From the NCBI GenBank assembly GCA_030426355.1, contig JAUHYQ010000003.1, positions 310,001 through 374,000 of the forward strand: a stretch of 64,000 nt of DNA. The letters are read 5' to 3'. This stretch comes from Gammaproteobacteria bacterium (GTDB taxonomy: Bacteria > Pseudomonadota > Gammaproteobacteria > Steroidobacterales > GCA-2729495). The notes under the pieces were generated by a model. The model made no database searches. It saw only the letters and a list, made by a program, of their open reading frames with translations, and was not told the origin of the DNA. The translations under genes and the position numbers were made by a program. Below are positions 1-64,000 of the stretch, in pieces; within the stretch, counting starts at the first letter, position 1, and every line of letters begins with the position of its first letter.

Positions 1-164
1 AATTCCTCCCGCGTTACCAGGTCCATTTTTTCCAGGCCGGCTGCGAGCAGGCCGCGAAAATTGTTCTGCAGGTCGTTGCGCAGGTCATTGCCAAAGTCAT
101 GCAGATCGCCGGGAACCGCATCTGCCAGTTTGCCCGCCAACTCATCAAGGGTGTTTTTTTTCAT
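1..164 (-). CDS. ubiK: UbiK/BMFP accessory factor, N-terminal part
   Basis: The minus strand read from 164 to the window edge encodes the first 54 residues of a small protein that begins MKKNTLDELAGKLADAVP and reaches LEKMDLVTREEF. The DLVTREEF segment and the amphipathic helix before it are typical of the BMFP/YqiC family (DUF526). UbiK proteins of this family are about 80-100 residues, trimeric, membrane-associated, and assist the aerobic ubiquinone biosynthesis complex together with UbiJ. A ubiJ gene lies at 13873. The C-terminal coiled coil falls outside the window. The gene diverges from the porin-glnK-amtB operon; a ubiK-like gene next to glnK-amtB is also known in pseudomonads. The family call is good, the function is by homology. 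Confidence 0.82.
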   Translation of the reverse strand, partial: MKKNTLDELAGKLADAVPGDLHDFGNDLRNDLQNNFRGLLAAGLEKMDLVTREE

Positions 165-223
165 TGCTGTGTATCCATGGCTGTGTTCCATGTTCTCTTT
201 GCCGGGCGTTCGCCCGGGTTTGC

Positions 224-240
224 TGCACGGTTTTCGAGCA
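224..240 (+). promoter_or_regulatory. NtrC-like binding site, distal
   Basis: The 17-mer TGCACGGTTTTCGAGCA has one perfect half of the NtrC consensus (TGCACCAnnnTGGTGCA) and a partly matching second half ending in GCA. Its centre is 31 bases, about three helical turns, from the next site at 255-271. That same-face tandem spacing is typical of NtrC enhancers. It lies roughly 110-130 bases upstream of the start point predicted from the sigma-54 promoter. Confidence 0.55.
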
Positions 241-254
241 CGTTCACTGTTCGT

Positions 255-271
255 CGCACTCCGGTGGTGCG
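255..271 (+). promoter_or_regulatory. NtrC-like binding site, proximal
   Basis: CGCACTCCGGTGGTGCG keeps GCAC and TGGTGC at the exact spacing of the 17-base NtrC palindrome. It lies about 80-100 bases upstream of the predicted sigma-54 start point and is in phase with the site at 224-240. Nitrogen control of the downstream PII-AmtB genes makes NtrC the natural candidate. Confidence 0.65.
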
Positions 272-325
272 CGCAGCGTCGGCCTGATTTTCGCAACCCG
301 TCGATAAATAAAGGTTTTCGGAAAC

Positions 326-342
326 TGGCACGGTTCGTGCTT
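326..342 (+). promoter_or_regulatory. sigma-54 promoter of the porin-glnK-amtB operon
   Basis: TGGCACGGTTCGTGCTT matches the -24/-12 consensus TGGCAC-N5-TTGC. The GG at 327-328 and the GC at 339-340 are separated by exactly 10 bases. Only one base of the -12 core differs (GTGC for TTGC). Transcription would start near 352, about 60 bases before the first gene. With the two NtrC-like sites upstream, this predicts induction under nitrogen limitation. Confidence 0.8.
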
Positions 343-414
343 AGTACCGGTCAGGGAGTGAAGGGATGGTGACATCCGCACTGATTTCTCGCAATACATA
401 AAAGGGTTAACAAA

Positions 415-1092
415 GTGAAGAAACAAGCTATGACGGCAGTTGCATTACTGGGTGTTGTTACAGGGCCTGCAATGGCGGTGGAAGTAACGGGTAACGCAGG
501 CATCGTCTCGGAATATGTGTTCCGGGGCGTGCCATCGTCGGACGGCAAAGCTGCAGCGCAGGGCGGCATCGACGCTGCCTGGGATTCGGGTCTTTACGTC
601 GGCACTTGGGCCTCCAGCGTGGACTTTGACGGTGCCGACGGCGTTGAGGTCGATTTCTACGGCGGATACGGCGGCGAGATCGGTGATTTCTCTTACGGCA
701 TTGGTGCGACGCTTTACACCTATACCGACGATGCCGATGAGGACTATCAGGAGATCAACCTGAGCGGCGGTTGGAAATGGTTCACCCTCGATTACGCGAA
801 AGGCGAGTACGACGCCATGGGCGGCCCGGACGTTGATTACGATTTCTGGTCAATTACCGCGGAATACGAAGGTTTTTACGCCAAGTTTGGTTCGCTCGGC
901 GATGACTTGTTTGCCGGCGTGGACAGCGATTACTACGAAGCCGGTTATACGGGCACTGTGACCGTCGCCGACCAGGATCTGTTTGACTTTTCCATTGCCT
1001 GGATCGCCAGCGACAAGGGCCTTTTGATTGGCAGCATGTCTGAGAACCGTCTGGTGTTTGGCGTCACCAAGAGCTTCGACATCCTGAACTAG
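415..1092 (+). CDS. TorF-family putative porin
   Basis: This 225-residue protein has a signal peptide (residues 1 to about 22, ending AMA) followed by alternating short beta-strand-like segments rich in Tyr, Trp, Gly and Asp. The opening EVTGNAGIVSEYVFRG is characteristic of the TIGR02001/TorF-like outer-membrane family, and the protein ends near Phe as barrels often do. It is probably a small outer-membrane beta-barrel. It starts at a GTG preceded by AAAGGG and is the first gene after the sigma-54 promoter, 12 bases before glnK. Members of this family often sit beside glnK-amtB, which suggests a role in passage of a nitrogen compound across the outer membrane; the substrate is not known. Confidence 0.75.
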   Translation: MKKQAMTAVALLGVVTGPAMAVEVTGNAGIVSEYVFRGVPSSDGKAAAQGGIDAAWDSGLYVGTWASSVDFDGADGVEVDFYGGYGGEIGDFSYGIGATLYTYTDDADEDYQEINLSGGWKWFTLDYAKGEYDAMGGPDVDYDFWSITAEYEGFYAKFGSLGDDLFAGVDSDYYEAGYTGTVTVADQDLFDFSIAWIASDKGLLIGSMSENRLVFGVTKSFDILN

Positions 1093-1443
<351 letters not shown>

Positions 1444-1474
1444 TTCCGCATGAAAAGAATTACAGGAGCTTAAA

Positions 1475-2731
1475 GTGGAACAGGTAACCGAACTCAGCTA
1501 CGCGCTGGACACATTTTATTTTTTGGTTTGTGGTGCCTTGGTCATGTGGATGGCAGCGGGTTTTACCATGCTCGAAGCCGGACTGGTTCGTGCCAAGAAC
1601 ACCGCCGAGATTCTCACCAAGAACGTGGGTCTGTATGCCATTGCTTGCATCATGTACATGCTGGTTGGCTACAACTTGATGTACCCGGGCGAGCCGATTC
1701 TGGATGGCTTCCTCGGTCAGTTCAGTGTGCTCGGCCGTGGCGACAATGCCACTGCAGAGGTACTGGCAAGCGGCGGCGAAACATACTATTCAGGACTGTC
1801 GGATTTCTTTTTTCAGGTCGTATTCGTAGCAACCGCGATGTCCATTGTTTCTGGCGCCGTGGCAGAGCGCATGAAACTGTGGTCGTTTTTTTCGTTCGCG
1901 GTTGTGCTGACCGGCTTCATATACCCGATGCAGGGTTACTGGAAGTGGGGCGGCGGCTTTCTTGATGCCATGGGGTTTTCAGACTTCGCCGGTTCCGGCG
2001 TGGTGCACATGTGCGGCGCCGCGGCAGCGCTGGCGGGGGTATTGGTGTTGGGTGCGCGTAAAGGCAAGTACGGTAAAGACGGCAGCGTCAAAGCTATCCC
2101 GGGTTGCAACCTGCCGCTGGCAACCTTGGGCATGTTGATCCTCTGGATGGGCTGGTTTGGCTTTAACGGCGGGTCCGAACTCAAACTGTCCAATGTTGAA
2201 GAAGCCAACGCTGTAGCACTGGTGTTTGTTAACACCAACATGGCAGCCGCGGGTGGTTTGGTTGCAGCGCTATTGCTGGCGCGCGCGTGGTTTGGCAAAG
2301 CTGATTTGACCATGGCCTTGAACGGGGCACTCGCGGGCCTGGTCGCTATTACCGCTGAACCGCTGACCCCAAGCCCCATGGCAGCAACACTCATTGGTAT
2401 TGTCGGCGGCCTGCTGGTCGTGCCCGCGATTGTCTTCATGGATCGCACTTTCAAGATTGATGATCCGGTCGGGGCCATTTCAGTTCACGGGGTGGTTGGC
2501 ATCTGGGGTTTGTTGGCCGTGCCGCTGACAAACACCGAGGCAACCTTTGGCGCCCAGATTGCGGGCATCGCCACCATTTTCGGTTGGGTGTTCTTTACCA
2601 GCCTGATTGTCTGGCTGGGCATCAAGGCCTTGATGGGTGTGCGTGTCAGCGAGGAGGAAGAATACGAGGGCGTCGATCTCGGCGAGTGTGGCCTGGAGGC
2701 CTACCCGGAGTTTGCCAAAACGGGCGATTAG
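1475..2731 (+). CDS. amtB: Ammonium transporter AmtB
   Basis: This 418-residue inner-membrane protein of the Amt/Rh family has about 11 hydrophobic segments. The twin pore histidines are visible as His178 (GVVHMCG) and His338 (SVHGVVGIWG), and the signature around DPVGAISVHG is intact. It carries ammonium into the cell and is gated by the PII protein encoded just upstream. No cleavable signal peptide is obvious. The GTG start at 1475 is preceded by AGGAG. The C-terminal tail contains an acidic stretch (SEEEEYEGVDLGE). A rho-independent terminator follows at 2791. Confidence 0.96.
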   Translation: MEQVTELSYALDTFYFLVCGALVMWMAAGFTMLEAGLVRAKNTAEILTKNVGLYAIACIMYMLVGYNLMYPGEPILDGFLGQFSVLGRGDNATAEVLASGGETYYSGLSDFFFQVVFVATAMSIVSGAVAERMKLWSFFSFAVVLTGFIYPMQGYWKWGGGFLDAMGFSDFAGSGVVHMCGAAAALAGVLVLGARKGKYGKDGSVKAIPGCNLPLATLGMLILWMGWFGFNGGSELKLSNVEEANAVALVFVNTNMAAAGGLVAALLLARAWFGKADLTMALNGALAGLVAITAEPLTPSPMAATLIGIVGGLLVVPAIVFMDRTFKIDDPVGAISVHGVVGIWGLLAVPLTNTEATFGAQIAGIATIFGWVFFTSLIVWLGIKALMGVRVSEEEEYEGVDLGECGLEAYPEFAKTGD

Positions 2732-2790
2732 CGCCCTCTCCATAACGCTGCCAGCGGGATTGAGGGCCCGCTGCGCAGCGAGCTAAACCC

Positions 2791-2826
2791 AAAGGCCGTG
2801 GCTTGTTACAGCTACGGCCTTTTTTT
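2791..2826 (+). terminator. Rho-independent terminator after amtB
   Basis: The arms AAAGGCCGT (2791-2799) and ACGGCCTTT (2814-2822) form a stem that continues inward with one mismatch and runs into a tract of T. It ends the porin-glnK-amtB operon. In the rest of the 304-base gap (2732-3035) I see AT-rich sequence with repeated CGATTTT-like words at 2858-2897 but no gene and no convincing promoter. Confidence 0.9.
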
Positions 2827-3035
2827 CATCTGTTTGTCAGCATTTAGCCGCAGAAGGTCGATTTTAGGCTAAATTTCACCGATTTTTATCGATTTTAGTG
2901 GTTTGGCGACCCCTTGCGCGTGGCACTTTTTCGGTATCGGGCTTGCCGGGATGTGAAGTGCATCAAGGTGGCAGGCGGGTCCGCCGCCCATAATTGGCGG
3001 CATCTGGATGTATTGAGATCGATGAACAGGCAAGC

Positions 3036-3545
3036 ATGATGGAACTCTACAGAAGCATGAACACCGGTATCGGCGTACTGACCGCAACCCTGTTGCTGGG
3101 TCTTGGTGTATCGGGGACTTTGTCGGCACAGACTGTCTATAAATCTGTGGATGATGAAGGCCACGTTGCCTTTACGGATCGCCCTCCGCTGCAGCAGGCA
3201 GATGGTGAGCAGCCTCTGGACGTGCTCGAATTACGCATTCGGTTGACAGACCCGGCGTTGATCGCTGCCAATCGCGAGTCTGCCCAGGCCGACGCACGCG
3301 CTAATGGCGTTGCCGAAGATATTCGTGCCAAACATGATTCAGAAGATGCTGCCGAGCTGGCGGCTAAAGAAAAGCAACGTGCTGAAAATTGCGATTTCGC
3401 CAAAGCCAGGTTGACCAAATACAGTCAGGTGCGGCGCCTCTATCGCGAAGGCAGCAACGGCGAACGCGAATATCTGTCTGACGACGAGATCGATACCGAG
3501 CGTGCAAATGCCGCGCGTGCTATCGACAAGTGGTGTGGCAACTAA
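3036..3545 (+). CDS. Periplasmic DUF4124-domain protein
   Basis: The start is chosen at the ATG at 3036, which has AGG five bases upstream; ATGs at 3039 and 3057 are alternatives. A signal peptide (about MNTGIGVLTATLLLGLG to SAQ) is followed by VYKSVDDEGHVAFTDRPP, the DUF4124 signature. The middle is charged and Ala/Glu-rich and probably helical, and the end contains an SDDEI(D) segment and a Cys-Gly-Asn tail. DUF4124 proteins are periplasmic with no established biochemical role. It overlaps the histidine kinase gene that follows. Confidence 0.75.
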   Translation: MMELYRSMNTGIGVLTATLLLGLGVSGTLSAQTVYKSVDDEGHVAFTDRPPLQQADGEQPLDVLELRIRLTDPALIAANRESAQADARANGVAEDIRAKHDSEDAAELAAKEKQRAENCDFAKARLTKYSQVRRLYREGSNGEREYLSDDEIDTERANAARAIDKWCGN

Positions 3546-4665
3546 GTCACATGCTTCGCAGTTAGCCGACACCGACAACTGCTACCTGCCCGATTTCAGT
3601 TCCGCGAGCGCTGTTATCGCGCTGGTATTGATATCTGAACTTGTTGCTCTGGCGCTGACCATCGCGCGTGGCCCTGACCTCGACAGTTTTTTTATCGAAC
3701 TCGCGCGCTGTTCGCTGATGATGTTGTGGATGACCCTTAGCAGCGCATGCCTCCTGACCTTGCTTCGACCGGTGCTTTCGCGCCGCAACACGGTGGTGGC
3801 GACAAGTTTCAGTCTGGGCCTGGTCCTTGCCTGTATCGCCGTTTTGTCCGAAGTCATATACCGTTTCGGCCATTACTTTAGTGCCACACGCATGGTAGAC
3901 ATGAGTAACATGTTCCCGCCGACGCGTTGGGAATTTCTGGCATCCAACCTTTTACTCGGTTTGCTGGTTGCGGCCGGCGTATTGCGCTATTTCTACGTGA
4001 CTCATCAATGGCGCACCAACGTTGAACGCGAGGCGGAATCGCGCATTGCCGCCTTGCAGGCGCGTATACGCCCCCATTTTCTGTTCAACAGCATGAATAC
4101 CATTGCGTCGCTGACTCGCACTGATCCGGCTGCGGCCGAAAGTGCCGTTGAAGATCTGGCGGATTTATTTCGTGCCTCGTTGAGTAACCCCGGCGAAAGC
4201 ATCAGTCTGGAGCAGGAGATCGAAGTCGCACGGGTCTATCAGCGCATGGAAGCGCAGCGGCTGGGCAGTCGACTAACCGTCGACTGGCAACTGGACGATG
4301 TTCCGCTGCAAACGCGTATACCCGGGCTGACTATTCAACCCTTGCTTGAGAATGCCATCTATCACGGCATAGAGCCGCTTGCCGAGGGCGGTGTGATAAC
4401 CGTGAGGGGCGTAGCTGACGATGACACGGTGACCATCACGGTGACTAATCCGCTGCCGCTAGGTGTTGAGCAGCGTGAAGGCGGGCATCAGCTTGCTCTG
4501 GATAATATTCGTCAGCGCCTTGAGTTGGCCTATGGCCCGCGGGCGCGCATGGAGGTCGAGCGAGCTGTCGACAGTTTTCGGGTGCTGATCGGATTTCCGC
4601 GCGCGTCACAAGTGCCACTGGCCACTCGCGAACGCACGCTTCAATCTCGTCGGGGTGCTGACTGA
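3508..4665 (+). CDS. algZ: LytS/AlgZ-type sensor histidine kinase
   Basis: The N-terminal LPDFSS motif followed by four hydrophobic helices (about residues 30-165) resembles AlgZ/FimS of Pseudomonas. The cytoplasmic part has the His_kinase motif RPHFLFNSMNTIASL, with the phosphorylatable His, and an ATP-binding N box (LLENAIYHGI). Such kinases lack a classical HisKA dimerisation domain. It is translationally coupled to the response regulator (ATGA overlap at 4665). I chose the ATG at 3508 (GAG seven bases upstream); GTGs at 3502 and 3535 are alternatives. The pair controls type IV pili and alginate in Pseudomonas; here a surface-related role is inferred from context. Confidence 0.85.
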   Translation: MPRVLSTSGVATKSHASQLADTDNCYLPDFSSASAVIALVLISELVALALTIARGPDLDSFFIELARCSLMMLWMTLSSACLLTLLRPVLSRRNTVVATSFSLGLVLACIAVLSEVIYRFGHYFSATRMVDMSNMFPPTRWEFLASNLLLGLLVAAGVLRYFYVTHQWRTNVEREAESRIAALQARIRPHFLFNSMNTIASLTRTDPAAAESAVEDLADLFRASLSNPGESISLEQEIEVARVYQRMEAQRLGSRLTVDWQLDDVPLQTRIPGLTIQPLLENAIYHGIEPLAEGGVITVRGVADDDTVTITVTNPLPLGVEQREGGHQLALDNIRQRLELAYGPRARMEVERAVDSFRVLIGFPRASQVPLATRERTLQSRRGAD

Positions 4666-5408
4666 TGCCAAATGGCGACTTGCGTGTACTGATTGTTGAC
4701 GACGAAGCGCCCGCTCGCTCGCGGCTTTCCGACATGGTGGGTGATATCGGCGGGTGGTCGGTTGCGGCCGAAGCCGCCAACGGACAAGAGGCCCTGGACA
4801 GTGTGGCCGAATTGTCACCGGACGTTGTGTTGCTGGATATCCGTATGCCGGGCATGGACGGCGTTGAAGTTGCCAGCCACCTGTCTACCTTGCCGCTGCC
4901 GCCGGCGGTCGTCTTTACGACTGCCTACGATGAGTATGCGGTCAGCGCTTTCGAGGCAAACGCCGTGGGATATCTGCTCAAACCGGTGCGCCGGGAGCGC
5001 CTGCTAAAGGCGCTGGAGCGGGCTGCCCGCATTAATCGCTGGCAACTGGCGGATCTGGTGAATACAGCGCCGGAGTTATGTGCGCGGGCGAACATATCGG
5101 TCACCAGCGGCAATCGTATACGTCTGGTCAGTGTTGCTGACGTGATTTCTTTTCATGCCGATCAAAAGTACGTGCGCATGGTTCACAGTGGTGGTGAGGA
5201 CATTATTGAAGATTCGCTTAAGACGCTGGAACAGGAACTCGCGGCAGACTTTGTGCGGGTGCATCGTAATTCGCTGGTACGCGTCAGCATGATTGAGGAA
5301 TTTTCTCGCGACGAATCGGGCCTCTACCGCATTCGCATGCGCAACTCTGCAGCCCCCTTAGCTGTCAGTCGTCGCCACGTTAGTCAGGTGAAAAAGCGCC
5401 TTATCTGA
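4665..5408 (+). CDS. algR: LytTR-family response regulator AlgR-like
   Basis: This 247-residue protein has a receiver domain (residues 6 to about 120) with the acidic pair VDDE, phospho-acceptor Asp58 (LLDIRMPG) and Lys in LLKPV. A LytTR DNA-binding domain follows (about residues 145-245; VHRNSLVRV and VSRRH). Its start overlaps the stop of the kinase. LytTR regulators bind direct-repeat DNA and act on promoters of pilus, polysaccharide and virulence genes. AlgR is the closest named relative by architecture and neighbourhood (kinase upstream, hemX-hemY downstream), although hemC and hemD do not follow it here. Confidence 0.87.
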   Translation: MPNGDLRVLIVDDEAPARSRLSDMVGDIGGWSVAAEAANGQEALDSVAELSPDVVLLDIRMPGMDGVEVASHLSTLPLPPAVVFTTAYDEYAVSAFEANAVGYLLKPVRRERLLKALERAARINRWQLADLVNTAPELCARANISVTSGNRIRLVSVADVISFHADQKYVRMVHSGGEDIIEDSLKTLEQELAADFVRVHRNSLVRVSMIEEFSRDESGLYRIRMRNSAAPLAVSRRHVSQVKKRLI

Positions 5409-5517
5409 ATTTGCTTGCGCTGCGTGTATTCCGACCGCCGTTGCCCTTTTACTTCTGAAATAACGCGTCCACCGTGGCAGAATGGAGTGTCGCTAACAGA
5501 CTGAGCAGGCTTGCGCC

Positions 5518-6678
5518 ATGACACCGCCCGATCCGCAATCAGACTCGGAAAACCATTCGGCGGGCACCCCCGTTGCCACTTCCGCGAAAGCGGAGCAAGC
5601 CAATACCGGGCAAACAAAAGCCGGGCAATCCAGTCCTGCTTCGTCGTCCGGCGGCCTGGCGGTGGCCGCTACGGTGCTGGCGCTGGCGGCATTAATCGCA
5701 GCCGCTTACGGCCTCTGGCAATTGCAGGGGCTGCAGTCTTTGCCTGCAAAATTGCAAAGTGATGTTGGGCGTGTAGAACGACTGCGATCCGATGTAGAGC
5801 GCGTGCAGGATAGTTTATCCGCGCAGACTCAGGCGAACGCCGCTGCGCTTGCGGACATGCAGGTTGCGCTGGCTGAAGCTGTTGCCGCGACTGCTGATGC
5901 GGACATGCAAATTGATGCATTGGGAAAACGCGTTACGGAATTCACCGGTGACGACGCGGCACGCCGAAACAGCTTTCTGCGTTCAGAAGCGCTGTATTAT
6001 TTGCGCATTGCTAACGCTCGCGTACTCCTCGCGCACGACCCGAGTACCGGCGCCAGCGCGCTGCAACTTGCCGATGAAAAACTGTTGGAGACGGGCGACC
6101 CTGCTTTAACTCCGGTGCGCGCAAAACTCAGCGAGGAGCTGATTGCGCTGCGAGCGATACCGCAGGTGGATGTGCCTGGCATAAGTTTCCGATTACAGTC
6201 GCTGGCCGCCCAGGTGAGCGACTGGCCGCTGTCGAATCCGGTACCGGAGAGTTTTAAGGCGGGGCTGCCCGGGGTTGCAGACGATCCCGGGGGTGATGCG
6301 TGGTCGCGGCTGAAAGACACCGTAACGAGCGTGTTTCGCAGCATCGTCAGCATCCGTGAAAGCGATGTCGCTCCTGATGTGCAATTGAGTGCGGCGCAGC
6401 AGGCGCTGGTTATCGAAAGCGTGCGTGCAGAATTGCAGCTTGCGCGTTTGACCTTGATCAGCGGCAATACGCAAATGTATGCGCAGTCGTTACAGCGTGT
6501 AGTTGCGCAGATCCCGCTGTACTTTGATCAGCAGTCCAGTGCAGTGCAGGCGGCGCTGACAACGCTGAACGAGCTGCAGACCATAGAAATGCCGGGTGAA
6601 TTACCTGACGTGTCCGGTTCGCTGCAGCTGCTGCTGGCTGCAGAAAACCAAAGCGTGGGCGGCGGCACGCAGCAGTGA
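5518..6678 (+). CDS. hemX: HemX-family membrane protein
   Basis: A Pro/Ser/Thr/Ala-rich cytoplasmic N-terminus (residues 1-43) leads to one transmembrane helix (about 45-68), then a coiled coil and a helical domain containing the HemX signature around FLRSEALYYLRIANARVLL. The family (PF04375) has often been labelled uroporphyrinogen-III methyltransferase, but this sequence has no SAM-binding methyltransferase motif, so that label should not be used. It lies in the usual heme-operon order before hemY, with a 4-base overlap. Its exact function is unknown. Confidence 0.85.
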   Translation: MTPPDPQSDSENHSAGTPVATSAKAEQANTGQTKAGQSSPASSSGGLAVAATVLALAALIAAAYGLWQLQGLQSLPAKLQSDVGRVERLRSDVERVQDSLSAQTQANAAALADMQVALAEAVAATADADMQIDALGKRVTEFTGDDAARRNSFLRSEALYYLRIANARVLLAHDPSTGASALQLADEKLLETGDPALTPVRAKLSEELIALRAIPQVDVPGISFRLQSLAAQVSDWPLSNPVPESFKAGLPGVADDPGGDAWSRLKDTVTSVFRSIVSIRESDVAPDVQLSAAQQALVIESVRAELQLARLTLISGNTQMYAQSLQRVVAQIPLYFDQQSSAVQAALTTLNELQTIEMPGELPDVSGSLQLLLAAENQSVGGGTQQ

Positions 6679-7901
6679 AAAGCGGCTTACTTCTGATTAT
6701 CGTCCTGGCGCTCGGGGCCCTGGCTGCAAACTACCTGCTGCAGGACAACGGATACGTACTGATCAATTTTCGTGGCTACGTCATTGAAATGTCCGTACCG
6801 GTGCTGGCATTTCTGCTGATTATTGCCTATGTCACGATTCGATTATTAATTCGTATCTGGCGTGCTCCCCGTCAGCTTGGCGAGGCGGCCGCGCGCCGCC
6901 GTGTGCGCAAAGCAGGGGAGCGCATTACCCAGGGTTACATCGAGATTGGTCAGGGCAATTTCGCCCGTGGCGAGAAATTGCTGACCAGGGGCGCCCGCAA
7001 CAGCGAGACCCCGTTGCTGAATTATCTGGCGGCGGCACGAGCTGCTCAGGCGCAGGGCGATACCGAGCGGCGCGATAACTGGCTTGCTATGGCTGGCGAG
7101 CAGGAGCCGCGAGCCAGAGAAACGGTGCTGCTGACTAAAGCGCAATTGCAGCTAGATGCCGGCGAGCAGGATGCGGCGGGTAATACGCTCAAAGAAATAT
7201 TGGGTCTGTCACCGCGCAATCCCGAAGCGCTGCGCATGCAGGCGGAGATTAACGTTGCGCAGCAGAACTGGGTTGCGCTCGAAAGTGCGCTGCCGCTGTT
7301 ACGTAAGCTGGGCAAAATGTCCAACGCAACGCTGGATCAATGGACGGTGCAGTGCTGGAGTGCATTGTTAAGAAACTGCGGTGGTGAAAAAGCGCGCATC
7401 AATACACTGTGGAAAGGCGTCCCACGGCATTTGCGCGATGATTCCGAATTGATTGCGGCACGTGCAGTCGCGTTGGTGGCCGCCGGTGATGCAGGCAAAG
7501 CCGAATCGGTGTTGCGCAGTGCCCTCAATCAGACATGGCACGAAGCTCTGATTGTTGCCTACGGTCAGCCGGAATTACCGGCCGCTGCCGAGCGACTCAA
7601 ACGGGTAGAGAACTGGTTGCGCGAGCGCCCTGAAGACCCGCTATTGCTGCGCGTAGCCGCGCGACTATCCGTGGCAACCGAATTGTGGGGCAAGGCGCGC
7701 AGTTACTATGAATCGAGCGTAGCCATTCGTCCGGAGCCCGGCACATGGCATGAGCTTGGCCAGTTGTTGCAGCAACTCGGCGATAAGGAAGGCGCTTTTT
7801 CCGCCTACCAGAAAGGTCTGACTCAGGGTCGTGCCGGTGCTGATATCTTGCGGTTGCCCGACCCGACGTTGGGCGAAGACTCAGGGGCGCGCGGCGCGTG
7901 A
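6675..7901 (+). CDS. hemY: HemY-family TPR membrane protein
   Basis: Two N-terminal transmembrane helices (about residues 4-20 and 40-62) precede a positively charged segment and a long tetratricopeptide-like region (about 95-395; for example YIEIGQGNFARGEKLLTRGA and WHELGQLLQQLGDKEGAFSAY). This is the proteobacterial HemY_N family, not the Bacillus protoporphyrinogen oxidase of the same name. It starts at a GTG overlapping the hemX stop. In E. coli it follows hemX and has been linked to heme formation, without a defined enzyme activity. Its 3' end overlaps the convergent ParA-like gene by 21 bases. Confidence 0.86.
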   Translation: MKSGLLLIIVLALGALAANYLLQDNGYVLINFRGYVIEMSVPVLAFLLIIAYVTIRLLIRIWRAPRQLGEAAARRRVRKAGERITQGYIEIGQGNFARGEKLLTRGARNSETPLLNYLAAARAAQAQGDTERRDNWLAMAGEQEPRARETVLLTKAQLQLDAGEQDAAGNTLKEILGLSPRNPEALRMQAEINVAQQNWVALESALPLLRKLGKMSNATLDQWTVQCWSALLRNCGGEKARINTLWKGVPRHLRDDSELIAARAVALVAAGDAGKAESVLRSALNQTWHEALIVAYGQPELPAAAERLKRVENWLRERPEDPLLLRVAARLSVATELWGKARSYYESSVAIRPEPGTWHELGQLLQQLGDKEGAFSAYQKGLTQGRAGADILRLPDPTLGEDSGARGA

Positions 7902-8519
7902 GTTCAGCCAGTCGGTAAGTGGCCCCCATTCTTCCTGATCGGGCCAGGATAAATAATCCGGCAGTTCGTGTATGCCAAGCCCGCGGGTGTAAGCACGAAT
8001 ATAATTTTGTGCTTCGCGTAGCGTGGCGATGTACGGCACCTTGATGGCCGACAGAAACTCATCCAGTTCGTCAAAAATAAGCGTGCCTTCGCGCACCCGA
8101 TTGGCGACCACGGCAATTTTTACTTTGCGGCTTTTCACCGTGGGCGTGTCGCGCAGTTCAGTAATAAATTTCTCGGCAGCACGCATATCAATAAGCGATG
8201 GCAGCACGGGGATCAAAATGGTTTCAGCGTGGTGCAACAGATTGGTTAACTCTTTGCCGTGTGAGCGCGCCGGCGCATCAATAATGACCACGTCCGTATC
8301 GCGAGCCAGGTGTTTAAGACCGTCCTTGTGGCCCGCAAGACCAGTGATCTGCGGTCGCGCTGCAGGCCGTTGCGCCAGCCAGTCGAGGCTGGATTCCTGA
8401 GGATCGTAATCCGCCAGGGCAACCTTTTTGCCCTGCTTGGCGTAATAGCTGGCTAGATTAGTGGCCAGCGTGCTCTTGCCGCAACCGCCCTTGGGGTTGA
8501 GAACCATGATGTGTCGCAT
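7881..8519 (-). CDS. ParA/MinD-like ATPase, orphan
   Basis: This 212-residue P-loop ATPase has a deviant Walker A motif (KGGCGKST, residues 10-17, with the signature Lys), a switch region (ADYDPQESS) and Walker B (VVIIDAPA). The deviant motif places it in the ParA/MinD family of dimerising, surface-binding ATPases. No ParB, parS-like repeat or cellulose/secretion partner is adjacent, so the cargo is unknown. A GGAGA Shine-Dalgarno precedes the ATG. It diverges from dapF and converges on hemY. Confidence 0.83.
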   Translation of the reverse strand: MRHIMVLNPKGGCGKSTLATNLASYYAKQGKKVALADYDPQESSLDWLAQRPAARPQITGLAGHKDGLKHLARDTDVVIIDAPARSHGKELTNLLHHAETILIPVLPSLIDMRAAEKFITELRDTPTVKSRKVKIAVVANRVREGTLIFDELDEFLSAIKVPYIATLREAQNYIRAYTRGLGIHELPDYLSWPDQEEWGPLTDWLNSRAARP

Positions 8520-8634
8520 GGGTTGTCTCCGCGCGGATCTGTCCGCTATTTATCTAGTGCTTTTATTGGATGGCTTTATACTTGAGGCCGGTATCTTCTC
8601 ATTTAACAGAATATTTTCAACGCGTAGTGATCAT

Positions 8635-9459
8635 ATGCAGCTGAGCTTCACCAAAATGCATGGGCTGGGCAACGATTTTGTCGTGATCCGGGGTGTGCCC
8701 GTGCCCGCTGCCGAGGTGATCCGCCGCCTGGCTGATCGCCGCACCGGCATTGGCTTTGATCAGCTGCTTTGGCTGGATGAGCCCCACAGTGACGATGCCG
8801 ATATTTTCTACCGCACCTTCAATTCGGACGGGGGTGAGGCCTCTCAATGCGGCAACGGAGCGCGCTGTATTGCGCGGTATGTCGCAGGCGACAACCGGGA
8901 CAGTGACCGTATCTGGCGGCTTGAATTTCCGGGCGGTTTAGTCAATGCCAGGCTGCAAAGCGATGGCGACATCGCCGTGGAGCTTGTCGAACCGGTATTC
9001 GAGCCGGACAAGGTGCCGTTTCTGGCACCGGAAGGCAGACAGGATAGCTATGCCGTGGAAGTGGGTGGTGAAGTTGTGGAGCTGGCCGTTGTGTCCATGG
9101 GCAATCCCCATGCTGTGATTCAGGTGCCGGATGTTGTCAGCGCGCCGGTTGCGCAGCTCGGGCCGCTGCTTGAAAGCCATGAGCGGTTCCCTAACCGTGC
9201 TAACATCGGTTTCATGCAGGTTACGGGTCCTGCGCATATCCGCCTTAGGGTTTTTGAGCGCGGAGTGGGTGAAACCAGCGCGTGCGGTACCGGTGCCTGT
9301 GCGGCAGTAGCAGTCGGGCGCGTCGCCGGATTACTGGGCGATGATGTGACGGTTGCATTGCCGGGAGGCGAGCTCAGAGTTCGCTGGCCGGGCGAGGGTG
9401 CGCCCGTATGGTTAATCGGGGAAGCTGTGCGGGCTTTCGACGGGGTTGTCGCGATATGA
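8635..9459 (+). CDS. dapF: Diaminopimelate epimerase
   Basis: The protein is 274 residues from the ATG at 8635, which gives the family-standard N-terminus MQLSFTKMHGLGNDF; earlier in-frame starts add a non-conserved tail. The two catalytic cysteines are present as Cys72 (SQCGNGARC) and Cys217 (SACGTGAC). DapF converts LL-diaminopimelate to meso-diaminopimelate for lysine and peptidoglycan synthesis in the cytosol. It overlaps the DUF484 gene by ATGA, and xerC follows, the usual gammaproteobacterial order. Confidence 0.96.
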   Translation: MQLSFTKMHGLGNDFVVIRGVPVPAAEVIRRLADRRTGIGFDQLLWLDEPHSDDADIFYRTFNSDGGEASQCGNGARCIARYVAGDNRDSDRIWRLEFPGGLVNARLQSDGDIAVELVEPVFEPDKVPFLAPEGRQDSYAVEVGGEVVELAVVSMGNPHAVIQVPDVVSAPVAQLGPLLESHERFPNRANIGFMQVTGPAHIRLRVFERGVGETSACGTGACAAVAVGRVAGLLGDDVTVALPGGELRVRWPGEGAPVWLIGEAVRAFDGVVAI

Positions 9460-10172
9460 CGAGTGCTAACAAGCCGCAGGTAGTGAATGTCGAGCTGACT
9501 GCAGAAGAAGTGGTTGATTACCTGCAGTCGCATCCTGAGTTTTTTGAGCAGCACCAGAGCTTGCTGGACGGGCTGCGCATTCCTCACCGTACCGGCGGCG
9601 TCGGTGCCGTTTCGCTGATCGAGCGACAGGTCGCAACCTTAAGAAAGAAGAACCAGCAGCTGGAGCGCAAGTTGCGTGATCTGGTGGATATCGCCCGCAC
9701 AAATGATGAACTGGCCGACAAAGTGCATGTACTGGCAACCGCCCTTATGGCTGCAGGAAGCCGCACGCATGTTGTTGAAGTTGCAGAAGAAATGCTGCGA
9801 AGCTCGTTCAATGCCGATCAGTCGGTGCTGGTGTTGTTCGAGTGGACGGACGGTGAGTTTGACGAATTTATCCGCCACGGTCGTTTTTTGCGCACCGTGT
9901 CGCGAGATGATACTGCGTTGAGTCCGTTCAAAACCTTTCTTAAGGGCAGTGAATCGCGTTGCGGGAAAATTCGCGACACGCAGCGTAAATTTTTATTTGC
10001 CGACGATGCCGATGACATCGGCTCTGCAGCCCTGGTGCCTTTGGGTGAAAATGCGTCGAGCGGTTTTCTTGCCATTGGCAGCCGTGACGCCGAGTATTTT
10101 AATCCGGGCATGAGTATGGATTTTCTGGGGCGCCTCGGTGACCTGCTGGGCTGCGCTCTGGCGGTGCGCTGA
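9456..10172 (+). CDS. DUF484 family protein (GAF-like)
   Basis: The protein has 238 residues from the ATG at 9456, which overlaps the dapF stop. The N-terminus VVDYLQSHPEFFEQHQSLLDGLRIPH and the following coiled-coil segment (VATLRKKNQQLERKLRDLVDIA) are typical of DUF484. The C-terminal half has a GAF-like arrangement ending in LGDLLGCAL. DUF484 genes usually lie between dapF and xerC; their function has not been shown. It may form a signalling or protein-binding module. Confidence 0.88.
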   Translation: MTSANKPQVVNVELTAEEVVDYLQSHPEFFEQHQSLLDGLRIPHRTGGVGAVSLIERQVATLRKKNQQLERKLRDLVDIARTNDELADKVHVLATALMAAGSRTHVVEVAEEMLRSSFNADQSVLVLFEWTDGEFDEFIRHGRFLRTVSRDDTALSPFKTFLKGSESRCGKIRDTQRKFLFADDADDIGSAALVPLGENASSGFLAIGSRDAEYFNPGMSMDFLGRLGDLLGCALAVR

Positions 10173-10219
10173 ACGCACTTGGGTGCGCGACCGGCACGGT
10201 ACCGGTCAGGAGTACCTGC

Positions 10220-11140
10220 ATGGACAGCAATCAATGGCAGTTAGCAGACGACTTTCTGCGGCATTTGCGAACTGAACGTCGTTTGTCTCCGCACACGGTC
10301 GCCGCCTACCGTCGTGATCTCCTCTGCCTGCAATCCTTTTGTGACAAGCAGGGCATCGCTTTATGGAGCGACATGCGCGTGCACAATCTGCGTCGTTATG
10401 CCGCTACCGAATTCGCATCAGGTTTGAGTCCGCGCAGTGTGCAACGGCGGTTGTCGGGCGCGCGGATGTTCATGCGATATTTAATCCGTGAAAATCACAT
10501 CAAGAGTAATCCGGTGGTCGAGGTGGTTGCACCCAAAGCTCCGCGGCGACTGCCCGATACCCTTGACGCCGAGCAGATGGTGCTGCTGATGAAAATCAGT
10601 GGTGACGCGCCGGTGGACTTTCGCGACCGTGCCATCATGGAGTTGCTGTATTCATCGGGTTTGCGTCTGGCAGAGCTGGTCGGGCTCGAAGTGGATGCCA
10701 TTGACCGCGGCGAAGGCACGGTGCGGGTGCTGGGTAAGGGTGGCAAAGAGCGCATCGTCCCGGTCGGCCGTTATGCCCTGCAGGCGGTTAGCGACTGGCG
10801 GCGTGTGCGGGCTAACTTGGCTAATACGGAGGAGTCGGCCTTGTTCGTTGGCAGCCGCGGCAGACGGATCAGCCCGCGGTCGGTTCAGGCCATGGTCAAA
10901 CGCCGCGCGGCTGAGGCGGGGCTGCCCCAGCGCGTGCATCCGCATCTGTTTCGACACACCTTCGCGACCCATTTGCTGGAGTCTTCCGGTGACCTGCGTG
11001 GGGTACAGGAAATGCTGGGCCACGCGGATATCAGCACCACCCAGATATATACGCACCTTGATTTTCAGCATTTAGCCCAGATATACGATAAAGCACACCC
11101 CCGAGCGCAGCGGGCCAGAAAAACGGATCAGCGCAAATAA
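10220..11140 (+). CDS. xerC: Tyrosine recombinase XerC
   Basis: This 306-residue recombinase has an N-terminal SAM-like core-binding domain (residues 6-90) and a C-terminal catalytic domain. The catalytic set is complete: Arg149, Lys173, His242, Arg245, His268 and nucleophile Tyr277. With XerD it resolves chromosome dimers at dif. The position after dapF and DUF484 supports XerC rather than a phage integrase. A CAGGAG Shine-Dalgarno precedes the ATG, and a small inverted repeat (GACCGG/CCGGTC, 10189-10207) sits in the 47-base gap before it. Confidence 0.94.
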
Positions 11141-11165
11141 CGATAAGACAAAGCAGGGCTTTCAC

Positions 11166-11705
11166 ATGGAACAGTATCGCGGTACCACCATCGTGTCGGT
11201 GCGTCGCAACGGCGTTGTCGCCATTGCCGGCGACGGACAAGTCAGCATGGGCAGCACCATTATGAAAGGCAACGCACGCAAGGTTCGTACCCTGGCGGGC
11301 GGGCGGGTGCTAGCCGGTTTCGCCGGCGGCACGGCGGATGCTTTCACGTTGTTTGAGTTGTTCGAAGCCAAGCTGGAGCAATACGGCAATCTGACCCGGG
11401 CCGCGATCGAGCTGGCCAAAGACTGGCGCAGTGATCGGCGTTTGCGCCGGCTGGAAGCGTTACTGTGTGTTGCCGACGCTGAAGCCTCGCTTATCGTTTC
11501 GGGCAACGGTGATGTTATTCAGCCCGAAGACGACCTTATGGCGATTGGTTCGGGCGGTTCATTTGCGCAAGCCGCAGCACGTGCTTTGCTCGACAACACC
11601 GAGCTGGGCGCCGAAGAGATTGTTCGCAACGCGCTGAAAATTGCTGCGAGCATCTGCGTGTATACCAATGAAAATATCGTGGTGGAAACGCTGCCAACGC
11701 GCTAG
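11166..11705 (+). CDS. hslV: HslV peptidase subunit of the HslUV protease
   Basis: This 179-residue N-terminal nucleophile hydrolase carries the HslV core [19 protein letters not shown]. The catalytic Thr is residue 7, after the prefix MEQYRG, whereas E. coli HslV starts MTT. No start codon lies between the ATG and the Thr codon, so the Gly-Thr bond must be cut for activity, as in the longer Xanthomonas-type HslV. Twelve subunits form the proteolytic chamber that works with HslU, encoded 33 bases downstream. No convincing sigma-32 promoter was seen in front. Confidence 0.95.
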
Positions 11706-11737
11706 CTCTTCACCGCCCTCAGTTATCAGGATTACTC

Positions 11738-13051
11738 ATGTCACAAATGACCCCCCGTGAAATTGTCCAGGAACTGGACAAACACATAATTGGTCAGGAT
11801 CAGGCCAAACGCTCTGTTGCGATAGCGCTGCGCAACCGCTGGCGGCGCATGCAGGTCGCAGAAGAACTGCGCAACGAAATCACCCCCAAGAACATCCTGA
11901 TGATGGGCCCCACTGGCGTCGGCAAAACCGAGATCGCGCGGCGTCTGGCCAAGCTGGCCAACGCGCCCTTTATCAAGGTTGAAGCCACCAAATTCACCGA
12001 GGTGGGTTATGTGGGAAGGGAGGTCGACAGCATTGTTCGCGACCTGACCGATGTCGCCGTCAAGCTGACGCGCGAACTGGAGATGGAAAAAGTGAAGCAT
12101 CGTGCCGAGGACGCCGCCGAAGATCGCGTCCTGGATGCGCTGTTGCCGCCGCCGGCACACAGCGAGGCGACCGAAAACGAGACCCGGCAGAAGTTTCGCA
12201 AGATGCTGCGCGAGGGCAAGCTGGACGACAAGGAAATCGAAATTGAAGTGCAATCACCGCAGATAGGTGTCGAGATTATGGCGCCGCCAGGCATGGAGGA
12301 GATGACCAGCCAGCTGCAGGGCATGTTTCAAAGCATGGGTCAGGGGCAAACTCAGGAACGCAAGTTGCGCGTCAGGGATGCATTGAAGCTACTCGTTGAA
12401 GAAGAGGCGCATAAGCTGGTCAACGAGGACGATATTAAAGAGTCTGCGCTGGAAGCTGTCGAGCAAAACGGTATTGTCTTCATTGACGAGATCGATAAAG
12501 TTGCCCGGCGTGCTGATACGCAGGGTGCCGATGTATCCCGCGAGGGCGTGCAGCGTGATTTGTTGCCTCTAGTTGAGGGCTGCACCGTCAACACCAAGTA
12601 CGGGATGATCAAAACCGACCATATATTGTTTATCGCCTCCGGTGCCTTTCATCTGTCCAAGCCGTCCGATCTGATTCCGGAATTGCAGGGCCGCTTGCCT
12701 ATACGCGTCGAACTTGATGCTCTGACCAGTGACGATTTCGTAAGAATACTCACCGAGCCGGATGCCTCTCTGACCGAGCAGTACACGGCGTTGATGCAAA
12801 CCGAGGGCCTGAAGCTGACCTATACCAAAGACGGTGTGCAGCGTATCGCTGAAGTGGCATTTCAGGTGAATGAGCAAACCGAAAATATCGGTGCGCGGCG
12901 TTTGCACACGGTGATGGAGCGCCTGCTTGAAACCGTGTCGTATGAGGCTGCGGATCGCAGCGGTCAGGAAACAGTTATTGATGCGGCCTATGTTGACGAG
13001 CATCTGGGCGCGTTGGCGCAGGATGAGGATCTTTCGCGCTACATTCTTTAG
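11738..13051 (+). CDS. hslU: HslU ATPase subunit of the HslUV protease
   Basis: This 437-residue AAA+ unfoldase has Walker [10 protein letters not shown] (about residues 55-63), the pore motif GYVGRE, the inserted I domain (about 105-240), Walker [10 protein letters not shown] and the sensor region. The C-terminus ends in RYIL, the tail that docks into HslV. It unfolds and feeds substrates to the HslV chamber. It is co-transcribed with hslV. Confidence 0.96.
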
Positions 13052-13116
13052 ACGCGCTGCTGTGAGTCGCTGCCATCCCCGCGACGGATGCCGCAAAGCC
13101 GACATATAATCGCTCT

Positions 13117-13872
13117 GTGAATAACGAAAACAACGACACCACTCACTTCGGTTACGAGACTATCGCCAGCAGCGCGAAGGCTGATCGTGTGCGCGCGGTA
13201 TTCGATTCAGTCGCTTCCCGTTACGACATCATGAACGACCTGATGTCCGTCGGTATGCACCGGTTCTGGAAGGCATATATGCTGGCGCGCACCGGGTTGC
13301 GGCCGGAGCAGCAAGCGTTGGACGTGGCGGGCGGCACCGGTGACATCACGGCGGGTTTGGCCAGACAGGTTGGGCCCAGGGGGCACGTTTTTCATACCGA
13401 TATCAACGCGGCTATGCTGGCAGTCGGTAGTGACCGGCTACTTGATAAGGGTCTTGCCGCCAATATCACGTCACTGGTTGCCGATGCCGAAGCATTGCCA
13501 TTTGATACCGGTTCCATGCACTGCGTTACCATCGCTTTCGGTTTACGCAATGTCACCGACAAGCAGCAGGCGCTGCACGAAATGGCGCGGGTGACGCGTC
13601 CCGGCGGCCGCGTGCTGGTGCTGGAGTTTTCCAGGCTGGTCATTAAATGGCTGGAACCTGTTTACGACGCGTATTCTTTCAAGATATTGCCGGCCCTGGG
13701 AAAACTGGTCGCCGATGATGCCGACAGTTATCGTTATCTGGCAGAGTCCATCCGTATGCACCCGGATCAGCAGACGCTGAAAGGCATGATGGAAGTTGCG
13801 GGTCTGGAAGATTGTCGTTATCACAACCTGAGTGGCGGAGTTGTGGCGCTGCACGTGGGATACAAGTATTGA
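13117..13872 (+). CDS. ubiE: Ubiquinone/menaquinone methyltransferase UbiE
   Basis: This 251-residue class I SAM methyltransferase has [10 protein letters not shown] (SAM motif I), FGLRNVTDK and the C-terminal [15 protein letters not shown] and [12 protein letters not shown] signatures. It C-methylates the demethoxy-quinone ring in ubiquinone and, where present, menaquinone synthesis. The GTG start at 13117 gives the standard N-terminus with THFGYETI. It heads a ubiE-ubiJ-ubiB cluster, with ubiJ starting at the next base after its stop. Confidence 0.96.
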
Positions 13873-14520
13873 ATGGAACAAAACTCCCTTATTAAAGAGC
13901 TGGCGGCCAGATTTGCCGACGGTCCCGCCGCCGCCTTGCTGAATCGCGGTGTCAGGCAATCGACCACAGCGGCCGGTATGTGTGAACGACTGGAAGGTAA
14001 AATCCTGCAGATACTGCCTGGGAGTGATGCACTGGCGGCCTATTTTGTGGTCGAAGACCGGCAGTTGCGGCTGTGTCCGGGAATTGCAACATCGCCCGAC
14101 GCCACGCTATCAGGGACGCCTGTCAGTCTCGCCCGAATGTCCGGCAGTGATCCGGAGGCCCTCATACGCGAAGGCGCTGTCAGGGTTACGGGTGACACCG
14201 AGATTGCCGAGCAATTTCGCTATTTGTTGCAGTTGGTGCGTCCCGATTGGGAAGAATTGCTTTCCAGGGCCACCGGTGATGTCGTGGCGCATGAGGTCGG
14301 CAATGTCGCGCGAAGTGTCCGGAGCTGGGCCGCTCAAGCCCGGCGGAGTGTTGGCCGCAGCGTTGGCGAATACCTCACGGAGGAAGCTGCAGCATTGGCG
14401 ACCACCGTCGAGATTGAAGAATTTTGTGCCGATGTCGACGAGTTGACTGTCGCGGTCGATCGTCTGGAAGCACGCCTGAAATGGCTGGGCGAGCAAATCC
14501 CCACCGCCGGGAATAGCTGA
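13873..14520 (+). CDS. ubiJ: Ubiquinone biosynthesis accessory factor UbiJ
   Basis: This 215-residue protein has an N-terminal SCP2 lipid-binding domain (about residues 15-115) and a C-terminal helical/coiled-coil tail (about 170-212; EEFCADVDELTVAVDRLEARLKWL with interruptions). UbiJ binds ubiquinone intermediates and organises the soluble Ubi complex with UbiK; the start of a ubiK gene is at the left edge of this window. The ATG follows the ubiE stop directly, so translation is probably coupled. Confidence 0.88.
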   Translation: MEQNSLIKELAARFADGPAAALLNRGVRQSTTAAGMCERLEGKILQILPGSDALAAYFVVEDRQLRLCPGIATSPDATLSGTPVSLARMSGSDPEALIREGAVRVTGDTEIAEQFRYLLQLVRPDWEELLSRATGDVVAHEVGNVARSVRSWAAQARRSVGRSVGEYLTEEAAALATTVEIEEFCADVDELTVAVDRLEARLKWLGEQIPTAGNS

Positions 14521-14551
14521 TGGCGGGTTTCGGAGCAGAAAAACAATAACC

Positions 14552-16174
14552 ATGCGATTCAGGCTGCTATTCCGATTGCTGGCAATACAGCGCGTGCTGG
14601 TAAAGCACGGGCTGGATGATCTGATTGCATCGGTTCATTTGTTACGACCGTTCCGTTTTATTTTTCTGTTGTCGCCGTGGACCTGGGGGCAGCGCAAATC
14701 TGACAAGCCGCGGGCCGTGCGTATCCGCGAAGCACTGCAGGAACTTGGCCCTGTTTACGTCAAGTTCGGTCAGTCCGTTTCCACCCGTCAGGACATACTG
14801 CCGCCGGATATCGGTGTCGAATTGGCCAAACTGCAGGACAAGATGCCGCCGTTTCCCGGAGAGGAAGCGCTGGCGCAAATACAGGCCATATACGGTCGGC
14901 CTGCGAACGAGATTTTTGCGGAGTTTAATCCGGCAGCACTGGCTGCAGCATCCATTGCGCAAGTGCATGTGGCGCGCTTGCACAGCGGCGAGGAAGTTGT
15001 CGTGAAACTGCTGCGCCCCGGCGTGCGGGCCGAGATCGAGCGGGATCTGGAGGTCATGTACGCAATCGCGGGCATGGCTCGTCGATACTGGAAAGAAGCG
15101 CGCCGCTTGCGGCCGGTCGAAGTGGTCGCGGAATATGAAAAGACCGTGCTGAACGAACTCGACCTGATGCGCGAGGCCGCAAACGCGTCGCAGCTGCGGC
15201 GTAATTTTCAGGGCTCGGACATGCTGTATGTCCCTGAAGTTTACTGGGATTACTGCCGGCCACGCGCCATGGTGATGGAGCGCATACACGGCGTGCCCAT
15301 TAGCGATATGGATACGCTGCGTCGAGCAGGTACCAATATACCCAAACTTGCCGCGAATGGTGTTGAGATCTTTTTTACGCAGTGTTTCAGGCACAACTTT
15401 TTCCATGCCGACATGCATCCGGGAAATATTTTTGTTGATATCACCGATCCGGCCAACCCGAAGTATGCCGCCGTCGATTTCGGAATTATCGGCACCCTGG
15501 ATGATCGCGACCGCCGTTACCTGGCCGAAAATTTTATGGCGTTTTTTGATCGCGATTACCATCGTGTTGCCCGCTTGCACGTGGATTCCGGTTGGGTTCC
15601 GGCCAGTACCCGGGTGGATGAATTCGAGTCGGCTATCCGCACCGTGTGTGAGCCGATTTTTAACAAACCGCTAAAAGAGATTTCCTTTGGTCAGGTGCTG
15701 ATTCGCTTGTTCAGTATCGCGCGCTCTTTTGATATGCAAGTTCAGCCGCAACTCGTGCTGCTGCAGAAAACACTGTTGAATATTGAGGGGCTGGGAAGGC
15801 AGCTCTATCCCGAGCTCGATTTGTGGCAGACAGGCGCGCCGGTGCTGCGCGAATGGATGGAGGAGCGCACCGGGCCTAAAGCCATGGTGCGGCGCATACG
15901 CGCAGAGTTACCGGAGATTCGGTACGTGGTTGACCGATTGCCCGTAGTCGTTCGCAAGCTGATGGATCGGGTGGATCAGGATGAAAAGCCGCTGGGCCCC
16001 GACAAGGCCATGCTGCGAAACTGGGCGCGCAGCCGCTATTTCGGTTTTGCAGGCGCCGTCATGCTGTTTGCGGGCGCGGCGTTGCTGGCTTTCGCCACAT
16101 CCCCGGTATGGCCGGGATGGGTGCTGGGTGCGGCGGGTCTGGGGCTTTTGTACGCGGGCCGGCCCCAGCCATAG
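14552..16174 (+). CDS. ubiB: Atypical kinase/ATPase UbiB
   Basis: This 540-residue member of the UbiB/ADCK family has the N-terminal KxGQ-type segment YVKFGQSVSTRQDILPPDI, an Ala-rich nucleotide loop (AAASIAQVHVA), the catalytic-loop equivalent FFHADMHPGNIF and VDFGIIG. Two C-terminal transmembrane helices (about residues 495-535) anchor it in the inner membrane. UbiB is an ATPase needed for ubiquinone synthesis, probably moving lipid intermediates to the Ubi complex. It is the last gene of the ubiEJB cluster. Confidence 0.95.
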   Translation: MRFRLLFRLLAIQRVLVKHGLDDLIASVHLLRPFRFIFLLSPWTWGQRKSDKPRAVRIREALQELGPVYVKFGQSVSTRQDILPPDIGVELAKLQDKMPPFPGEEALAQIQAIYGRPANEIFAEFNPAALAAASIAQVHVARLHSGEEVVVKLLRPGVRAEIERDLEVMYAIAGMARRYWKEARRLRPVEVVAEYEKTVLNELDLMREAANASQLRRNFQGSDMLYVPEVYWDYCRPRAMVMERIHGVPISDMDTLRRAGTNIPKLAANGVEIFFTQCFRHNFFHADMHPGNIFVDITDPANPKYAAVDFGIIGTLDDRDRRYLAENFMAFFDRDYHRVARLHVDSGWVPASTRVDEFESAIRTVCEPIFNKPLKEISFGQVLIRLFSIARSFDMQVQPQLVLLQKTLLNIEGLGRQLYPELDLWQTGAPVLREWMEERTGPKAMVRRIRAELPEIRYVVDRLPVVVRKLMDRVDQDEKPLGPDKAMLRNWARSRYFGFAGAVMLFAGAALLAFATSPVWPGWVLGAAGLGLLYAGRPQP

Positions 16175-16257
16175 TCTTTTCTCCGTATATTTTCCCGCGA
16201 GCATTTTCTAGTAGTATCACCCCCCTGACGTTTGAACCGAGCACCGAGGAAGCACGA

Positions 16258-16686
16258 ATGAGTCGCATAGATCGCGCCAACCAGATGATGGCAGACGAAG
16301 AAGAGGCCAAAATAGACCTGACGCCAATGTTGGACGTGGTTTTTATCATGCTGATCTTTTTTATTGTTACCGCAACATTCGTTAAAGAGATCGCGCTTGA
16401 CGCCAACAAGCCGCCGGATGTCGAGGTCAGTACAGAGAAGTCCGACGCGATCACGCTGGTTATTTGTGCTAACGACGACATTCAGCTTGACCGCTTGCGT
16501 ATCGACAAGCGTGCCGTTGCTGCGCAGATCATTCGCCGCAAAGCCGAGAACCCTAAAGCCAGCATTGCTGTGGTGGCGCATCCCAAGTCAACTGCTGACA
16601 CACTGGTCAGCGTAGTGAATTCCATCAAGGAAGCCGGTATTGATGTTTCGGTGCCGATCAACGAGTCGGCTGCTGGCTGTAACTGA
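16258..16686 (+). CDS. ExbD/TolR-family transporter subunit, stand-alone
   Basis: The ATG at 16258 has a GAGGAA Shine-Dalgarno and gives a 142-residue protein. A short cytoplasmic N-terminus with KIDLTPMLDVVF leads into a single transmembrane helix (about residues 25-45) that carries the functional Asp of ExbD/TolR proteins, followed by a periplasmic domain. ExbD uses proton flow with ExbB to power TonB. No exbB or tolQ lies within the window, so the partner is encoded elsewhere or this copy serves another system. A tonB-like gene is at 57163, 41 kb away. Confidence 0.85.
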   Translation: MSRIDRANQMMADEEEAKIDLTPMLDVVFIMLIFFIVTATFVKEIALDANKPPDVEVSTEKSDAITLVICANDDIQLDRLRIDKRAVAAQIIRRKAENPKASIAVVAHPKSTADTLVSVVNSIKEAGIDVSVPINESAAGCN

Positions 16687-16713
16687 TAGGTTCCAACGGG
16701 TTTAGTCAGGCGA

Positions 16714-17490
16714 ATGTCCCCCACCGATTATTTCGCCGGTGCCGCTTTTGGCGGACCGGCGTGGTTACGGTGGGCGATGCTCGCTGTGATTGTTATGGGC
16801 GTTGGGCTCGGTGGCGTGTTTTTTGCCGCGCGGGCGAATCACGATCCAAAAATTTACAGCCCTCGTCTGGCATGGATTCGAGCCTGGCTTTACTACTGCT
16901 TTGTGCTGTTGTTCAGCTGGGTCAGCGGTGCACTGGGCTACGTCCTGACGAATCCGCTGGTCCCGGCAGGGCGCAGCAGTGACGCGGTCTGGCTCGCGCT
17001 GGTGGCTCTTTGCTGGGCGGTATCCGTATGGGGCTACGTGTATTGGTGGCCACGGGGGACGCTGACGCATGGTCGCAAGCTTTATTTGTTGCCGGCGTTG
17101 TTTCACGGTGTGATGTGGGGCTTGTGCGCGGGCCTGTTGTACCTTTCCATGTACGCAATGCTCGAGCAATTTAAATTTCCGGGCATCGTGAATGCTCTGT
17201 TACTGGTCGGCGTGCTGTCGGCCTACAACCTTAACTATCAGGTGGGTTGGTGGGATATTTTTGTTTCGCCGCCGCACAATCTGCGCGCGACCAACAACGG
17301 CAAGGTTGCGTTTGCGCATCAGCCCTTTTTGATAACATCGTTGGCGCTGCTGGTAATGTATGGAGACGGGGGCATGTACGTCATGCTGACGGTCTTTGCC
17401 ATGGCGTGTTCAGCCGTTGCCATGCGTTTTCCGGCGCCGTGGGCGGATTACAGCCCTGAGGTTTCGCGTCAGACCGCCATGGGCGAATAA
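16714..17490 (+). CDS. Hypothetical polytopic membrane protein
   Basis: I do not recognise this 258-residue protein. It has about seven hydrophobic segments, many Trp and Tyr residues, and a cytoplasmic or periplasmic loop YWWPRGTLTHGRKLY. No known catalytic motif is visible. It follows the ExbD-like gene by 27 bases and is 3 bases before the TauE-like gene, so the three could be one operon. A transport or envelope role is only a guess from hydrophobicity. Confidence 0.6.
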   Translation: MSPTDYFAGAAFGGPAWLRWAMLAVIVMGVGLGGVFFAARANHDPKIYSPRLAWIRAWLYYCFVLLFSWVSGALGYVLTNPLVPAGRSSDAVWLALVALCWAVSVWGYVYWWPRGTLTHGRKLYLLPALFHGVMWGLCAGLLYLSMYAMLEQFKFPGIVNALLLVGVLSAYNLNYQVGWWDIFVSPPHNLRATNNGKVAFAHQPFLITSLALLVMYGDGGMYVMLTVFAMACSAVAMRFPAPWADYSPEVSRQTAMGE

Positions 17491-17493
17491 TCC

Positions 17494-18198
17494 TTGAGTT
17501 TGTTGCTCGCAGCCGTTGTTATTACGGTTGGATCCGTCGTGCAGCGGGTAAGCGGCGTTGGCGGCGGCTTCATCGCGGTGCCGCTACTCGGGATGATTGA
17601 TATCGCTTACGTCCCGGGGGCATTCATATTCGCGACGCTTGTGTTGTCCGCGCCGATGGCCTGGCAGGAACGTTCTGCCATCGATTATCGAAATGTGCCC
17701 GCCATTCTGTGTGCTTTTTTGCCGGGCGTCGCTATTGGCACATGGTCGCTGTCAATGATCCGTCCTGAGAAGCTTGGAGTCTTTTTTGGCGGGGTCATTT
17801 TGTGTGCGGTGCTGATCACGGCATCCGGGTTGCATGCGGCGCTCAACCGCAGAAACGCAACCATCGCCGGCCTGGTTAGCGGCATCATGGGCGGTAGTTC
17901 CGGCATTGGCGCACCGGTGCTGGCGGTTCTTTATCACCGTCAGTCTGGAGCCACGCTGCGCGCTACGCTGGCCTTGCTCTACACCTGCTGTTCGGTGCTT
18001 ATCCTGATCGCGTTGGGCATCTTCGGCGGATTTAGCAGACAGGAGTTCTTTACCGGACTGTGGCTGATGCCGGGCTTCGTGATGGGTTATGGTCTGGGCA
18101 ACTGGCTGATGCGGCGATTGGCAGAATCCAATATCCGACCGCTGGTGCTGCTGGTGTCGGCGACGGCGGCCGTGGCGCTGATAATCAAGAGCCTTTAG
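17494..18198 (+). CDS. TauE/SafE-family sulfite/anion exporter-like protein
   Basis: This 234-residue, eight-helix membrane protein has the repeated TauE/SafE (PF01925) signatures: a first half with VGGGFIAVPLLGMIDI and a second half with SGIMGGSSGIGAPVLAVL. Family members export sulfite, sulfoacetate or other organic anions, but the substrate here cannot be read from sequence. It begins at TTG immediately after the upstream stop, with no clear Shine-Dalgarno, so coupling is likely. Confidence 0.82.
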   Translation: MSLLLAAVVITVGSVVQRVSGVGGGFIAVPLLGMIDIAYVPGAFIFATLVLSAPMAWQERSAIDYRNVPAILCAFLPGVAIGTWSLSMIRPEKLGVFFGGVILCAVLITASGLHAALNRRNATIAGLVSGIMGGSSGIGAPVLAVLYHRQSGATLRATLALLYTCCSVLILIALGIFGGFSRQEFFTGLWLMPGFVMGYGLGNWLMRRLAESNIRPLVLLVSATAAVALIIKSL

Positions 18199-18258
18199 TA
18201 TTATTGCTTGCGCAGGGCACGACCTTGCAGCACCGTTAGAACGCAGGCGGGGGATGAG

Positions 18259-18870
18259 ATGGCACATCCGGATGAAGTACTGGAGTTCTGGTTTGCAGAT
18301 GCACTCGAGTCGCCCGAGGCCGCACAGGCCAGAAGTTCATTCTGGTTTGGCAATGATGCGGCCACCGACAGCCTGATCTGGGAGTTATACGGCGACACGT
18401 TAACGGATGCTGCGGCTGGCCATTATGATGACTGGCTGCAGACTGCCCGCGGGCGTCTCGCATTGATCATTGTGCTTGATCAGTTTCCCCGCAATATTTT
18501 TCGCGGTACCGCCGAGGTCTACCGCTACGATCCAATAGTGATTGCACTGGCGCAGGCAGGCGTGGCGCTCGGCCAGCTGGCCGGCCTTACTGTTCCTGAA
18601 CAGGCGTTTTTTTTGATGCCTTATCAGCACAGCGAGGATTTGGACGTGCAGCGTTCCGGTGTTGCGCTGATGCAGGCTATGGTCAGCGAGGCACCGCCAG
18701 AGTGGCGGGCTATTGCCCGGAATTTTTCTGAATTTGCGGTTAAACACATGGACATCGTTGAAAGCTATGGCCGTTTCCCGCACCGTAACAAAGTGCTGGG
18801 TCGTCACACCACGGACGATGAGGCCCTGTTTCTGAGTAAAGGCGGCGAAACTTTCGGTCAGGCCGGCTAA
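18259..18870 (+). CDS. DUF924 family protein
   Basis: The ATG at 18259 is preceded by GGGGGATGAG and gives 203 residues beginning MAHPDEVLEFWF. The signature LIIVLDQFPRNIFRGT and the later YQHSEDLDVQ and FPHRNKVLGR segments identify the DUF924 family, an all-helical fold related to TPR arrays. No enzymatic activity is established. It lies on its own between the TauE-like gene and panD. Confidence 0.85.
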   Translation: MAHPDEVLEFWFADALESPEAAQARSSFWFGNDAATDSLIWELYGDTLTDAAAGHYDDWLQTARGRLALIIVLDQFPRNIFRGTAEVYRYDPIVIALAQAGVALGQLAGLTVPEQAFFLMPYQHSEDLDVQRSGVALMQAMVSEAPPEWRAIARNFSEFAVKHMDIVESYGRFPHRNKVLGRHTTDDEALFLSKGGETFGQAG

Positions 18871-18960
18871 AACCCTTGTAAACATTGATGTTCAGGTGGG
18901 TCGGTGCGCGGCCAGCTTTCTGGTAGCATGAGCGCCCCCAAGACCGCAGGAGACGGTTCG

Positions 18961-19326
18961 TTGCGTTCGTTGTTAAGAGCCAAAATTCACAAAGCCACGG
19001 TAACTCAGGCCGACCCTGATTACATAGGCAGCATCACGATCGACAAGGATTTGCTCGATCTTGTCGACCTGTGGGCGAATGAAAAAGTGCTGGTTGCCAG
19101 CAACACATCCAGCGCCCGTTTGGAAACTTATGTGCTGGAAGGCACGCGCGGTTCAGGGAAAATCTGCATGAACGGTCCGGCGGCACACATGATAGGGGCG
19201 GGCGAAGAAGTCGTTATCATGGCATTCGAATACACGGACAAACCCATCAGGCCTAAAGTTATATTGGTGGATGATGACAACCGCTTTGTCCGCTATCTGG
19301 CCGAAGAAGAAGACCAAAAGCTCTAA
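18961..19326 (+). CDS. panD: Aspartate 1-decarboxylase proenzyme
   Basis: The TTG at 18961 has an excellent Shine-Dalgarno (AGGAGA at 18948-18953, seven-base spacer) and gives the family-like N-terminus (M)RSLLRAKIHKATVTQ; the upstream in-frame GTG at 18904 and ATG at 18928 would add a non-conserved tail. The self-cleavage site Gly23-Ser24 (YIGSITID) is present, the Ser becoming the pyruvoyl group. PanD makes beta-alanine from aspartate for pantothenate and CoA. Other pan genes are not nearby. The length of 121 residues is usual. Confidence 0.88.
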   Translation: MRSLLRAKIHKATVTQADPDYIGSITIDKDLLDLVDLWANEKVLVASNTSSARLETYVLEGTRGSGKICMNGPAAHMIGAGEEVVIMAFEYTDKPIRPKVILVDDDNRFVRYLAEEEDQKL

Positions 19327-19347
19327 CATTTATTCACGTGTGATTTT

Positions 19348-19650
19348 ATGGCATCGGGTATAGATCAATTATTGGCCGAGCAGGGTGTTGCGCTGCGCGA
19401 TTTTGCGCTGACTTTTGCCCGCATGATTGCTGCCATGGCGGTTGATCCGCACGGATACTTTGAAAAGAAATATGCCGCACGCATAGAGAGTGCCCGCAGC
19501 GAGCAAGAAATAAACGGCGTTCTGATCCAACTGGTGCAGTGGGTGGCCAGTACGTCCATCAGCGATGACGAGCGCGCGCGGCTTGATCAGCAGCTTGCGC
19601 AACAGGGGTTCCTTTCTGTTCATGAGCTGCGCACCCGGCTATTGCCCTGA
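19348..19650 (+). CDS. Small hypothetical protein
   Basis: This 100-residue, probably all-helical protein is not one I recognise. It is rich in Ala, Gln and Glu and has no signal peptide, membrane segment or metal-binding motif. The spacing (21 bases after panD) and a plausible start support expression. It could be a protein-interaction module. Confidence 0.5.
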   Translation: MASGIDQLLAEQGVALRDFALTFARMIAAMAVDPHGYFEKKYAARIESARSEQEINGVLIQLVQWVASTSISDDERARLDQQLAQQGFLSVHELRTRLLP

Positions 19651-19712
19651 TTTTTTCAATTCCCGGCTTTGATTTATTGGCGCGCCCAGTCGGTGCCGCA
19701 TACTATTGACTT

Positions 19713-21506
19713 ATGAAGACCCTGCTGCGATACGGCGCGATATTTGTCGGCGCCCTGCTGTCATTACTGCTGCTACTGACCCTGGCAGTTGTGTTGTTCG
19801 TTGATCCGAACGATTACCGCGACGACATCCTCAATGCCTTGAGTGAAGAGACCGGCCGGGAATTTTCCATGGATGGCGATATAGAGCTCGGCGCTTTCCC
19901 GTGTTGCAGCCTGCGCCTGAATTCCGTTTCTGCTGGTAACCCCACTAGTTGGCAGGAGGGTGCTGCTAAAGAGCAGCGCGGGCGCGAGTCCGGTTTTATT
20001 CGTGTGGCCAGTGCTGATCTCAGCGTACAGCTCTGGCCTTTGCTGACGCGTGGCGAATTGCGTATCGGTCAGGTTACTCTGGACGGGCTGTCGGTCAATC
20101 TGATCAGCCGCAAGGACGGATCGGTCAACTGGGAGTTTGCCGCTGCCGGCGACGACAGACCGGACGACGTGCGCGACGAGGAACCGGGCGCACCTGCCGC
20201 GGTGCTGAATATCGACGGGATCGTCGTCCGCGATGCCGAGGTGCGCTACAGCGATCTCGCTGCCGGCGATAGCATCCATCTGACCGAGCTTGATTTTTCC
20301 GCAGGGCGGATCGTGTTCGGCGAGCCGACTGACATAAGGCTGTCGTTGCTCGCGGACGGCTTGTTGCCGGAACAACCTGTGCGCCTTGAGCTTGACGCTG
20401 CAGCGGTACTTAGCGCCGACGGCAACCAGGCGGAGTTGCGTGATTTGGCAATGCAGCTTGATGCCACCCGCATTACGGGCTGGGTGAAGCTGCTTGACCT
20501 GCAATCTGAGAAGCTGGCTTTTGAACTAAAGGTTGATCGTCTCGATGCGGATGCATACCTTGCGGCGGAGTCAGGCGCGGACGATACGAACACCGCTGCG
20601 GCAAACATCAATGATGAACGCATTGACGTGCCGGCGGACACGCTGCGTACCCTCAATGTTAACGGCAACATCAATATTGCCGAGCTGATATTCGAAGGCG
20701 CTCAGCTGTCGGACGTCAATGTCACTGTGGCCTCTGGCAGCGGCGCGCTGCGGCTGCACCCGCTGACGGCAACGCTTTACGGCGGCAGTTATGCCGGCGA
20801 TGTCCGTCTGGATGTTCGGGGCAGCAAGCCAAAGCTTGCGGTTGATGAAAAACTGACAGGCATCACGCTCGCCGAATTGCTGGCAGACACGGCTGATATG
20901 GAAAACCTGGCCGGTTTCGGCAATTTGCGTATAACGGCGAACGGTCGTGGCGACACGGTCGGCGAATTGCTGAAGAGTCTGAGCGGCGATGCAGCTTTCG
21001 AATTGCAGGAGGGCATGTATCGCGGTGTGGATCTTTGGTACGAGGTCCGCAAAGCCCAAGCGCTGATCAAACAGACAGAACCCCCGCCCAGGCCCGATAA
21101 TCCCCGCACGGAGCTTAGTGAGTTTTCCGGCACGCTTAAATTTGCCGGTGGGCAGGCGAGCAACCAGGACTTTAAGGCGACGTTACCGTTTATGCGCCTG
21201 ACCGGGGCAGGCAACATCAACCTAGTCGATGCTGTGATGGATTACCGTTTGCAGGCGCGCGTGGTCGATACACCGGGTCTTGTTGATTCGCCAGATGTCG
21301 ATTCACCCGCTGCAGACGAGTCGGCCGATACCGCTGATACGGTTAGCCAGCTAAAAGGGTTGACCATACCGATCAACGTAAAAGGCCCTATCGACGACCC
21401 CAAGGTGGGGGTTGATTTGGGTGATCTCTTAAAGGACACCGTTACAGAGAAAGCGCGTGAACGCCTTGAAGACAAATTAAAAAAGAAACTTAAGTTATTT
21501 GACTAG
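19713..21506 (+). CDS. AsmA-family envelope protein
   Basis: This 597-residue protein has one N-terminal transmembrane helix (about residues 8-30) followed by the AsmA pattern VDPNDYRDDILNALSEETGREFSMDGDIEL. A long beta-rich periplasmic region and a C-terminal AsmA_2-like segment (GFGNLRITANGRGDTVGELLKSLSGDAAFELQEG with breaks) follow. AsmA-like proteins are bridge-like lipid transfer candidates between inner and outer membrane. It ends with a Lys-rich helix, and its last codons overlap the mutY start. It is more likely AsmA or YhjG-like than TamB because of its length. Confidence 0.85.
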   Translation: MKTLLRYGAIFVGALLSLLLLLTLAVVLFVDPNDYRDDILNALSEETGREFSMDGDIELGAFPCCSLRLNSVSAGNPTSWQEGAAKEQRGRESGFIRVASADLSVQLWPLLTRGELRIGQVTLDGLSVNLISRKDGSVNWEFAAAGDDRPDDVRDEEPGAPAAVLNIDGIVVRDAEVRYSDLAAGDSIHLTELDFSAGRIVFGEPTDIRLSLLADGLLPEQPVRLELDAAAVLSADGNQAELRDLAMQLDATRITGWVKLLDLQSEKLAFELKVDRLDADAYLAAESGADDTNTAAANINDERIDVPADTLRTLNVNGNINIAELIFEGAQLSDVNVTVASGSGALRLHPLTATLYGGSYAGDVRLDVRGSKPKLAVDEKLTGITLAELLADTADMENLAGFGNLRITANGRGDTVGELLKSLSGDAAFELQEGMYRGVDLWYEVRKAQALIKQTEPPPRPDNPRTELSEFSGTLKFAGGQASNQDFKATLPFMRLTGAGNINLVDAVMDYRLQARVVDTPGLVDSPDVDSPAADESADTADTVSQLKGLTIPINVKGPIDDPKVGVDLGDLLKDTVTEKARERLEDKLKKKLKLFD

Positions 21507-22572
21507 CGCTTATCATAATTTTGCGAAGCGTTTGCTGGCCTGGTGGGACGTGCACGGGCGACGGGATTTGCCTTGGCAGAGCAACCCTGATTCTTACCGC
21601 GTGTGGGTGTCGGAAATCATGCTGCAACAGACACAAGTTGCGACCGTCGAGGGCTATTTCGAGCGCTTTATAAAGAGGTTTCCCAGCGTTGCGGAACTCG
21701 CCGCAGCCAGTGAAGATGAGGTGCTGCACCACTGGTCGGGTTTGGGTTACTACAGCCGAGCCCGCAATCTGCACAAAGCAGCGCGTATGGTGATTGATAA
21801 ATACGGCGGCGAATTGCCGCAGCAACTGGATCAGCTCGTTGCCTTGCCCGGAATAGGGCGATCCACGGCAGGCGCGATTCTGGCGCTGTCAGCAGGGCAA
21901 CGCCAGCCCATACTCGACGGCAACGCCAAGCGAGTGCTCGCGCGGTACTTTGCTGTCGAAGGGTGGCCCGGCACCACCGCAAACCTGAAGCAACTGTGGG
22001 CACTGGCGGAACAATGTACGCCAGAGCAACGCGTGGCGAATTACACGCAGGCGATTATGGACCTGGGCGCAACCCTGTGTCGGCGGTCGCGGCCCGCTTG
22101 CGATGCATGTCCGCTTAATAAAGGTTGCAAGGCGCTGGCGACCGGCCGTGTTGCCACTATCCCGGGTACCAGGCCCAAAAAAGTGCGCCCACGCCGGTCA
22201 GCGGTGGTGCTGATGGTGCGATGGGGCGAATGCGTGCTGCTGGAGAAACGCCCCCCGCAGGGTATCTGGGGCGGTCTGTGGAGCTTTCCGGAGTTTGCCG
22301 ATCAGGCCGCGGCCGAAAGCTGGGCCGGGCTGCATCTGGGTGCTGAGCGCGTTGCGGGCCGAGATTGGCCCGCCGTCGCGCACAGCTTTAGTCATTTTGA
22401 TTTCGATATGCAGCCGCTGGAAGTGACTGTGCCCGGGCCGGCAACCTCGGGCGTCATGGAAGGTGACGGGTGGCTCTGGTATAACACTCGCTCACCGCAG
22501 GCTGCCGGACTGGCAGCGCCCGTTTCCCGGTTGCTAACCAAGATTAATAAGCCGACGAGCAGAGAGTCATGA
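21499..22572 (+). CDS. mutY: A/G-specific adenine DNA glycosylase MutY
   Basis: This 357-residue protein has the helix-hairpin-helix LPGIGRSTAGAIL, the catalytic Glu in VSEIMLQQTQVATV and Asp in ILDGNAKRVLAR. The [4Fe-4S] motif C-x6-C-x2-C-x5-C (CRRSRPACDACPLNKGC) is intact, and a C-terminal NUDIX-like domain recognises 8-oxoG. MutY removes adenine mispaired with 8-oxoguanine. It starts at TTG overlapping the AsmA-like stop and overlaps yggX by 4 bases; mutY-yggX is a standard pair. Confidence 0.95.
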   Translation: MTSAYHNFAKRLLAWWDVHGRRDLPWQSNPDSYRVWVSEIMLQQTQVATVEGYFERFIKRFPSVAELAAASEDEVLHHWSGLGYYSRARNLHKAARMVIDKYGGELPQQLDQLVALPGIGRSTAGAILALSAGQRQPILDGNAKRVLARYFAVEGWPGTTANLKQLWALAEQCTPEQRVANYTQAIMDLGATLCRRSRPACDACPLNKGCKALATGRVATIPGTRPKKVRPRRSAVVLMVRWGECVLLEKRPPQGIWGGLWSFPEFADQAAAESWAGLHLGAERVAGRDWPAVAHSFSHFDFDMQPLEVTVPGPATSGVMEGDGWLWYNTRSPQAAGLAAPVSRLLTKINKPTSRES

Positions 22573-22835
22573 GTCGAACCGTTCAGTGCATATTGCTCAA
22601 TGAAGAAAAGCCGGGGCTGGATCGCCCGCCGTATCCGGGTGATCTGGGCCGCCGTATTTTTGAGCAGGTGTCACAGGAGGCGTGGCGGCAGTGGCTGGCG
22701 CACCAGACCATGCTTATTAATGAGTACCGTCTGGTACCGATTGAACCCAAGGATCGGGCCTTTTTGGAGCAGGAGATGGAGAAATTCTTTTTTGGCGACG
22801 GCTCCGAGCCGCCCCAGGCATTTGTACCCAAGTAG
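22569..22835 (+). CDS. yggX: YggX iron-trafficking / oxidative damage protection protein
   Basis: This 88-residue protein begins MSRTVQCILLNEEKPGLD with the conserved early Cys and contains PYPGDLGRRIFEQVSQEAWRQWL, which defines the YggX family. It protects Fe-S enzymes and labile iron under oxidative stress. It overlaps the end of mutY by ATGA, so the two are probably translated together; MutY itself has an Fe-S cluster. Confidence 0.94.
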   Translation: MSRTVQCILLNEEKPGLDRPPYPGDLGRRIFEQVSQEAWRQWLAHQTMLINEYRLVPIEPKDRAFLEQEMEKFFFGDGSEPPQAFVPK

Positions 22836-22900
22836 GTTTATCGTCAGCGCTTGCTTGACTCACCGCGGGCGCGTGGGTCTAATACGCCCCGCCTCTCTAT

Positions 22901-22976
<76 letters not shown>

Positions 22977-23002
22977 CTTACTCTATTGATGTTCGCCGCG
23001 CC

Positions 23003-23404
23003 TTAACTGCAACCCTCTCGCCGTAATCTGAAACCATTTTTTATAACCCGCTTCACACGGCTTTCCAGAGCCTGCTGATCGGGGTGGCCCGGCGTGATAC
23101 TGATCAGTCGGACCCGGCCATCGCTCGGGTGACTGGCTTCGGCGACATAACCCAAAGCCACCATGTTGTTTACCAGTCGCGAAACCGTGGATGGCGAGAT
23201 GTTGAGGGTTCTCGAGATGTCGGTGTTGTTGGTTGGGTCGCTATAGTAAATTGACTTCAAGCCAATGTAGTTGCCGATGCGGAGGCTGTTCAGCGTTGTA
23301 TCGCCATCAAACTGGTCTGCAAGAAGATTAAAAATCTCAAACATCAGTTCCTGAACTTCCTGATCGGAAATATCAATGAGTGGTCGGGTGGTCGAAGTAT
23401 CCAT
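23003..23404 (-). CDS. MarR-type winged-helix transcriptional regulator
   Basis: This 133-residue protein has a helical N-terminus and a winged helix: NNTDISRTLNISPSTVSRLVNNMVALGYV is the helix-turn-helix and EASHPSDGRVRLISIT the wing. MarR dimers bind palindromes and often repress neighbouring genes and themselves. It diverges from the first PEP-CTERM gene across a 276-base intergenic region that carries a perfect inverted repeat (23517-23538), one candidate operator. The ligand cannot be predicted. Confidence 0.8.
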   Translation of the reverse strand: MDTSTTRPLIDISDQEVQELMFEIFNLLADQFDGDTTLNSLRIGNYIGLKSIYYSDPTNNTDISRTLNISPSTVSRLVNNMVALGYVAEASHPSDGRVRLISITPGHPDQQALESRVKRVIKNGFRLRREGCS

Positions 23405-23516
23405 GTGCTTGGCAAATATCCTGATGAATTTGATTTGGTGTTAATTGTTATCCGCGTGCCTGATTTCCACACACTGCGCATTATCACTCTTTGCATATAG
23501 CAAATTTCATAAAAAA

Positions 23517-23538
23517 ATAGTTTCGAAATAGAAACTAT
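23517..23538. promoter_or_regulatory. Perfect 8-bp inverted repeat in a divergent intergenic region
   Basis: ATAGTTTC and GAAACTAT flank six bases (GAAATA). The site lies 113 bases upstream of the MarR-type start codon and about 120-140 bases upstream of the start point predicted for the sigma-54 promoter at 23631. It could be a MarR operator or an enhancer site for a sigma-54 activator. The second arm is partly echoed by TATAGAAAC at 23544-23552. Confidence 0.55.
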
Positions 23539-23630
23539 CGCGTTATAGAAACAGTTCTTCCCGGCATCGACCCTCACATGTAGCTTGTCGTCTATGGCGA
23601 ATTACTGCTGCTAAAACCCGAGTACCACGG

Positions 23631-23646
23631 GGGCAGAAAAGTTGCC
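23631..23646 (+). promoter_or_regulatory. sigma-54-like promoter of the first PEP-CTERM gene
   Basis: GGGCAGAAAAGTTGCC fits TGGCAC-N5-TTGCA with exact GG(10)GC spacing and a perfect TTGC core. The predicted start point is near 23657, leaving a leader of about 24 bases that contains the Shine-Dalgarno GAGGGG before the ATG at 23681. The geometry agrees well with the gene. Confidence 0.65.
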
Positions 23647-23680
23647 TATAACTTAAATGATTCTTTTGAGGGGAATGAAT

Positions 23681-24448
23681 ATGCGTCGATTAGTCATGCG
23701 GCTTTCATTAGCAGTTGGAAGCTTGATCTTTAGTATTGCGGCAAACGCGGCATTGGTATCGTATTCCGTTACCGGTTCCTGGGACGGAATGCAGACTTGG
23801 AATCCGGGTCAAATCGGCGCCAATACGCTGTCGACCACGGCGAATGGCGGCCCAGAGATGGCAGTGTCAGGCGTTGTTACCTTCGACGATGCGACCGGTG
23901 TGGTTTCCTATATCGAGCTCATGCAGGTCGGCACGCTGACCTCTAACTGGGATCTGAACCCCGATTATCCGAATACGCCGGAATATGACACGGTAACCAT
24001 GAGTGATTACCACTGGAAATCAGCCGGCTCAGAAATGCGCCTGTTGACGGGCACATCGGTTTGCAACGGTGCCGTAAATGCTGATTGTGGCCCGGGTATG
24101 CAATACGGTGGCAATTACATGGGTCGCGGCGGCCCACTGGAGAACTTTGGGTATCTGGTGGCGCTGACCGACTGGGTTGGTGCTGACAATTACTATGCAT
24201 ACGGCGACACGCTTGACGGCCCCGGTTTCGCAGGCACCGTCGATGTTAATAATCTGTTGGATCCTTTCGCCATCAATACCCTCACGTCCTGGGTTGGTGG
24301 TTTCGTGCCGCTGGCTGCAGCGGGTGAATATAACCTGTTGCTGGGATCACAGGTTCCGACAATCGTGCCCGTCCCGGCCGCAGTGTGGCTGTTTGGCTCG
24401 GCGCTGGGCCTGCTCGGCTTGCGTCGCCGCCATTTGACTCGCAGCTAG
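23681..24448 (+). CDS. PEP-CTERM sorting-domain protein
   Basis: The ATG at 23681 is chosen because GAGGGG ends seven bases upstream; ATGs at 23657 and 23675 are less well placed. A signal peptide (residues 1 to about 24, ANA-A) is followed by a Gly/Asn/Thr-rich beta-type region, and the C-terminus has VPVPAAVWLFGSALGLLGL and an Arg cluster (RRR), the PEP-CTERM anchor. Exosortase recognises and cleaves this tail during export, leaving the protein in the matrix or on the surface. No exosortase gene lies in the window. The rest of the sequence has no known domain. A strong terminator follows. Confidence 0.88.
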   Translation: MRRLVMRLSLAVGSLIFSIAANAALVSYSVTGSWDGMQTWNPGQIGANTLSTTANGGPEMAVSGVVTFDDATGVVSYIELMQVGTLTSNWDLNPDYPNTPEYDTVTMSDYHWKSAGSEMRLLTGTSVCNGAVNADCGPGMQYGGNYMGRGGPLENFGYLVALTDWVGADNYYAYGDTLDGPGFAGTVDVNNLLDPFAINTLTSWVGGFVPLAAAGEYNLLLGSQVPTIVPVPAAVWLFGSALGLLGLRRRHLTRS

Positions 24449-24500
24449 AGATATCTCTATGGAGCCACGAGCATCGTTCGTTGGCATCCATAGGAGTTGC

Positions 24501-24537
24501 AAAGGGTCCGTCCGGGGAACCGGACGGACCCTTTTTA
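24501..24537 (+). terminator. Rho-independent terminator after the first PEP-CTERM gene
   Basis: Arms AAAGGGTCCGTCCGG (24501-24515) and CCGGACGGACCCTTT (24520-24534) form a perfect 15-bp stem with a 4-base loop and a T tract. It separates the two PEP-CTERM genes, so the second needs its own promoter. Confidence 0.95.
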
Positions 24538-24552
24538 AAATTAGGGTCCGTT

Positions 24553-24580
24553 TTGCACCTGCAATTATGCGGCAGTGCAA
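24553..24580. repeat. Imperfect inverted repeat upstream of the second PEP-CTERM gene
   Basis: TTGCAC (24553-24558) and GTGCAA (24575-24580) are exact inverted copies, and CTGC/GCAG extends the symmetry with one base offset. It lies about 115-142 bases before the start point predicted for the sigma-54-like promoter at 24668, the same distance at which an inverted repeat lies before the first PEP-CTERM gene. The sequence differs from that repeat, so a common regulator is not shown. Confidence 0.4.
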
Positions 24581-24667
24581 CATAGAGCGGATTTTGTCAG
24601 CTTTGCCATTTCAGGCTGCTCTTACAGGTCATCATATAATACAGGCACTTGTGCGGCTCAATGAAAC

Positions 24668-24683
24668 TGGCTCTGCGACTGCA
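24668..24683 (+). promoter_or_regulatory. Candidate sigma-54 promoter of the second PEP-CTERM gene
   Basis: TGGCTCTGCGACTGCA matches TGGCAC-N5-TTGCA at all but two positions and has exact GG(10)GC spacing. The predicted start near 24695 gives a leader of about 245 bases that contains the whole riboswitch. A sigma-70-like alternative lies closer at 24727-24755. Confidence 0.5.
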
Positions 24684-24726
24684 TTTCCCAGTTCCAAATG
24701 TATTTTCGCGGTTATGTAAAAACGCT

Positions 24727-24755
24727 TTGATTCGTTGTCCCAAACCGGTTACATT
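24727..24755 (+). promoter_or_regulatory. Candidate sigma-70 promoter before the riboswitch
   Basis: TTGATT and TACATT are separated by 17 bases, each matching four of six consensus positions. Transcription would start near 24762, about 12 bases before the riboswitch aptamer. The position is attractive but the sequence match is modest. Confidence 0.4.
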
Positions 24756-24773
24756 CGGTTCGTCGATGAAAAG

Positions 24774-24890
24774 AGGACAAAGGCAAAGCCAGTGCGAGCT
24801 GGTGACGCAAAGCTACGGATCTCAAGCTTTTCGATCGTTTTACCAAGTGATCGAACGGTGCTTGACGAAGGGGAGACAGCCGGGCCGCAA
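24774..24890 (+). ncRNA. Cyclic-di-GMP-I (GEMM-I) riboswitch aptamer
   Basis: The hallmark elements appear in order: ACAAAGGCAAAG, a hairpin CCAGT-GCGA-GCTGG closed by a GNRA tetraloop, then TGACGCAAAGCTACGG, a long variable arm (CAAGC...CGATC/GATCG...GCTTG), and the closing segment GAGACAGCCGGGCCGC. The GNRA loop and the GACGCAAAGC core are the most conserved features of class I c-di-GMP aptamers. The boundaries are approximate. It precedes the PEP-CTERM gene at 24941. Confidence 0.9.
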
Positions 24891-24894
24891 CACT

Positions 24895-24935
24895 CTAATT
24901 TCTAATAAGACAATCTATAAATATTTGGAGATTAG
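24895..24935 (+). promoter_or_regulatory. Putative expression platform hiding the Shine-Dalgarno
   Basis: CTAATTTCT (24895-24903) can pair along its full length, with two G-U pairs, with GGAGATTAG (24927-24935). The latter contains the Shine-Dalgarno GGAG, and the ATG follows at 24941. This gives a translational switch directly after the c-di-GMP aptamer. Whether ligand binding opens or closes the hairpin cannot be told from the sequence. Confidence 0.65.
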
Positions 24936-24940
24936 TTGTA

Positions 24941-25747
24941 ATGAAGAAATTACTATCAGTAACAGCTCTAGCGCTGGTTTCGTTTAGCGCAAACGCTGCA
25001 ATCGTGTCGGTGAATATCGATAGCGGTGACTGGGCTAGCAGCACTAGCAGCAACAACAACGCCGATGCTTCGGTTAACAGCACTCGGCTCTACGATAATG
25101 GCGCTGCAATTCCGTTGGTTGAACTTGGTGCGCCTAATCCTGCTTTCCAGTGGAAAGATGACGCTGCTGTGGCACCCTACCCGGTCAAGGCGGGGCTTAC
25201 TCCGTTCGATGGCACCTACGGTGGCAGCATCACTTATGATGATTCCACTGGTGACGTTATCGGCGGTTCGCTCGTTATCACAGGTAAAGTTGGTGATCAG
25301 GTTGTCGTAGGTGGCAATAGCTGGTGGCTGCGTATCTGGGAAGACGTAACCGTTGACCTGGCTACTGGTCTTGGCACCGTAGGCAGCATTGACTGCGCAC
25401 GCACGGACTTTTCGGCGGCCAACTGTTCACCGGGTGTTACAGGCGGCATGCCGTTTGCCTGGAACATTAGTGACGGTGCGTTTACACCTGGTGCTTGCGC
25501 CCTGCCCGGTGGTTCAAACGCTGGTGATCCTGCTTGTGGACCGGATGCACCTGCTCGGTTGAAAGCTACGTTCGACGGCACCACGCTGTCTCTGCTGGTT
25601 GAAGGCCGTAATCTGGCGAACCCGAACGGTACTGACACTTTGAATGATTTCACTTTGTCGACTACCGTTGTGCCGGTTCCTGCAGCTGTATGGCTGTTCG
25701 GTTCGGCTATCGGCCTGCTCGGCTTCCGTCGCAAGATGAAAGCCTAA
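24941..25747 (+). CDS. PEP-CTERM protein under c-di-GMP riboswitch
   Basis: This 268-residue exported protein has a signal peptide (residues 1 to about 19, NA-A), a Ser/Asn/Gly/Thr-rich body with beta-sandwich character, a cysteine-containing stretch (about residues 145-200) and the tail VPVPAAVWLFGSAIGLLGF followed by RRK. The tail is nearly identical to that of the PEP-CTERM protein upstream, while the bodies differ apart from a short shared composition. Exosortase would process it at the membrane. GGAG lies 11 bases before the ATG and is the likely ribosome binding site, itself in the switch hairpin. Confidence 0.9.
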   Translation: MKKLLSVTALALVSFSANAAIVSVNIDSGDWASSTSSNNNADASVNSTRLYDNGAAIPLVELGAPNPAFQWKDDAAVAPYPVKAGLTPFDGTYGGSITYDDSTGDVIGGSLVITGKVGDQVVVGGNSWWLRIWEDVTVDLATGLGTVGSIDCARTDFSAANCSPGVTGGMPFAWNISDGAFTPGACALPGGSNAGDPACGPDAPARLKATFDGTTLSLLVEGRNLANPNGTDTLNDFTLSTTVVPVPAAVWLFGSAIGLLGFRRKMKA

Positions 25748-25790
25748 GCAATAATGATTTAAGCTAAGTTTTACTTAGCACTTCATATGA

Positions 25791-25816
25791 AAAACCCCGC
25801 TTCGGCGGGGTTTTTC
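25791..25816 (+). terminator. Rho-independent terminator after the second PEP-CTERM gene
   Basis: AAAACCCCGC, a TTCG loop and GCGGGGTTTTT form a compact GC stem with a T tract. Another perfect inverted repeat (GCTAAGT/ACTTAGC, 25763-25779) lies just before it. Confidence 0.95.
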
Positions 25817-25830
25817 TTTGCCTGAATAAA

Positions 25831-25916
25831 TGGGGTCGGAGTAAAAATAATTGGGGTCGGAGTAAAAATGGCATCACCAACAATTGGGGTCGGAGTAAAA
25901 ATGGCATCACCGCCAT
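25831..25916. repeat. Direct repeats, including a 33-bp tandem pair
   Basis: The 18-mer TGGGGTCGGAGTAAAAAT occurs at 25831, 25852 and 25885. The last two belong to consecutive 33-base units (25851-25883 and 25884-25916) that share the first 28 bases, including ATGGCATCACC. The second unit runs into the last codons of the minus-strand hydrolase. No transposase or terminal inverted repeat accompanies it. Similar GGGGTCGGAGTAAA words are scattered in some gammaproteobacterial genomes. Confidence 0.85.
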
Positions 25917-26860
25917 TGGGGGGCCGCTTCGATCATGGCCTTTGCGACCGGGACCGCGCCTTCTTCATGCACATAGTGGCCTGAATCGGCAACTTCTACG
26001 ACATCCACACGCGTGTTGCTCAGGCCCTCGATCAATTGCTGCAGTTCTGCATCATCCTTGTTGCGATCCTGTTTGCCCCAGGCAATGAGCGTCGGTACGG
26101 TTACCTGCGCCAGCGGTGCCAATCCGACCGGGTCTTCATACTGCCCCATCATGCTGGTGGCACCGACAAGATAATCGTCCGTGCGGGCTGCGAGTTGCAG
26201 GTCGTCCATGACCTGTTCTGTCACGATATCCGGATTTACGTATGACACCTTGAGAAAGCTTTCGCGAAATTCACGATCACCGAATTGTTTGGCTGCGATG
26301 CGCTGGAACGGAAAGGGCAGGTAGCGGGTGATCTTCGGTACCCCGTCGTTGATGATGCCGGGGTTCATCAATATCAGCCCGCTCACTTCCGGCTCGTTGA
26401 CGGCCATCAGCAGCGCGATGGCGCCGCCCATTGAGTGACCGCCTACCGCGTAGCGCTTCAGACCAATGGCACGAGCGAACGCGCCCATGGCGCTCGCCAT
26501 GCCGCCGGCCCGATAGTCGAAGTCGGCCGGTTTTGCCGACAGGCCGAAACCGGGCATGTCTGCGGCGATAACGTAGAAGTCATCGGCCAGCAGCGGCGCA
26601 AGCAGTCTGAAGGACTGCAGGCTGTTGCCCATGCCATGCAGCAGCAGGACATTGGGTTTGTCAGGTGCCGGCGTGCCATAACTGCGGTAGCGAAACTCCA
26701 GGCCGCTGGCCGTGGCGAACTTGTCTTCAGCGGTTGCGAGTTCCCTTGCACTGACGGTTTCCCCCCCGGTGGGCCAGTAAGCGTAAGCAATCAGGCCTAG
26801 GTACAGCACGCCAATGATCAGTATCAGGGTTGATACCAGACGCTTCAGAATTTTGGTCAT
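25907..26860 (-). CDS. Alpha/beta hydrolase, membrane-anchored
   Basis: This 317-residue protein has an N-terminal hydrophobic helix (about residues 8-28, signal anchor) followed by an alpha/beta hydrolase domain. The oxyanion motif LLHGMGNS, nucleophile Ser in GGHSMGG, Asp in WGKQDRN and His in DSGHYVHEE give a complete triad. It is probably an esterase or lipase-like enzyme outside the cytoplasm; the substrate is unknown. Its last codons lie within the tandem repeat at 25884-25916, so its present C-terminus may be repeat-derived. Confidence 0.85.
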   Translation of the reverse strand: MTKILKRLVSTLILIIGVLYLGLIAYAYWPTGGETVSARELATAEDKFATASGLEFRYRSYGTPAPDKPNVLLLHGMGNSLQSFRLLAPLLADDFYVIAADMPGFGLSAKPADFDYRAGGMASAMGAFARAIGLKRYAVGGHSMGGAIALLMAVNEPEVSGLILMNPGIINDGVPKITRYLPFPFQRIAAKQFGDREFRESFLKVSYVNPDIVTEQVMDDLQLAARTDDYLVGATSMMGQYEDPVGLAPLAQVTVPTLIAWGKQDRNKDDAELQQLIEGLSNTRVDVVEVADSGHYVHEEGAVPVAKAMIEAAPQWR

Positions 26861-26893
26861 TAGGAATTTCCCGCGTTATTTGGCGACAGAACG

Positions 26894-27670
26894 TCAGGTC
26901 GCCGAGTCTCGGATAAAAGTGGGCGTTGCCGGCGTGGACATGTCAGCGCAGTAACTGTAGCCGGCTACCCGGTATTTTTTCAGTTGCTTTGCTTCGGTGA
27001 TGCCCCGACGGATGATCCAGGCGGCCATCTGGCCGCGGGCTTTTTTGGCGTAAAAGCTGATGATTTTGTACTTGCCGTTGGTCAGGTCTTTAAAGACGGG
27101 GGAAATAATTTCTGCGTCCAGCTGACGCTTATGCACGGCTTTGAAATATTCATTGGAGGCGAGGTTGACCACGGTGTTCGCCTTGAGTGACTTGAGTTGC
27201 CTGTTGAGGCTTTCTGTAATCGCATTACCCCAGAACTCATACAGGTTTTTGCCCCGCGCATTGGCAAACTTTGTGCCCATTTCGAGCCGGTAGGGCTGAA
27301 TTAAATCCATTGGCCGTAAAACGCCGTAAAGGCCGGACAATATGCGCAGATGTTTCTGAGCGAATTTCAGTTCTGCCGTGGAAAAATCCCCGGCTTCGAG
27401 CCCGGTGTAGACGTCGCCTTTGAACGCGAACACGGCCTGCCTGGCATTTTCGCGCGTAAACGGCGTGTGCCAGTCCATAAATCTCTCAAAGTTCAGCAGA
27501 CCAAGCTTTTCACTGATATTCATCAGTGATGACACGCCATCCGGTGTCAATGCCTGTAGCTCGCTTATCAGCGCTTCCGATTGTGGCAGAAATTCCGGTT
27601 GGGTAGCGCCGCGGGCTTTGACAGGCGTTTCGAAATCCAGTGTTTTCGCAGGAGAGATAAGAATAAGCAT
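26894..27670 (-). CDS. yaaA: Peroxide stress protein YaaA
   Basis: The ATG at 27670 gives MLILISPAKTLDFETP, the invariant YaaA N-terminus, and 258 residues in all; an upstream in-frame start adds a non-conserved tail. The segments GLLNFERFM, LSGLYGVLRPMDLIQPYRLEM and NLASNEYFKAV fit the family (DUF328). YaaA lowers free iron and DNA damage under hydrogen peroxide, and the fold binds DNA. It lies 33 bases upstream of the hydrolase start in the same direction. Confidence 0.95.
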   Translation of the reverse strand: MLILISPAKTLDFETPVKARGATQPEFLPQSEALISELQALTPDGVSSLMNISEKLGLLNFERFMDWHTPFTRENARQAVFAFKGDVYTGLEAGDFSTAELKFAQKHLRILSGLYGVLRPMDLIQPYRLEMGTKFANARGKNLYEFWGNAITESLNRQLKSLKANTVVNLASNEYFKAVHKRQLDAEIISPVFKDLTNGKYKIISFYAKKARGQMAAWIIRRGITEAKQLKKYRVAGYSYCADMSTPATPTFIRDSAT

Positions 27671-27746
27671 GGTGCTTATTCTTACTGATGGCGCGTCGTG
27701 CGTAAACCGGCCAGATTGCGCGCCGGCAAGAACCCGGGGAACCCCT

Positions 27747-28235
27747 TTATGCGGGCTCGCTGGCCTTGCGTCCCGGTACGAAGTCTGAGTAAACGTAGAC
27801 AGGAATATCGAGCTCACCCAGCTGATTCTCGATCAGCGGCCGAACCTCATCCCAGCTCAGGCCGCCAACTCCGGTTGCGAGCTTAGGCACCGCGACAGAC
27901 TGCAGCTGTTCCTTTTTGATGATTTTTTTCAGGGACCGCAGTGCCGCATTGACCGACCGGGTCGATGCTTTGCCAGGCCGCGCGCCATGGCCATAACCGC
28001 CCTCCTGGGTAATCAGGTTGACGATGCGCTTACCGTCGGCACTGGCCCATATCCATGCATCACCCGGGTTGCGTTGCTGGGTATGACACCAATGGTGATA
28101 GTCCTTGTGCATGGCCGGGTAGTCTTTGTGCAGCGCCAGAGCGAGGCCTTGGTCCATGGGGTCGTTGGCTGCCAACCCGTGGGCAATGGCTTGTGCGTCG
28201 CTCAGTAAGATGTCGCCGGATACTTCGTGCAGCAT
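27747..28235 (-). CDS. Macro-domain protein, ADP-ribose binding
   Basis: This 162-residue protein is a single macro domain. GDILLSDAQAIAHGLAAND is the adenosine-binding strand, and VPKLATGVGGLSWDEVRPLI is the phosphate-binding loop (GVGG-type). Such domains bind or hydrolyse ADP-ribose groups. It is closer to the stand-alone TARG1/DarG-like and YmdB-like group than to multidomain proteins. No DarT toxin gene is adjacent, which argues against a simple toxin-antitoxin pair. Its neighbour yaaA suggests a stress context only. Confidence 0.85.
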   Translation of the reverse strand: MLHEVSGDILLSDAQAIAHGLAANDPMDQGLALALHKDYPAMHKDYHHWCHTQQRNPGDAWIWASADGKRIVNLITQEGGYGHGARPGKASTRSVNAALRSLKKIIKKEQLQSVAVPKLATGVGGLSWDEVRPLIENQLGELDIPVYVYSDFVPGRKASEPA

Positions 28236-28331
28236 GCCTTTCCCCTTATGGATATATATGCTCAGGTTAGCAGTCGCGCACAGCGCCGCCTGTACGGGCT
28301 TTCCGAAGCGTCAGGCGCTCTGCGCCGGGGC

Positions 28332-28847
28332 TTAAGGGTTGAGCAGTGCGTCGACTTTGCTGGAGAATTCGGCTGCGGAATATTTGCCTTGCAGCCGCTC
28401 AGCTAAAGTACCGTCGCGAGCAAAAAGGTAGCTGGTCGGAAGCACCTCGTTCCACCCGTTGTCCACGACACTGACGATATCGTCCATGTCGTACTCAGTA
28501 CTGATGTAACTGCGGAACTCCGGGAACCATTTCTGCATGAACGGTTTAACCGTGCTTTCAAGGGTTTCAATTTCGTCTAGCGACACTGCCACCAGCTTGA
28601 AGCCCTGCGGCCCATAGGTTTTTTGCAGCTCCATGAACAGTGGAATTTCTTCCAGGCAGGGTTTACACCAGGTGGCCCAGAAATTGACCAGTACAACAGC
28701 ATCCCTGTCGGCCTGAACCGTTTCGAGCGCAACGCGCAGACCGTTTGCATCAATGGCCGTTAATCTTGCATCCCCGTCAGCTGCCCAGATTCCGTGCGAT
28801 GCGGCAAGCAGTGTAACCGCCGCGAATGTCTGCAGTGCAGCGCGCAT
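28332..28847 (-). CDS. TlpA-family periplasmic thioredoxin-like protein
   Basis: A signal peptide (residues 1-23, WAA) precedes a 171-residue TlpA/ResA-type fold. The redox motif is Cys61-Lys-Pro-Cys64 in FWATWCKPCLEEIP, and the cis-Pro loop is in LPTSYLF. Family members reduce disulfides of periplasmic proteins such as apocytochromes or copper-site proteins. The gene lies 25 bases downstream of the sialidase-fold gene with its CPCC motif on the same strand, which makes that protein a possible client. Confidence 0.9.
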   Translation of the reverse strand: MRAALQTFAAVTLLAASHGIWAADGDARLTAIDANGLRVALETVQADRDAVVLVNFWATWCKPCLEEIPLFMELQKTYGPQGFKLVAVSLDEIETLESTVKPFMQKWFPEFRSYISTEYDMDDIVSVVDNGWNEVLPTSYLFARDGTLAERLQGKYSAAEFSSKVDALLNP

Positions 28848-28872
28848 AAGTCTTAAGCTTAGCCGAGCCGCA

Positions 28873-30210
28873 TCAGCGGCTGCTCAGTTTGGCGAGTGGC
28901 GAGGGTAATTTGGTAACAAAGACCTCTTCGTTTTCCTGCTCCCACGTTACGTAGACGCTGCCATCCGCCGCGACCGCGCTGGCCGGGTGCATCGATTTAC
29001 CCGCCGGTGTGGCGACTTCAACCGGTGCGGACAGTGATTTGCCCTGATCGGTGGATGTGCTCGTGTAGAGGCGTCGCCCGGCATCGGTTTTAGCGTGCCA
29101 GACCAGCCGCACGTTACCGCTACTGTCGGCCGTGAGTGCGGGTGCATCAGCGATTGCGGCTGCGGCGTGAACCTGCTGTTTACCGCTAAAGGTATTGCCG
29201 CCGTCGGTGGATACGGTGAAATATAGCCCGGCCGGGTCTTCCCCACCGGTGTAAGTGGCGGCGTAGACCACATCGCCGCTGACAGCCATTTCAGTTGGCT
29301 TCAGCGGGCAGCCGTCAATCGGCCATGGATCCAGATCCAGTCTGCCGGCCATATCGAAACTGCGGCCACCGTCGGTTGACCGAACCAGCTGGCTGTCGCG
29401 ACCGTCCTCGAACAGGTAACGCATGCCCATCAGAGCGGCATCTTTGCTGAATGCCAGTGTCAGCTGGCAACAGGGGCATACCCGGTTGCCTTTAACCGCC
29501 ATGATTTCTTCACTGAAGCTTTTGCCGTCGTCTGTCGATACCACCACGATGGCATCGGCGCCGTCTGCTGAGTCACGCATGGTTGAAACGTTCTGCCAGG
29601 CGGCAATGACCGTTCCATCCGGGGCTACACCCATGGTGCCAAAGGAGTTCGTTGCTGCCAGACCTTCACCGAGCACGTCTTCGCGGTCTTTCAGCACTGG
29701 ACGGTTCATGGTGATCGGCGCGGAAAAGCTCTTGCCGTTATCGGTTGATCGGCGATAGCGCGCGCTGACTATGTCTTTGTCTAAATCCGCCGAGCGATCA
29801 TTGGCGGGATAGAAAACATGGATGGTTCCGGCAGGGCCTACCTCAATGCGTGGCTTGCTAACCGAGAAGCCCCATACTTCGCCATCGGCATCATTCACGC
29901 GCACCGGTTTGCTCCAACTCTTGCCGCCGTCTTCGGAGCGCGCAAAATAAAGATCGGTGGACGACAGGTGACTGTGTTCGCCGGGTTTACGGGGTTTGGG
30001 CGGCGGACGATCGGCCGTCAGGCCTTTATCGAGCCAGATGACGTTGATAGCGCCGTCCGGGCCGATCGCGATTTCGGGGCTGATGGCGCGTCGCCCTTCC
30101 TCGCTGACTCGCAAGGTTTCGGCCGACGCGGTGGCGTTAAAAGCGAGCAACGCAAGGATCACCCCGAAGACTGAAAGAAACCGTGATGCAAAAGAATTTC
30201 TGTACCGCAT
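28873..30210 (-). CDS. Secreted sialidase-fold beta-propeller protein with CPCC motif
   Basis: A signal peptide (residues 1-30, ASA) is followed by repeated Asp-box motifs (for example SEDGGKSWS, STDNGKSFS, STDDGKSFS, STDGGRSFD, STDGGNTFS, STDQGKSLS), which build a six-bladed propeller. Sialidase catalytic residues (the Arg triad and Tyr/Glu pair) cannot be assigned, so calling it an exo-alpha-sialidase would be too specific. Cys245, Cys247 and Cys248 form CPCC, an unusual cluster suited to metal or disulfide chemistry. The neighbouring TlpA-like gene may serve it. Confidence 0.75.
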   Translation of the reverse strand: MRYRNSFASRFLSVFGVILALLAFNATASAETLRVSEEGRRAISPEIAIGPDGAINVIWLDKGLTADRPPPKPRKPGEHSHLSSTDLYFARSEDGGKSWSKPVRVNDADGEVWGFSVSKPRIEVGPAGTIHVFYPANDRSADLDKDIVSARYRRSTDNGKSFSAPITMNRPVLKDREDVLGEGLAATNSFGTMGVAPDGTVIAAWQNVSTMRDSADGADAIVVVSTDDGKSFSEEIMAVKGNRVCPCCQLTLAFSKDAALMGMRYLFEDGRDSQLVRSTDGGRSFDMAGRLDLDPWPIDGCPLKPTEMAVSGDVVYAATYTGGEDPAGLYFTVSTDGGNTFSGKQQVHAAAAIADAPALTADSSGNVRLVWHAKTDAGRRLYTSTSTDQGKSLSAPVEVATPAGKSMHPASAVAADGSVYVTWEQENEEVFVTKLPSPLAKLSSR

Positions 30211-30343
30211 GATTTACTCCCGCGGCGGGTATACCGCGCAGCGAACACCAAGATAATCAACATTATAGCGGTTGCCCGGCAACGGCAAGTCCTGCGCTAC
30301 ACTGCGCTCCGACAGGCGGCGAGTGACCGCCGGGAGAATAACA

Positions 30344-31405
30344 ATGGCTGTAAACCCCACCCCTGAAATGGTTCGCGAGGACGGTACATACCCCACGGTA
30401 GACCTGCGTCGCGACATGATTTTCGTCAGTGCCGTGCAGACCCGTGTAGGTGGCGTCAACGGTGCCAATCCGGGTCCGGATATTGAACGCAACCTGCAGT
30501 ATTTTCTGGAGTGTATCGATATTGCGCAAAGTGGCGGCCCGCCGAGCGACCTGCTGGTGTTTCATGAATTTCCGATCACGGGTTTCAGCCAGTGGACGAA
30601 GGAACAGCACTACGAGCTGGCTATTACTCTGGACGGACCGGAAATTGCCGCGGTTGCGGCCAAGGCCAAACAATACAATTGCTACATCGTCTTTGGCGCC
30701 TACTTTAAAGATGAGCAGGATTGGCCCGGTCACGTCTTGCATCAGATGATTCTGATGGGGCCTCAGGGCGTTGTTGCAAATCACTGGAAGCAGCGGAATT
30801 TGCGCGGTATGTGGCCCGTCGAACAATACACAACCACGATTTACGATGTTTACGACCGGTTTGTCGAAATGTACGGATTGGATGCCGTTGTGCCGGTCGT
30901 GCAGACCGATATCGGCAATATTGCGATGTCGGCAGTGCAGTTTGAGCCGGAATTATTTCGCTGCATGGCCATGAAAGGCGCGGAAATTGTTTGCCGGGTC
31001 GCGACAGGGGGGTTCGAGTATCACGACTTCCGTCTGACTTCGTATCACAACAGCGTCTATACCATTGCCACGAATAATTGCGTGAATACCGGCGAACGCC
31101 TGCCGGGTTTTTTTGACGACACGAACTACGGTTCGGCGGGCAATTCAGCCATCTTCGGGCCGCGCGGTATAGAAATCGAGAATTGCGGCGTGTTTGAAAC
31201 CCGGCGTACTACGATGATTCCGATCGCGCACTTTCGGGCCAAGCACCGGATTCCCGATGTGCATATGGATTTGTATCGCCCCGTGTTCGATCAATACCGA
31301 ACCCGCTACGACCACAGCTCCTACCTAGAGCACGTGCCGGGCGACAAAATGGAAGCCACTAAACAGTTCCAGAAGAACACCCGCTGGATTCACAACTGGA
31401 TGTAG
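30344..31405 (+). CDS. Nitrilase-superfamily protein lacking the catalytic Cys
   Basis: The ATG at 30344 gives 353 residues with the carbon-nitrogen hydrolase fold. Glu75 (FHEFPITG) and Lys149 (NHWKQRN) match the catalytic Glu and Lys. The nucleophile position, Cys before FPE in relatives such as amidase AmiE, is Ser196 in AMSAVQFEPELFR here, and no Cys is near. The following MKGAEIVCRVATGGFEY is AmiE-like. It is either a non-canonical amidase or a binding/structural homologue. It diverges from the sialidase-fold gene. Confidence 0.8.
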   Translation: MAVNPTPEMVREDGTYPTVDLRRDMIFVSAVQTRVGGVNGANPGPDIERNLQYFLECIDIAQSGGPPSDLLVFHEFPITGFSQWTKEQHYELAITLDGPEIAAVAAKAKQYNCYIVFGAYFKDEQDWPGHVLHQMILMGPQGVVANHWKQRNLRGMWPVEQYTTTIYDVYDRFVEMYGLDAVVPVVQTDIGNIAMSAVQFEPELFRCMAMKGAEIVCRVATGGFEYHDFRLTSYHNSVYTIATNNCVNTGERLPGFFDDTNYGSAGNSAIFGPRGIEIENCGVFETRRTTMIPIAHFRAKHRIPDVHMDLYRPVFDQYRTRYDHSSYLEHVPGDKMEATKQFQKNTRWIHNWM

Positions 31406-31451
31406 CTAAGCCGCCGGGAATGCGCTCGGAGCCCGAACATGCTATCTTGCT

Positions 31452-31492
31452 GCGCCTGTCAGTCTTCCGTGAACGGCAGGCTGTGCAGGCGC
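31452..31492 (+). other. Stable hairpin in the leader of the polysaccharide operon
   Basis: GCGCCTG (31452-31458) and CAGGCGC (31486-31492) are exact complements, and the interior (CAGTCTTCCGT / ACGGCAGGCTG) pairs with one internal mismatch and one G-U pair around a GA turn. There is no T tract, so it is not a standard terminator. It lies 87 bases before the first codon of the exporter. It could be an attenuator, a protein-binding site or a stabilising leader; nothing else in the 174-base gap stands out. Confidence 0.5.
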
Positions 31493-31579
31493 GGCTACTG
31501 GAAGCATCACCAGAAGCACCTTAACAAAGAGCGCCATAATAATAAGAAACTATCTACATGACGGCAGGTCACAGCGCGC

Positions 31580-34189
31580 ATGACTTTTAGTACCCGACTG
31601 CAATCGGTCATATTATTTTTGGTATGGCTTACGCTTGCGAGCACTTTTTCCGTCGCGGTTCGGGCACAATCCCCGGCCGAACTCGATCCGGTGCAGCTAA
31701 ACCTTCTGCAAAAAATGTCACCCAGTGAACGGGAAGCCTTGCTGAACAATTTTCTGAGTTCTGGCGGCAGCGTGGCGCAATCGCCCTTGGTATTTCCCCA
31801 ATTGCTCACCAGTGAGCAGGATGATGGGGCTCCGCCGGCCGAGATCGTGATTTACGATGCCGAAGGCAATCCGCTGTTGGACGAATACGGCAAGCCGGTG
31901 GTTATTACCCCGGAAACGCTGGACGAGTTGAAAGCGCAATCAGCCGCTAGCAATGCTGAAAGTGACGTGCCTTTTTTCGAGCGTGAAATTCGCCTGACAC
32001 CGTTCGGGTACGACTTGTTTGAAGGCGTGCCGACCACCTTCGCTCCGGCGACCGACATTCCCGTGCCGAATGAGTACCGCATGGGGCCAGGCGATACACT
32101 GGATGTGCAGTTGTTTGGCAAGGAAAATCGTCAATACAGCCTGGTGGTAACCCGTGACGGCACCATTAACTTCCCGAGTATCGGCCCGATCAATGTCATG
32201 GGCCGCAGTTTTCAGGAGCTTAAACAGGACATCCTGGATCGCGTAGCGGAACAATTGATAGGCACCAGCGCTGCAGTCACGATGGGTTCATTGCGGTCAA
32301 TAAATGTTGTGGTGGCCGGTGATGCCAAGCGGCCCGGTTCTTACACTGTCAGCGGTTTGTCCACCATCACCAATGCATTGTTTGTCAGCGGTGGTGTCAG
32401 CGATGTGGGGTCGTTGCGGAAAATCCAGTTAAAGCGCGACGGCAGGGTGGTCACCACGCTGGACCTTTACGATTTGCTGCTGGGTGGTGATGCGCGTGAT
32501 GACCAGCGGCTGGAAAGCGGCGATGTGATTTTTATTCCGCCCATCGGTGCCACAGTCGGCATTGGCGGGTACGTAAAACGGCCGGCCATTTATGAGTTGC
32601 GCGGCAAGACCGCGAGCGCCAGTGCGGTGATCGATTTAGCCGGTGGTTTGCGTGCCGATGCGTATCCCGAAGGTGCCCGCCTGGAAAGGATTGAGGGCGA
32701 CTGGCGACGGTCGTTCCGCGGCATTGACCTGAATACTACGCAGGGCCGGGAGCAGTCGGTGCAGGCCGGCGATATCTTGCTGGTGCCCCCGGTACTGCTT
32801 GATTTTGATGACGGTTTGAGCCTCGTCGGCCATGTGAAACGGCCGGGCAGTTTTGAATGGCGTCCGGACATGCGGCTGACCGATCTTATTCATAGCCTGG
32901 ACGACTTATTGCCGCAGGCCGATCTGGAATACGTGCTGATTCGTCGCGAGACGCGCCCCGAAAAGCGCGTTCAGGTTATTTCCGCCAACCTTGCCGAGGC
33001 GTTGCGCAATCCGAATGCGACGGAGAACGTGGCTTTGCAGGCGCGCGACCGGGCATACGTTTTCTCGCTGGTGGACGACCCGGAGAACCCGTTTAGCCGA
33101 AGCGTGGTTGTGAGCGGTCTGCTGGAAGAACTGAGCCGGCAGTCGGGGGCCGACACGCCCTATGAGCGGGTGACGGTGCGCGGCGAAGTTCGGGTTCCCG
33201 GTGAGTACCCCTACGAAGCGGGCATGCGTGTCAGCGATTTGCTGCGGGCTTCCGGGGCGTTGCTGGAGTCGGCATACACCGATTCAGCCGAGCTCACGCG
33301 GTACAGCGTAATCGGGCAGAACACGCGCACTTCCGAGCTGGTCGAACTGAGCCTCACCGATGTGCTGAGCGGCAACAGTGAACTTGATGCGCTGCTGCGT
33401 CCGGGCGACTTTCTTACCGTGCGTCGCATTCAGGATTGGGCGAATGAAGACACCATTACCCTTGAAGGTGAAGTTCGTTATCCCGGTACCTATTCGATTC
33501 GGCAGGGCGAAACCCTGTCGTCAGTAATTAAGCGTGCCGGCGGTCTGACCGATGCCGCGTTTGCTGAGGGCAGTGTTTTTCTGCGTGAGGAGCTGAGACT
33601 GCGTGAGCAGCAGCAGCTGGCCACTCTGCGCGAGCGCTTGCGTAGCGATATTGCGTCAATCTCGTTGCAGGCAGCCACTACACTGGAAGACACCTCAGTC
33701 GTTGATGCCAAAAGCGTGGGTACGGCCTTGCTGGCATCGCTCAATTCCATAGATGCAACCGGCCGCCTGGTAATTGATTTGCCAGCCTTGCTGGCTGAAG
33801 GGGGTGAGGCTGTCGATGTGTTGCTCAAAGACGGTGATCAACTGCTCATTCCGAAACAGACACAGGCGGTCACGGTGATCGGCGAGGTTCAGTTTGCCAC
33901 CTCTCATCTGTATGCCGAAAAACTAAAGCGTGACGACTATATTGATCGCAGTGGCGGACTGGCCCCCAATGCGGCTAAGAAAGGCATCTATGTAGTGCGT
34001 GCCAACGGTGCCGTGCTGGCAGCCGGCCGCAAATGGGGCGGTGAGGCTACACAGATTCAGCCGGGTGATACGATCGTTGTGCCTCTGGATACCCAGCGTG
34101 GCTTCAGGTTGCAATCCTGGGCCAGCATTACCAAGATCGCATACAACACCGCAGTTGCTGTCGCGGCCATTAACGGTATCTCTAACTAG
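31580..34189 (+). CDS. SLBB-rich polysaccharide export outer-membrane protein (Wza-like)
   Basis: This 869-residue protein has a signal peptide (residues 1 to about 33), a low-complexity N-terminal region, a Poly_export domain (from YRMGPGDTLDVQLFGKE) and about six SLBB units (for example VAGDAKRPGSYTV, GGYVKRPAIYEL, VGHVKRPGSFEW, RGEVRVPGEYPY, EGEVRYPGTYSI, IGEVQFATSHLY). A typical Wza is about 380 residues with two SLBB units, so this is an extended form. It would form the periplasmic-outer-membrane conduit for a polysaccharide. It heads the export operon, 2 bases before the Wzz-like gene. Confidence 0.9.
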   Translation: MTFSTRLQSVILFLVWLTLASTFSVAVRAQSPAELDPVQLNLLQKMSPSEREALLNNFLSSGGSVAQSPLVFPQLLTSEQDDGAPPAEIVIYDAEGNPLLDEYGKPVVITPETLDELKAQSAASNAESDVPFFEREIRLTPFGYDLFEGVPTTFAPATDIPVPNEYRMGPGDTLDVQLFGKENRQYSLVVTRDGTINFPSIGPINVMGRSFQELKQDILDRVAEQLIGTSAAVTMGSLRSINVVVAGDAKRPGSYTVSGLSTITNALFVSGGVSDVGSLRKIQLKRDGRVVTTLDLYDLLLGGDARDDQRLESGDVIFIPPIGATVGIGGYVKRPAIYELRGKTASASAVIDLAGGLRADAYPEGARLERIEGDWRRSFRGIDLNTTQGREQSVQAGDILLVPPVLLDFDDGLSLVGHVKRPGSFEWRPDMRLTDLIHSLDDLLPQADLEYVLIRRETRPEKRVQVISANLAEALRNPNATENVALQARDRAYVFSLVDDPENPFSRSVVVSGLLEELSRQSGADTPYERVTVRGEVRVPGEYPYEAGMRVSDLLRASGALLESAYTDSAELTRYSVIGQNTRTSELVELSLTDVLSGNSELDALLRPGDFLTVRRIQDWANEDTITLEGEVRYPGTYSIRQGETLSSVIKRAGGLTDAAFAEGSVFLREELRLREQQQLATLRERLRSDIASISLQAATTLEDTSVVDAKSVGTALLASLNSIDATGRLVIDLPALLAEGGEAVDVLLKDGDQLLIPKQTQAVTVIGEVQFATSHLYAEKLKRDDYIDRSGGLAPNAAKKGIYVVRANGAVLAAGRKWGGEATQIQPGDTIVVPLDTQRGFRLQSWASITKIAYNTAVAVAAINGISN

Positions 34190-34191
34190 TC

Positions 34192-35103
34192 ATGCCGGCG
34201 CAGCATCAAGGTGAAGAACTCACCCTCGGCGAGCTGCTGAGAGTCCTGAAACGCTATCGACTGGTGCTGGCAAGTGTCTGGGTCGTCTGTGTCGCGGCCG
34301 CTCTGCTTGCAGCGCTGCTTGCAGCGCCGGTATATCGGGCGGAGGCGCTGGTGGCTGCCGCCAGTGACACCTCGTCGGCCGGCGGGGATTTGTCGTCGAT
34401 TATTTCGCGCTTTTCATCGGTGCCGGGTATGGGGGCACTGGGTCGGCTGTCGCAGCAAAACACGCTGGCAGAAGGCATGGTGACATTACGCTCGCCACAG
34501 TTTCTGATTGATTTTATTCGCTCAGAGAATCTTATGCCGGTGTTGTTTGCATCGCAGTGGGATGCAGAAAACAACACGTGGCTGGCAGCCGATGAAGGCG
34601 ATGTGCCGACACCAGAAGACGCTTATGTGTTCTTCAAGGAAGAACTGCTAAGCGTTATCGAGGACAAGGCAAACCCCGGAATCTTGGCGGTTGCCATTGA
34701 ATGGACGGATCGCGAGCAAGCCGCGGCGTGGGTGAATCTGCTGATAAGCCGCCTGAATGAGCGTTTGCGCAGCAAGGCAATTGATGAGGCCAATCAGACC
34801 ATTGATTACCTGAACAAGGAACTCGAAACAGCGCGCATCGTGGAAGTCCGGCAGGCGATTTATTTCATGATTGAAAGTCAGATTAATCTGCGCACCATGG
34901 CCAATGTACGGGAAGAGTTCGCTTTCGAGGTTCTGAGTCAGGCTTTAGTGCCGGACGCCGATCGCTATATCAGCCCTAACAGGCCTTTTATGGTCGTCAT
35001 AGGCCTCGCAATCGGCTTTTTGCTGGGCGTTTTTTCGTGCTTTCTGCTGTTCGCCCTTGATCGGCTGCGCGCCGATATTAATGGTCAGACCTCCTCGCGT
35101 TAG
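34192..35103 (+). CDS. Wzz-family chain-length/co-polymerase protein
   Basis: This 303-residue protein has two transmembrane helices (about residues 24-46 and 262-285) flanking a mostly helical periplasmic domain, the layout of Wzz and the non-kinase part of Wzc. No Walker motifs or Tyr cluster follow the second helix, so it is not a BY-kinase. It would set polysaccharide chain length in a Wzy-dependent pathway and contact the exporter. It overlaps the flippase gene. Confidence 0.82.
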   Translation: MPAQHQGEELTLGELLRVLKRYRLVLASVWVVCVAAALLAALLAAPVYRAEALVAAASDTSSAGGDLSSIISRFSSVPGMGALGRLSQQNTLAEGMVTLRSPQFLIDFIRSENLMPVLFASQWDAENNTWLAADEGDVPTPEDAYVFFKEELLSVIEDKANPGILAVAIEWTDREQAAAWVNLLISRLNERLRSKAIDEANQTIDYLNKELETARIVEVRQAIYFMIESQINLRTMANVREEFAFEVLSQALVPDADRYISPNRPFMVVIGLAIGFLLGVFSCFLLFALDRLRADINGQTSSR

Positions 35104-36385
35104 CTTGGATAAGCATTTTATCGATCTGCTGCGCGGAGCCACGGGAGGGCTTTTAGCCCGCGTTATCGCTGCCATCGCGGTTTTTCTGTTCGGTGTTTAT
35201 ATAGCGCGGTTACTGGGCGCGGCCGACTCGGGCCTGTTCTATCTGGCGCTGGCGCTGGTGACGGTTTTGGCGGTGGTCTGCCGGGTCGGGCTCGATGGCT
35301 CAGTAGTGCGCTTTGTGGCTGCCCACCTGGCCCGTGATGAAGCGCCTGCGGCCGGCACAATTTACCGGCGCAGCGTTGCACTGATCAGCATACTGGCCCT
35401 CGCGACCAGTATTCTGCTGTACGCCGGCGCAGATACTGTTTCCAGCGCGCTGTTTGACAAGCCTGAGCTGAGCGACGTGTTGCGGGGATTGTTATGGCTA
35501 CTGTTCCCGCTTGCCCTGCTGATGATTCATGGTCAGTTTCTGCAAGCCGAAAAGCGTGTTGCGGACGCCGTGCTGGTGCAAACCGGCTTGTTGCCGCTAT
35601 TGAGTGTCGCTGCGTTTGCATTGCTGCCGGTTCAATGGTCGTTAAGCAATGTTGTCATGACATATGTGTGCGCGGCTGTCGTGACACTGGTAATCAGCGT
35701 TGCATGGTATTTGCGCTCAAGTGGTTTAGCGGCGCTACCGGGAGTCCGCTACGACTTCGGCCCGCTCGTCGCGAGTGCCCGCTCACTGGCAGTGTCCGAC
35801 TTGATAAACAAAGTTGTGCAGCCCTGGGCGCCGGTCATTTTCCTCGGGCTGTGGGGCACAGCCACCCACATCGGGTTATTTGCCGCTGCCAATCGACTCG
35901 CCGCTTTAACGGTTTTTGCTACCCTGCCGGTTAACCGGATGTTGGCACCAAAAATGTCGGCTTTGTGGGCCGAAGGCGATCGTGCGACTTTCTTCCGTTT
36001 GTCGCGACAGGCTGCGCTGCTGATGGCTGGGGTGTCATTGCCGGTTACATTGGCGCTGATACTGTTGCCTGAACTCTTGCTCGGCTTGTTTGGCAAGGAG
36101 TTCGTCGTGGCGCGCAGCTTATTATGGGTTCTGGCCGCAGGGCAGCTGTTTAATGCATTGACAGGCCCGGTACGATCAATGCTGATCATGACAGGGCATG
36201 AGAAAGATCATCGTATGTCGAGTATTGCGGGTGGCATAGTGATACTGCTATTGAGCATAGTCCTGATACCCCAAATGCAGGCCATGGGCGCGGCGATTGC
36301 GTCCGCAGCGGGTATGGTCATTAATAATCTCTATGCGGCTTGGCTGGTTTGGCGTCGGCTTGGAGTGGTACCGCTGTGGAGGTGA
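35081..36385 (+). CDS. Wzx-type polysaccharide flippase
   Basis: From the ATG at 35081 the product is 434 residues with about 12-14 transmembrane helices and the MOP-superfamily pattern, including an N-terminal LLRGATGGLLARVIAAIAVFLFGVYIARLLG region (split over the first helix). It would flip lipid-linked repeat units across the inner membrane. The TTG at 35057 and the TTG at 35105 are alternative starts; none has a strong Shine-Dalgarno. It overlaps both neighbours. Confidence 0.85.
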   Translation: MVRPPRVSLDKHFIDLLRGATGGLLARVIAAIAVFLFGVYIARLLGAADSGLFYLALALVTVLAVVCRVGLDGSVVRFVAAHLARDEAPAAGTIYRRSVALISILALATSILLYAGADTVSSALFDKPELSDVLRGLLWLLFPLALLMIHGQFLQAEKRVADAVLVQTGLLPLLSVAAFALLPVQWSLSNVVMTYVCAAVVTLVISVAWYLRSSGLAALPGVRYDFGPLVASARSLAVSDLINKVVQPWAPVIFLGLWGTATHIGLFAAANRLAALTVFATLPVNRMLAPKMSALWAEGDRATFFRLSRQAALLMAGVSLPVTLALILLPELLLGLFGKEFVVARSLLWVLAAGQLFNALTGPVRSMLIMTGHEKDHRMSSIAGGIVILLLSIVLIPQMQAMGAAIASAAGMVINNLYAAWLVWRRLGVVPLWR

Positions 36386-37749
36386 CTTTACTGTTCCTGG
36401 TGACGGTCGTGGCCTTCGCCGGGTTACTGCTTTACGACTGCAAAGCGGCCTTTTTGGTGGCTGTGCTTTTCTACGGCATCTATCCGCGGTTCTTTTCGCT
36501 CGGATTCGCCGATGATGGTTTTGCGATGACTATGCAGCGTGCGATGTTGCTGATGTTGCTTGCCATGTACTTGCTGCGGCTCGTCTGGGGTTCAGCTGAA
36601 ATCAGGCACGGGTGGCAGGTGCTTTCAAGGCACCCGGGGGCACTGATCGCACTTTTGACCTATTTAATGGCGCGGCTCGTCGGCAACCTCTTTACCGGAA
36701 GGCTTGATCTCAGCGTAGTCGGGCAGCTGTTAAGCGAAAGCCTGATCAGTATTTTTGTATTGTTGCTGGTAGTGAGCTACGTGCGCACACGCAAGGACAT
36801 TGTGTTGCTTTTGACACTTGTTATGGCGTCATTGTTCTTTAATCAACTTGTTTCGGTCTACGAATTTATTGCGCAAGAGCCCATATTTCCGGAGGGATTG
36901 AGCCTGCGCTACGAAGTGGGCGGGCGCGGTGAAGAAGTGCTTGCGGGCCGGGTTCGTGATTCGGCATTTCGTGCCATGGGCATTTTTGACAACCCGCTGA
37001 AACTGACAGCGCTGCTGGGTATGGCGTTGCCACTTGTTATATATCTCGCACGGTGCGGCACAAATATGCTCACCCGGGTTGTAGCGGCTGCGTCGGTTGT
37101 ACTTGCGTTGCCCACGGCTTTCTTCTCAGGCTCGCGTGCGGCTATCGGAGTCGTCTTGCTGGTGTTTGCATGGTACGTCTACCTTTGGGTTACGCGGCGC
37201 ATGTCCGCGTGGGGAAGACGTCTGGTGGCAACCGCTGGTGTGTTGTGCGCGGTGGCTGTTGTGGCCTTGTTTGCCGATCAATTGCTGAATGAATTGTTGT
37301 TCGGGGATGCCTATGCGCGCAGTACCGAAGCCCGTTTCCGCGCATACGTGACGGTGCCTCTGCTTCTGATTGAAGCGCCCCTGTTCGGTTTCGGGTATGC
37401 GCGCAATATCGTCGAGACGCTCGATTTGGGCGCGCTGGATCCTTTTTACCTGAGGTTGGCACTGGAAGGCGGGGTGGTGTCGCTGGCGGGGTTTATTGCA
37501 TTCATGGTTGTTGTCGCTCGCCTTTTGGGGCCCGTTGCGGCTGGCGGTAATTCGTCGGACACCGCAGCAGATGAGGCTTTGGCTCGGGCATTGCGGGTTT
37601 CGCTGGCGGTCATTGCACTGCTGGCCTTGCTGCTGACCTTATCGTACGTGCGGATGTACTTATTTTTGTTTGCCGGCGTGGCTATGGTGTTGCTGGATCT
37701 TTGGTTGCAGGATCAACAGTCCGCCACGATTGCAGATCAATCCCGGTAA
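36376..37749 (+). CDS. O-antigen polymerase/ligase-like membrane protein (Wzy/WaaL)
   Basis: This protein of about 457 residues from the GTG at 36376 (GGAG ten bases upstream) has roughly 11 transmembrane helices and a large periplasmic loop between about residues 175 and 220, with GRVRDSAFRAMGIFDNP. A later GSRAAIGV segment and FGFGYARNIVETL fit the Wzy_C domain. Between flippase and transferases it is more likely the polymerase than a lipid A ligase. Its last 68 bases overlap the convergent sulfotransferase gene. Confidence 0.82.
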   Translation: MEVTLLFLVTVVAFAGLLLYDCKAAFLVAVLFYGIYPRFFSLGFADDGFAMTMQRAMLLMLLAMYLLRLVWGSAEIRHGWQVLSRHPGALIALLTYLMARLVGNLFTGRLDLSVVGQLLSESLISIFVLLLVVSYVRTRKDIVLLLTLVMASLFFNQLVSVYEFIAQEPIFPEGLSLRYEVGGRGEEVLAGRVRDSAFRAMGIFDNPLKLTALLGMALPLVIYLARCGTNMLTRVVAAASVVLALPTAFFSGSRAAIGVVLLVFAWYVYLWVTRRMSAWGRRLVATAGVLCAVAVVALFADQLLNELLFGDAYARSTEARFRAYVTVPLLLIEAPLFGFGYARNIVETLDLGALDPFYLRLALEGGVVSLAGFIAFMVVVARLLGPVAAGGNSSDTAADEALARALRVSLAVIALLALLLTLSYVRMYLFLFAGVAMVLLDLWLQDQQSATIADQSR

Positions 37750-38614
37750 GCGATTCCAGGTGCGTGATTTCATCGCGGTAGAAGTCTGCCAGTTGTGACC
37801 GGGTCGCCGGATTCATGATGGGCTTATCGGCCGGGGCGGTGTTGAGCGTGCGCAGCGCCTGACGCAGTCGGGTGCGCAAACTGAGCGGTATTAGTTTGTG
37901 CACGAGTCCGTGGGGCAGACCCTTTTGAACGGCCCTCTCCAGTGCAGCAATCCGCGGCCGCCCGTAAACATTTTTGCGACGCAGTTGCGGCAAAAACCCG
38001 GGGTTTACACCGATAAAGCGGAACAGTCGTGCGCAGCATGCTGCCGGCTCGCTGCGCACCGCATCGTAGAGTTCCAGATGTATCTGTTCGCGCGGAAAGT
38101 AGCGGAAGTAGGCTTCCAGCTGCCGGGCATACAGGCCATGTGTCAGGTAGCTTCGGTCGACCTTGTCACGCAGTGTTTGCAGTCCGCCCCTCTGATCCGC
38201 TGTGATGGCATCTTCGAAGCTGGCAGTATGTTCGTTACCCGTTTTACGTGCTTGCAGGTATCCGGAAAAGGCCCTTTCTACAGGGTTTCGCAGCAATACA
38301 ATCAACTTCAGGTCGGGGTTGAAGTCTTTGAGCCGTTGCGCCACTTCCTCAGCCAGAAACAGGTAGTGCACATAGCCGTGCAGAACTATTGGCTCGTCGC
38401 GGTGTCCCTTAAAATGCCCGGCAAACCAGTCAAGGCCTTTGTCAAAGTACTCCGGTTTGCAGAAAAACGGAAAGTCTTTCATTGCCGGGTTGCCATAGAT
38501 GTCGGGGTGTTGGGAGAGCCAGTCGTAAACAGCGGTAGACCCGCTTTTTTGTGCTCCAATTAGAATCAGATTTGGCAGCACTAAATCTGACGATGATGCG
38601 TTCTTGTCAGGCAT
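37682..38614 (-). CDS. Sulfotransferase (PAPS-dependent)
   Basis: This 310-residue protein has the 5'-phosphosulfate loop LILIGAQKSGSTAVYDWL (about residues 15-32) and the 3'-phosphate site LRNPVERAFSGY. It would transfer sulfate from PAPS to a carbohydrate hydroxyl, in line with the polysaccharide genes around it. The fold resembles heparan N-sulfotransferase-type enzymes. Its 3' end overlaps that of the polymerase-like gene by 68 bases on the opposite strand, which is tight even for this dense locus. Confidence 0.9.
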   Translation of the reverse strand: MPDKNASSSDLVLPNLILIGAQKSGSTAVYDWLSQHPDIYGNPAMKDFPFFCKPEYFDKGLDWFAGHFKGHRDEPIVLHGYVHYLFLAEEVAQRLKDFNPDLKLIVLLRNPVERAFSGYLQARKTGNEHTASFEDAITADQRGGLQTLRDKVDRSYLTHGLYARQLEAYFRYFPREQIHLELYDAVRSEPAACCARLFRFIGVNPGFLPQLRRKNVYGRPRIAALERAVQKGLPHGLVHKLIPLSLRTRLRQALRTLNTAPADKPIMNPATRSQLADFYRDEITHLESLTGIDLQSWRTVDPATKDPATP

Positions 38615-38659
38615 ACTTGGCGGGGTTGGTATTCACGGTTGTCATTCTAAAGATACGTT

Positions 38660-39982
38660 ATGTTTTTTTCTCGTTTCAAAATTTCTGCATTGGCTCTGAC
38701 TGTCAGTATGATCTTCGGTGCTGCTGTGACAACTTCTTGCGCGGCGGAAACCCCTGCGGCCGGGTTTTACGGAATTATTAGCAATCCTTTCGTGCAGCTC
38801 GATCATGAGTTTACAGACAATTTACGACTTAGCGTGGAGCTGGTGCCGGAATTTGGCGGCGATCCGGCGCGTGACAGTTTTCAGATAGAGATTGCCGGTA
38901 ACAATGTCCGGGTTACAGGTAATACCCGTGCTGCCACGCTTTTCGGCACGGATCGTGTCGCCGAGATGCTGTCGCAGCAGAGCGGCAAGCTCGCGGATGG
39001 CATCTTCGCGGATCAGGCCGGTTTGCGCGTGAGGGCTCAGCATCTGGTGATGCGCAACGCCAGCTTGCCGGACATGAAAGCTCTGATTGATAAAGCCCGC
39101 CGCGCCCGCATGAACACATTGATGCTGTACATTGCGGACGATGTGCAGTTGCTGGCGGCAGGTATCAGGCCGCTTCCCAATGCAATGACCCGCGATGATT
39201 TTCGCGCCGTGATCGAGTATGCCAAAGCCAGCGGGATGAACGTGGTTCCGCATCTTCCCTTGTTGACCAAACAGCACCGGTTTTTCAAGGGTACGGCGCC
39301 CGAGCTGATGTACAACCAGGCAACGTATGACCCGCGCAACAAAGAGACTGTGCGTCGCGTGTTTGCGCATTTGGAAGAAATTATCGACCTGGCGCAGCCA
39401 ACCGATATAAACATCGGGCATGACGAAGTAGAGGGTGCCTTCCCGCGCATTGCGCGGGCAAAGTGGACTGCCGCGCAGCGCAAAAAGTGGCCTGCTGCCG
39501 ATGAAGACATGTTGCCGCCCGAGCTGTTTCTTGATTCGGTACGGGAGCTTCATGCGTTCCTCGCAGAGCGTGGTATACGCACCTGGATGTGGGGTGACAT
39601 GCTCATTGCCTACGAGGAGTTTCCTGACATGGTCCGGCGCAATATGCACGGCAACCACGGCTACGCGGCCCTCAGGACAAAGCTGCCGAAGGATATCGTC
39701 ATCTGCGACTGGCATTACTGGGATTCAGCTGCCTTCCCCACCGCCAAAGCCTTCGCAGATGCGGGGCACCAGGTCTTGGGCGCCACCCGTGAGCGTACTG
39801 ACAATATTTCCGGCTTCAGCCGCTACGTCGCGGGTATGGGTGAGAGAGGCAGCGAAAGTAAGGGTTTGGGCATGATAGCCACGCTGTGGAATTTGCAAAA
39901 TCAGGCTGATCCCGCATTGGTGGATGATGTAATCGCCCGTTCGGGCCGCGCTTTCTGGTCTCCGGATTCGGCTACCAGGTAA
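38660..39982 (+). CDS. GH20-like glycoside hydrolase, exported
   Basis: This 440-residue protein has an N-terminal signal or lipoprotein-like sequence (residues 1 to about 28; cysteine at 27), a GH20b-like N-terminal domain and a TIM barrel with INIGHDEVEGA, in which Asp255-Glu256 correspond to the catalytic Asp-Glu pair of beta-N-acetylhexosaminidases. It lacks the classical GGDEV wording, so substrate specificity is uncertain. It is probably periplasmic and could trim or recycle the polysaccharide or peptidoglycan sugars. It is the only hydrolase inside the export locus. Confidence 0.7.
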   Translation: MFFSRFKISALALTVSMIFGAAVTTSCAAETPAAGFYGIISNPFVQLDHEFTDNLRLSVELVPEFGGDPARDSFQIEIAGNNVRVTGNTRAATLFGTDRVAEMLSQQSGKLADGIFADQAGLRVRAQHLVMRNASLPDMKALIDKARRARMNTLMLYIADDVQLLAAGIRPLPNAMTRDDFRAVIEYAKASGMNVVPHLPLLTKQHRFFKGTAPELMYNQATYDPRNKETVRRVFAHLEEIIDLAQPTDINIGHDEVEGAFPRIARAKWTAAQRKKWPAADEDMLPPELFLDSVRELHAFLAERGIRTWMWGDMLIAYEEFPDMVRRNMHGNHGYAALRTKLPKDIVICDWHYWDSAAFPTAKAFADAGHQVLGATRERTDNISGFSRYVAGMGERGSESKGLGMIATLWNLQNQADPALVDDVIARSGRAFWSPDSATR

Positions 39983-40820
39983 ACTCTTCACCGAGCATTT
40001 CGTAGAGCGCTTGATTGTGCGGACGAAAATAGTTGGTGAGCTCATCGCGCAGCTGCGGGTCGACCCTGTCTTTATGTGGCGCAACATTGCGTGCTCTTAG
40101 CTCGCCAATTGTTCTGCGGGCATCTACGCCGGCAAATGCATAAACCCGTTGCATGTACTCCGCTGGTCGTTCGAACAGCCCTTCGCTATCAATTATGAGT
40201 AGCTGATCTTTCTCAAACAGCTGCATGTAGCGATCAAGCTGTTCTGCGTATCGCCCGCGTGCTTTATACGAGTGACGAATATAGTTGGGCGATGAGTAGT
40301 TCTCACCGATTACCGCCAGCCGCTGCTCCTCGGCAGCAAAGGCATCGGCCATAGCGAATGTTTCACCGCCGTTGCGGCGCGTGTGAAAATAGTGTGAGAC
40401 CGCTCTTTCAACCGGATTCCGCAGCACCGCGATCAGTTTTGCGTTTGGTACCTGCTCTTTTATTCGTGATGCGGCCAGCGGATGGAACAGATACAGCGGC
40501 GTGGTTTCGAAGGCAATTTTGCCAGCGGCAACCGCCCCGGTTGGGAAATGCGCACGATACCAGTCTGTGCCTTTAACAAAATTATCGGTGTGAGGGTCGA
40601 GGCCGCCGTCAAAGTAATGAACTTCCTTTTCGAAAGGCGGTACTATTTGCGGATGCTGGGTCAGCCAGGCGTGGAGGCTGGTTGTGCCGGCCTTTTGCGC
40701 ACCAATAACAATAAGATCGGGCAGTCGCCTGGAGGCCGCTGTGGCGCGCCGGTAAGCCCAGAGTGCGCGTTTGACCGGTTGCTTCAACAAGTCTGGAATG
40801 CGGGTTTTCGACGAAGCCAT
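39972..40820 (-). CDS. Sulfotransferase (PAPS-dependent)
   Basis: The ATG at 40820 is preferred over the TTG at 40859 and gives 282 residues. The PAPS motifs are LIVIGAQKAGTTSLHAWL (5'-PSB) and LRNPVERAVSHYFHTR (3'-PB). It is clearly related to the sulfotransferase at 37682 (about the same motif order) but not identical. It probably sulfates a carbohydrate. The gene overlaps the GH20-like gene end by 11 bases and diverges from the next sulfotransferase across 38 bases. Confidence 0.9.
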   Translation of the reverse strand: MASSKTRIPDLLKQPVKRALWAYRRATAASRRLPDLIVIGAQKAGTTSLHAWLTQHPQIVPPFEKEVHYFDGGLDPHTDNFVKGTDWYRAHFPTGAVAAGKIAFETTPLYLFHPLAASRIKEQVPNAKLIAVLRNPVERAVSHYFHTRRNGGETFAMADAFAAEEQRLAVIGENYSSPNYIRHSYKARGRYAEQLDRYMQLFEKDQLLIIDSEGLFERPAEYMQRVYAFAGVDARRTIGELRARNVAPHKDRVDPQLRDELTNYFRPHNQALYEMLGEEFTW

Positions 40821-40858
40821 GAACGGTTTTAAAAAGGAGCAGCTCCACTGGGGCGACA

Positions 40859-41551
40859 ATGTATTGCAAGGAATATAACTGCTTATTCGTTCATATACCT
40901 AAAACGGCTGGCAAGAGTATCGAAAGTTACTTTCTCGGCTTGCTGGGATTGCGCTGGGAGGACAGAGCTCCTCTGTTGCTGCGCGCGAATGACGATCCCG
41001 CCCGCGGGCCTGAGCGCCTGGCGCATATGACTGCCCGCGAATACGTGGAGCTTGGCTATTTGACTCAGGATCAGTTTGATTCCGCCTTTCGCTTTGCGTT
41101 CGTGCGGAACCCATGGGCGAGACTGGTTTCAGAATATCGCTATCGCAAACATTATCTGCGCTTCAGCTTTAGTGATTTTGTTTTGCATCAACTTCCGCAA
41201 GCAAGCATGCGCGATACCTATCGCCACATTCTGCCGCAAAGTGAGTTCTTGCTCGATAACAACGGTGAGCTCAGCGTCAATTATGTGGGTCGCTTCGAAA
41301 ACTTGCAGGCGGACTTTAATGAAGTGTGCAAGTTGCTGAAGCTGAGCCCGGTGACGTTGCCGCATGTGGATGACGGGTCCGGTGCCGCACTGACAGCCCT
41401 CGACCGACTCAGGGAGTTGCTGGGCATGCGTAAAGAGGCTGCCCATAAGCATTATTCCAGCTATTACGATGCCGAGACGCGGGGCCGGGTGGCTGAACTT
41501 TATGCGCAGGATATCGAGGTGTTCGGCTATTCGTTTGAAAGCCGCCCGTAG
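40859..41551 (+). CDS. Sulfotransferase family 2 protein
   Basis: This 230-residue protein has the variant PAPS loop VHIPKTAGKSIESYF (residues 11-25) and a 3'-site FVRNPWARLVSEYRYRK. That pairing is typical of family 2 sulfotransferases, such as carbohydrate sulfotransferases. It is shorter than and different in type from the neighbouring sulfotransferases, so several sulfation positions could be served. It diverges from the gene at 39972. Confidence 0.87.
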   Translation: MYCKEYNCLFVHIPKTAGKSIESYFLGLLGLRWEDRAPLLLRANDDPARGPERLAHMTAREYVELGYLTQDQFDSAFRFAFVRNPWARLVSEYRYRKHYLRFSFSDFVLHQLPQASMRDTYRHILPQSEFLLDNNGELSVNYVGRFENLQADFNEVCKLLKLSPVTLPHVDDGSGAALTALDRLRELLGMRKEAAHKHYSSYYDAETRGRVAELYAQDIEVFGYSFESRP

Positions 41552-41563
41552 TGGTCAGGGAGA

Positions 41564-42565
41564 TTATTTGGCAGGGTAGCCAAGCCGGTGCATGGCTTGA
41601 TTGAAGCTGTCCTTTACCGCAGCGGGTAGCTCCACATGCGGCGGTTGGCGAACGGGGCGCAGTATCTTTCTGGCATAGCCCAGGACAACCGGGTCAGACG
41701 ATAACCCGCTGAACTGAAAAAGTTTGTTCAGGGTGTCGTCTGGAGATTCTGTCAGTTCTTCGTAGCGCACCATAAGCGTGTCATCGGGGTGGCGTTCCAG
41801 CAGCGCCAGCCCTTCACGCATGCTAAGTGTCCACTCAACAGCCGCCATGACGGTGTGATCGTCCATCGCTGCTATATCGTCTGCGTGGGGCCCGAGTTCC
41901 GGGTCCGGTCGCACCAGTTGCTCAACCAGCGTGTGCCATTTCCGATTGTCGGTTCCCCACCAATCCGCAGTTCCGCCATTGTCGGATTGCCCATGAGTTT
42001 CAGACCATTTTGCGATCGAGCCACAGGTTGCGTAACCGTTCCTGACCAGGAACAGGAACTGAGCGTCCGGGAACAGCGCTTTTACAAAGTCTGTCCGGAA
42101 AATCAGCTCCGGGTATTTATCGAGCACACGTTTGTTACGCGTTATCTCCAGATAGGCGCTGTACTGGTTGCTCATCGCACGCTTTATGGTCGCGGTGACG
42201 TCTTCTGCGCCCAGACGGTATCGTGCCGGAGCATCGGTGTAATTACCGTTGAGGTCTTCGTGCGGGTAGGCCACATGCCACATTAACTTTGGTTCGTTGA
42301 GCCAGCCTATATCCCGGTGTAACGAGAGAATCTTGCCCAGAACGGTTGTTCCGGATCGGCCTGTGCCCAATATGAAAAGCGGCCGCTGCACTTCGTTTAG
42401 CGGTTGGCCACGCGCGACTGTTGCGGCCCGGCGCTTTAACCAGGGATTGATCCAGCGACCTTTCGTGGTTAGCGGACGACCTTCGAAAAAGGCGTAGCTG
42501 ACTGCCCGCGCCAGAGCCCGGGAGGGCCTTGTCAGGATGTATTGTTTATCGAGTTGTGCAACCAC
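41564..42565 (-). CDS. Sulfotransferase family protein
   Basis: This 333-residue protein has FILGTGRSGTTVLGKILSLH as the 5'-phosphosulfate loop and FLVRNGYATCGSIAKWS as the region of the 3'-phosphate site. It starts at a GTG and lies 5 bases downstream of the glycosyltransferase at 42571, in a minus-strand run of three genes. It is a fourth sulfotransferase-fold protein in 5 kb. The acceptor is probably the locus polysaccharide, by context. Confidence 0.87.
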   Translation of the reverse strand: MVAQLDKQYILTRPSRALARAVSYAFFEGRPLTTKGRWINPWLKRRAATVARGQPLNEVQRPLFILGTGRSGTTVLGKILSLHRDIGWLNEPKLMWHVAYPHEDLNGNYTDAPARYRLGAEDVTATIKRAMSNQYSAYLEITRNKRVLDKYPELIFRTDFVKALFPDAQFLFLVRNGYATCGSIAKWSETHGQSDNGGTADWWGTDNRKWHTLVEQLVRPDPELGPHADDIAAMDDHTVMAAVEWTLSMREGLALLERHPDDTLMVRYEELTESPDDTLNKLFQFSGLSSDPVVLGYARKILRPVRQPPHVELPAAVKDSFNQAMHRLGYPAK

Positions 42566-42570
42566 GTCGC

Positions 42571-43785
42571 TCAGGCGCTCAATAATTGGTCATAAATCGC
42601 GCGAATCTGTGCGTAATGATGAGCTGGCGAAAAGCGGCGCGCCACTTTTTCGCGGCCGGCAAGGCCCATCAAGGCTGATTGCTGCGGATTCCCGCCAAGC
42701 TCGCGCAGCGCGACCGATAATTGTTCCCGGTCGCCAGGTTCCACTATCAGACCGTCATGGCCGTCATCAATCAGCTCAGGAATTCCGCCGATCCGTGTGC
42801 CGATTACTGGCCGGGCGTAAGCCAGTGATTCGAGTACCGACATCGGACAGTTTTCATACCATTCCGCCGGCAGCACCGTGCACACCGCGCCACGGATCAT
42901 GTCTTGCAGCGCGGTTCCTTCAACAAAACCCGGAAATCGGACATTCGGCATGTTGTGTTGCGATGCGTATGCTTGTAGCGCATCACCGTCCGGTCCGCTG
43001 CCGGCAATAACGCACTGCAGATCGGGATTTTCGCGCATGGCATCAAGTAGGGTAAACAAGCCTTTGGTGGCATCCAGACGGCCGAAATACAGCACGTACT
43101 TGCCGGGCTCAGCGGCCGGCCGCAGTTTCTCGCTGTCGACAAAATTGTGAACCGTGCTGATCTTGTTCCGAGGCACGCCGATGCTCAGCATTTTATCGGT
43201 CATGAACTGACTGACGCCGATGAAGTGATCCACCTTTTCGACAGCGCCGAGCATCCTGGCCACGTAACTTTCAGCCATGCTTACCGTGCTTCTGGCTAAT
43301 GAGCCGCGGTTACAGCGGTGCACGAGTGCTTTCCAGAAGTGTTTCCCGTGACAGTCTTCGCATATTTTTCCGTTACGCACGCAGGAGTACACCGGGCACA
43401 GCAACTTGTATTCATGCAGGGTCTGAACAATGGGGATGTGATTTTCCTTGAGGGCGCCGAGTATCGAACTGGTCAGCTTGCCGTGATAAATATGCAGGTG
43501 TGCGATGTCCGGATTAAGGTCGTGGATGGCGCGCTTTATATAGCGTCGGGCATCGCGGGAGTAAATAAAGCGAAAAACATCGGTGAACGACGGGTTGGCC
43601 GTATCTATCGCCGGTGGGAAATAGTCCGAGTATTCACTCGGCCGGTTTTTGTCGGATGCGCCACAGAACGGTATAACCTTGTGCCCGTGCTGTTCCAGCA
43701 GGTTGCTGAGTTCAAAGAAGTAGCGTTCGGCCCCGCCAGGAATGTAGTAGTTGTGGGACCCGTGCAGTACGGTGGGCGTGGGCAA
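42571..43785 (-). CDS. GT4-family glycosyltransferase
   Basis: This 404-residue GT-B enzyme has an N-terminal acceptor domain (GGAERYFFELSNLLEQHGHKVI) and a C-terminal donor domain with YFGRLDATKGLFTLLDAM and the EX7E-type motif CPMSVLESLAYARPVIG. It adds a sugar to the growing lipid-linked repeat in the cytoplasm. A TTG start is used because a stop codon lies just upstream in frame. It follows the other glycosyltransferase by 6 bases. Confidence 0.9.
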   Translation of the reverse strand: MPTPTVLHGSHNYYIPGGAERYFFELSNLLEQHGHKVIPFCGASDKNRPSEYSDYFPPAIDTANPSFTDVFRFIYSRDARRYIKRAIHDLNPDIAHLHIYHGKLTSSILGALKENHIPIVQTLHEYKLLCPVYSCVRNGKICEDCHGKHFWKALVHRCNRGSLARSTVSMAESYVARMLGAVEKVDHFIGVSQFMTDKMLSIGVPRNKISTVHNFVDSEKLRPAAEPGKYVLYFGRLDATKGLFTLLDAMRENPDLQCVIAGSGPDGDALQAYASQHNMPNVRFPGFVEGTALQDMIRGAVCTVLPAEWYENCPMSVLESLAYARPVIGTRIGGIPELIDDGHDGLIVEPGDREQLSVALRELGGNPQQSALMGLAGREKVARRFSPAHHYAQIRAIYDQLLSA

Positions 43786-43791
43786 GACGGT

Positions 43792-45060
43792 TTAAGGCGC
43801 TGTGTTGGATTCCACGCGCGGCAGCTTGGCGGAAACGTCAGTGTTGTGTATGGGCCGCAATGGCTCGACCGCTGCCGCCGGGCGGGCGGACGGCTCGGGC
43901 AGTGACTGTTCAACCGCAGTGTCAGGCAGCGATATTTTCGGCAGGTCAAACAAAGTTGCATACTTGCTGGCGATAGTGGCCCACGAATATCGCCGCTTGG
44001 CGAGTTCGCGCATGTTTCGTGCGTTGCCCTCCAGATCCAGAGAGCCAAGTTGCCGCAGTATGCTTACCAGGCTTAGGGTCGAATCAAAGTAGAGCGCCAT
44101 GTTCTCGGTTGTGGCCCGATTAAATACGACGTCATAGGCTATTACCGGCAGCCCCAGTGACATGCTCTCTACCAGCGACGGATTAGTGCCGCCTGAGCTA
44201 TGCCCGTGTATATATAGCTGCGCATTGCTGCGCAGTGCGAACAGTTTGCGCGGTTCGAAAATCGGATCCAGCAATAGCAGGTTCGGATTGGCCCGGTAAC
44301 GTCGACGCAGGGCTTGCCCATATTCGCTGTTCGACCAGTTGCCTAAAAATACCAGCGGAAGCGTGTTGGCCTGGGAAAACGCTTCAAGAATAACGTGGAT
44401 ATGATTTTCCGGTTCGATGCGACAAACGGCGATAGCGTATTTGTCAAAGCCCGTATCAACCAAATCGTCGTCGTTGCCGTGCTTGTGAAGTGCGATGACA
44501 GACAGCGAGCCGCCGGCTTTTTCGGGAATTTCTGAGCGTGCATTATCGCCGCCGTACTCGACCAGAAAGCTGTCTCTGCCATAAATATCGCCGATGTAGT
44601 CATGAATGGCATCGTTGTCGGCAATCAGCTGGTCGGCAAATTTTGCTGCCACGGTTTCCGAGAGCTTCAGAAAGGCACGGGCGAGGCGCCCCCACTTGGG
44701 ACGCTTCCAGTCCATGCCATCCAGATTGACCATGATTTTGCCGCGGTAAAACAGCTTCAGTACAGGTAGAAAAATGCAGCCTGACACGCCGAGTATCAGC
44801 ATGATGTCTGCACGGCTACTGGCATGAATCATCGACCAGATGTCGTAGGGGATGCTTTGTGCGCCGTTCGCGTCCAGCGGCAGGTACTTTAACTCTGCGC
44901 CCATATGGGTTTCCGGGTGTTCTTCATATGCCGGGCCGCTGCAATAAACAATGAAGTCGCACTGCTTGTGCAGGCGTTTTACAAGGTTTTCAGCGAGGGT
45001 CTCGAAACCACCGTAACGAGCCGGTATTCCTTTGGACCCAATAATTGCAATTTTTGGCAT
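43792..45060 (-). CDS. DUF1972/GT4 glycosyltransferase
   Basis: The ATG at 45060 gives MPKIAIIGSKGIPARYGGFETL, the DUF1972 N-terminus, and 422 residues in all; an upstream in-frame start would add an unlikely tail. The C-terminal GT4 domain includes CRIEPENHIHVILEAF and LPVIAYDVVFNR. DUF1972 enzymes are rhamnosyl- or similar transferases in surface polysaccharide loci. The C-terminus has a Pro/Glu-rich tail (about residues 380-422). It begins the minus-strand gene run of the locus. Confidence 0.88.
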   Translation of the reverse strand: MPKIAIIGSKGIPARYGGFETLAENLVKRLHKQCDFIVYCSGPAYEEHPETHMGAELKYLPLDANGAQSIPYDIWSMIHASSRADIMLILGVSGCIFLPVLKLFYRGKIMVNLDGMDWKRPKWGRLARAFLKLSETVAAKFADQLIADNDAIHDYIGDIYGRDSFLVEYGGDNARSEIPEKAGGSLSVIALHKHGNDDDLVDTGFDKYAIAVCRIEPENHIHVILEAFSQANTLPLVFLGNWSNSEYGQALRRRYRANPNLLLLDPIFEPRKLFALRSNAQLYIHGHSSGGTNPSLVESMSLGLPVIAYDVVFNRATTENMALYFDSTLSLVSILRQLGSLDLEGNARNMRELAKRRYSWATIASKYATLFDLPKISLPDTAVEQSLPEPSARPAAAVEPLRPIHNTDVSAKLPRVESNTAP

Positions 45061-45354
45061 ACGGTTTCGATGTCGTCGCGGTATCGGCGAGGGAAACTCT
45101 GTTAGGAAGCAGAAAAGATGCGCACAGCACAATCACCCAAGTAACGTGATCATAGCGAAACCGCCGCTGAAAAACAGCAGCCTAAACGGATTGGCTAGTC
45201 ACTGGATCATGCAGGAATAATGGTTTAGACACTGTCTTTTGCCATACTTGCGCGGGCACGGGGTTGATGCCCTCACGGCGGTCAGCGGGGGCGGGGGTCG
45301 CTTCGGAGTGCAATCATTGGCTAGAATGGCGACCCGCCTAAGTTGTTGACAACC

Positions 45355-45795
45355 ATGACCAGCAAGCGTGACATCTCAGAAAAAGCCCTCCGCGAGCGAT
45401 TGACGCCCGAGCAGTACCATGTAACTCAGGAGCAGGGAACGGAGCCGCCCTTCACGGGCAAGTATCACGACTGCAAGACGGCCGGGAAGTATTTGTGTGC
45501 CTGCTGCGGCGAAGAGTTGTTCTCTTCCGAGCACAAGTACGATTCGGGTAGCGGGTGGCCAAGTTTCTGGCAGCCGGGCAACCCCGCCAACGTGCTCAGT
45601 AATCGCGATCTCAGTCACGGCATGATCCGTGAAGAGGTGGTTTGCGCGCGCTGCGGAGCGCACCTGGGGCATGTATTTAATGACGGGCCGCAGCCGACAG
45701 GGCAGCGATACTGCATAAATTCTGCGTCACTGGAGCTTGCCGTCGATGCGGGCGACACGCCGGACGCGCAAAATTTCAAGAAGGATGCCGGGTAA
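45355..45795 (+). CDS. msrB: Peptide methionine-(R)-S-oxide reductase MsrB
   Basis: The ATG at 45355 gives 146 residues. The zinc site has the pairs Cys48/Cys51 (CACCGEE) and Cys97/Cys100 (CARCG), and the catalytic Cys120 is in RYCINSASL. MsrB reduces methionine-R-sulfoxide in proteins. No signal peptide is seen, so it is cytosolic. The FKBP lipoprotein gene starts at the base after its stop. The 294-base gap before it holds GC-rich sequence, with no gene and no promoter I would call. Confidence 0.94.
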
Positions 45796-46290
45796 ATGAA
45801 TTCACTAAGTTTGAATGCCAGGTGGCTGATAACCCTGTTAAGCGCCCTGTTTCTTTTTACGACCGGTTGTCAACCACAGGCAACGGGCGAATCACCGTCC
45901 GCAACGGCGGCGGCCGATAATGATGAGGTAGACATGACCACCGTGGAAGGGCTGCAAATAAAAGATCTGGTTGTAGGCGACGGACCTCAAGCGGAATCGG
46001 GCAAGAATATCGTGGTGCACTACACCGGCTGGCTCTTTGATCCGGACAAAAGCGACAACAAGGGCGTGCAGTTCGACAGCTCGGTAGATCGCAACCAGCC
46101 ATTCCAGTTTCCGCTCGGTGCCGGCAGAGTTATCGCCGGCTGGGATCAGGGGTTTGACGGTATGCAGGTCGGTGGAAAGAGGGTATTGCTTATCCCGCCG
46201 GAGCTGGGCTATGGAACCCGGGGCGCCGGAGCCTCCATTCCGCCAAATGCCACATTATTGTTCGAAGTAGAGCTGCTAGACGTCCGTTAG
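45796..46290 (+). CDS. FKBP-type peptidyl-prolyl isomerase, lipoprotein
   Basis: This 164-residue protein has a signal peptide with lipobox FTTGC (Cys about residue 25), so it is predicted to be lipidated. The FKBP domain (about residues 60-164) has VVHYTGWLFD, FDSSVDRNQPFQFPLGAGRVI and GTRGAGASIPPNATLLFEVELLDV. It would catalyse proline isomerisation or act as chaperone in the periplasm. It starts directly after the msrB stop, so the two probably form an operon. Its 3' end overlaps the convergent YbhB-like gene by 15 bases. Confidence 0.9.
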   Translation: MNSLSLNARWLITLLSALFLFTTGCQPQATGESPSATAAADNDEVDMTTVEGLQIKDLVVGDGPQAESGKNIVVHYTGWLFDPDKSDNKGVQFDSSVDRNQPFQFPLGAGRVIAGWDQGFDGMQVGGKRVLLIPPELGYGTRGAGASIPPNATLLFEVELLDVR

Positions 46291-46896
46291 CGAGTAAACA
46301 CCGGTCAATTCGGTCTGGTCGATAATGTGCCCTTTCATTGCGGCCAGTGTTTCGGCGGCTGTAAAGGCGCCTGCCAGTCCGCAGCTTTCGATATCCAGCG
46401 CAAATAATTTGAACCGGTAGTGGTGCACTATTTCATCGTTCCACGGCGGGCACGGGCCGTCATAGCCGTGATAGTCACCCGCCATATTTTCGTCACCGGC
46501 CATAAAGCCGGTGTAGTCATTGATGCCCTGGCGTGACCCGGCGGGGCCGGGCGGCAGGTCTTTACCGCCGGGCGTAATGCCGTCCGAACATTCCCCTTCG
46601 GCGAGACTGCCAGCGGTGGGCGGAATATCCGTCATAACCCAGTGGACGAAGTTAACGCGCGGTAACGTGGCAGGAATGGTTCTGCCCTCTTTATTGAAAT
46701 CATCCATGGACGACGGGACGTCGGTATCGATGCAAAGCAATACCAGTGATTTCGCATCAGCAGGGATATCGCTCCAGCTGAGCTGCGGGCTGCGGTTCTC
46801 ACCCAGCCTGACATGATCGACGGGGCAGGGAATACCGAAAGCGCAGCGCTCCGGGATACGTTCATTTTGTCCAAAGGATTCCGAAGTGAGTTTCAT
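46276..46896 (-). CDS. YbhB/YbcL-family PEBP-like protein
   Basis: The ATG at 46896 has GGAG eight bases upstream and gives 206 residues beginning MKLTSESFGQNERIPERCAF. The ligand-binding region (LGENRSPQLSWSDIPADAKSLVLLCIDTDVP and VNFVHWVMTDIP) is typical of phosphatidylethanolamine-binding protein homologues, often labelled Raf kinase inhibitor-like. There is no clear signal peptide and the bacterial function is not established. The earlier start at 47013 would give an unusual tail. Confidence 0.88.
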   Translation of the reverse strand: MKLTSESFGQNERIPERCAFGIPCPVDHVRLGENRSPQLSWSDIPADAKSLVLLCIDTDVPSSMDDFNKEGRTIPATLPRVNFVHWVMTDIPPTAGSLAEGECSDGITPGGKDLPPGPAGSRQGINDYTGFMAGDENMAGDYHGYDGPCPPWNDEIVHHYRFKLFALDIESCGLAGAFTAAETLAAMKGHIIDQTELTGVYSLTDV

Positions 46897-46976
46897 GTTG
46901 AGTTCTCCGTGCGCATGATTCTCGACAGCGGGATTATGCGATGACCTGCCGCCGCCGGACATTATAGTATTGCTAA

Positions 46977-47633
46977 ATGTTAATGAAACATGACAACAAA
47001 GAAGAGCTGACAATTGGTGGGCCGGCCGGCCGGTTGCAGGCGCTTCTGGAATTGCCCGAGCCCGCTTCTGAGATTCGTGAGAACGCGAAGGTTGATCGCG
47101 TTGCGATTATTTGTCATCCCCATCCGCAATATGAGGGCACGATGTTCAACAAGGTCGTGCATACGCTTGCCCGTGCGCATAATCAACTGGGCATGCCGGC
47201 TCTGCGGTTTAATTTTCGGGGCGTGGGCGATAGCGAGGGCGGTTACGCGGGCGGCGATGGGGAAGGCGATGACTTGCTGGCAGTGGCGGATTACGCTAAA
47301 CAACGCTGGCCCGGTGTTGCCATCTGGTTGGCCGGATTTTCCTTTGGTGCCGTGGTTTCCGCACGTAAGGCCGTTGCAACGGGGGCCAGCAGGCTGACCA
47401 GCGTCGCCCCCGCGGTGAATATATTGAGCGACAAGCTCACCGACCGGCCGACCATGCCGTGGCTGATAGTTCACGGAGCGGAGGATGACATCGTGCCGGT
47501 GCAAGCCGTGCGCGACTGGGTGGCTGCGAATCAGCCCGGCCCGGAACTTGTTGTTATGCCGGGCACGGGGCATTTTTTTCACGGTGAGTTACTAACACTG
47601 CGTAAACTGTTGTTGGAGCGGTATCAACATTGA
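46977..47633 (+). CDS. Alpha/beta hydrolase, COG2945-like
   Basis: This 218-residue protein has HPHPQYEGTMFNKVVHTLARA and FNFRGVGDSEG, typical of the small cytosolic hydrolases of COG2945. The nucleophile Ser is in GFSFGAVVS, Asp is in HGAEDDIVP and His in GTGHFFHG. It is probably an esterase or dienelactone-type hydrolase with unknown substrate. ATGs at 46977 and 46983 are both possible. It overlaps the next gene by 4 bases. Confidence 0.87.
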   Translation: MLMKHDNKEELTIGGPAGRLQALLELPEPASEIRENAKVDRVAIICHPHPQYEGTMFNKVVHTLARAHNQLGMPALRFNFRGVGDSEGGYAGGDGEGDDLLAVADYAKQRWPGVAIWLAGFSFGAVVSARKAVATGASRLTSVAPAVNILSDKLTDRPTMPWLIVHGAEDDIVPVQAVRDWVAANQPGPELVVMPGTGHFFHGELLTLRKLLLERYQH

Positions 47634-48091
47634 ATTTCAGAAAACTAAAAAGCGTATTACTCGGAAGCAAAGCTTACGCAGAGTCGGCTGCCGACCCGCA
47701 GGACCGACAGCAGCTGGCGCTGGCGGCGCTATTGGTGGAAATGGCACGCGCCGATTTTGATGACACGGAACACGAGCATGCCGAAATAAGCCGCCTGCTG
47801 GCGGAGCATTTTCAGCTGGGTTCAGAGGAAGCGGCACAGTTGCTAACCCGTGCCGACAAGGCCATGGAAGAGGCTGTGTGCCTGTTTGATTTCACCCGAG
47901 CGCTGCATGAAAGTCTTGATTACGAGCAAAAACTCGCCGTTATTGAATTGCTCTGGCAGGTTGCACTTGCAGACGAGCATCTGGATAAGTACGAAGATTA
48001 TCTGATGCGCAAGGTTGGTGACCTGCTCTATGTTTCCCATATGGATATCATCAGGCTTAGAAACGCCGCGCTGGAGAAAATAAAATCATGA
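47630..48091 (+). CDS. TerB-like helical protein
   Basis: This 153-residue protein from the TTG overlapping the previous stop resembles the TerB/DUF533 fold: paired helices with LALAALLVEMARADFDDTEHEHAEISRLLAEHF and LWQVALADEHLDKYEDYLMRKVGDLLYV. Acidic residues in this fold can bind metal ions. No other ter genes lie nearby, so tellurite resistance should not be inferred. It overlaps the following exported protein by 4 bases and follows the hydrolase, so the three form a coupled unit. Confidence 0.82.
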   Translation: MNFRKLKSVLLGSKAYAESAADPQDRQQLALAALLVEMARADFDDTEHEHAEISRLLAEHFQLGSEEAAQLLTRADKAMEEAVCLFDFTRALHESLDYEQKLAVIELLWQVALADEHLDKYEDYLMRKVGDLLYVSHMDIIRLRNAALEKIKS

Positions 48092-48660
48092 CTGCAAAAC
48101 GTAGTTTGATGGCGGCCGTGTCAGCGCTGTGGATGTTTATGACCGTTTCCGCGACAGCGTTCGAAACCGTCGATGCAAAAGATTTTGCGGGCAACAGTTT
48201 CGTCTTTCCCGAATCTGTGCAAGGAGCCCGGCAGCATTTGCTGTTTTTGGGCATTGCCACGGATCAGGACAACGGCACCTGGCAGGGCGAAGCGCTCATC
48301 GCGTGGCACAAAGCACTGATTGATGTCGGCGTTGATGCGACGCAAACCAGATTCTGGCATTTCCCGGTCATTGAAAACCCGCCGTTTTTTGTAAAGGGGC
48401 TTATCCGGCGGGGCATTGCCAAGGACTATGAGGGTCTGCTGCCTCCTGAGCAAGGTGCAGTACTCTTCGTTAAGGATATTCAGCGTTTTGCGGATGCCGC
48501 CAATGTCTTGCTGGACGGACAGCCCACGGTGGTTCTTTACAGCGAAGGTCAGGGTGCGCTTGCAATCTACAGGGGCGAAGCCACTGATGCAGTGGTGAAA
48601 GAGATCGCTGTGAAACTGACTTCGTCGCAGCTTACAGAATCGCCCCCAGCTGGCACATAA
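48088..48660 (+). CDS. Exported protein with possible thioredoxin-like fold
   Basis: This 190-residue protein has a signal peptide (residues 1-24, ATA) and then a domain whose spacing (FVFPESVQGARQHLLFLGIATDQ, RFWHFPVIENPPFF, PTVVLYSEGQGALAIYRGEA) resembles a redoxin without the CxxC. Its function is unknown and the fold assignment is weak. Its last 29 bases overlap the convergent yggT gene. Confidence 0.5.
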   Translation: MTAKRSLMAAVSALWMFMTVSATAFETVDAKDFAGNSFVFPESVQGARQHLLFLGIATDQDNGTWQGEALIAWHKALIDVGVDATQTRFWHFPVIENPPFFVKGLIRRGIAKDYEGLLPPEQGAVLFVKDIQRFADAANVLLDGQPTVVLYSEGQGALAIYRGEATDAVVKEIAVKLTSSQLTESPPAGT

Positions 48661-49228
48661 AACCGCCAGCGACCTGCTGAGCCGGCGATACCAGCATGGT
48701 TGCCAGGGCCCTCAGGCCCAGCAACAGAAATATCGGCGATAAGTCCCAGCCCGCAATGGGCGGTATCAGCCGTTGTATGGGCCGCAGCATCGGGTCGGCC
48801 AGCTCGCGCAGCAGGTTGCCCAGCATCGCCAGCGAAGGGTTGTGCGCGCCGCCCGATATCCAGCTCATCAGCACGTAACCAAACACCACGAAAAAGTACA
48901 GGTTCAGGATCAGCCGCAGGCCTCGGATGATTGCCAGCCAGAGCAAAGTGAGCATGTCCGGCATAGTCAGGCACCCGAAATTCGCAAGCGCTGCCGTCAC
49001 GCCAAGCTGGAGGATCAGAAATACCACCAGTGTCGCGGTGTCGATTTTGTACATCGGGGCGAGTATTTTTTGCAGCGGCACCACCAGCGGGTTGGTTACC
49101 GTCACGACAAATTGCACGATGGGATTGCGGTAGTCGGCACGAACCCATTGCAAGCCCAATCGCAGCGCGACGGCTGCCAGATACATATCGAAGAGTGACT
49201 GCAGTATGTAGACAAGTCCGCTTTGCAT
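48632..49228 (-). CDS. yggT: YggT-family membrane protein
   Basis: This 198-residue protein has four transmembrane helices in two similar halves (LALRLGLQWVRADYRNPIVQFVVTVTNPLVVPLQ and LYFFVVFGYVLMSWISGG...NPMLRPIQRLIPP-like segments), the YggT fold. E. coli yggT has been implicated in osmotic and cation tolerance. It lies 18 bases downstream of proC on the same strand, as in Pseudomonas. Confidence 0.9.
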   Translation of the reverse strand: MQSGLVYILQSLFDMYLAAVALRLGLQWVRADYRNPIVQFVVTVTNPLVVPLQKILAPMYKIDTATLVVFLILQLGVTAALANFGCLTMPDMLTLLWLAIIRGLRLILNLYFFVVFGYVLMSWISGGAHNPSLAMLGNLLRELADPMLRPIQRLIPPIAGWDLSPIFLLLGLRALATMLVSPAQQVAGGFMCQLGAIL

Positions 49229-49246
49229 ATGGGTAGGCTTCTGTCC

Positions 49247-50065
49247 TTAGGATCCAAGCTCTACGGCGCGATCTCGCGCCGCAAGCATTGCAGCGCGAAC
49301 GATATCACGGATGCCGCCGTCTTCGAGTTTCTGTAGCGCCGCAGCCGTTGTGCCACCCGGCGAGGTCACGCGTGCGCGCAGGGTTGCAGCGCTTTCTTCA
49401 GACTGGAGCGCCAGTAATCCCGCTCCGGCCGCCGTTTTTGTGGCGAGCAACCGCGCCTGGTTGGCATCGAGACCCAGTTCTGCAGCCACGTCCTCCATAA
49501 TTTCCATCAGCAGAAAAAAATAAGCGGGGCCGCTGCCAGACACCGCTGTTACTGCATCAATGAGCGCTTCATCCTGCACCCAAAGAATTTCGCCCGCTGC
49601 GGCCATTATGTACTCCGCCACCTCCCGTGAAACGGAATCGATATCGTCCGCATAGAGCCCTGACATTCCGGCTCCTATAAGGGCAGGTGTATTCGGCATG
49701 ACGCGCACCAGACGGGGGCCGTCCCCGAGCCAGCTCCGCAGTGCGTTGATGGTTATTCCCGCGGCAATCGAAATGATCAATTGATCGGTCGGGCGGTCAC
49801 CTGTCGGAAGCGCCGACGCGACCTCGGCGAGAATCTGCGGCTTTACGGCCAGCACCAGCACATCGCAGGTAGTCGCCAGCTCGGCATTATCATCGCTCAC
49901 ATGAATATTGCGGGAAATCCGTTGCAACGCATTGCGTTGTTCCGCGGACGGGTCAGACACCATCAGCCGCTCAGGCATGTGCCCTGCATCCAGCAAGCCC
50001 CGGATAATAGCTTGAGCCATGTTGCCGCCGCCTATGAAGCCGATGCGTGTTTGATTTTCCTGCAT
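49247..50065 (-). CDS. proC: Pyrroline-5-carboxylate reductase
   Basis: This 272-residue protein has the Rossmann motif IGFIGGGNMAQAIIRGL (residues 7-23) and the C-terminal dimer segment VSGSGPAYFFLLMEIMEDVA with the conserved TAAGAGLLA region. ProC reduces pyrroline-5-carboxylate with NADPH to make proline. It lies between yggS and yggT in the standard order. Confidence 0.96.
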   Translation of the reverse strand: MQENQTRIGFIGGGNMAQAIIRGLLDAGHMPERLMVSDPSAEQRNALQRISRNIHVSDDNAELATTCDVLVLAVKPQILAEVASALPTGDRPTDQLIISIAAGITINALRSWLGDGPRLVRVMPNTPALIGAGMSGLYADDIDSVSREVAEYIMAAAGEILWVQDEALIDAVTAVSGSGPAYFFLLMEIMEDVAAELGLDANQARLLATKTAAGAGLLALQSEESAATLRARVTSPGGTTAAALQKLEDGGIRDIVRAAMLAARDRAVELGS

Positions 50066-50121
50066 GACCGATGGGTTCCTGTCCGGTGAAAGGGCAAAGG
50101 ATATGGCTTAAGCGTAGCTTA

Positions 50122-50799
50122 TCAAGGCCTGGGCCCAAACAGCGCGGTTCCAATCCGCACCATCGTGCTGCCCTCGGCAATAGCGGCTTCCAGGTCCTCG
50201 CTCATGCCCATGGACAACGTGTCCAGTCCGTGCCCGGTTGAATTCATTTCATCGTAGAGGCCTTTTAGCAGCCTGAAGGGCTTGTGTTGGTCACTTTCGC
50301 TGCCCGCAGGCAGGGGTATGGTCATCAATCCCCGCAGCCGCAGCCGCGGAAACGCCGAAATCTTCCGGCATAATTCAGCTACTTCAGACGGCGCAACGCC
50401 TCCGTGATCGCTTTCATCGGTGCACACCTGGACGCAGATATTCAGCGGAGCCAATTGTTTCGGGCGCTGATCATTCAGTCGCCGCGCCGTCTTTTCACTG
50501 CTAACGGTTTGTACCCAATCGAAGTTTTCCGCCAGTGACCGCGTTTTATTGGTTTGAATACGGCCAATGAAATGCCACTCTATACCCGGGTTGCAGCGCG
50601 GTATTTTTTCCAGCGCCTCTTGCAGATAGTTTTCTCCCATTGCTTTAAGCCCTGCGGCATACGCTTCGTGAACTGCGTCAACGTCATGACGCTTTGATAC
50701 AGCCAGAATTGAGACCTCGTTCTCATTTCGGCCGACTGTGGCCGCTGCGCGGGCAATGCGATTTTGTAAATTAACTAAATGTTTCGTGATACGCGTCAC
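50122..50799 (-). CDS. yggS: YggS-family PLP homeostasis protein
   Basis: This 225-residue PLP-binding TIM-barrel protein has VSILAVSKRHDVDAVHEA with the Schiff-base Lys (VSK) and GENYLQEALEK, LKGLMTIPLP- and MGMSEDLEAAI-type segments. It buffers pyridoxal phosphate and affects amino acid pools. It lies upstream of proC and diverges from pilT across 101 bases. Confidence 0.95.
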   Translation of the reverse strand: MTRITKHLVNLQNRIARAAATVGRNENEVSILAVSKRHDVDAVHEAYAAGLKAMGENYLQEALEKIPRCNPGIEWHFIGRIQTNKTRSLAENFDWVQTVSSEKTARRLNDQRPKQLAPLNICVQVCTDESDHGGVAPSEVAELCRKISAFPRLRLRGLMTIPLPAGSESDQHKPFRLLKGLYDEMNSTGHGLDTLSMGMSEDLEAAIAEGSTMVRIGTALFGPRP

Positions 50800-50900
50800 G
50801 ATACCTCCCGAGCCAATCCATATACTGCTTATACGTGTGCTGCTTATGGTAAGGATGCCTGAAGCAGCGAATGAATGCTCTTAACTCAAGGATTTGAGAG

Positions 50901-51941
50901 ATGGCAGTAGACATAGCGCAGTTACTCGCATTTTCCGTCAAGAACAATGCATCGGACCTTCACCTTTCTGCGGGCGTGCCGCCGATGATTCGTGTTGACG
51001 GCGACGTCAAGCGGGTCAACATGCCGCCGCTTACGCACAAAGATGTTCATAGCATGATCTATGACATCATGAACGACAAGCAGCGCAAGGATTTTGAAGA
51101 GAAGTTTGAAACTGATTTCTCGTTCGAGATTCCCAAACTGGCGCGCTTTCGTGTTAACGCGTTTAACCAGGCGCGCGGCGCCGGCGCTGTGTTCCGTACC
51201 ATTCCCTCTGAGATCCTTACCCTCGATGATCTGCAGGCGCCGCCGATCTTTAAGGACATTTCCATGCATCCACGCGGCATCGTGCTGGTGACCGGGCCGA
51301 CCGGCTCCGGTAAATCCACGACGCTTGCTGCGATGGTCAATTACATTAACGAGAACAAGCCTGATCACATTCTGACGATTGAAGACCCGATTGAGTTTGT
51401 GCACGAGAGCCAGCGTTCTTTGATCAACCAGCGCGAAGTACATCGCGATACTCTGGGTTTTACCGAGGCACTGCGTTCCGCTCTGCGCGAGGACCCTGAC
51501 GTGATTCTGGTGGGTGAGCTGCGTGATCTGGAGACCATACGCCTTGCACTGACGGCTGCTGAAACGGGCCACCTTGTGTTCGGCACATTGCATACCAGTT
51601 CTGCTGCCAAGACCATTGACCGTGTTGTCGATGTGTTCCCGGCCGCCGAAAAAGAGATGGTCAGATCCATGTTGTCGGAATCGCTGCGCGCGGTGATCTC
51701 GCAAACCCTGTTGAAACGTGTTGGTGGCGGTCGGGTTGCGGCACACGAGATCATGATCGGTACACCGGCAATTCGTAACCTGATTCGTGAGGGCAAGATT
51801 GCGCAAATGTATTCAGCGATTCAGACCGGGCAGAGCTCGGGAATGCAAACGCTTGACCAGAATCTTCAGGAGCTGTTGCGCAAAGGCGTCATTACCAAAG
51901 AAGAGGCGCGCTTCCGCGCCGCCAATAAGGATGAGTTCTAG
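50901..51941 (+). CDS. pilT: Type IV pilus retraction ATPase PilT
   Basis: This 346-residue secretion-ATPase-family protein has an N-terminal PAS-like domain, Walker A TGPTGSGKST (about residues 130-139), an Asp box, Walker B and the AIRNLIREGK motif (IRNLIREG) near the C-terminus, which is needed for retraction in PilT. A GAGAG Shine-Dalgarno precedes the ATG. It powers pilus retraction for twitching, surface sensing and DNA uptake. It is the first of three related ATPases. Confidence 0.96.
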   Translation: MAVDIAQLLAFSVKNNASDLHLSAGVPPMIRVDGDVKRVNMPPLTHKDVHSMIYDIMNDKQRKDFEEKFETDFSFEIPKLARFRVNAFNQARGAGAVFRTIPSEILTLDDLQAPPIFKDISMHPRGIVLVTGPTGSGKSTTLAAMVNYINENKPDHILTIEDPIEFVHESQRSLINQREVHRDTLGFTEALRSALREDPDVILVGELRDLETIRLALTAAETGHLVFGTLHTSSAAKTIDRVVDVFPAAEKEMVRSMLSESLRAVISQTLLKRVGGGRVAAHEIMIGTPAIRNLIREGKIAQMYSAIQTGQSSGMQTLDQNLQELLRKGVITKEEARFRAANKDEF

Positions 51942-51994
51942 AGGCGGGCGTGAATCATACGGCCTCGGATATTAAGGATTAGGGAGTAAGAAGC

Positions 51995-53152
51995 ATGGAG
52001 CGCGATCAGGCAACACGAATGATGCAAACCCTTCTGAAGAAGCTGGTTGCCAAGAATGGCTCCGACTTGTTCATTACCGCTGGGTTTCCGCCTGCAATCA
52101 AGATAGATGGTGATATACATCGCGCGGCCGAGCAGCGTCTTACGCCCGAGCAAAGCGCGACGCTGATTCGCGCCATCATGAATGACAAGCAAACGAAAGA
52201 ATTCGATGCGACGCAGGAATGCAACTTTGCCATCAATCCTCAGGGCATCGGGCGATTCCGCGTCAGTGTGTTTGTGCAGCAGGGTTACGTTGGTGCCGTT
52301 TTGCGCCGCATCGTGACCGACATTCCGACTATCGAAGAGCTGGAGCTGCCGCAGGGTCTGAAAGATATCGTCATGACCAAGCGCGGCCTGGTGATACTGG
52401 TTGGCGCGACAGGTTCCGGCAAATCCACCACACTGGCCGCGATGATCGGCCACCGCAACGCCAACACGCGCGGCCACATAATGACAATCGAGGATCCGGT
52501 TGAATATGTGCACCCGCATAACCAGTGTGTGGTGACTCAGCGCGAAGTGGGTGTCGATACTGATTCGTGGGGAGCAGCGCTAAAGAACACCTTGCGCCAG
52601 GCGCCTGACGTGATACTGATTGGTGAGATTCGTGACCGGGATACTATGGAATACGGTATCCAGTTTGCTGAGACCGGACATTTGTGTCTCGCAACCTTGC
52701 ACGCTAACAGCGCCAATCAGGCGCTGGACCGCATTATCAACTTCTTCCCCGAAGACAAGCGCGATCAGTTGCTGATGGACCTGTCGCTGAATATCAAGGC
52801 CATTATTTCGCAACGCCTGATTCCACGTGAAAAGGGCTCCGGGCGTGTTGCGGCCATGGAAATTCTGCTGAAGTCGCCGCTGGTTTCCGATCTAATCTTC
52901 CGCGGCGAGGTTGCGGAACTGAAAGAGGTGATGAAGAAATCCAATCGTATCGGCATGAATACCTTCGATCAGGCGCTGTTCGATCTGTTTGAAGCCGGCA
53001 AGATCAGCTACGACGAAGCGATGAAAAATGCGGATTCCAAGAACGAGGTGCGGCTGCGCATCAAGCTGGAAAGCAAGCGCGCTGAGACTGATCCTACATC
53101 GGTCGATGAAGGCCTTGGCCTGGTCGAAGAGGAAGGAGCAACGCTTAAGTAA
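51995..53152 (+). CDS. pilU: PilU-type retraction ATPase
   Basis: This 385-residue protein resembles PilU: GSDLFITAGFPPAIKIDGD at the N-terminus, Walker A VGATGSGKST and the sequence VVTQREVGVDTDSWGAALKNTLRQAPDV. It has an extended acidic C-terminal tail (about 35 residues beyond the ATPase). PilU cooperates with PilT in generating force during retraction. It lies 53 bases after pilT and 10 bases before the third ATPase. Confidence 0.92.
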   Translation: MERDQATRMMQTLLKKLVAKNGSDLFITAGFPPAIKIDGDIHRAAEQRLTPEQSATLIRAIMNDKQTKEFDATQECNFAINPQGIGRFRVSVFVQQGYVGAVLRRIVTDIPTIEELELPQGLKDIVMTKRGLVILVGATGSGKSTTLAAMIGHRNANTRGHIMTIEDPVEYVHPHNQCVVTQREVGVDTDSWGAALKNTLRQAPDVILIGEIRDRDTMEYGIQFAETGHLCLATLHANSANQALDRIINFFPEDKRDQLLMDLSLNIKAIISQRLIPREKGSGRVAAMEILLKSPLVSDLIFRGEVAELKEVMKKSNRIGMNTFDQALFDLFEAGKISYDEAMKNADSKNEVRLRIKLESKRAETDPTSVDEGLGLVEEEGATLK

Positions 53153-53162
53153 GCACTGATTT

Positions 53163-54218
53163 ATGAACGTACAGCCACTATTTAAGTTGATGGTCGAGAA
53201 GCATGCTTCCGATTTGTTCTTTACCTGCTATGCACCGGTAAAAATCAAAATTGATGGCAAGATAATGCCCGTCAACAAGCTGGAGCTTACGCCAAAAATG
53301 GTGAAGCAGGCAGCGATGGAGCTGATGGACGAAGATCAGCTTGAAGAGTTTACGCGTGAGCTGGAAATCGATTTCGCGATTTCCAAACCCGGCCTTGGCC
53401 GCTTTCGCGTCAATATTTTTCAGCAACGCGGCAACATTGGCATGGTGCTTCGCTATATCAGCTCCAATCTGCCTGACCTTGATGAACTCCAGATGCCCCA
53501 GCTTCTGAAAGAACTGGTGATGTTTAAGCGTGGCCTGATACTCATGGTGGGGGCCACCGGTTGCGGTAAATCCACGACCCTGGCAGGCATGATCAACTAC
53601 CGTAACGAGAAAACCTCGTCACACATTATTACGGTCGAGGATCCTATCGAATTTCTGCATCCGAACAAGCGTTCAATCGTAAATCAGCGTGAAGTCGGTA
53701 TCGACACCCGGTCTTATGATCGTGCGCTAAAGAGCGCTATGCGCGAAGCGCCTGACGTTATTCTGATCGGCGAGGTGCGTGATCGTGAAGCCATGGAGGC
53801 AGCCATGCGGCTCGCGGGCACCGGCCATCTGGTGATTTCCACGCTGCATGCGAACAATGCACCGGAGGCGCTGGATCGCATTATCAATATGTTCCCAATG
53901 GATCAGCACCGTCAGGTATTCATGGATTTGTCGCAGTACCTGCGGTCGATTATTTCGCAGCGTCTGGTGCGCAGCGTTGATGGAAAGCGCGTTGCAGCTG
54001 TTGAAGTGATGCTGAACACGCCACACGTGGCTGAACTGATTAATCGCGGCGATATTGCTCAGGTTAAGGAGGCATTTGCCAGTAGCACGGAATCAGGCAT
54101 GCAGACTTTCGATTCCGCGTTGCTCGACCTGTTTAAGACTGGCCGTATCAGTATGGACGAAGCGTTGGCGAATGCGGATTCACGAGCCAACCTCGAAGCA
54201 TCGATTCACTTCGGATAA
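53163..54218 (+). CDS. Third PilT/PilU-family ATPase
   Basis: This 351-residue protein has HASDLFFTCYAPVKIKIDGKIMP, Walker A VGATGCGKST, IVNQREVGIDTRSYDRALKSAMREAPDVILIGEVRDREAM and an Ala/Asn-box (LHANNAPEALDRIINMFP). It resembles PilU more than PilT (no AIRNLIRE motif; INRGDIAQVKEAFASS in its place). It may form hetero-hexamers or drive a second filament. Its end overlaps the pyrK-like gene on the other strand by 13 bases. Confidence 0.9.
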   Translation: MNVQPLFKLMVEKHASDLFFTCYAPVKIKIDGKIMPVNKLELTPKMVKQAAMELMDEDQLEEFTRELEIDFAISKPGLGRFRVNIFQQRGNIGMVLRYISSNLPDLDELQMPQLLKELVMFKRGLILMVGATGCGKSTTLAGMINYRNEKTSSHIITVEDPIEFLHPNKRSIVNQREVGIDTRSYDRALKSAMREAPDVILIGEVRDREAMEAAMRLAGTGHLVISTLHANNAPEALDRIINMFPMDQHRQVFMDLSQYLRSIISQRLVRSVDGKRVAAVEVMLNTPHVAELINRGDIAQVKEAFASSTESGMQTFDSALLDLFKTGRISMDEALANADSRANLEASIHFG

Positions 54219-55126
54219 ATTGCCTTAGCGGGAAAAACCGGGCCGTCGACGCACACGCGCTTCATTGCCACTGTGTCGTCCATGTGAACGGCCACCGTGC
54301 ACCCGGCGCAGCCGCCGACCGCGCAAGCCATAAATTCTTCCAGGCACAGCTGACACGGCACATCAAAATCGTTTGCCATGGCGGCAGCTGCCTGCAGCAT
54401 CGGCTCGGGCCCGCAAGCAAACACTTCAACCTCACTCAGTTGCGTCTCGTTCATCGACGCAAGCCATGCGCGCGCGAGTTCTGTCACGTAGCCGTGGTGG
54501 ACGCCGGGTAATCCTTGCTGGCTTGCCAGCCGGGTGGGCACCTTCAGTAACTCGAGCGCGGCCAGAGCCTGATCAATTTCGTTGGCAATTCCGACTGCCG
54601 GCAGAGAGGACTCACACAGCTCAAACGGAAACGGAACTTCGGACCCCATCAGCACCAGCGAGTCGCTCAGCACAGCATGGCCTGTTCCATCGGCTAATTT
54701 ATCGGCCATTTTTTCGGCCAGAGTGGTCGCCAGAAATAGCATCGGCGGCACGCCGACCCCGCCGCCGATCATTAATTTGCGAGGTTTGTCGGCGGCGACT
54801 GTAAAACCATTCCCTATAGGCCCCATGATGCTCAGCGAATTGCCGGGCAACTGACGACTCAGGGCCCGCAAACCGGACCCGACAATTTTGTAGAGAAACT
54901 CGACTTCGCCAGTTTCAGGATCGGCGCGCATGATTGAGATCGGTCGGCGCATCGGAATGTCCGCGTCGCAGCGAATGTGCGCGAAACTTCCCGCCACAGC
55001 GCGTTGAGCACACCCTGGCGCATTGACGCGCAGGATGAACTGTTCGCCCGGATATTCTGTGTGTTCGAGAATCAGAGCCTCTTCGACGTAAATCGTGCCG
55101 CGGTGCGGTTTGTCAACGACCGTCAT
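54206..55126 (-). CDS. PyrK-like dihydroorotate dehydrogenase electron transfer subunit
   Basis: This 306-residue protein has a ferredoxin-reductase-like FAD domain (PMRRPISIM, residues about 55-63), an NAD-binding domain (MIGGGVGVPPMLFL) and four cysteines in CLEEFMACAVGGCAGC...C for a [2Fe-2S] cluster. It matches the PyrK subunit of class 1B dihydroorotate dehydrogenase. No pyrD lies beside it; it overlaps pyrB by 4 bases and is probably co-transcribed. It might pair with a distant PyrD or serve another flavoprotein. Confidence 0.85.
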   Translation of the reverse strand: MTVVDKPHRGTIYVEEALILEHTEYPGEQFILRVNAPGCAQRAVAGSFAHIRCDADIPMRRPISIMRADPETGEVEFLYKIVGSGLRALSRQLPGNSLSIMGPIGNGFTVAADKPRKLMIGGGVGVPPMLFLATTLAEKMADKLADGTGHAVLSDSLVLMGSEVPFPFELCESSLPAVGIANEIDQALAALELLKVPTRLASQQGLPGVHHGYVTELARAWLASMNETQLSEVEVFACGPEPMLQAAAAMANDFDVPCQLCLEEFMACAVGGCAGCTVAVHMDDTVAMKRVCVDGPVFPAKAIYPK

Positions 55127-56097
55127 TTCTGCCGCGATTCCGTCACTGCCGCCAGCACCGCCATGCGCACGGCAACACCGTTGTGCACTTGCTGGGTGAT
55201 GACCGACTGCGGCCCATCGGCTACCGCGCCCGCAATTTCCACATCGCGGTTCATAGGGCCGGGATGCATCACAATGGCGTCAGGTTTCGCCAGTCGCAGG
55301 CGTGCTTCGGTGAGCCCGAAATCGCGGTGATAATCCATGCCCGTCATCAGGTTAGCCTTTTCTTTTATTCGTTCGCGCTGTATGCGCAGAGCCATCACGA
55401 CATCCGCTCCTTCGACTGCGCCGTCGATATCGCTGGTCAGAATAGCGCCGGGATAGAGCGTCGGGTCCGCGCTGAGTCCATCGGGCGATACCAGCCGCAA
55501 CTCGTTGTTGCCCATAATGGTCAGCCCTTCGGATAGCGAACGTGCGACGCGGGAATGCGCGATATCGCCGATAATGGTTACGGTCAGTCCGTCAATGGTG
55601 CCCTTCACTTCGCGAATGGTCATCAAGTCGAGCAGCCCCTGGGTGGGGTGGGAGACATCGGCTTCTCCCGCGTTAAGCACGCTCACCTGCGGGATGACGT
55701 TTTCGGTGATGTACTCCGGAATGCCGGCGCTGGCATCGCGCACCACGAATACATCCACTTGCATGGCTTGCAGCGTATAGATCGTGTCGAGAAGGCTTTC
55801 GCCTTTGGTGCGCGAAGACATGTTGACATCCAGGTTCAACACGTCAGCACTGAGTCGCTTCGCTGCCAGTTCAAACGAGGCGCGCGTGCGTGTGCTGGGC
55901 TCAAAAAAAAGGTTTGCGACAGTTCGGCCTCTGAGCACGTTATCGCGCGCGGGTGGTTTGCCAACCTCGGTTTGGAAGGCGGTCGCGCGATCCAGTAATT
56001 CGGTAATGAACGTTCTACTGAGGCCCTGCAGTCGCAGCAGGTGCCGCAATCGACCCGCCTCATCCAGTTGAGCGCTGAGGTTGCCGGTTTGGTTCAT
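55123..56097 (-). CDS. pyrB: Aspartate carbamoyltransferase catalytic subunit
   Basis: The ATG at 56097 gives 324 residues. Carbamoyl-phosphate contacts are in FFEPSTRTRASFE, with SSRTKGES in the later loop, and MHPGPMNRDVEI is present near the C-terminus. It makes carbamoyl-aspartate in pyrimidine synthesis. It follows ruvX, as in Pseudomonas, but pyrR, which separates ruvX and pyrB there, and a downstream dihydroorotase are absent. Confidence 0.95.
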   Translation of the reverse strand: MNQTGNLSAQLDEAGRLRHLLRLQGLSRTFITELLDRATAFQTEVGKPPARDNVLRGRTVANLFFEPSTRTRASFELAAKRLSADVLNLDVNMSSRTKGESLLDTIYTLQAMQVDVFVVRDASAGIPEYITENVIPQVSVLNAGEADVSHPTQGLLDLMTIREVKGTIDGLTVTIIGDIAHSRVARSLSEGLTIMGNNELRLVSPDGLSADPTLYPGAILTSDIDGAVEGADVVMALRIQRERIKEKANLMTGMDYHRDFGLTEARLRLAKPDAIVMHPGPMNRDVEIAGAVADGPQSVITQQVHNGVAVRMAVLAAVTESRQK

Positions 56098-56107
56098 TGA
56101 TTCCCCG

Positions 56108-56566
56108 TCAGGACTTATTATTGGTGTTGCGCATCCAGCTTTCAGCAATGATGGCCGCGGCCAGGCTGTCCACGTCTGCTTTGTTTATGCGTTTGTTGCG
56201 TATCCCTCCTTGCCGTTGCTGCTTGAGTCGGGATGCTGCCTCGGCAGAAGTATACCTCTCATCCATGAACTTGACCTCCAGCTTGTACCTCTCCTGCAGC
56301 TGGCTGCCAAAGGTGCGAACCCGCACCGTCATGTCCGATTCACTCATGTCACTGTTCCAGGGCAGCCCGACTATCAAGACCTCCGGCTGCCATTCGTGAA
56401 TCAGCTTGTCCAGCTGCGGCCAGTCGGGTTCGCCGTCACGAGCCAACAACGTGGTGAGCGGCGTGGCCGTACCTGTCAGGGGAGTTCCGCTGGCAATGCC
56501 GATGCGCCGCAGGCCGAAATCCAGCGCCAGTAAACTGCCGGCGGGCGTGTGATTCGATGTGCCCAA
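56108..56566 (-). CDS. ruvX: YqgF/RuvX-family Holliday junction resolvase-like protein
   Basis: The TTG at 56566 gives 152 residues (MGTSNHTPAGSLLALDFG), 8 bases after the algH stop; no better in-frame start lies between. RNase H-like motifs are LALDFGLRRIG, VGLPWNSD and DERYTSAEAASRL with the terminal KADVDSLAAAII Asp. YqgF is needed for rRNA 5'-end processing and is an essential nuclease in E. coli. It lies in the conserved algH-ruvX-pyrB order. Confidence 0.92.
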   Translation of the reverse strand: MGTSNHTPAGSLLALDFGLRRIGIASGTPLTGTATPLTTLLARDGEPDWPQLDKLIHEWQPEVLIVGLPWNSDMSESDMTVRVRTFGSQLQERYKLEVKFMDERYTSAEAASRLKQQRQGGIRNKRINKADVDSLAAAIIAESWMRNTNNKS

Positions 56567-56574
56567 ACCCGGTT

Positions 56575-57138
56575 TCAGGCGTTGCCCGGGTTTAGAATCA
56601 GGCTCGACGGATGAATGCCGATGGAGCCGGCAGCAGCGCGCCAGCGTTGTTCGATCGGTGTTTCGAAAACCAGTTCTTTTGATGCCGGCACGGTCAGCCA
56701 CGAATTCTGCCGAATTTCTTCTTCAAGCTGACCGGCACCCCATCCGGCATATCCCAGCGCCATCAACAGTCGTTCCGGCCCGCGTCCCCGGGCGACGTCG
56801 ATAAGGATGTCCTTGGATGTAGTCACGAATATAGAGTGGCCGACTTCTGTTGTTCCTTCCCAGTTCTTGTCGGCTTCATGGATAACAAAACCGCGATCGG
56901 ACTGAACGGGCCCGCCCCGCAGAACCTGTTGCGAGAGCATGTCTGCAGGCGCGGCTTGCAGTGATAACTGTTCCAGAACTTCACGGAGATCAATATCGAG
57001 TGGCCGATTGATGGTAATGCCCAGGGCGCCTTGATCCGTGTGCTCGCAAATATAGGTAACAGAATGCTCGAAATTGGGGTCAGCCATGCCGGGCATGGCA
57101 ACGAGCAGGTGACCGGCAAGTGAGTGTATGGTTTCCAT
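56575..57138 (-). CDS. algH: AlgH/YqgE-family protein
   Basis: The ATG at 57138 has AAGGA at good spacing and gives 187 residues beginning METIHSLAGHLLVAMPGMADPNF; an ATG at 57162 is the alternative. Family motifs include YICEHTDQGALGITINRP and ALGYAGWGAGQLEEEI. AlgH was linked to alginate regulation in Pseudomonas and to tRNA or ribosome functions elsewhere; it is not established as a DNA-binding protein. It lies between the TonB-like gene and ruvX. Confidence 0.92.
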   Translation of the reverse strand: METIHSLAGHLLVAMPGMADPNFEHSVTYICEHTDQGALGITINRPLDIDLREVLEQLSLQAAPADMLSQQVLRGGPVQSDRGFVIHEADKNWEGTTEVGHSIFVTTSKDILIDVARGRGPERLLMALGYAGWGAGQLEEEIRQNSWLTVPASKELVFETPIEQRWRAAAGSIGIHPSSLILNPGNA

Positions 57139-57162
57139 GCTTATTCCTTGGCTAAGGGACAT

Positions 57163-58029
57163 TCAACGTGTGCGCATAGTTCCTACCGATCCGCTACTAA
57201 ATTGCCACTCGTAAGAAAACTTTAGCGCATCATAGTCATTGCGCAGGTATTCCGGGAAGGGCTCAAACGGTGATGCCAGCCGCAAAATCTCAACCGCGGC
57301 CATATCGAGTTCACGGGTGCCGGAACTGCTGAGTATGATGGCCTCCTGCAGGTTCCCATTGGCCAGAATGCTGACTTCCAGTACCGGGTTTTGGCGGGCG
57401 TTGGCGGCCACCCGCGGAAAATTCATTGTGCCGACGCGCTCGATGCGGCGCTTCCAGCCATCGAGGTAGGTTGCTATACGTGACTCGCGGGTATTGGCGC
57501 TGACAATGAGTTCGCGTGGTTTTGCTCCTTGCAGCACGGTTTGCGAATCGGGTGTGGCAAGAATTTCGATATTGTTAGACGTGCCCGCCATGCCGGTCCG
57601 TAGCCGCATTTCCTCGTTTATCTGTTGCTGTTGCGCTGACAAACTGCCAGCATCGGCGCGCCGCGCATACAGCAGCTGTTCCGCAGAATCGCGGCGCTGA
57701 TCTTGCTGTTGCCGGTTATCGTTACCATCCTGCTCAGGGCCGGGCGCAACCGGATCGGCATAGCGACCGTAGGCGACGCGCAGCCCCGCATCGTCTGTGG
57801 TGTTACCCGAGCCAGCCAGATTTTGTTGCGCAAGGTATTCCGCGTCGTTGCTGTCCGGTCGCTCATCAAATTCGCGCGTTAGCAACACCACTTCCATGGA
57901 GGTGGATGGCGTGCCGGTTGAAAAGAGCTCACCGTCGGTAAAGCTGACGCCAAGGATGAGCACGCCGTGAAACAGCGCGGCCACAAACAGCATGGTAGTG
58001 AGGCGGTCGTTGCTTCCGGGAGCATCCAT
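57163..58029 (-). CDS. tonB: TonB-like energy transducer
   Basis: This 288-residue protein has one N-terminal transmembrane helix (about residues 10-30), a Gln/Asp/Arg-rich linker (about 95-140) and a C-terminal TonB domain (about 190-280: YLDGWKRRIERVGTMNFP and VEILRLASPFEPFPE). The linker lacks the usual Pro-rich spacer. It is adjacent to gshB-algH-ruvX in the pseudomonad order. Its ExbD partner could be the solitary ExbD-like protein at 16258, but they are far apart. Confidence 0.85.
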   Translation of the reverse strand: MDAPGSNDRLTTMLFVAALFHGVLILGVSFTDGELFSTGTPSTSMEVVLLTREFDERPDSNDAEYLAQQNLAGSGNTTDDAGLRVAYGRYADPVAPGPEQDGNDNRQQQDQRRDSAEQLLYARRADAGSLSAQQQQINEEMRLRTGMAGTSNNIEILATPDSQTVLQGAKPRELIVSANTRESRIATYLDGWKRRIERVGTMNFPRVAANARQNPVLEVSILANGNLQEAIILSSSGTRELDMAAVEILRLASPFEPFPEYLRNDYDALKFSYEWQFSSGSVGTMRTR

Positions 58030-58043
58030 GAATGTCTATTATG

Positions 58044-58544
58044 CTACAAGCCGTCGAAGGTCGCTTTACCGGTTAATCCTGGCTGCTTGCCGCAGGGGAA
58101 CATCACCATAAACGTTTCTTCGGGAATACCGGGCCACTGACACTGCATGCCATGCAATGCGCCCGGTTCAAAACCAAATCGCGGGTAGTAATTGGCGTGC
58201 CCTATAACGATAACAAAGGGGCACCCGCGATCCCTGAGTAATTGCAGTCCCGTTTCCGACAGTTGTGTGCCGATGCCCTGATTCTGGTAGTCCGGATCAA
58301 CCGCCAGTTGCCCCAGCCCCATACCCGAAATCTCGCCGACCGGGCTCTCGAGGTACACGGGGCTAAACAGCACACTGCCGACGATACGTCTGTCGCGTTC
58401 GGCCACCAGCGAGACAATGTCGTGGCGTTCCTCCCGAAAGGTGCGAAAGGCTTGAGTGCCACCGTGTTTGGCAAAAGCGCGCGCAACCAGTGCATCAATG
58501 GCAGCCAGGTCGGCCGGTCGACGTTGTGCCCTGATAGCGGCCAT
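58044..58544 (-). CDS. GNAT N-acetyltransferase
   Basis: This 166-residue protein has the acetyl-CoA loop QLAVDPDYQNQGIGTQLSETGLQLL (motif A, QNQGIGT) and the downstream VIGHANYYPRFGFEPG, which matches the YhbS/GNAT subgroup. The substrate is unknown. It lies between gshB and the tonB-like gene on the minus strand, an insertion into the Pseudomonas order. Confidence 0.9.
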   Translation of the reverse strand: MAAIRAQRRPADLAAIDALVARAFAKHGGTQAFRTFREERHDIVSLVAERDRRIVGSVLFSPVYLESPVGEISGMGLGQLAVDPDYQNQGIGTQLSETGLQLLRDRGCPFVIVIGHANYYPRFGFEPGALHGMQCQWPGIPEETFMVMFPCGKQPGLTGKATFDGL

Positions 58545-58564
58545 GGCATGCGCAAACGAGGTCT

Positions 58565-59533
58565 TCAGGCGGCCGCGCGGCGTGCGCTGATTTCCTGTTC
58601 AATGCGATTCATGAGTGCAGTCGCCAGATTGACTCCGGAAAGCTTTTTAAGCTCGCGTATTCCGGTGGGGCTGGTGACATTGATTTCGGTCAGGTAGTCG
58701 CCAATGACATCCAGCCCTGCAAACAACACACCGCGCCGCCGCAGCTCCGGCCCGACCTGTTCGCATATCCAGCGATCACGTTCGCTCAGTTCGCGCAATT
58801 CGCCGGTTGCGCCCATTACGAGGTTGCCGCGGTTATCGTTCGCGCCCGGCACCCTGGCCAGCGCGTAGTCGGGCGTCAGGCCATCCACCAGAATAATGCG
58901 TTTGTCGCCGGCCTTTATTTCGGGGATGTATTGTTGCGCCATCGCATAGCCTTCACCGTCGCGCGTTAGCGTCTCGAAAATGACGTTGGCGTTATTGTCG
59001 CCGTGGGCGACCACGAAAATGGACTTGCCGCCCATACCGTGCAGCGGTTTCACCACAATTTTGCCGTGACGATCGCGGAAGTCGCGCAGCTCCTGCATAT
59101 CACGGGTAATCAGCGTGCTGGGGCAGCATTGCGGAAACCAGGCAGTAAAGGCCTTTTCGTTGATATCCCGCAGGCTGGCTGGCCGATTGACGATCAGTGT
59201 CCCCGCAATTTCGGCTCGCTCAAGGATGTAGGTGGCGTAGATGTACTCCATGTCGAACGGTGGATCCTTGCGCATCAGGATGACATCCAGCTCGCCTAAC
59301 GCCATATCTGCCGAGGCCCCCAGCGTATACCAGTCGTCCAGGCTGTCACGGACCTCCAGCGCCCGGCCCCGGCCGCGCGCCTCCCCTTCGACCACGTGCA
59401 GGTCGTTCATCTCGAGGTAAATCAGGTTGTGGCCGCATGCCTGAGCCTCCAGAAGCATGGCGAGCGTGCTGTCTTTAGCGGGGGTGATTCCACTGATGGG
59501 ATCCATCACCACGCCGGTGCGAATCGGGTTCAT
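58565..59533 (-). CDS. gshB: Glutathione synthetase
   Basis: This 322-residue ATP-grasp enzyme has VMDPISGITPAKDSTLAMLLEA at the N-terminus, KPLHGMGGKSIF in the ATP-binding loop and INVTSPTGIRELKKLSGVNLA with the Mg-binding Asn near the C-terminus. It joins gamma-Glu-Cys and Gly. It heads the minus-strand run gshB-GNAT-tonB-algH-ruvX-pyrB-pyrK-like and diverges from pilG across 208 bases. Confidence 0.96.
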   Translation of the reverse strand: MNPIRTGVVMDPISGITPAKDSTLAMLLEAQACGHNLIYLEMNDLHVVEGEARGRGRALEVRDSLDDWYTLGASADMALGELDVILMRKDPPFDMEYIYATYILERAEIAGTLIVNRPASLRDINEKAFTAWFPQCCPSTLITRDMQELRDFRDRHGKIVVKPLHGMGGKSIFVVAHGDNNANVIFETLTRDGEGYAMAQQYIPEIKAGDKRIILVDGLTPDYALARVPGANDNRGNLVMGATGELRELSERDRWICEQVGPELRRRGVLFAGLDVIGDYLTEINVTSPTGIRELKKLSGVNLATALMNRIEQEISARRAAA

Positions 59534-59670
59534 GAGCCATAACTCCGGATGTGGGTCTCGAAACCAGCTATTCTGCCCCAGAGTTGCTGAAATATCAGGC
59601 TTTCACGGGTATTATCGAGCCGTTGTTGTGGGTTGTCGTATCAGGGTCAGAAATAATCGCCACCGGTGCG

Positions 59671-59698
59671 TTGACGCGCAACAGCCATTATGTAAATA
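59671..59698 (+). promoter_or_regulatory. Candidate sigma-70 promoter of the pilGHIJ-chpA operon
   Basis: TTGACG (59671-59676) and TAAATA (59693-59698) are separated by 16 bases; the -35 matches five of six positions while the -10 is weak. Transcription would start near 59705, about 37 bases before the pilG GTG. Confidence 0.4.
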
Positions 59699-59741
59699 AG
59701 TATGCGGGTTAGCCAGACCCGCAGCATGCCCGGAGGCGCGC

Positions 59742-60146
59742 GTGACAGACGATTCGGCACCTGATTTGCAGGGCCTTAAGATTCTGGTGATTGACGACAG
59801 TAAGACCATCCGTCGCACCGCTGAAACCCTGTTAGCCAAAGAGGGCTGCACGGTTTTCACCGCTACCGATGGTTTTGATGCGCTGTCTAAAATCGCCGAC
59901 CACAATCCGGATGTCATCTTTGTGGACATCATGATGCCGCGTCTCGATGGCTATCAGACTTGCTCGCTTATCAAGCACAACCAGAATTTCCGCGACACGC
60001 CCGTGATTATGCTGTCTAGCAAAGACGGCTTGTTCGATCGCGCGCGTGGCCGCATCGTCGGTTCGGAGCAATACCTGACCAAACCGTTTACTCGTGATGA
60101 ACTGCTGGGTGCTATCGCCACGCAGGTTTCACGCACTGCCGTATAG
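59742..60146 (+). CDS. pilG: Response regulator PilG
   Basis: This 134-residue single receiver domain has IDDS, Asp62 (VDIMMPR) and a Lys in TKPFTRDEL. In Pseudomonas, PilG promotes pilus extension downstream of ChpA. The GTG start has CGGAGG six bases upstream. It is the first gene of the Chp operon. Confidence 0.95.
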   Translation: MTDDSAPDLQGLKILVIDDSKTIRRTAETLLAKEGCTVFTATDGFDALSKIADHNPDVIFVDIMMPRLDGYQTCSLIKHNQNFRDTPVIMLSSKDGLFDRARGRIVGSEQYLTKPFTRDELLGAIATQVSRTAV

Positions 60147-60154
60147 AAGGGATT

Positions 60155-60520
60155 ATGGCTCTGGTTCTAATAGTCGATGATTCGCCTACTGAGCAGCACA
60201 TATTCTGCAAAGCGCTGGAGCGCCGCGGTTACGACACCGTCGTGGCCAGCGACGGCGAAGAAGCTATTGCTACTGCCGAGCAGGTGCATCCGGAAGTTAT
60301 CGTCATGGATGTGGTCATGCCCGGTATGAACGGGTTTCAGGCGACGCGCAAATTATCGCGCAACCCGGCTACCCGGGAAATACCGATTGTCATTGTCAGT
60401 GGCAAGGGGCAGGAAACCGATCGCATCTGGGGCTTGCGTCAGGGCGCTGCCCAGTATCTGGTCAAACCGGTTAATGAAGAGCAGTTGGCTGCTGCCGTGG
60501 AGGCAGCGCTGAATTCATGA
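60155..60520 (+). CDS. pilH: Response regulator PilH
   Basis: This 121-residue receiver has LIVDDSPTEQ, Asp52 (VMDVVMPG) and Lys in LVKPVNEEQL. PilH influences phosphate flow from ChpA and pilus retraction. It lies 8 bases after pilG and overlaps pilI by ATGA. Confidence 0.95.
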   Translation: MALVLIVDDSPTEQHIFCKALERRGYDTVVASDGEEAIATAEQVHPEVIVMDVVMPGMNGFQATRKLSRNPATREIPIVIVSGKGQETDRIWGLRQGAAQYLVKPVNEEQLAAAVEAALNS

Positions 60521-61086
60521 GCGAGACTTATACAGGCACGCTGCGGGATTTACGCGACAGGCCCTTTGAATTATTGCGGGAACTCGAGCGGCGCAGTCGG
60601 TTGGCGTTATCGGGGTCTGCTTCGCTGGACGCTGATGCCGAAGAATGGGTCGGTATTGGTTGTTTGCTTGGCAGTGAGCGTTTTCTGGTTGCGCGTGATG
60701 ATGTGCGTGAAGTCATGATGATGCCGTCGGCCGTGACGCGCGTACCCGGCACCCGCGAGTGGGTCGCCGGGTTGGCCAATTTGCGAGGCCAGTTGCTGCC
60801 GGTTTTTGACCTGCGCGCATTTCTTGGCGCCGGCAACAGTCGCGGCGTGCGGTCAGCACGTGTGCTGGTCGCTAACAGCCCGGACATGCCGGTCGGCATC
60901 ATCGTCGACGAGGTGTTTGGCTTCCGCCGTTTTCTGAGTTCGGAATTTACCGACGAGATTCCTGATACAGAGATTCGTTGTGAGCGATACCTGGCAGGTG
61001 CGTGCATCCGGGGTGAAGAGGTGTGGCCGGTGTTCAGTGTGCAGAAGCTGATTGCGGCCGATGAATTTCAAAAGGCAGCAGCCTGA
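60517..61086 (+). CDS. pilI: CheW-like adaptor PilI
   Basis: This 189-residue protein contains a CheW domain (about residues 45-180) with VPGTREWVAGLANLRGQLLPVFDLRAFLG. It couples the receptor PilJ to the kinase ChpA. It overlaps the pilH stop and is followed by pilJ after 67 bases. Confidence 0.94.
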   Translation: MSETYTGTLRDLRDRPFELLRELERRSRLALSGSASLDADAEEWVGIGCLLGSERFLVARDDVREVMMMPSAVTRVPGTREWVAGLANLRGQLLPVFDLRAFLGAGNSRGVRSARVLVANSPDMPVGIIVDEVFGFRRFLSSEFTDEIPDTEIRCERYLAGACIRGEEVWPVFSVQKLIAADEFQKAAA

Positions 61087-61153
61087 TGGCCGCGTTGAAT
61101 TACAAACTCGGGGTGCAACGCACACAGCCGCTTTGGACGGGAGACGCTGACTG

Positions 61154-63205
61154 ATGGCAGTTGCGAGCAAAGACGGGCGATACATGCCGGTATTGGCGGT
61201 GATGTTGTTGCTGACGCTTGGCATTACCGCGTGGTGGTTATATGGATTGAGTGCTGGCGCTACCGGAAAACCGGCGGCGGTGGATACGTTACTCAACGCG
61301 CAAGCGGCCCAGCTGCAGGCTGGCAAAGCTTTGGCAGGCGATGAGACTGCCTTTGCGGGGTTGCGAAATACGGCGACTGCGCTAAAAAACATCACCACAG
61401 GCGGATTAACCAGCAGCCAGCGCGCCAATCTCGGCGAAGTGCGTAAGTCGGTACAGACGCTGCTGGACAGCCAGGGCGATGTATTAGCGACGCAGGAGGC
61501 GCTGGGGCGCATTCAGCAGCTGGAGCCTAAGTTTGCGGATGCGGTATACGCGCTGCAGGGAGAACTTTCCATACAAAGGCAGCCGGCGGTCATCGCCCAT
61601 CTGGAACGGTTGCGGCTTTTAGGCGAAGCGGTGCGTCTCGCTTCTGCGGGGTTGATGCCTGGTAACGCCGAGTTAAACACACGCCTCATCGATGCCGAGA
61701 TGGAATTGCAGCAGATCGTGCGTGGCTTGCGCGGCGGCGATCCGCAACTGGCGATTGGGGCAGTTTCCGGCAGCGGTACCGAGCAGGCACTTGCCAGTCT
61801 GGCACGGCGCGCGGAACAGTTGGGTGCTGCGGTTGCCGATGGCTTGCGCACTTCTGATTCGCTGGTCTTGGTGCGTGAGGCGCAGCAGACACTCGACAAA
61901 CTGGTTCAGGCAATGGAAGGCGAGCGTCTGGTGCTCGGCAATTCCCTGGCCGGCGCCGGTCCCGGCGTCGAATATCAACGCCTGTTTGCCCTGCTGGGAG
62001 CAGCGGCATTTATCGTGCTGGTGATGCTGGTGTTGTGGTTTCGCGCCTCAGGTCATCGTGAGCGCACTGCGCGGCTGGCCGAGCAAACGGAGAGCGATCA
62101 GCAGGCCATTTTGCGCCTGCTCGATGAACTCAGCAGTCTGGCCGATGGCGACCTGACGGTGCAGGCAACGGTCGGTGAGGACGTTACGGGAGCTATTGCC
62201 GACTCGATAAACTTTGCCGTGGAAGCGCTACGGGAGCTGGTCGAAACCATAAACAAGGGTGCCATTCTCGTCGAGGATGCCACCAAGCAGACCGAGGCCA
62301 GCGCTTCGGCGTTGGCGCAGGCCAGTGAAGCGCAATCCCGACAGATTAAGGATGCGAGTGAGGCCATTCAGCAAATGGCTGCTTCTATCGATGAAGTGTC
62401 GGGTAATGCCGAGCGTTCAGCCGATGTGGCGCGCCATTCGGTGGATATTGCTCACAAGGGTGGCGATGCGGTGCGCCGAACCATAGCGGGCATGAACACC
62501 ATCCGTGAAACCATTCAGGAAACGTCCAAGCGGATAAAACGACTGGGCGAAAGCTCGCAAGAGATTGGCGATATCGTGGAGCTGATCAATGACATTGCTG
62601 ATCAGACCAACATACTTGCGCTGAATGCGTCGATTCAGGCCTCGACCGCTGGCGAAGCCGGCCGCGGGTTCGCGGTTGTGGCTGACGAGGTGCAGCGGCT
62701 TGCGGAGCGTTCGGCGAATGCGACCAAGCAGATTGAGGTACTGGTCAGTACGATTCAGTCGGATACCAACGAAGCCGTTGTGTCCATGGAGCGCAGCACC
62801 ACGGATGTAGTCGGCGGCGCATTGCTCGCGGAGAATGCGGGCGCTGCACTCGAAGAAATCGAACAGGTTTCTAACCAGATTGCCATGCTGGTGCAAAACA
62901 TTTCCAGTTCTGCGCGCGAGCAAACCGACGCGGCACGCAAAGTGCTGGAAAGCGCGGAGCAGCTGGAGGCCATCAGCAGTGAAACCGATTTAAGCGCCGC
63001 TACCACAAGCAAATTTATCAGCCAGTTGTCGGCGCTGGCGTCGCAATTGCGTGAGTCCGTGTCTGGCTTTGTGCTGCCGACCGAGCAGCATGCGATGAAT
63101 CCTGCGGATGAGACAGCACAGGCGGTTGCCGCAGAGGCAAAGCAGGCGCGCGATGCAAAGAGTCCGGCCAAAAACGTTGTTGATGAAGCCAGCGTATTGT
63201 CGTAA
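61154..63205 (+). CDS. pilJ: Methyl-accepting chemotaxis protein PilJ
   Basis: This 683-residue protein has a transmembrane helix at about 12-34, a PilJ-type periplasmic region, a second helix near 275-298, a HAMP-like segment, and a signalling domain with [42 protein letters not shown]. The PilJ sequence has STAGEAG where many MCPs have AARAGE. It senses surface or pilus signals and controls ChpA. A GGGAGA Shine-Dalgarno precedes the ATG. Confidence 0.95.
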
Positions 63206-64000
63206 ATGAACATGTCGGCAAGATCAGAATCGTTTCACGCAGTCGGGGAGCAGATTGCGACGACATTGCGTGAGGCTCACCTTGCGCTGGAAAGTTTTGC
63301 CGAAGGGGAAACCAGTCCCAGAGAACTGCAGAAGTGCGCTGAGTTGCTGCACAGTGTGCGCGGCGCGCTCAATGTTGCCTCGATTTACGGCGCAGGCCTG
63401 TTGGCAGAAGAGATGGAAGCCACCTGCAAATTCCTGCAGGAAGGTTCCAAAGCCGGAGAACTATCCGATGGCGGCATAGAGGCGCTTAGCCGCGCCATGG
63501 TGCAGCTGCCGGCCTATGTCGAACGCATCATGGAGGGAGGCAGAGACATCCCGTTGGTGATGTTGCCGCTCCTGAATGACTTGCGCGCGGCACGCGGTAA
63601 GCCTTTGCTATCCGAGAGTACGTTGCTGCTGCTGAACGGTTCACCGGCGGCAGAGGCGAACACACCGGCCCGGCCGGAGCCCAGTGGTGAAGACGTTATT
63701 GCCCAATTGGGCAAATTGCGGCCGCAATTCCAGTTGGGCCTGCTGGGTTGGATTAAGGGCGGCGACAGCGAGAAGAATCTGCGCCGGATGGCTGAGGTCA
63801 CCGACAGGCTGGAGAAGGCTGCCGCTGGCCAGGATGTCTATCGGTTGTGGTGGGTAGCCGGCGGGGTGCTGGAAGCGCTTGCCGACAACGGGCTTGAATC
63901 CGGTATCGCGTTGAAGCGGCTGCTGGGACAGGTAGATCGCGAGATTAAACGGCTGCAGTCGGAAGGGGAGGCGGGCTTCATCGCCAGACCTCCGACCGAT
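63206..64000 (+). CDS. chpA: ChpA-type hybrid histidine kinase, N-terminal part
   Basis: From the ATG at 63206, one base after the pilJ stop, a frame stays open to the window edge (265 codons). The N-terminus has a degenerate Hpt-like helical segment (LLHSVRGALNVASIYGAGLLAEEME) like that of ChpA and FrzE-type kinases. The catalytic and receiver domains lie outside. Position after pilGHIJ supports ChpA. Another ATG at 63212 is possible. Confidence 0.88.
   Translation, partial: MNMSARSESFHAVGEQIATTLREAHLALESFAEGETSPRELQKCAELLHSVRGALNVASIYGAGLLAEEMEATCKFLQEGSKAGELSDGGIEALSRAMVQLPAYVERIMEGGRDIPLVMLPLLNDLRAARGKPLLSESTLLLLNGSPAAEANTPARPEPSGEDVIAQLGKLRPQFQLGLLGWIKGGDSEKNLRRMAEVTDRLEKAAAGQDVYRLWWVAGGVLEALADNGLESGIALKRLLGQVDREIKRLQSEGEAGFIARPPTD

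Follow-up and report, generated by a model that had tools for sequence, protein, structure and literature searches.

The window, by which we mean the whole analysed stretch of 64,000 nucleotides from contig JAUHYQ010000003.1 of a gammaproteobacterial genome, contains at positions 24941-25747 of its plus strand a reading frame for a PEP-CTERM-type protein of 268 aa with a signal peptide-like N terminus, and homologs with the same kind of tail are present in relatives. The tail has the sequence VPVPAAVWLFGSAIGLLGFRRKMKA, and the PEP-CTERM sorting tail is encoded at 25670-25735 (+), where TIGR02595 (cut-off 16) gives 14.7 bits in the protein scan, i.e., below the cut-off, and 19.1 bits in the genome search, i.e., above it; the protein has no Pfam match. 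The genome also encodes an exosortase (PF09721, 243.7 bits, G000:C5:164931-165692), and a PEP-CTERM-type gene is thus present where the first-pass annotation of this DNA had placed one, downstream of a c-di-GMP riboswitch. The gene and its leader look monocistronic, as judged from a promoter-like pair of hexamers and from flanking terminator-like hairpins. The upstream hairpin (24504-24531, +), with a 12-bp stem and a GGAA loop followed by a T-run, separates the riboswitch unit from an upstream PEP-CTERM gene, and the other one lies 3' of the gene at 25795-25810 (+) and is also followed by a T-run; both were read from the sequence and are absent from the pattern scan. The candidate sigma-70 promoter TTGATT-17 nt-TACATT occupies positions 24727-24755 (+), and its hexamers and spacing are identical in the congener G003; only 8 of its 12 positions agree with the consensus, which is below the threshold of the pattern scan and explains why it is not listed there. 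Transcription would start at about 24757-24763. Right after the downstream hairpin, at about 25830-25920, there are three direct repeats of TGGGGTCGGAGTAAAAAT, two of which are followed by GGCATCACC.

The second PEP-CTERM gene, 23657-24448, lies directly upstream and has no riboswitch of its own: a degenerate second aptamer in front of it was ruled out by a cmscan of 23300-25000, which at E values up to 1 returned only the known one. A relative of this gene is also found upstream in G003 (L064), and its protein is resembled, by eye, by the product of a riboswitch-led gene of another genus, G035. A MarR-type regulator adjoins PEP-CTERM genes on the opposite strand in both genera (window 23003-23404, -; L009 551-1003, -), the likeness of the two regulators being judged by eye. 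About 6 kb downstream, at 31580-45132, lies a cluster with polysaccharide export SLBB protein, chain-length-type, flippase-like and ligase-like genes as well as several sulfotransferase-like and glycosyltransferase-like genes, all of them named by eye except SLBB. It is from the sorting tail and this exopolysaccharide-type cluster that we infer a possible matrix role for the 268-aa protein. Several PEP-CTERM-type genes are also clustered in another region of the same genome (L067, G000:C8:247000-264000), where no Rfam riboswitch is found at cut-off.

The aptamer of the leader extends from 24772 to 24892 on the plus strand, and 48 nt separate its end from the start codon of the PEP-CTERM-type gene. 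In a covariance-model search it matches Rfam RF01051 (c-di-GMP-I, GEMM-I) with 49.3 bits and an E value of 1.3e-6, above the gathering score of 35, which confirms the earlier claim of a GEMM-I aptamer; membership of the sister family RF03167 (c-di-GMP-I-GGC) is ruled out, since the score of 48.8 bits lies under the cut-off of 59. The covariance model R1, made from 26 aptamers, gives 63.6 bits, the window sequence itself being part of its training set. The strings quoted in the first-pass annotation are indeed found at the positions it gave, namely the core strings AAAGGCAAAG (24779-24788) and GACGCAAAGC (24804-24813) and the closing segment GACAGCCGGG (24875-24884), each occurring once on the plus strand of the window, and the GNRA-capped hairpin with a GCGA loop is present at 24788-24803 (+) both in the covariance model and in forced folds. 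Residues G20, A47 and C92 of the Vc2 aptamer are kept as G24782, A24809 and C24888, on an assignment that presumes the Vc2 sequence and numbering. The core sequence, the GNRA-loop hairpin, the contact residues and the position in a 5' leader are thus shared with RF01051, from which the window aptamer differs in an elongated variable stem (121 nt matched to the 87-position model) and in the closing helix P1, which appears to be displaced outward and built from a Shine-Dalgarno (SD)-like 5' strand. The three residues are named as important for the interaction with c-di-GMP in the available part of one report (PMC11218506). We regard the window aptamer as a regular representative of an established class, which would be expected to bind c-di-GMP. 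It has the lowest score among the four c-di-GMP-I aptamers of its genome (49.3 vs 74.5-79.9 bits), the other three of which precede thioredoxin-like, FAD-oxidase-like and M23-peptidase-like genes (names by eye), and such a score would be expected if the aptamer were degenerate and its regulation lost. PEP-type aptamers in other genomes, however, score similarly (35.2-54.6 bits with RF01051), the contact residues are retained, and the leader is kept in G003 although the protein has diverged to 47% identity; we therefore consider the loss of regulation very improbable.

The aptamer is present in 39 of the 40 genomes of the family, with 175 RF01051 matches in about 109 Mb. Among 29 PEP-CTERM loci, the window's own excluded, 2 (2/20 + 0/9) have an Rfam aptamer directly before the gene, and these are the 47%-identical homolog in G003 and the PEP-CTERM gene of G035. 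The two next-nearest homologs (G030, 45% identity) have no aptamer of their own, and the G030 aptamer precedes the preceding PEP-CTERM gene. A protein search of species genomes yielded 79 PEP-CTERM loci (429 kb), which are partly non-independent as several share one genome, and with acceptance at E below 0.001 R1 found 14 aptamers in 11 of them, compared with about 0.7 expected for 429 kb from the family rate. The association between the aptamer and PEP-CTERM genes is therefore a recurrent one. Thirteen of the 14 aptamers are on the strand of the PEP-CTERM match, and for 11 the first downstream gene is PEP-CTERM-type (by motif and by eye); of the remaining three, L095 has a masked protein, a cobalamin riboswitch intervenes in L131, and the L128 aptamer precedes an oxidase-like gene. 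Methylomonas, Methylocaldum, Mangrovimicrobium, Desulfobacterium and Desulfosarcina are among the organisms named in the locus records. Weak model matches in L019 (18.9 bits) and L086 (14.7 bits) were dismissed as chance.

A second model, R2, was made from 15 aptamers of PEP-CTERM loci and run against the family as well as 276 class members, of which 40 were matched; because it was trained on PEP-type aptamers, its yield is no measure of enrichment, for which the 79-locus count serves instead. The fetched loci contain 94 distinct aptamer matches and 38 leaders with a PEP-CTERM-type frame downstream, five of them from the 29 class loci. This set includes L135 (first copy), L097 (second copy), L167, L168 and L095, which were added by eye, L155, with its start codon at offset 43, and L202, kept despite an implausible offset of 15; L224 was dropped as a false PEP match. 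At its own cut-offs, Rfam (RF01051 or RF03167) confirms 34 of the 35 leaders in the loci searched and misses L197:3129, which is the same as L085:1834; the other three of the 38 (the window copy, G003 and G035) are confirmed as well. In the 38 leaders, most of which were judged by eye for the contact residues, the equivalent of G20 is C in L150 and that of C92 is T in L203.

Several of these aptamers have an unusual size or arrangement. That of L095 (CP070671.1, 3406-3662) is 257 nt long by R1 and R2 owing to a long insertion in the variable stem and 67 nt long by Rfam (35.2 bits, cut-off 35), and the probable PEP-CTERM gene that it precedes has its protein masked after the N terminus; this leader is counted among the 21 considered below. 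Paired c-di-GMP-I aptamers lie close together in G002:C122, G038:C23, L181, L202, L135 and L097, with gaps of about 140-170 nt in the first three and with one aptamer per gene in L135 and L097. One genome of the same taxonomic order, G188, has 16 c-di-GMP-I aptamers (L215-L229), of which nine are 114 nt long; the genes that they precede are diverse and often secretion-like, and three of the products end in aspartate-rich runs.

Downstream of the aptamer in the window, the string CTAATTTCT (24895-24903) is complementary to the SD segment GGAGATTAG (24927-24935) at 9 of 9 positions, two G.U pairs included, each of the two occurring once on the plus strand. The full pairing proposed earlier is therefore real, and it gives a hairpin of -10.3 kcal/mol that hides the SD segment in the predicted folds. 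Judged alone, this hairpin is modest and suggestive rather than strong: a 9-bp match to the SD arises by chance in 272 of 20,000 base shuffles of 24889-24925 (37 nt), and 12 of 200 dinucleotide shuffles fold equally well (z -1.74). The entire leader has no folding advantage over shuffles, 50 of 200 of which are as good. A nearly isoenergetic SD-hiding fold (-9.5 vs -10.3 kcal/mol) pairs GCAAC (24887-24891, +), which contains C24888, the presumed C92 equivalent, with GUUGU (24935-24939), and the pairing probability of C24888 is 0.33. Pairing and fold predictions give the strand CUCUAAUUUCUAA (24893-24905, +), hereafter the switch strand, two partners: its part CUAAUUUCUAA pairs with the SD segment, and its CUCU (24893-24896) pairs with AGAG (24772-24775) of the 5' P1 strand GAAA-AGAG (24768-24775, +), a helix that emerges in forced folds and pairing tests and can be extended by pairing GAAA with UUUC (24899-24902). 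This P1 helix is only 4 bp long (8 with a bulge).

The predicted SD accessibility in the window is 0.02 in the unconstrained fold and also 0.02 when the aptamer core is forced, from which it follows that the SD hairpin alone is not a switch; it rises to 0.20 when P1 is forced in addition, and forcing the extended P1 gives 0.28. When the part of the switch strand that P1 would use is blocked, accessibility changes from 0.03 to 0.18, compared with 0.08 for random blocks. The outline of the translational switch given in the first-pass annotation was thus right and gains comparative support in the 21 leaders described below, but the hairpin on which it relied does not switch by itself, and the competing P1 helix (AGAG with CUCU) had been missed. 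That the hairpin is compatible with the forced core would suit a translational OFF switch, in which the aptamer locked by c-di-GMP leaves the switch strand to the SD, as in Vc2/tfoY of Vibrio cholerae, and an unliganded misfold has a freer SD; we find this unlikely, because the unbound fold hides the SD equally and no SD-freeing state is predicted. A terminator-type platform in the window is ruled out, as there is no T-run after the hairpin between 24893 and 24941, i.e., between the aptamer and the start codon, and the pattern scan lists no terminator there.

The competition between the two pairings becomes clearer in the leaders taken as a group. In many leaders of the family, the strand that follows the aptamer is CCUUCUC-like (CUCU in the window) and has two complementary partners, namely the SD (GGAGGAU etc.) and a purine-rich stretch (GAAGG, AGAGG) that borders the aptamer on its 5' side. 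For pairing tests, 21 of the 38 leaders, which are related to one another, were picked by the analyst because the gene is near and a terminator-like T-run is absent; the 17 left out are five leaders of the family whose offset is 15 or at least 71 (L153, L160, L202, L208, L209), the terminator-type L119 and L135 (twice), and L140, L142, L097 (twice), L166-L169 and L171. On average, the duplex between the switch strand and the SD of the same leader has -10.7 kcal/mol, as against -9.2 kcal/mol with swapped SDs, and 3 of 20,000 permutations attain the former value; for the 5' flank the means are -8.7 kcal/mol within a leader and -7.7 kcal/mol after swapping (307 of 20,000). Neither within-leader energy is attained in any of 500 shuffles. 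With 17, 15 and 12 mutually dissimilar leaders retained, the counts out of 20,000 were 63, 103 and 313 in the SD test and 251, 152 and 677 in a compact P1 test, whereas the full-flank P1 test weakened to 1234, 1313 and 1094. The fit of the switch strand to the 5' P1 strand beyond shuffles speaks against the OFF switch.

The SD is also better hidden in the 21 leaders (median accessibility 0.03) than in 90 PEP-CTERM genes without an upstream aptamer core pattern, the start codons of which were picked by script (0.42, Mann-Whitney p 5e-7). Blocking the P1 nucleotides of the switch strand raises the median from 0.05 to 0.34, whereas equally sized random blocks give 0.19 (Wilcoxon p 2e-4 and 7e-4), although a gain of at least 0.2 is seen in only 9 of the 21 leaders. 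The strongest P1 helices are those of L148 (6 bp) and L154 (7 bp), for which blocking raises accessibility from 0.01 to 0.50 and from 0.00 to 0.55, respectively. In 9 of the 21 leaders, the C92-equivalent base has a probability of at least 0.3 of pairing with the region from the SD to the start codon (0.33 in the window); one of the nine is L203, which has T at this position. Both the blocking effect and the engagement of the C92 equivalent in the SD fold count against the OFF switch, in favor of which it can be said that forcing the core without P1 increases accessibility by at least 0.2 in just 2 of 15 PEP-CTERM leaders.

A further possibility is that the SD hairpin dampens translation constitutively, or depending on temperature, while the aptamer exerts its effect chiefly on elongation or stability of the transcript. 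This would agree with G003, where the SD is hidden regardless of P1 and blocking P1 changes nothing (accessibility 0.01), an outcome accounted for by a second complementary stretch nearer to the SD that can replace the first, and with the terminator-like hairpins carried instead by the riboswitch-PEP leaders of Desulfobacterium and Methylomonas and by the Desulfosarcina locus L131. The preference of the switch strand for its own SD and the lack of a T-run or listed terminator at 24893-24941 of the window argue against it, and we rate a mere damper as quite unlikely, slightly more so than the OFF switch.

The comparative evidence supports, at the family level, both the translational reading and the ON direction. 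For the leader in the window, a translational c-di-GMP ON switch that operates by strand exchange on an apparently monocistronic PEP-CTERM mRNA is in our opinion a moderately probable mechanism. Without the ligand, the strand 24893-24905, at times from C24888 on, would pair with the SD segment at 24925-24939 and keep ribosomes off. Binding of c-di-GMP would stabilise the aptamer and its closing helix P1, the 5' strand of which is itself SD-like (many relatives have a GAAGG-like sequence here, the window AGAG); this strand would capture the switch strand, and the SD would be freed. Two mutually exclusive pairings of one strand find support across the 21 leaders as a group and are weak in the window, which would accordingly be a weak example of the predicted ON switch. 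The ON switch is a prediction from pairing statistics, which do not measure ligand response.

Another type of platform is found in L119 (Methylomonas), L135 (Desulfobacterium, two copies) and L131 (Desulfosarcina cetonica), where the aptamer 3' strand GCCGGGUUGC and a downstream strand form a hairpin followed by a T-run. Since a hairpin that uses the aptamer 3' strand would exclude the binding-competent aptamer, ON regulation is predicted here as well, as described for pilM. The L131 locus (Desulfosarcina cetonica JCM 12296, NZ_BBCC01000005.1, 3861-5273) is an apparent two-input tandem riboswitch: the c-di-GMP-I aptamer (52.3 bits) with its terminator-like hairpin is followed, starting 90 nt further on, by a cobalamin riboswitch (4036-4277, 64.1 bits), then by another terminator-like hairpin, recognised by eye, and finally, at 4500-5273, by a PEP-CTERM-type gene. 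More broadly, the GEMM-I riboswitches of Gammaproteobacteria and Desulfobacterota may include a branch dedicated to PEP-CTERM genes, through which c-di-GMP directly licenses exosortase-sorted surface proteins. In the lineage of the window, an SD-mimicking 5' P1 strand would titrate the anti-SD strand and switch translation ON; terminators overlapping the aptamer 3' strand would serve the same ON logic in Desulfobacterium, Desulfosarcina and Methylomonas, with stacking on a cobalamin riboswitch in Desulfosarcina cetonica. We give this wider scheme an even chance of being correct. To our knowledge, the function and the timing of production of most PEP-CTERM proteins are poorly known, and a direct c-di-GMP sensor on PEP-CTERM mRNAs, if confirmed, would connect the biofilm signal with a large group of sorted surface proteins that are little characterised. 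The aspects that deserve further attention are the recurrence of the aptamer at PEP-CTERM genes and the P1 strand that mimics the SD.

An association of c-di-GMP riboswitches with PEP-CTERM genes has been published before, for one Methylophaga genome: of the seven c-di-GMP riboswitches in Methylophaga nitratireducenticrescens GP59, four are located next to PEP-CTERM or VPLPA-CTERM genes (Table 4 of PMC12530212). In the part of PMC10599522 available to us, c-di-GMP riboswitches and PEP-CTERM genes are not joined. Ribo4-Ribo7 of GP59 resemble the window in lying by PEP-CTERM/VPLPA-CTERM genes with exopolysaccharide genes around; they belong to another lineage, and their location and transcript levels, but no expression platform or direction, are given in the portion of that paper at hand (PMC12530212). 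An SD-mimicking-P1 translational ON platform for class I was not found described in the open-licence literature, to which our search was confined, so that this absence carries little weight. Among characterized systems, Vc2 (tfoY) and Vc1 (gbpA) of Vibrio cholerae share the class I aptamer with the leader in the window. Vc2 also acts on translation, which, according to the text available, is repressed by c-di-GMP (PMC7371385), and so it is an OFF switch, unlike the ON switch predicted for the PEP-CTERM leaders. Vc1 responds positively to c-di-GMP, and its authors, in the sections at our disposal, find neither a terminator nor an anti-SD sequence and consider the mechanism unclear (PMC4744006), whereas in the PEP-CTERM leaders both competing strands are visible, which makes these leaders concrete candidates for ON-type class I platforms. 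A parallel in logic is the pilM riboswitch of Geobacter metallireducens, which, as far as the accessible part of its description goes, is also ON, has an OFF hairpin and a ligand fold that are mutually exclusive, and takes the ligand-contact C into the OFF hairpin, as does the OFF fold predicted here; it senses cGAMP and acts by a terminator, whereas the OFF hairpin predicted for the PEP-CTERM leaders hides the SD (PMC9262584).
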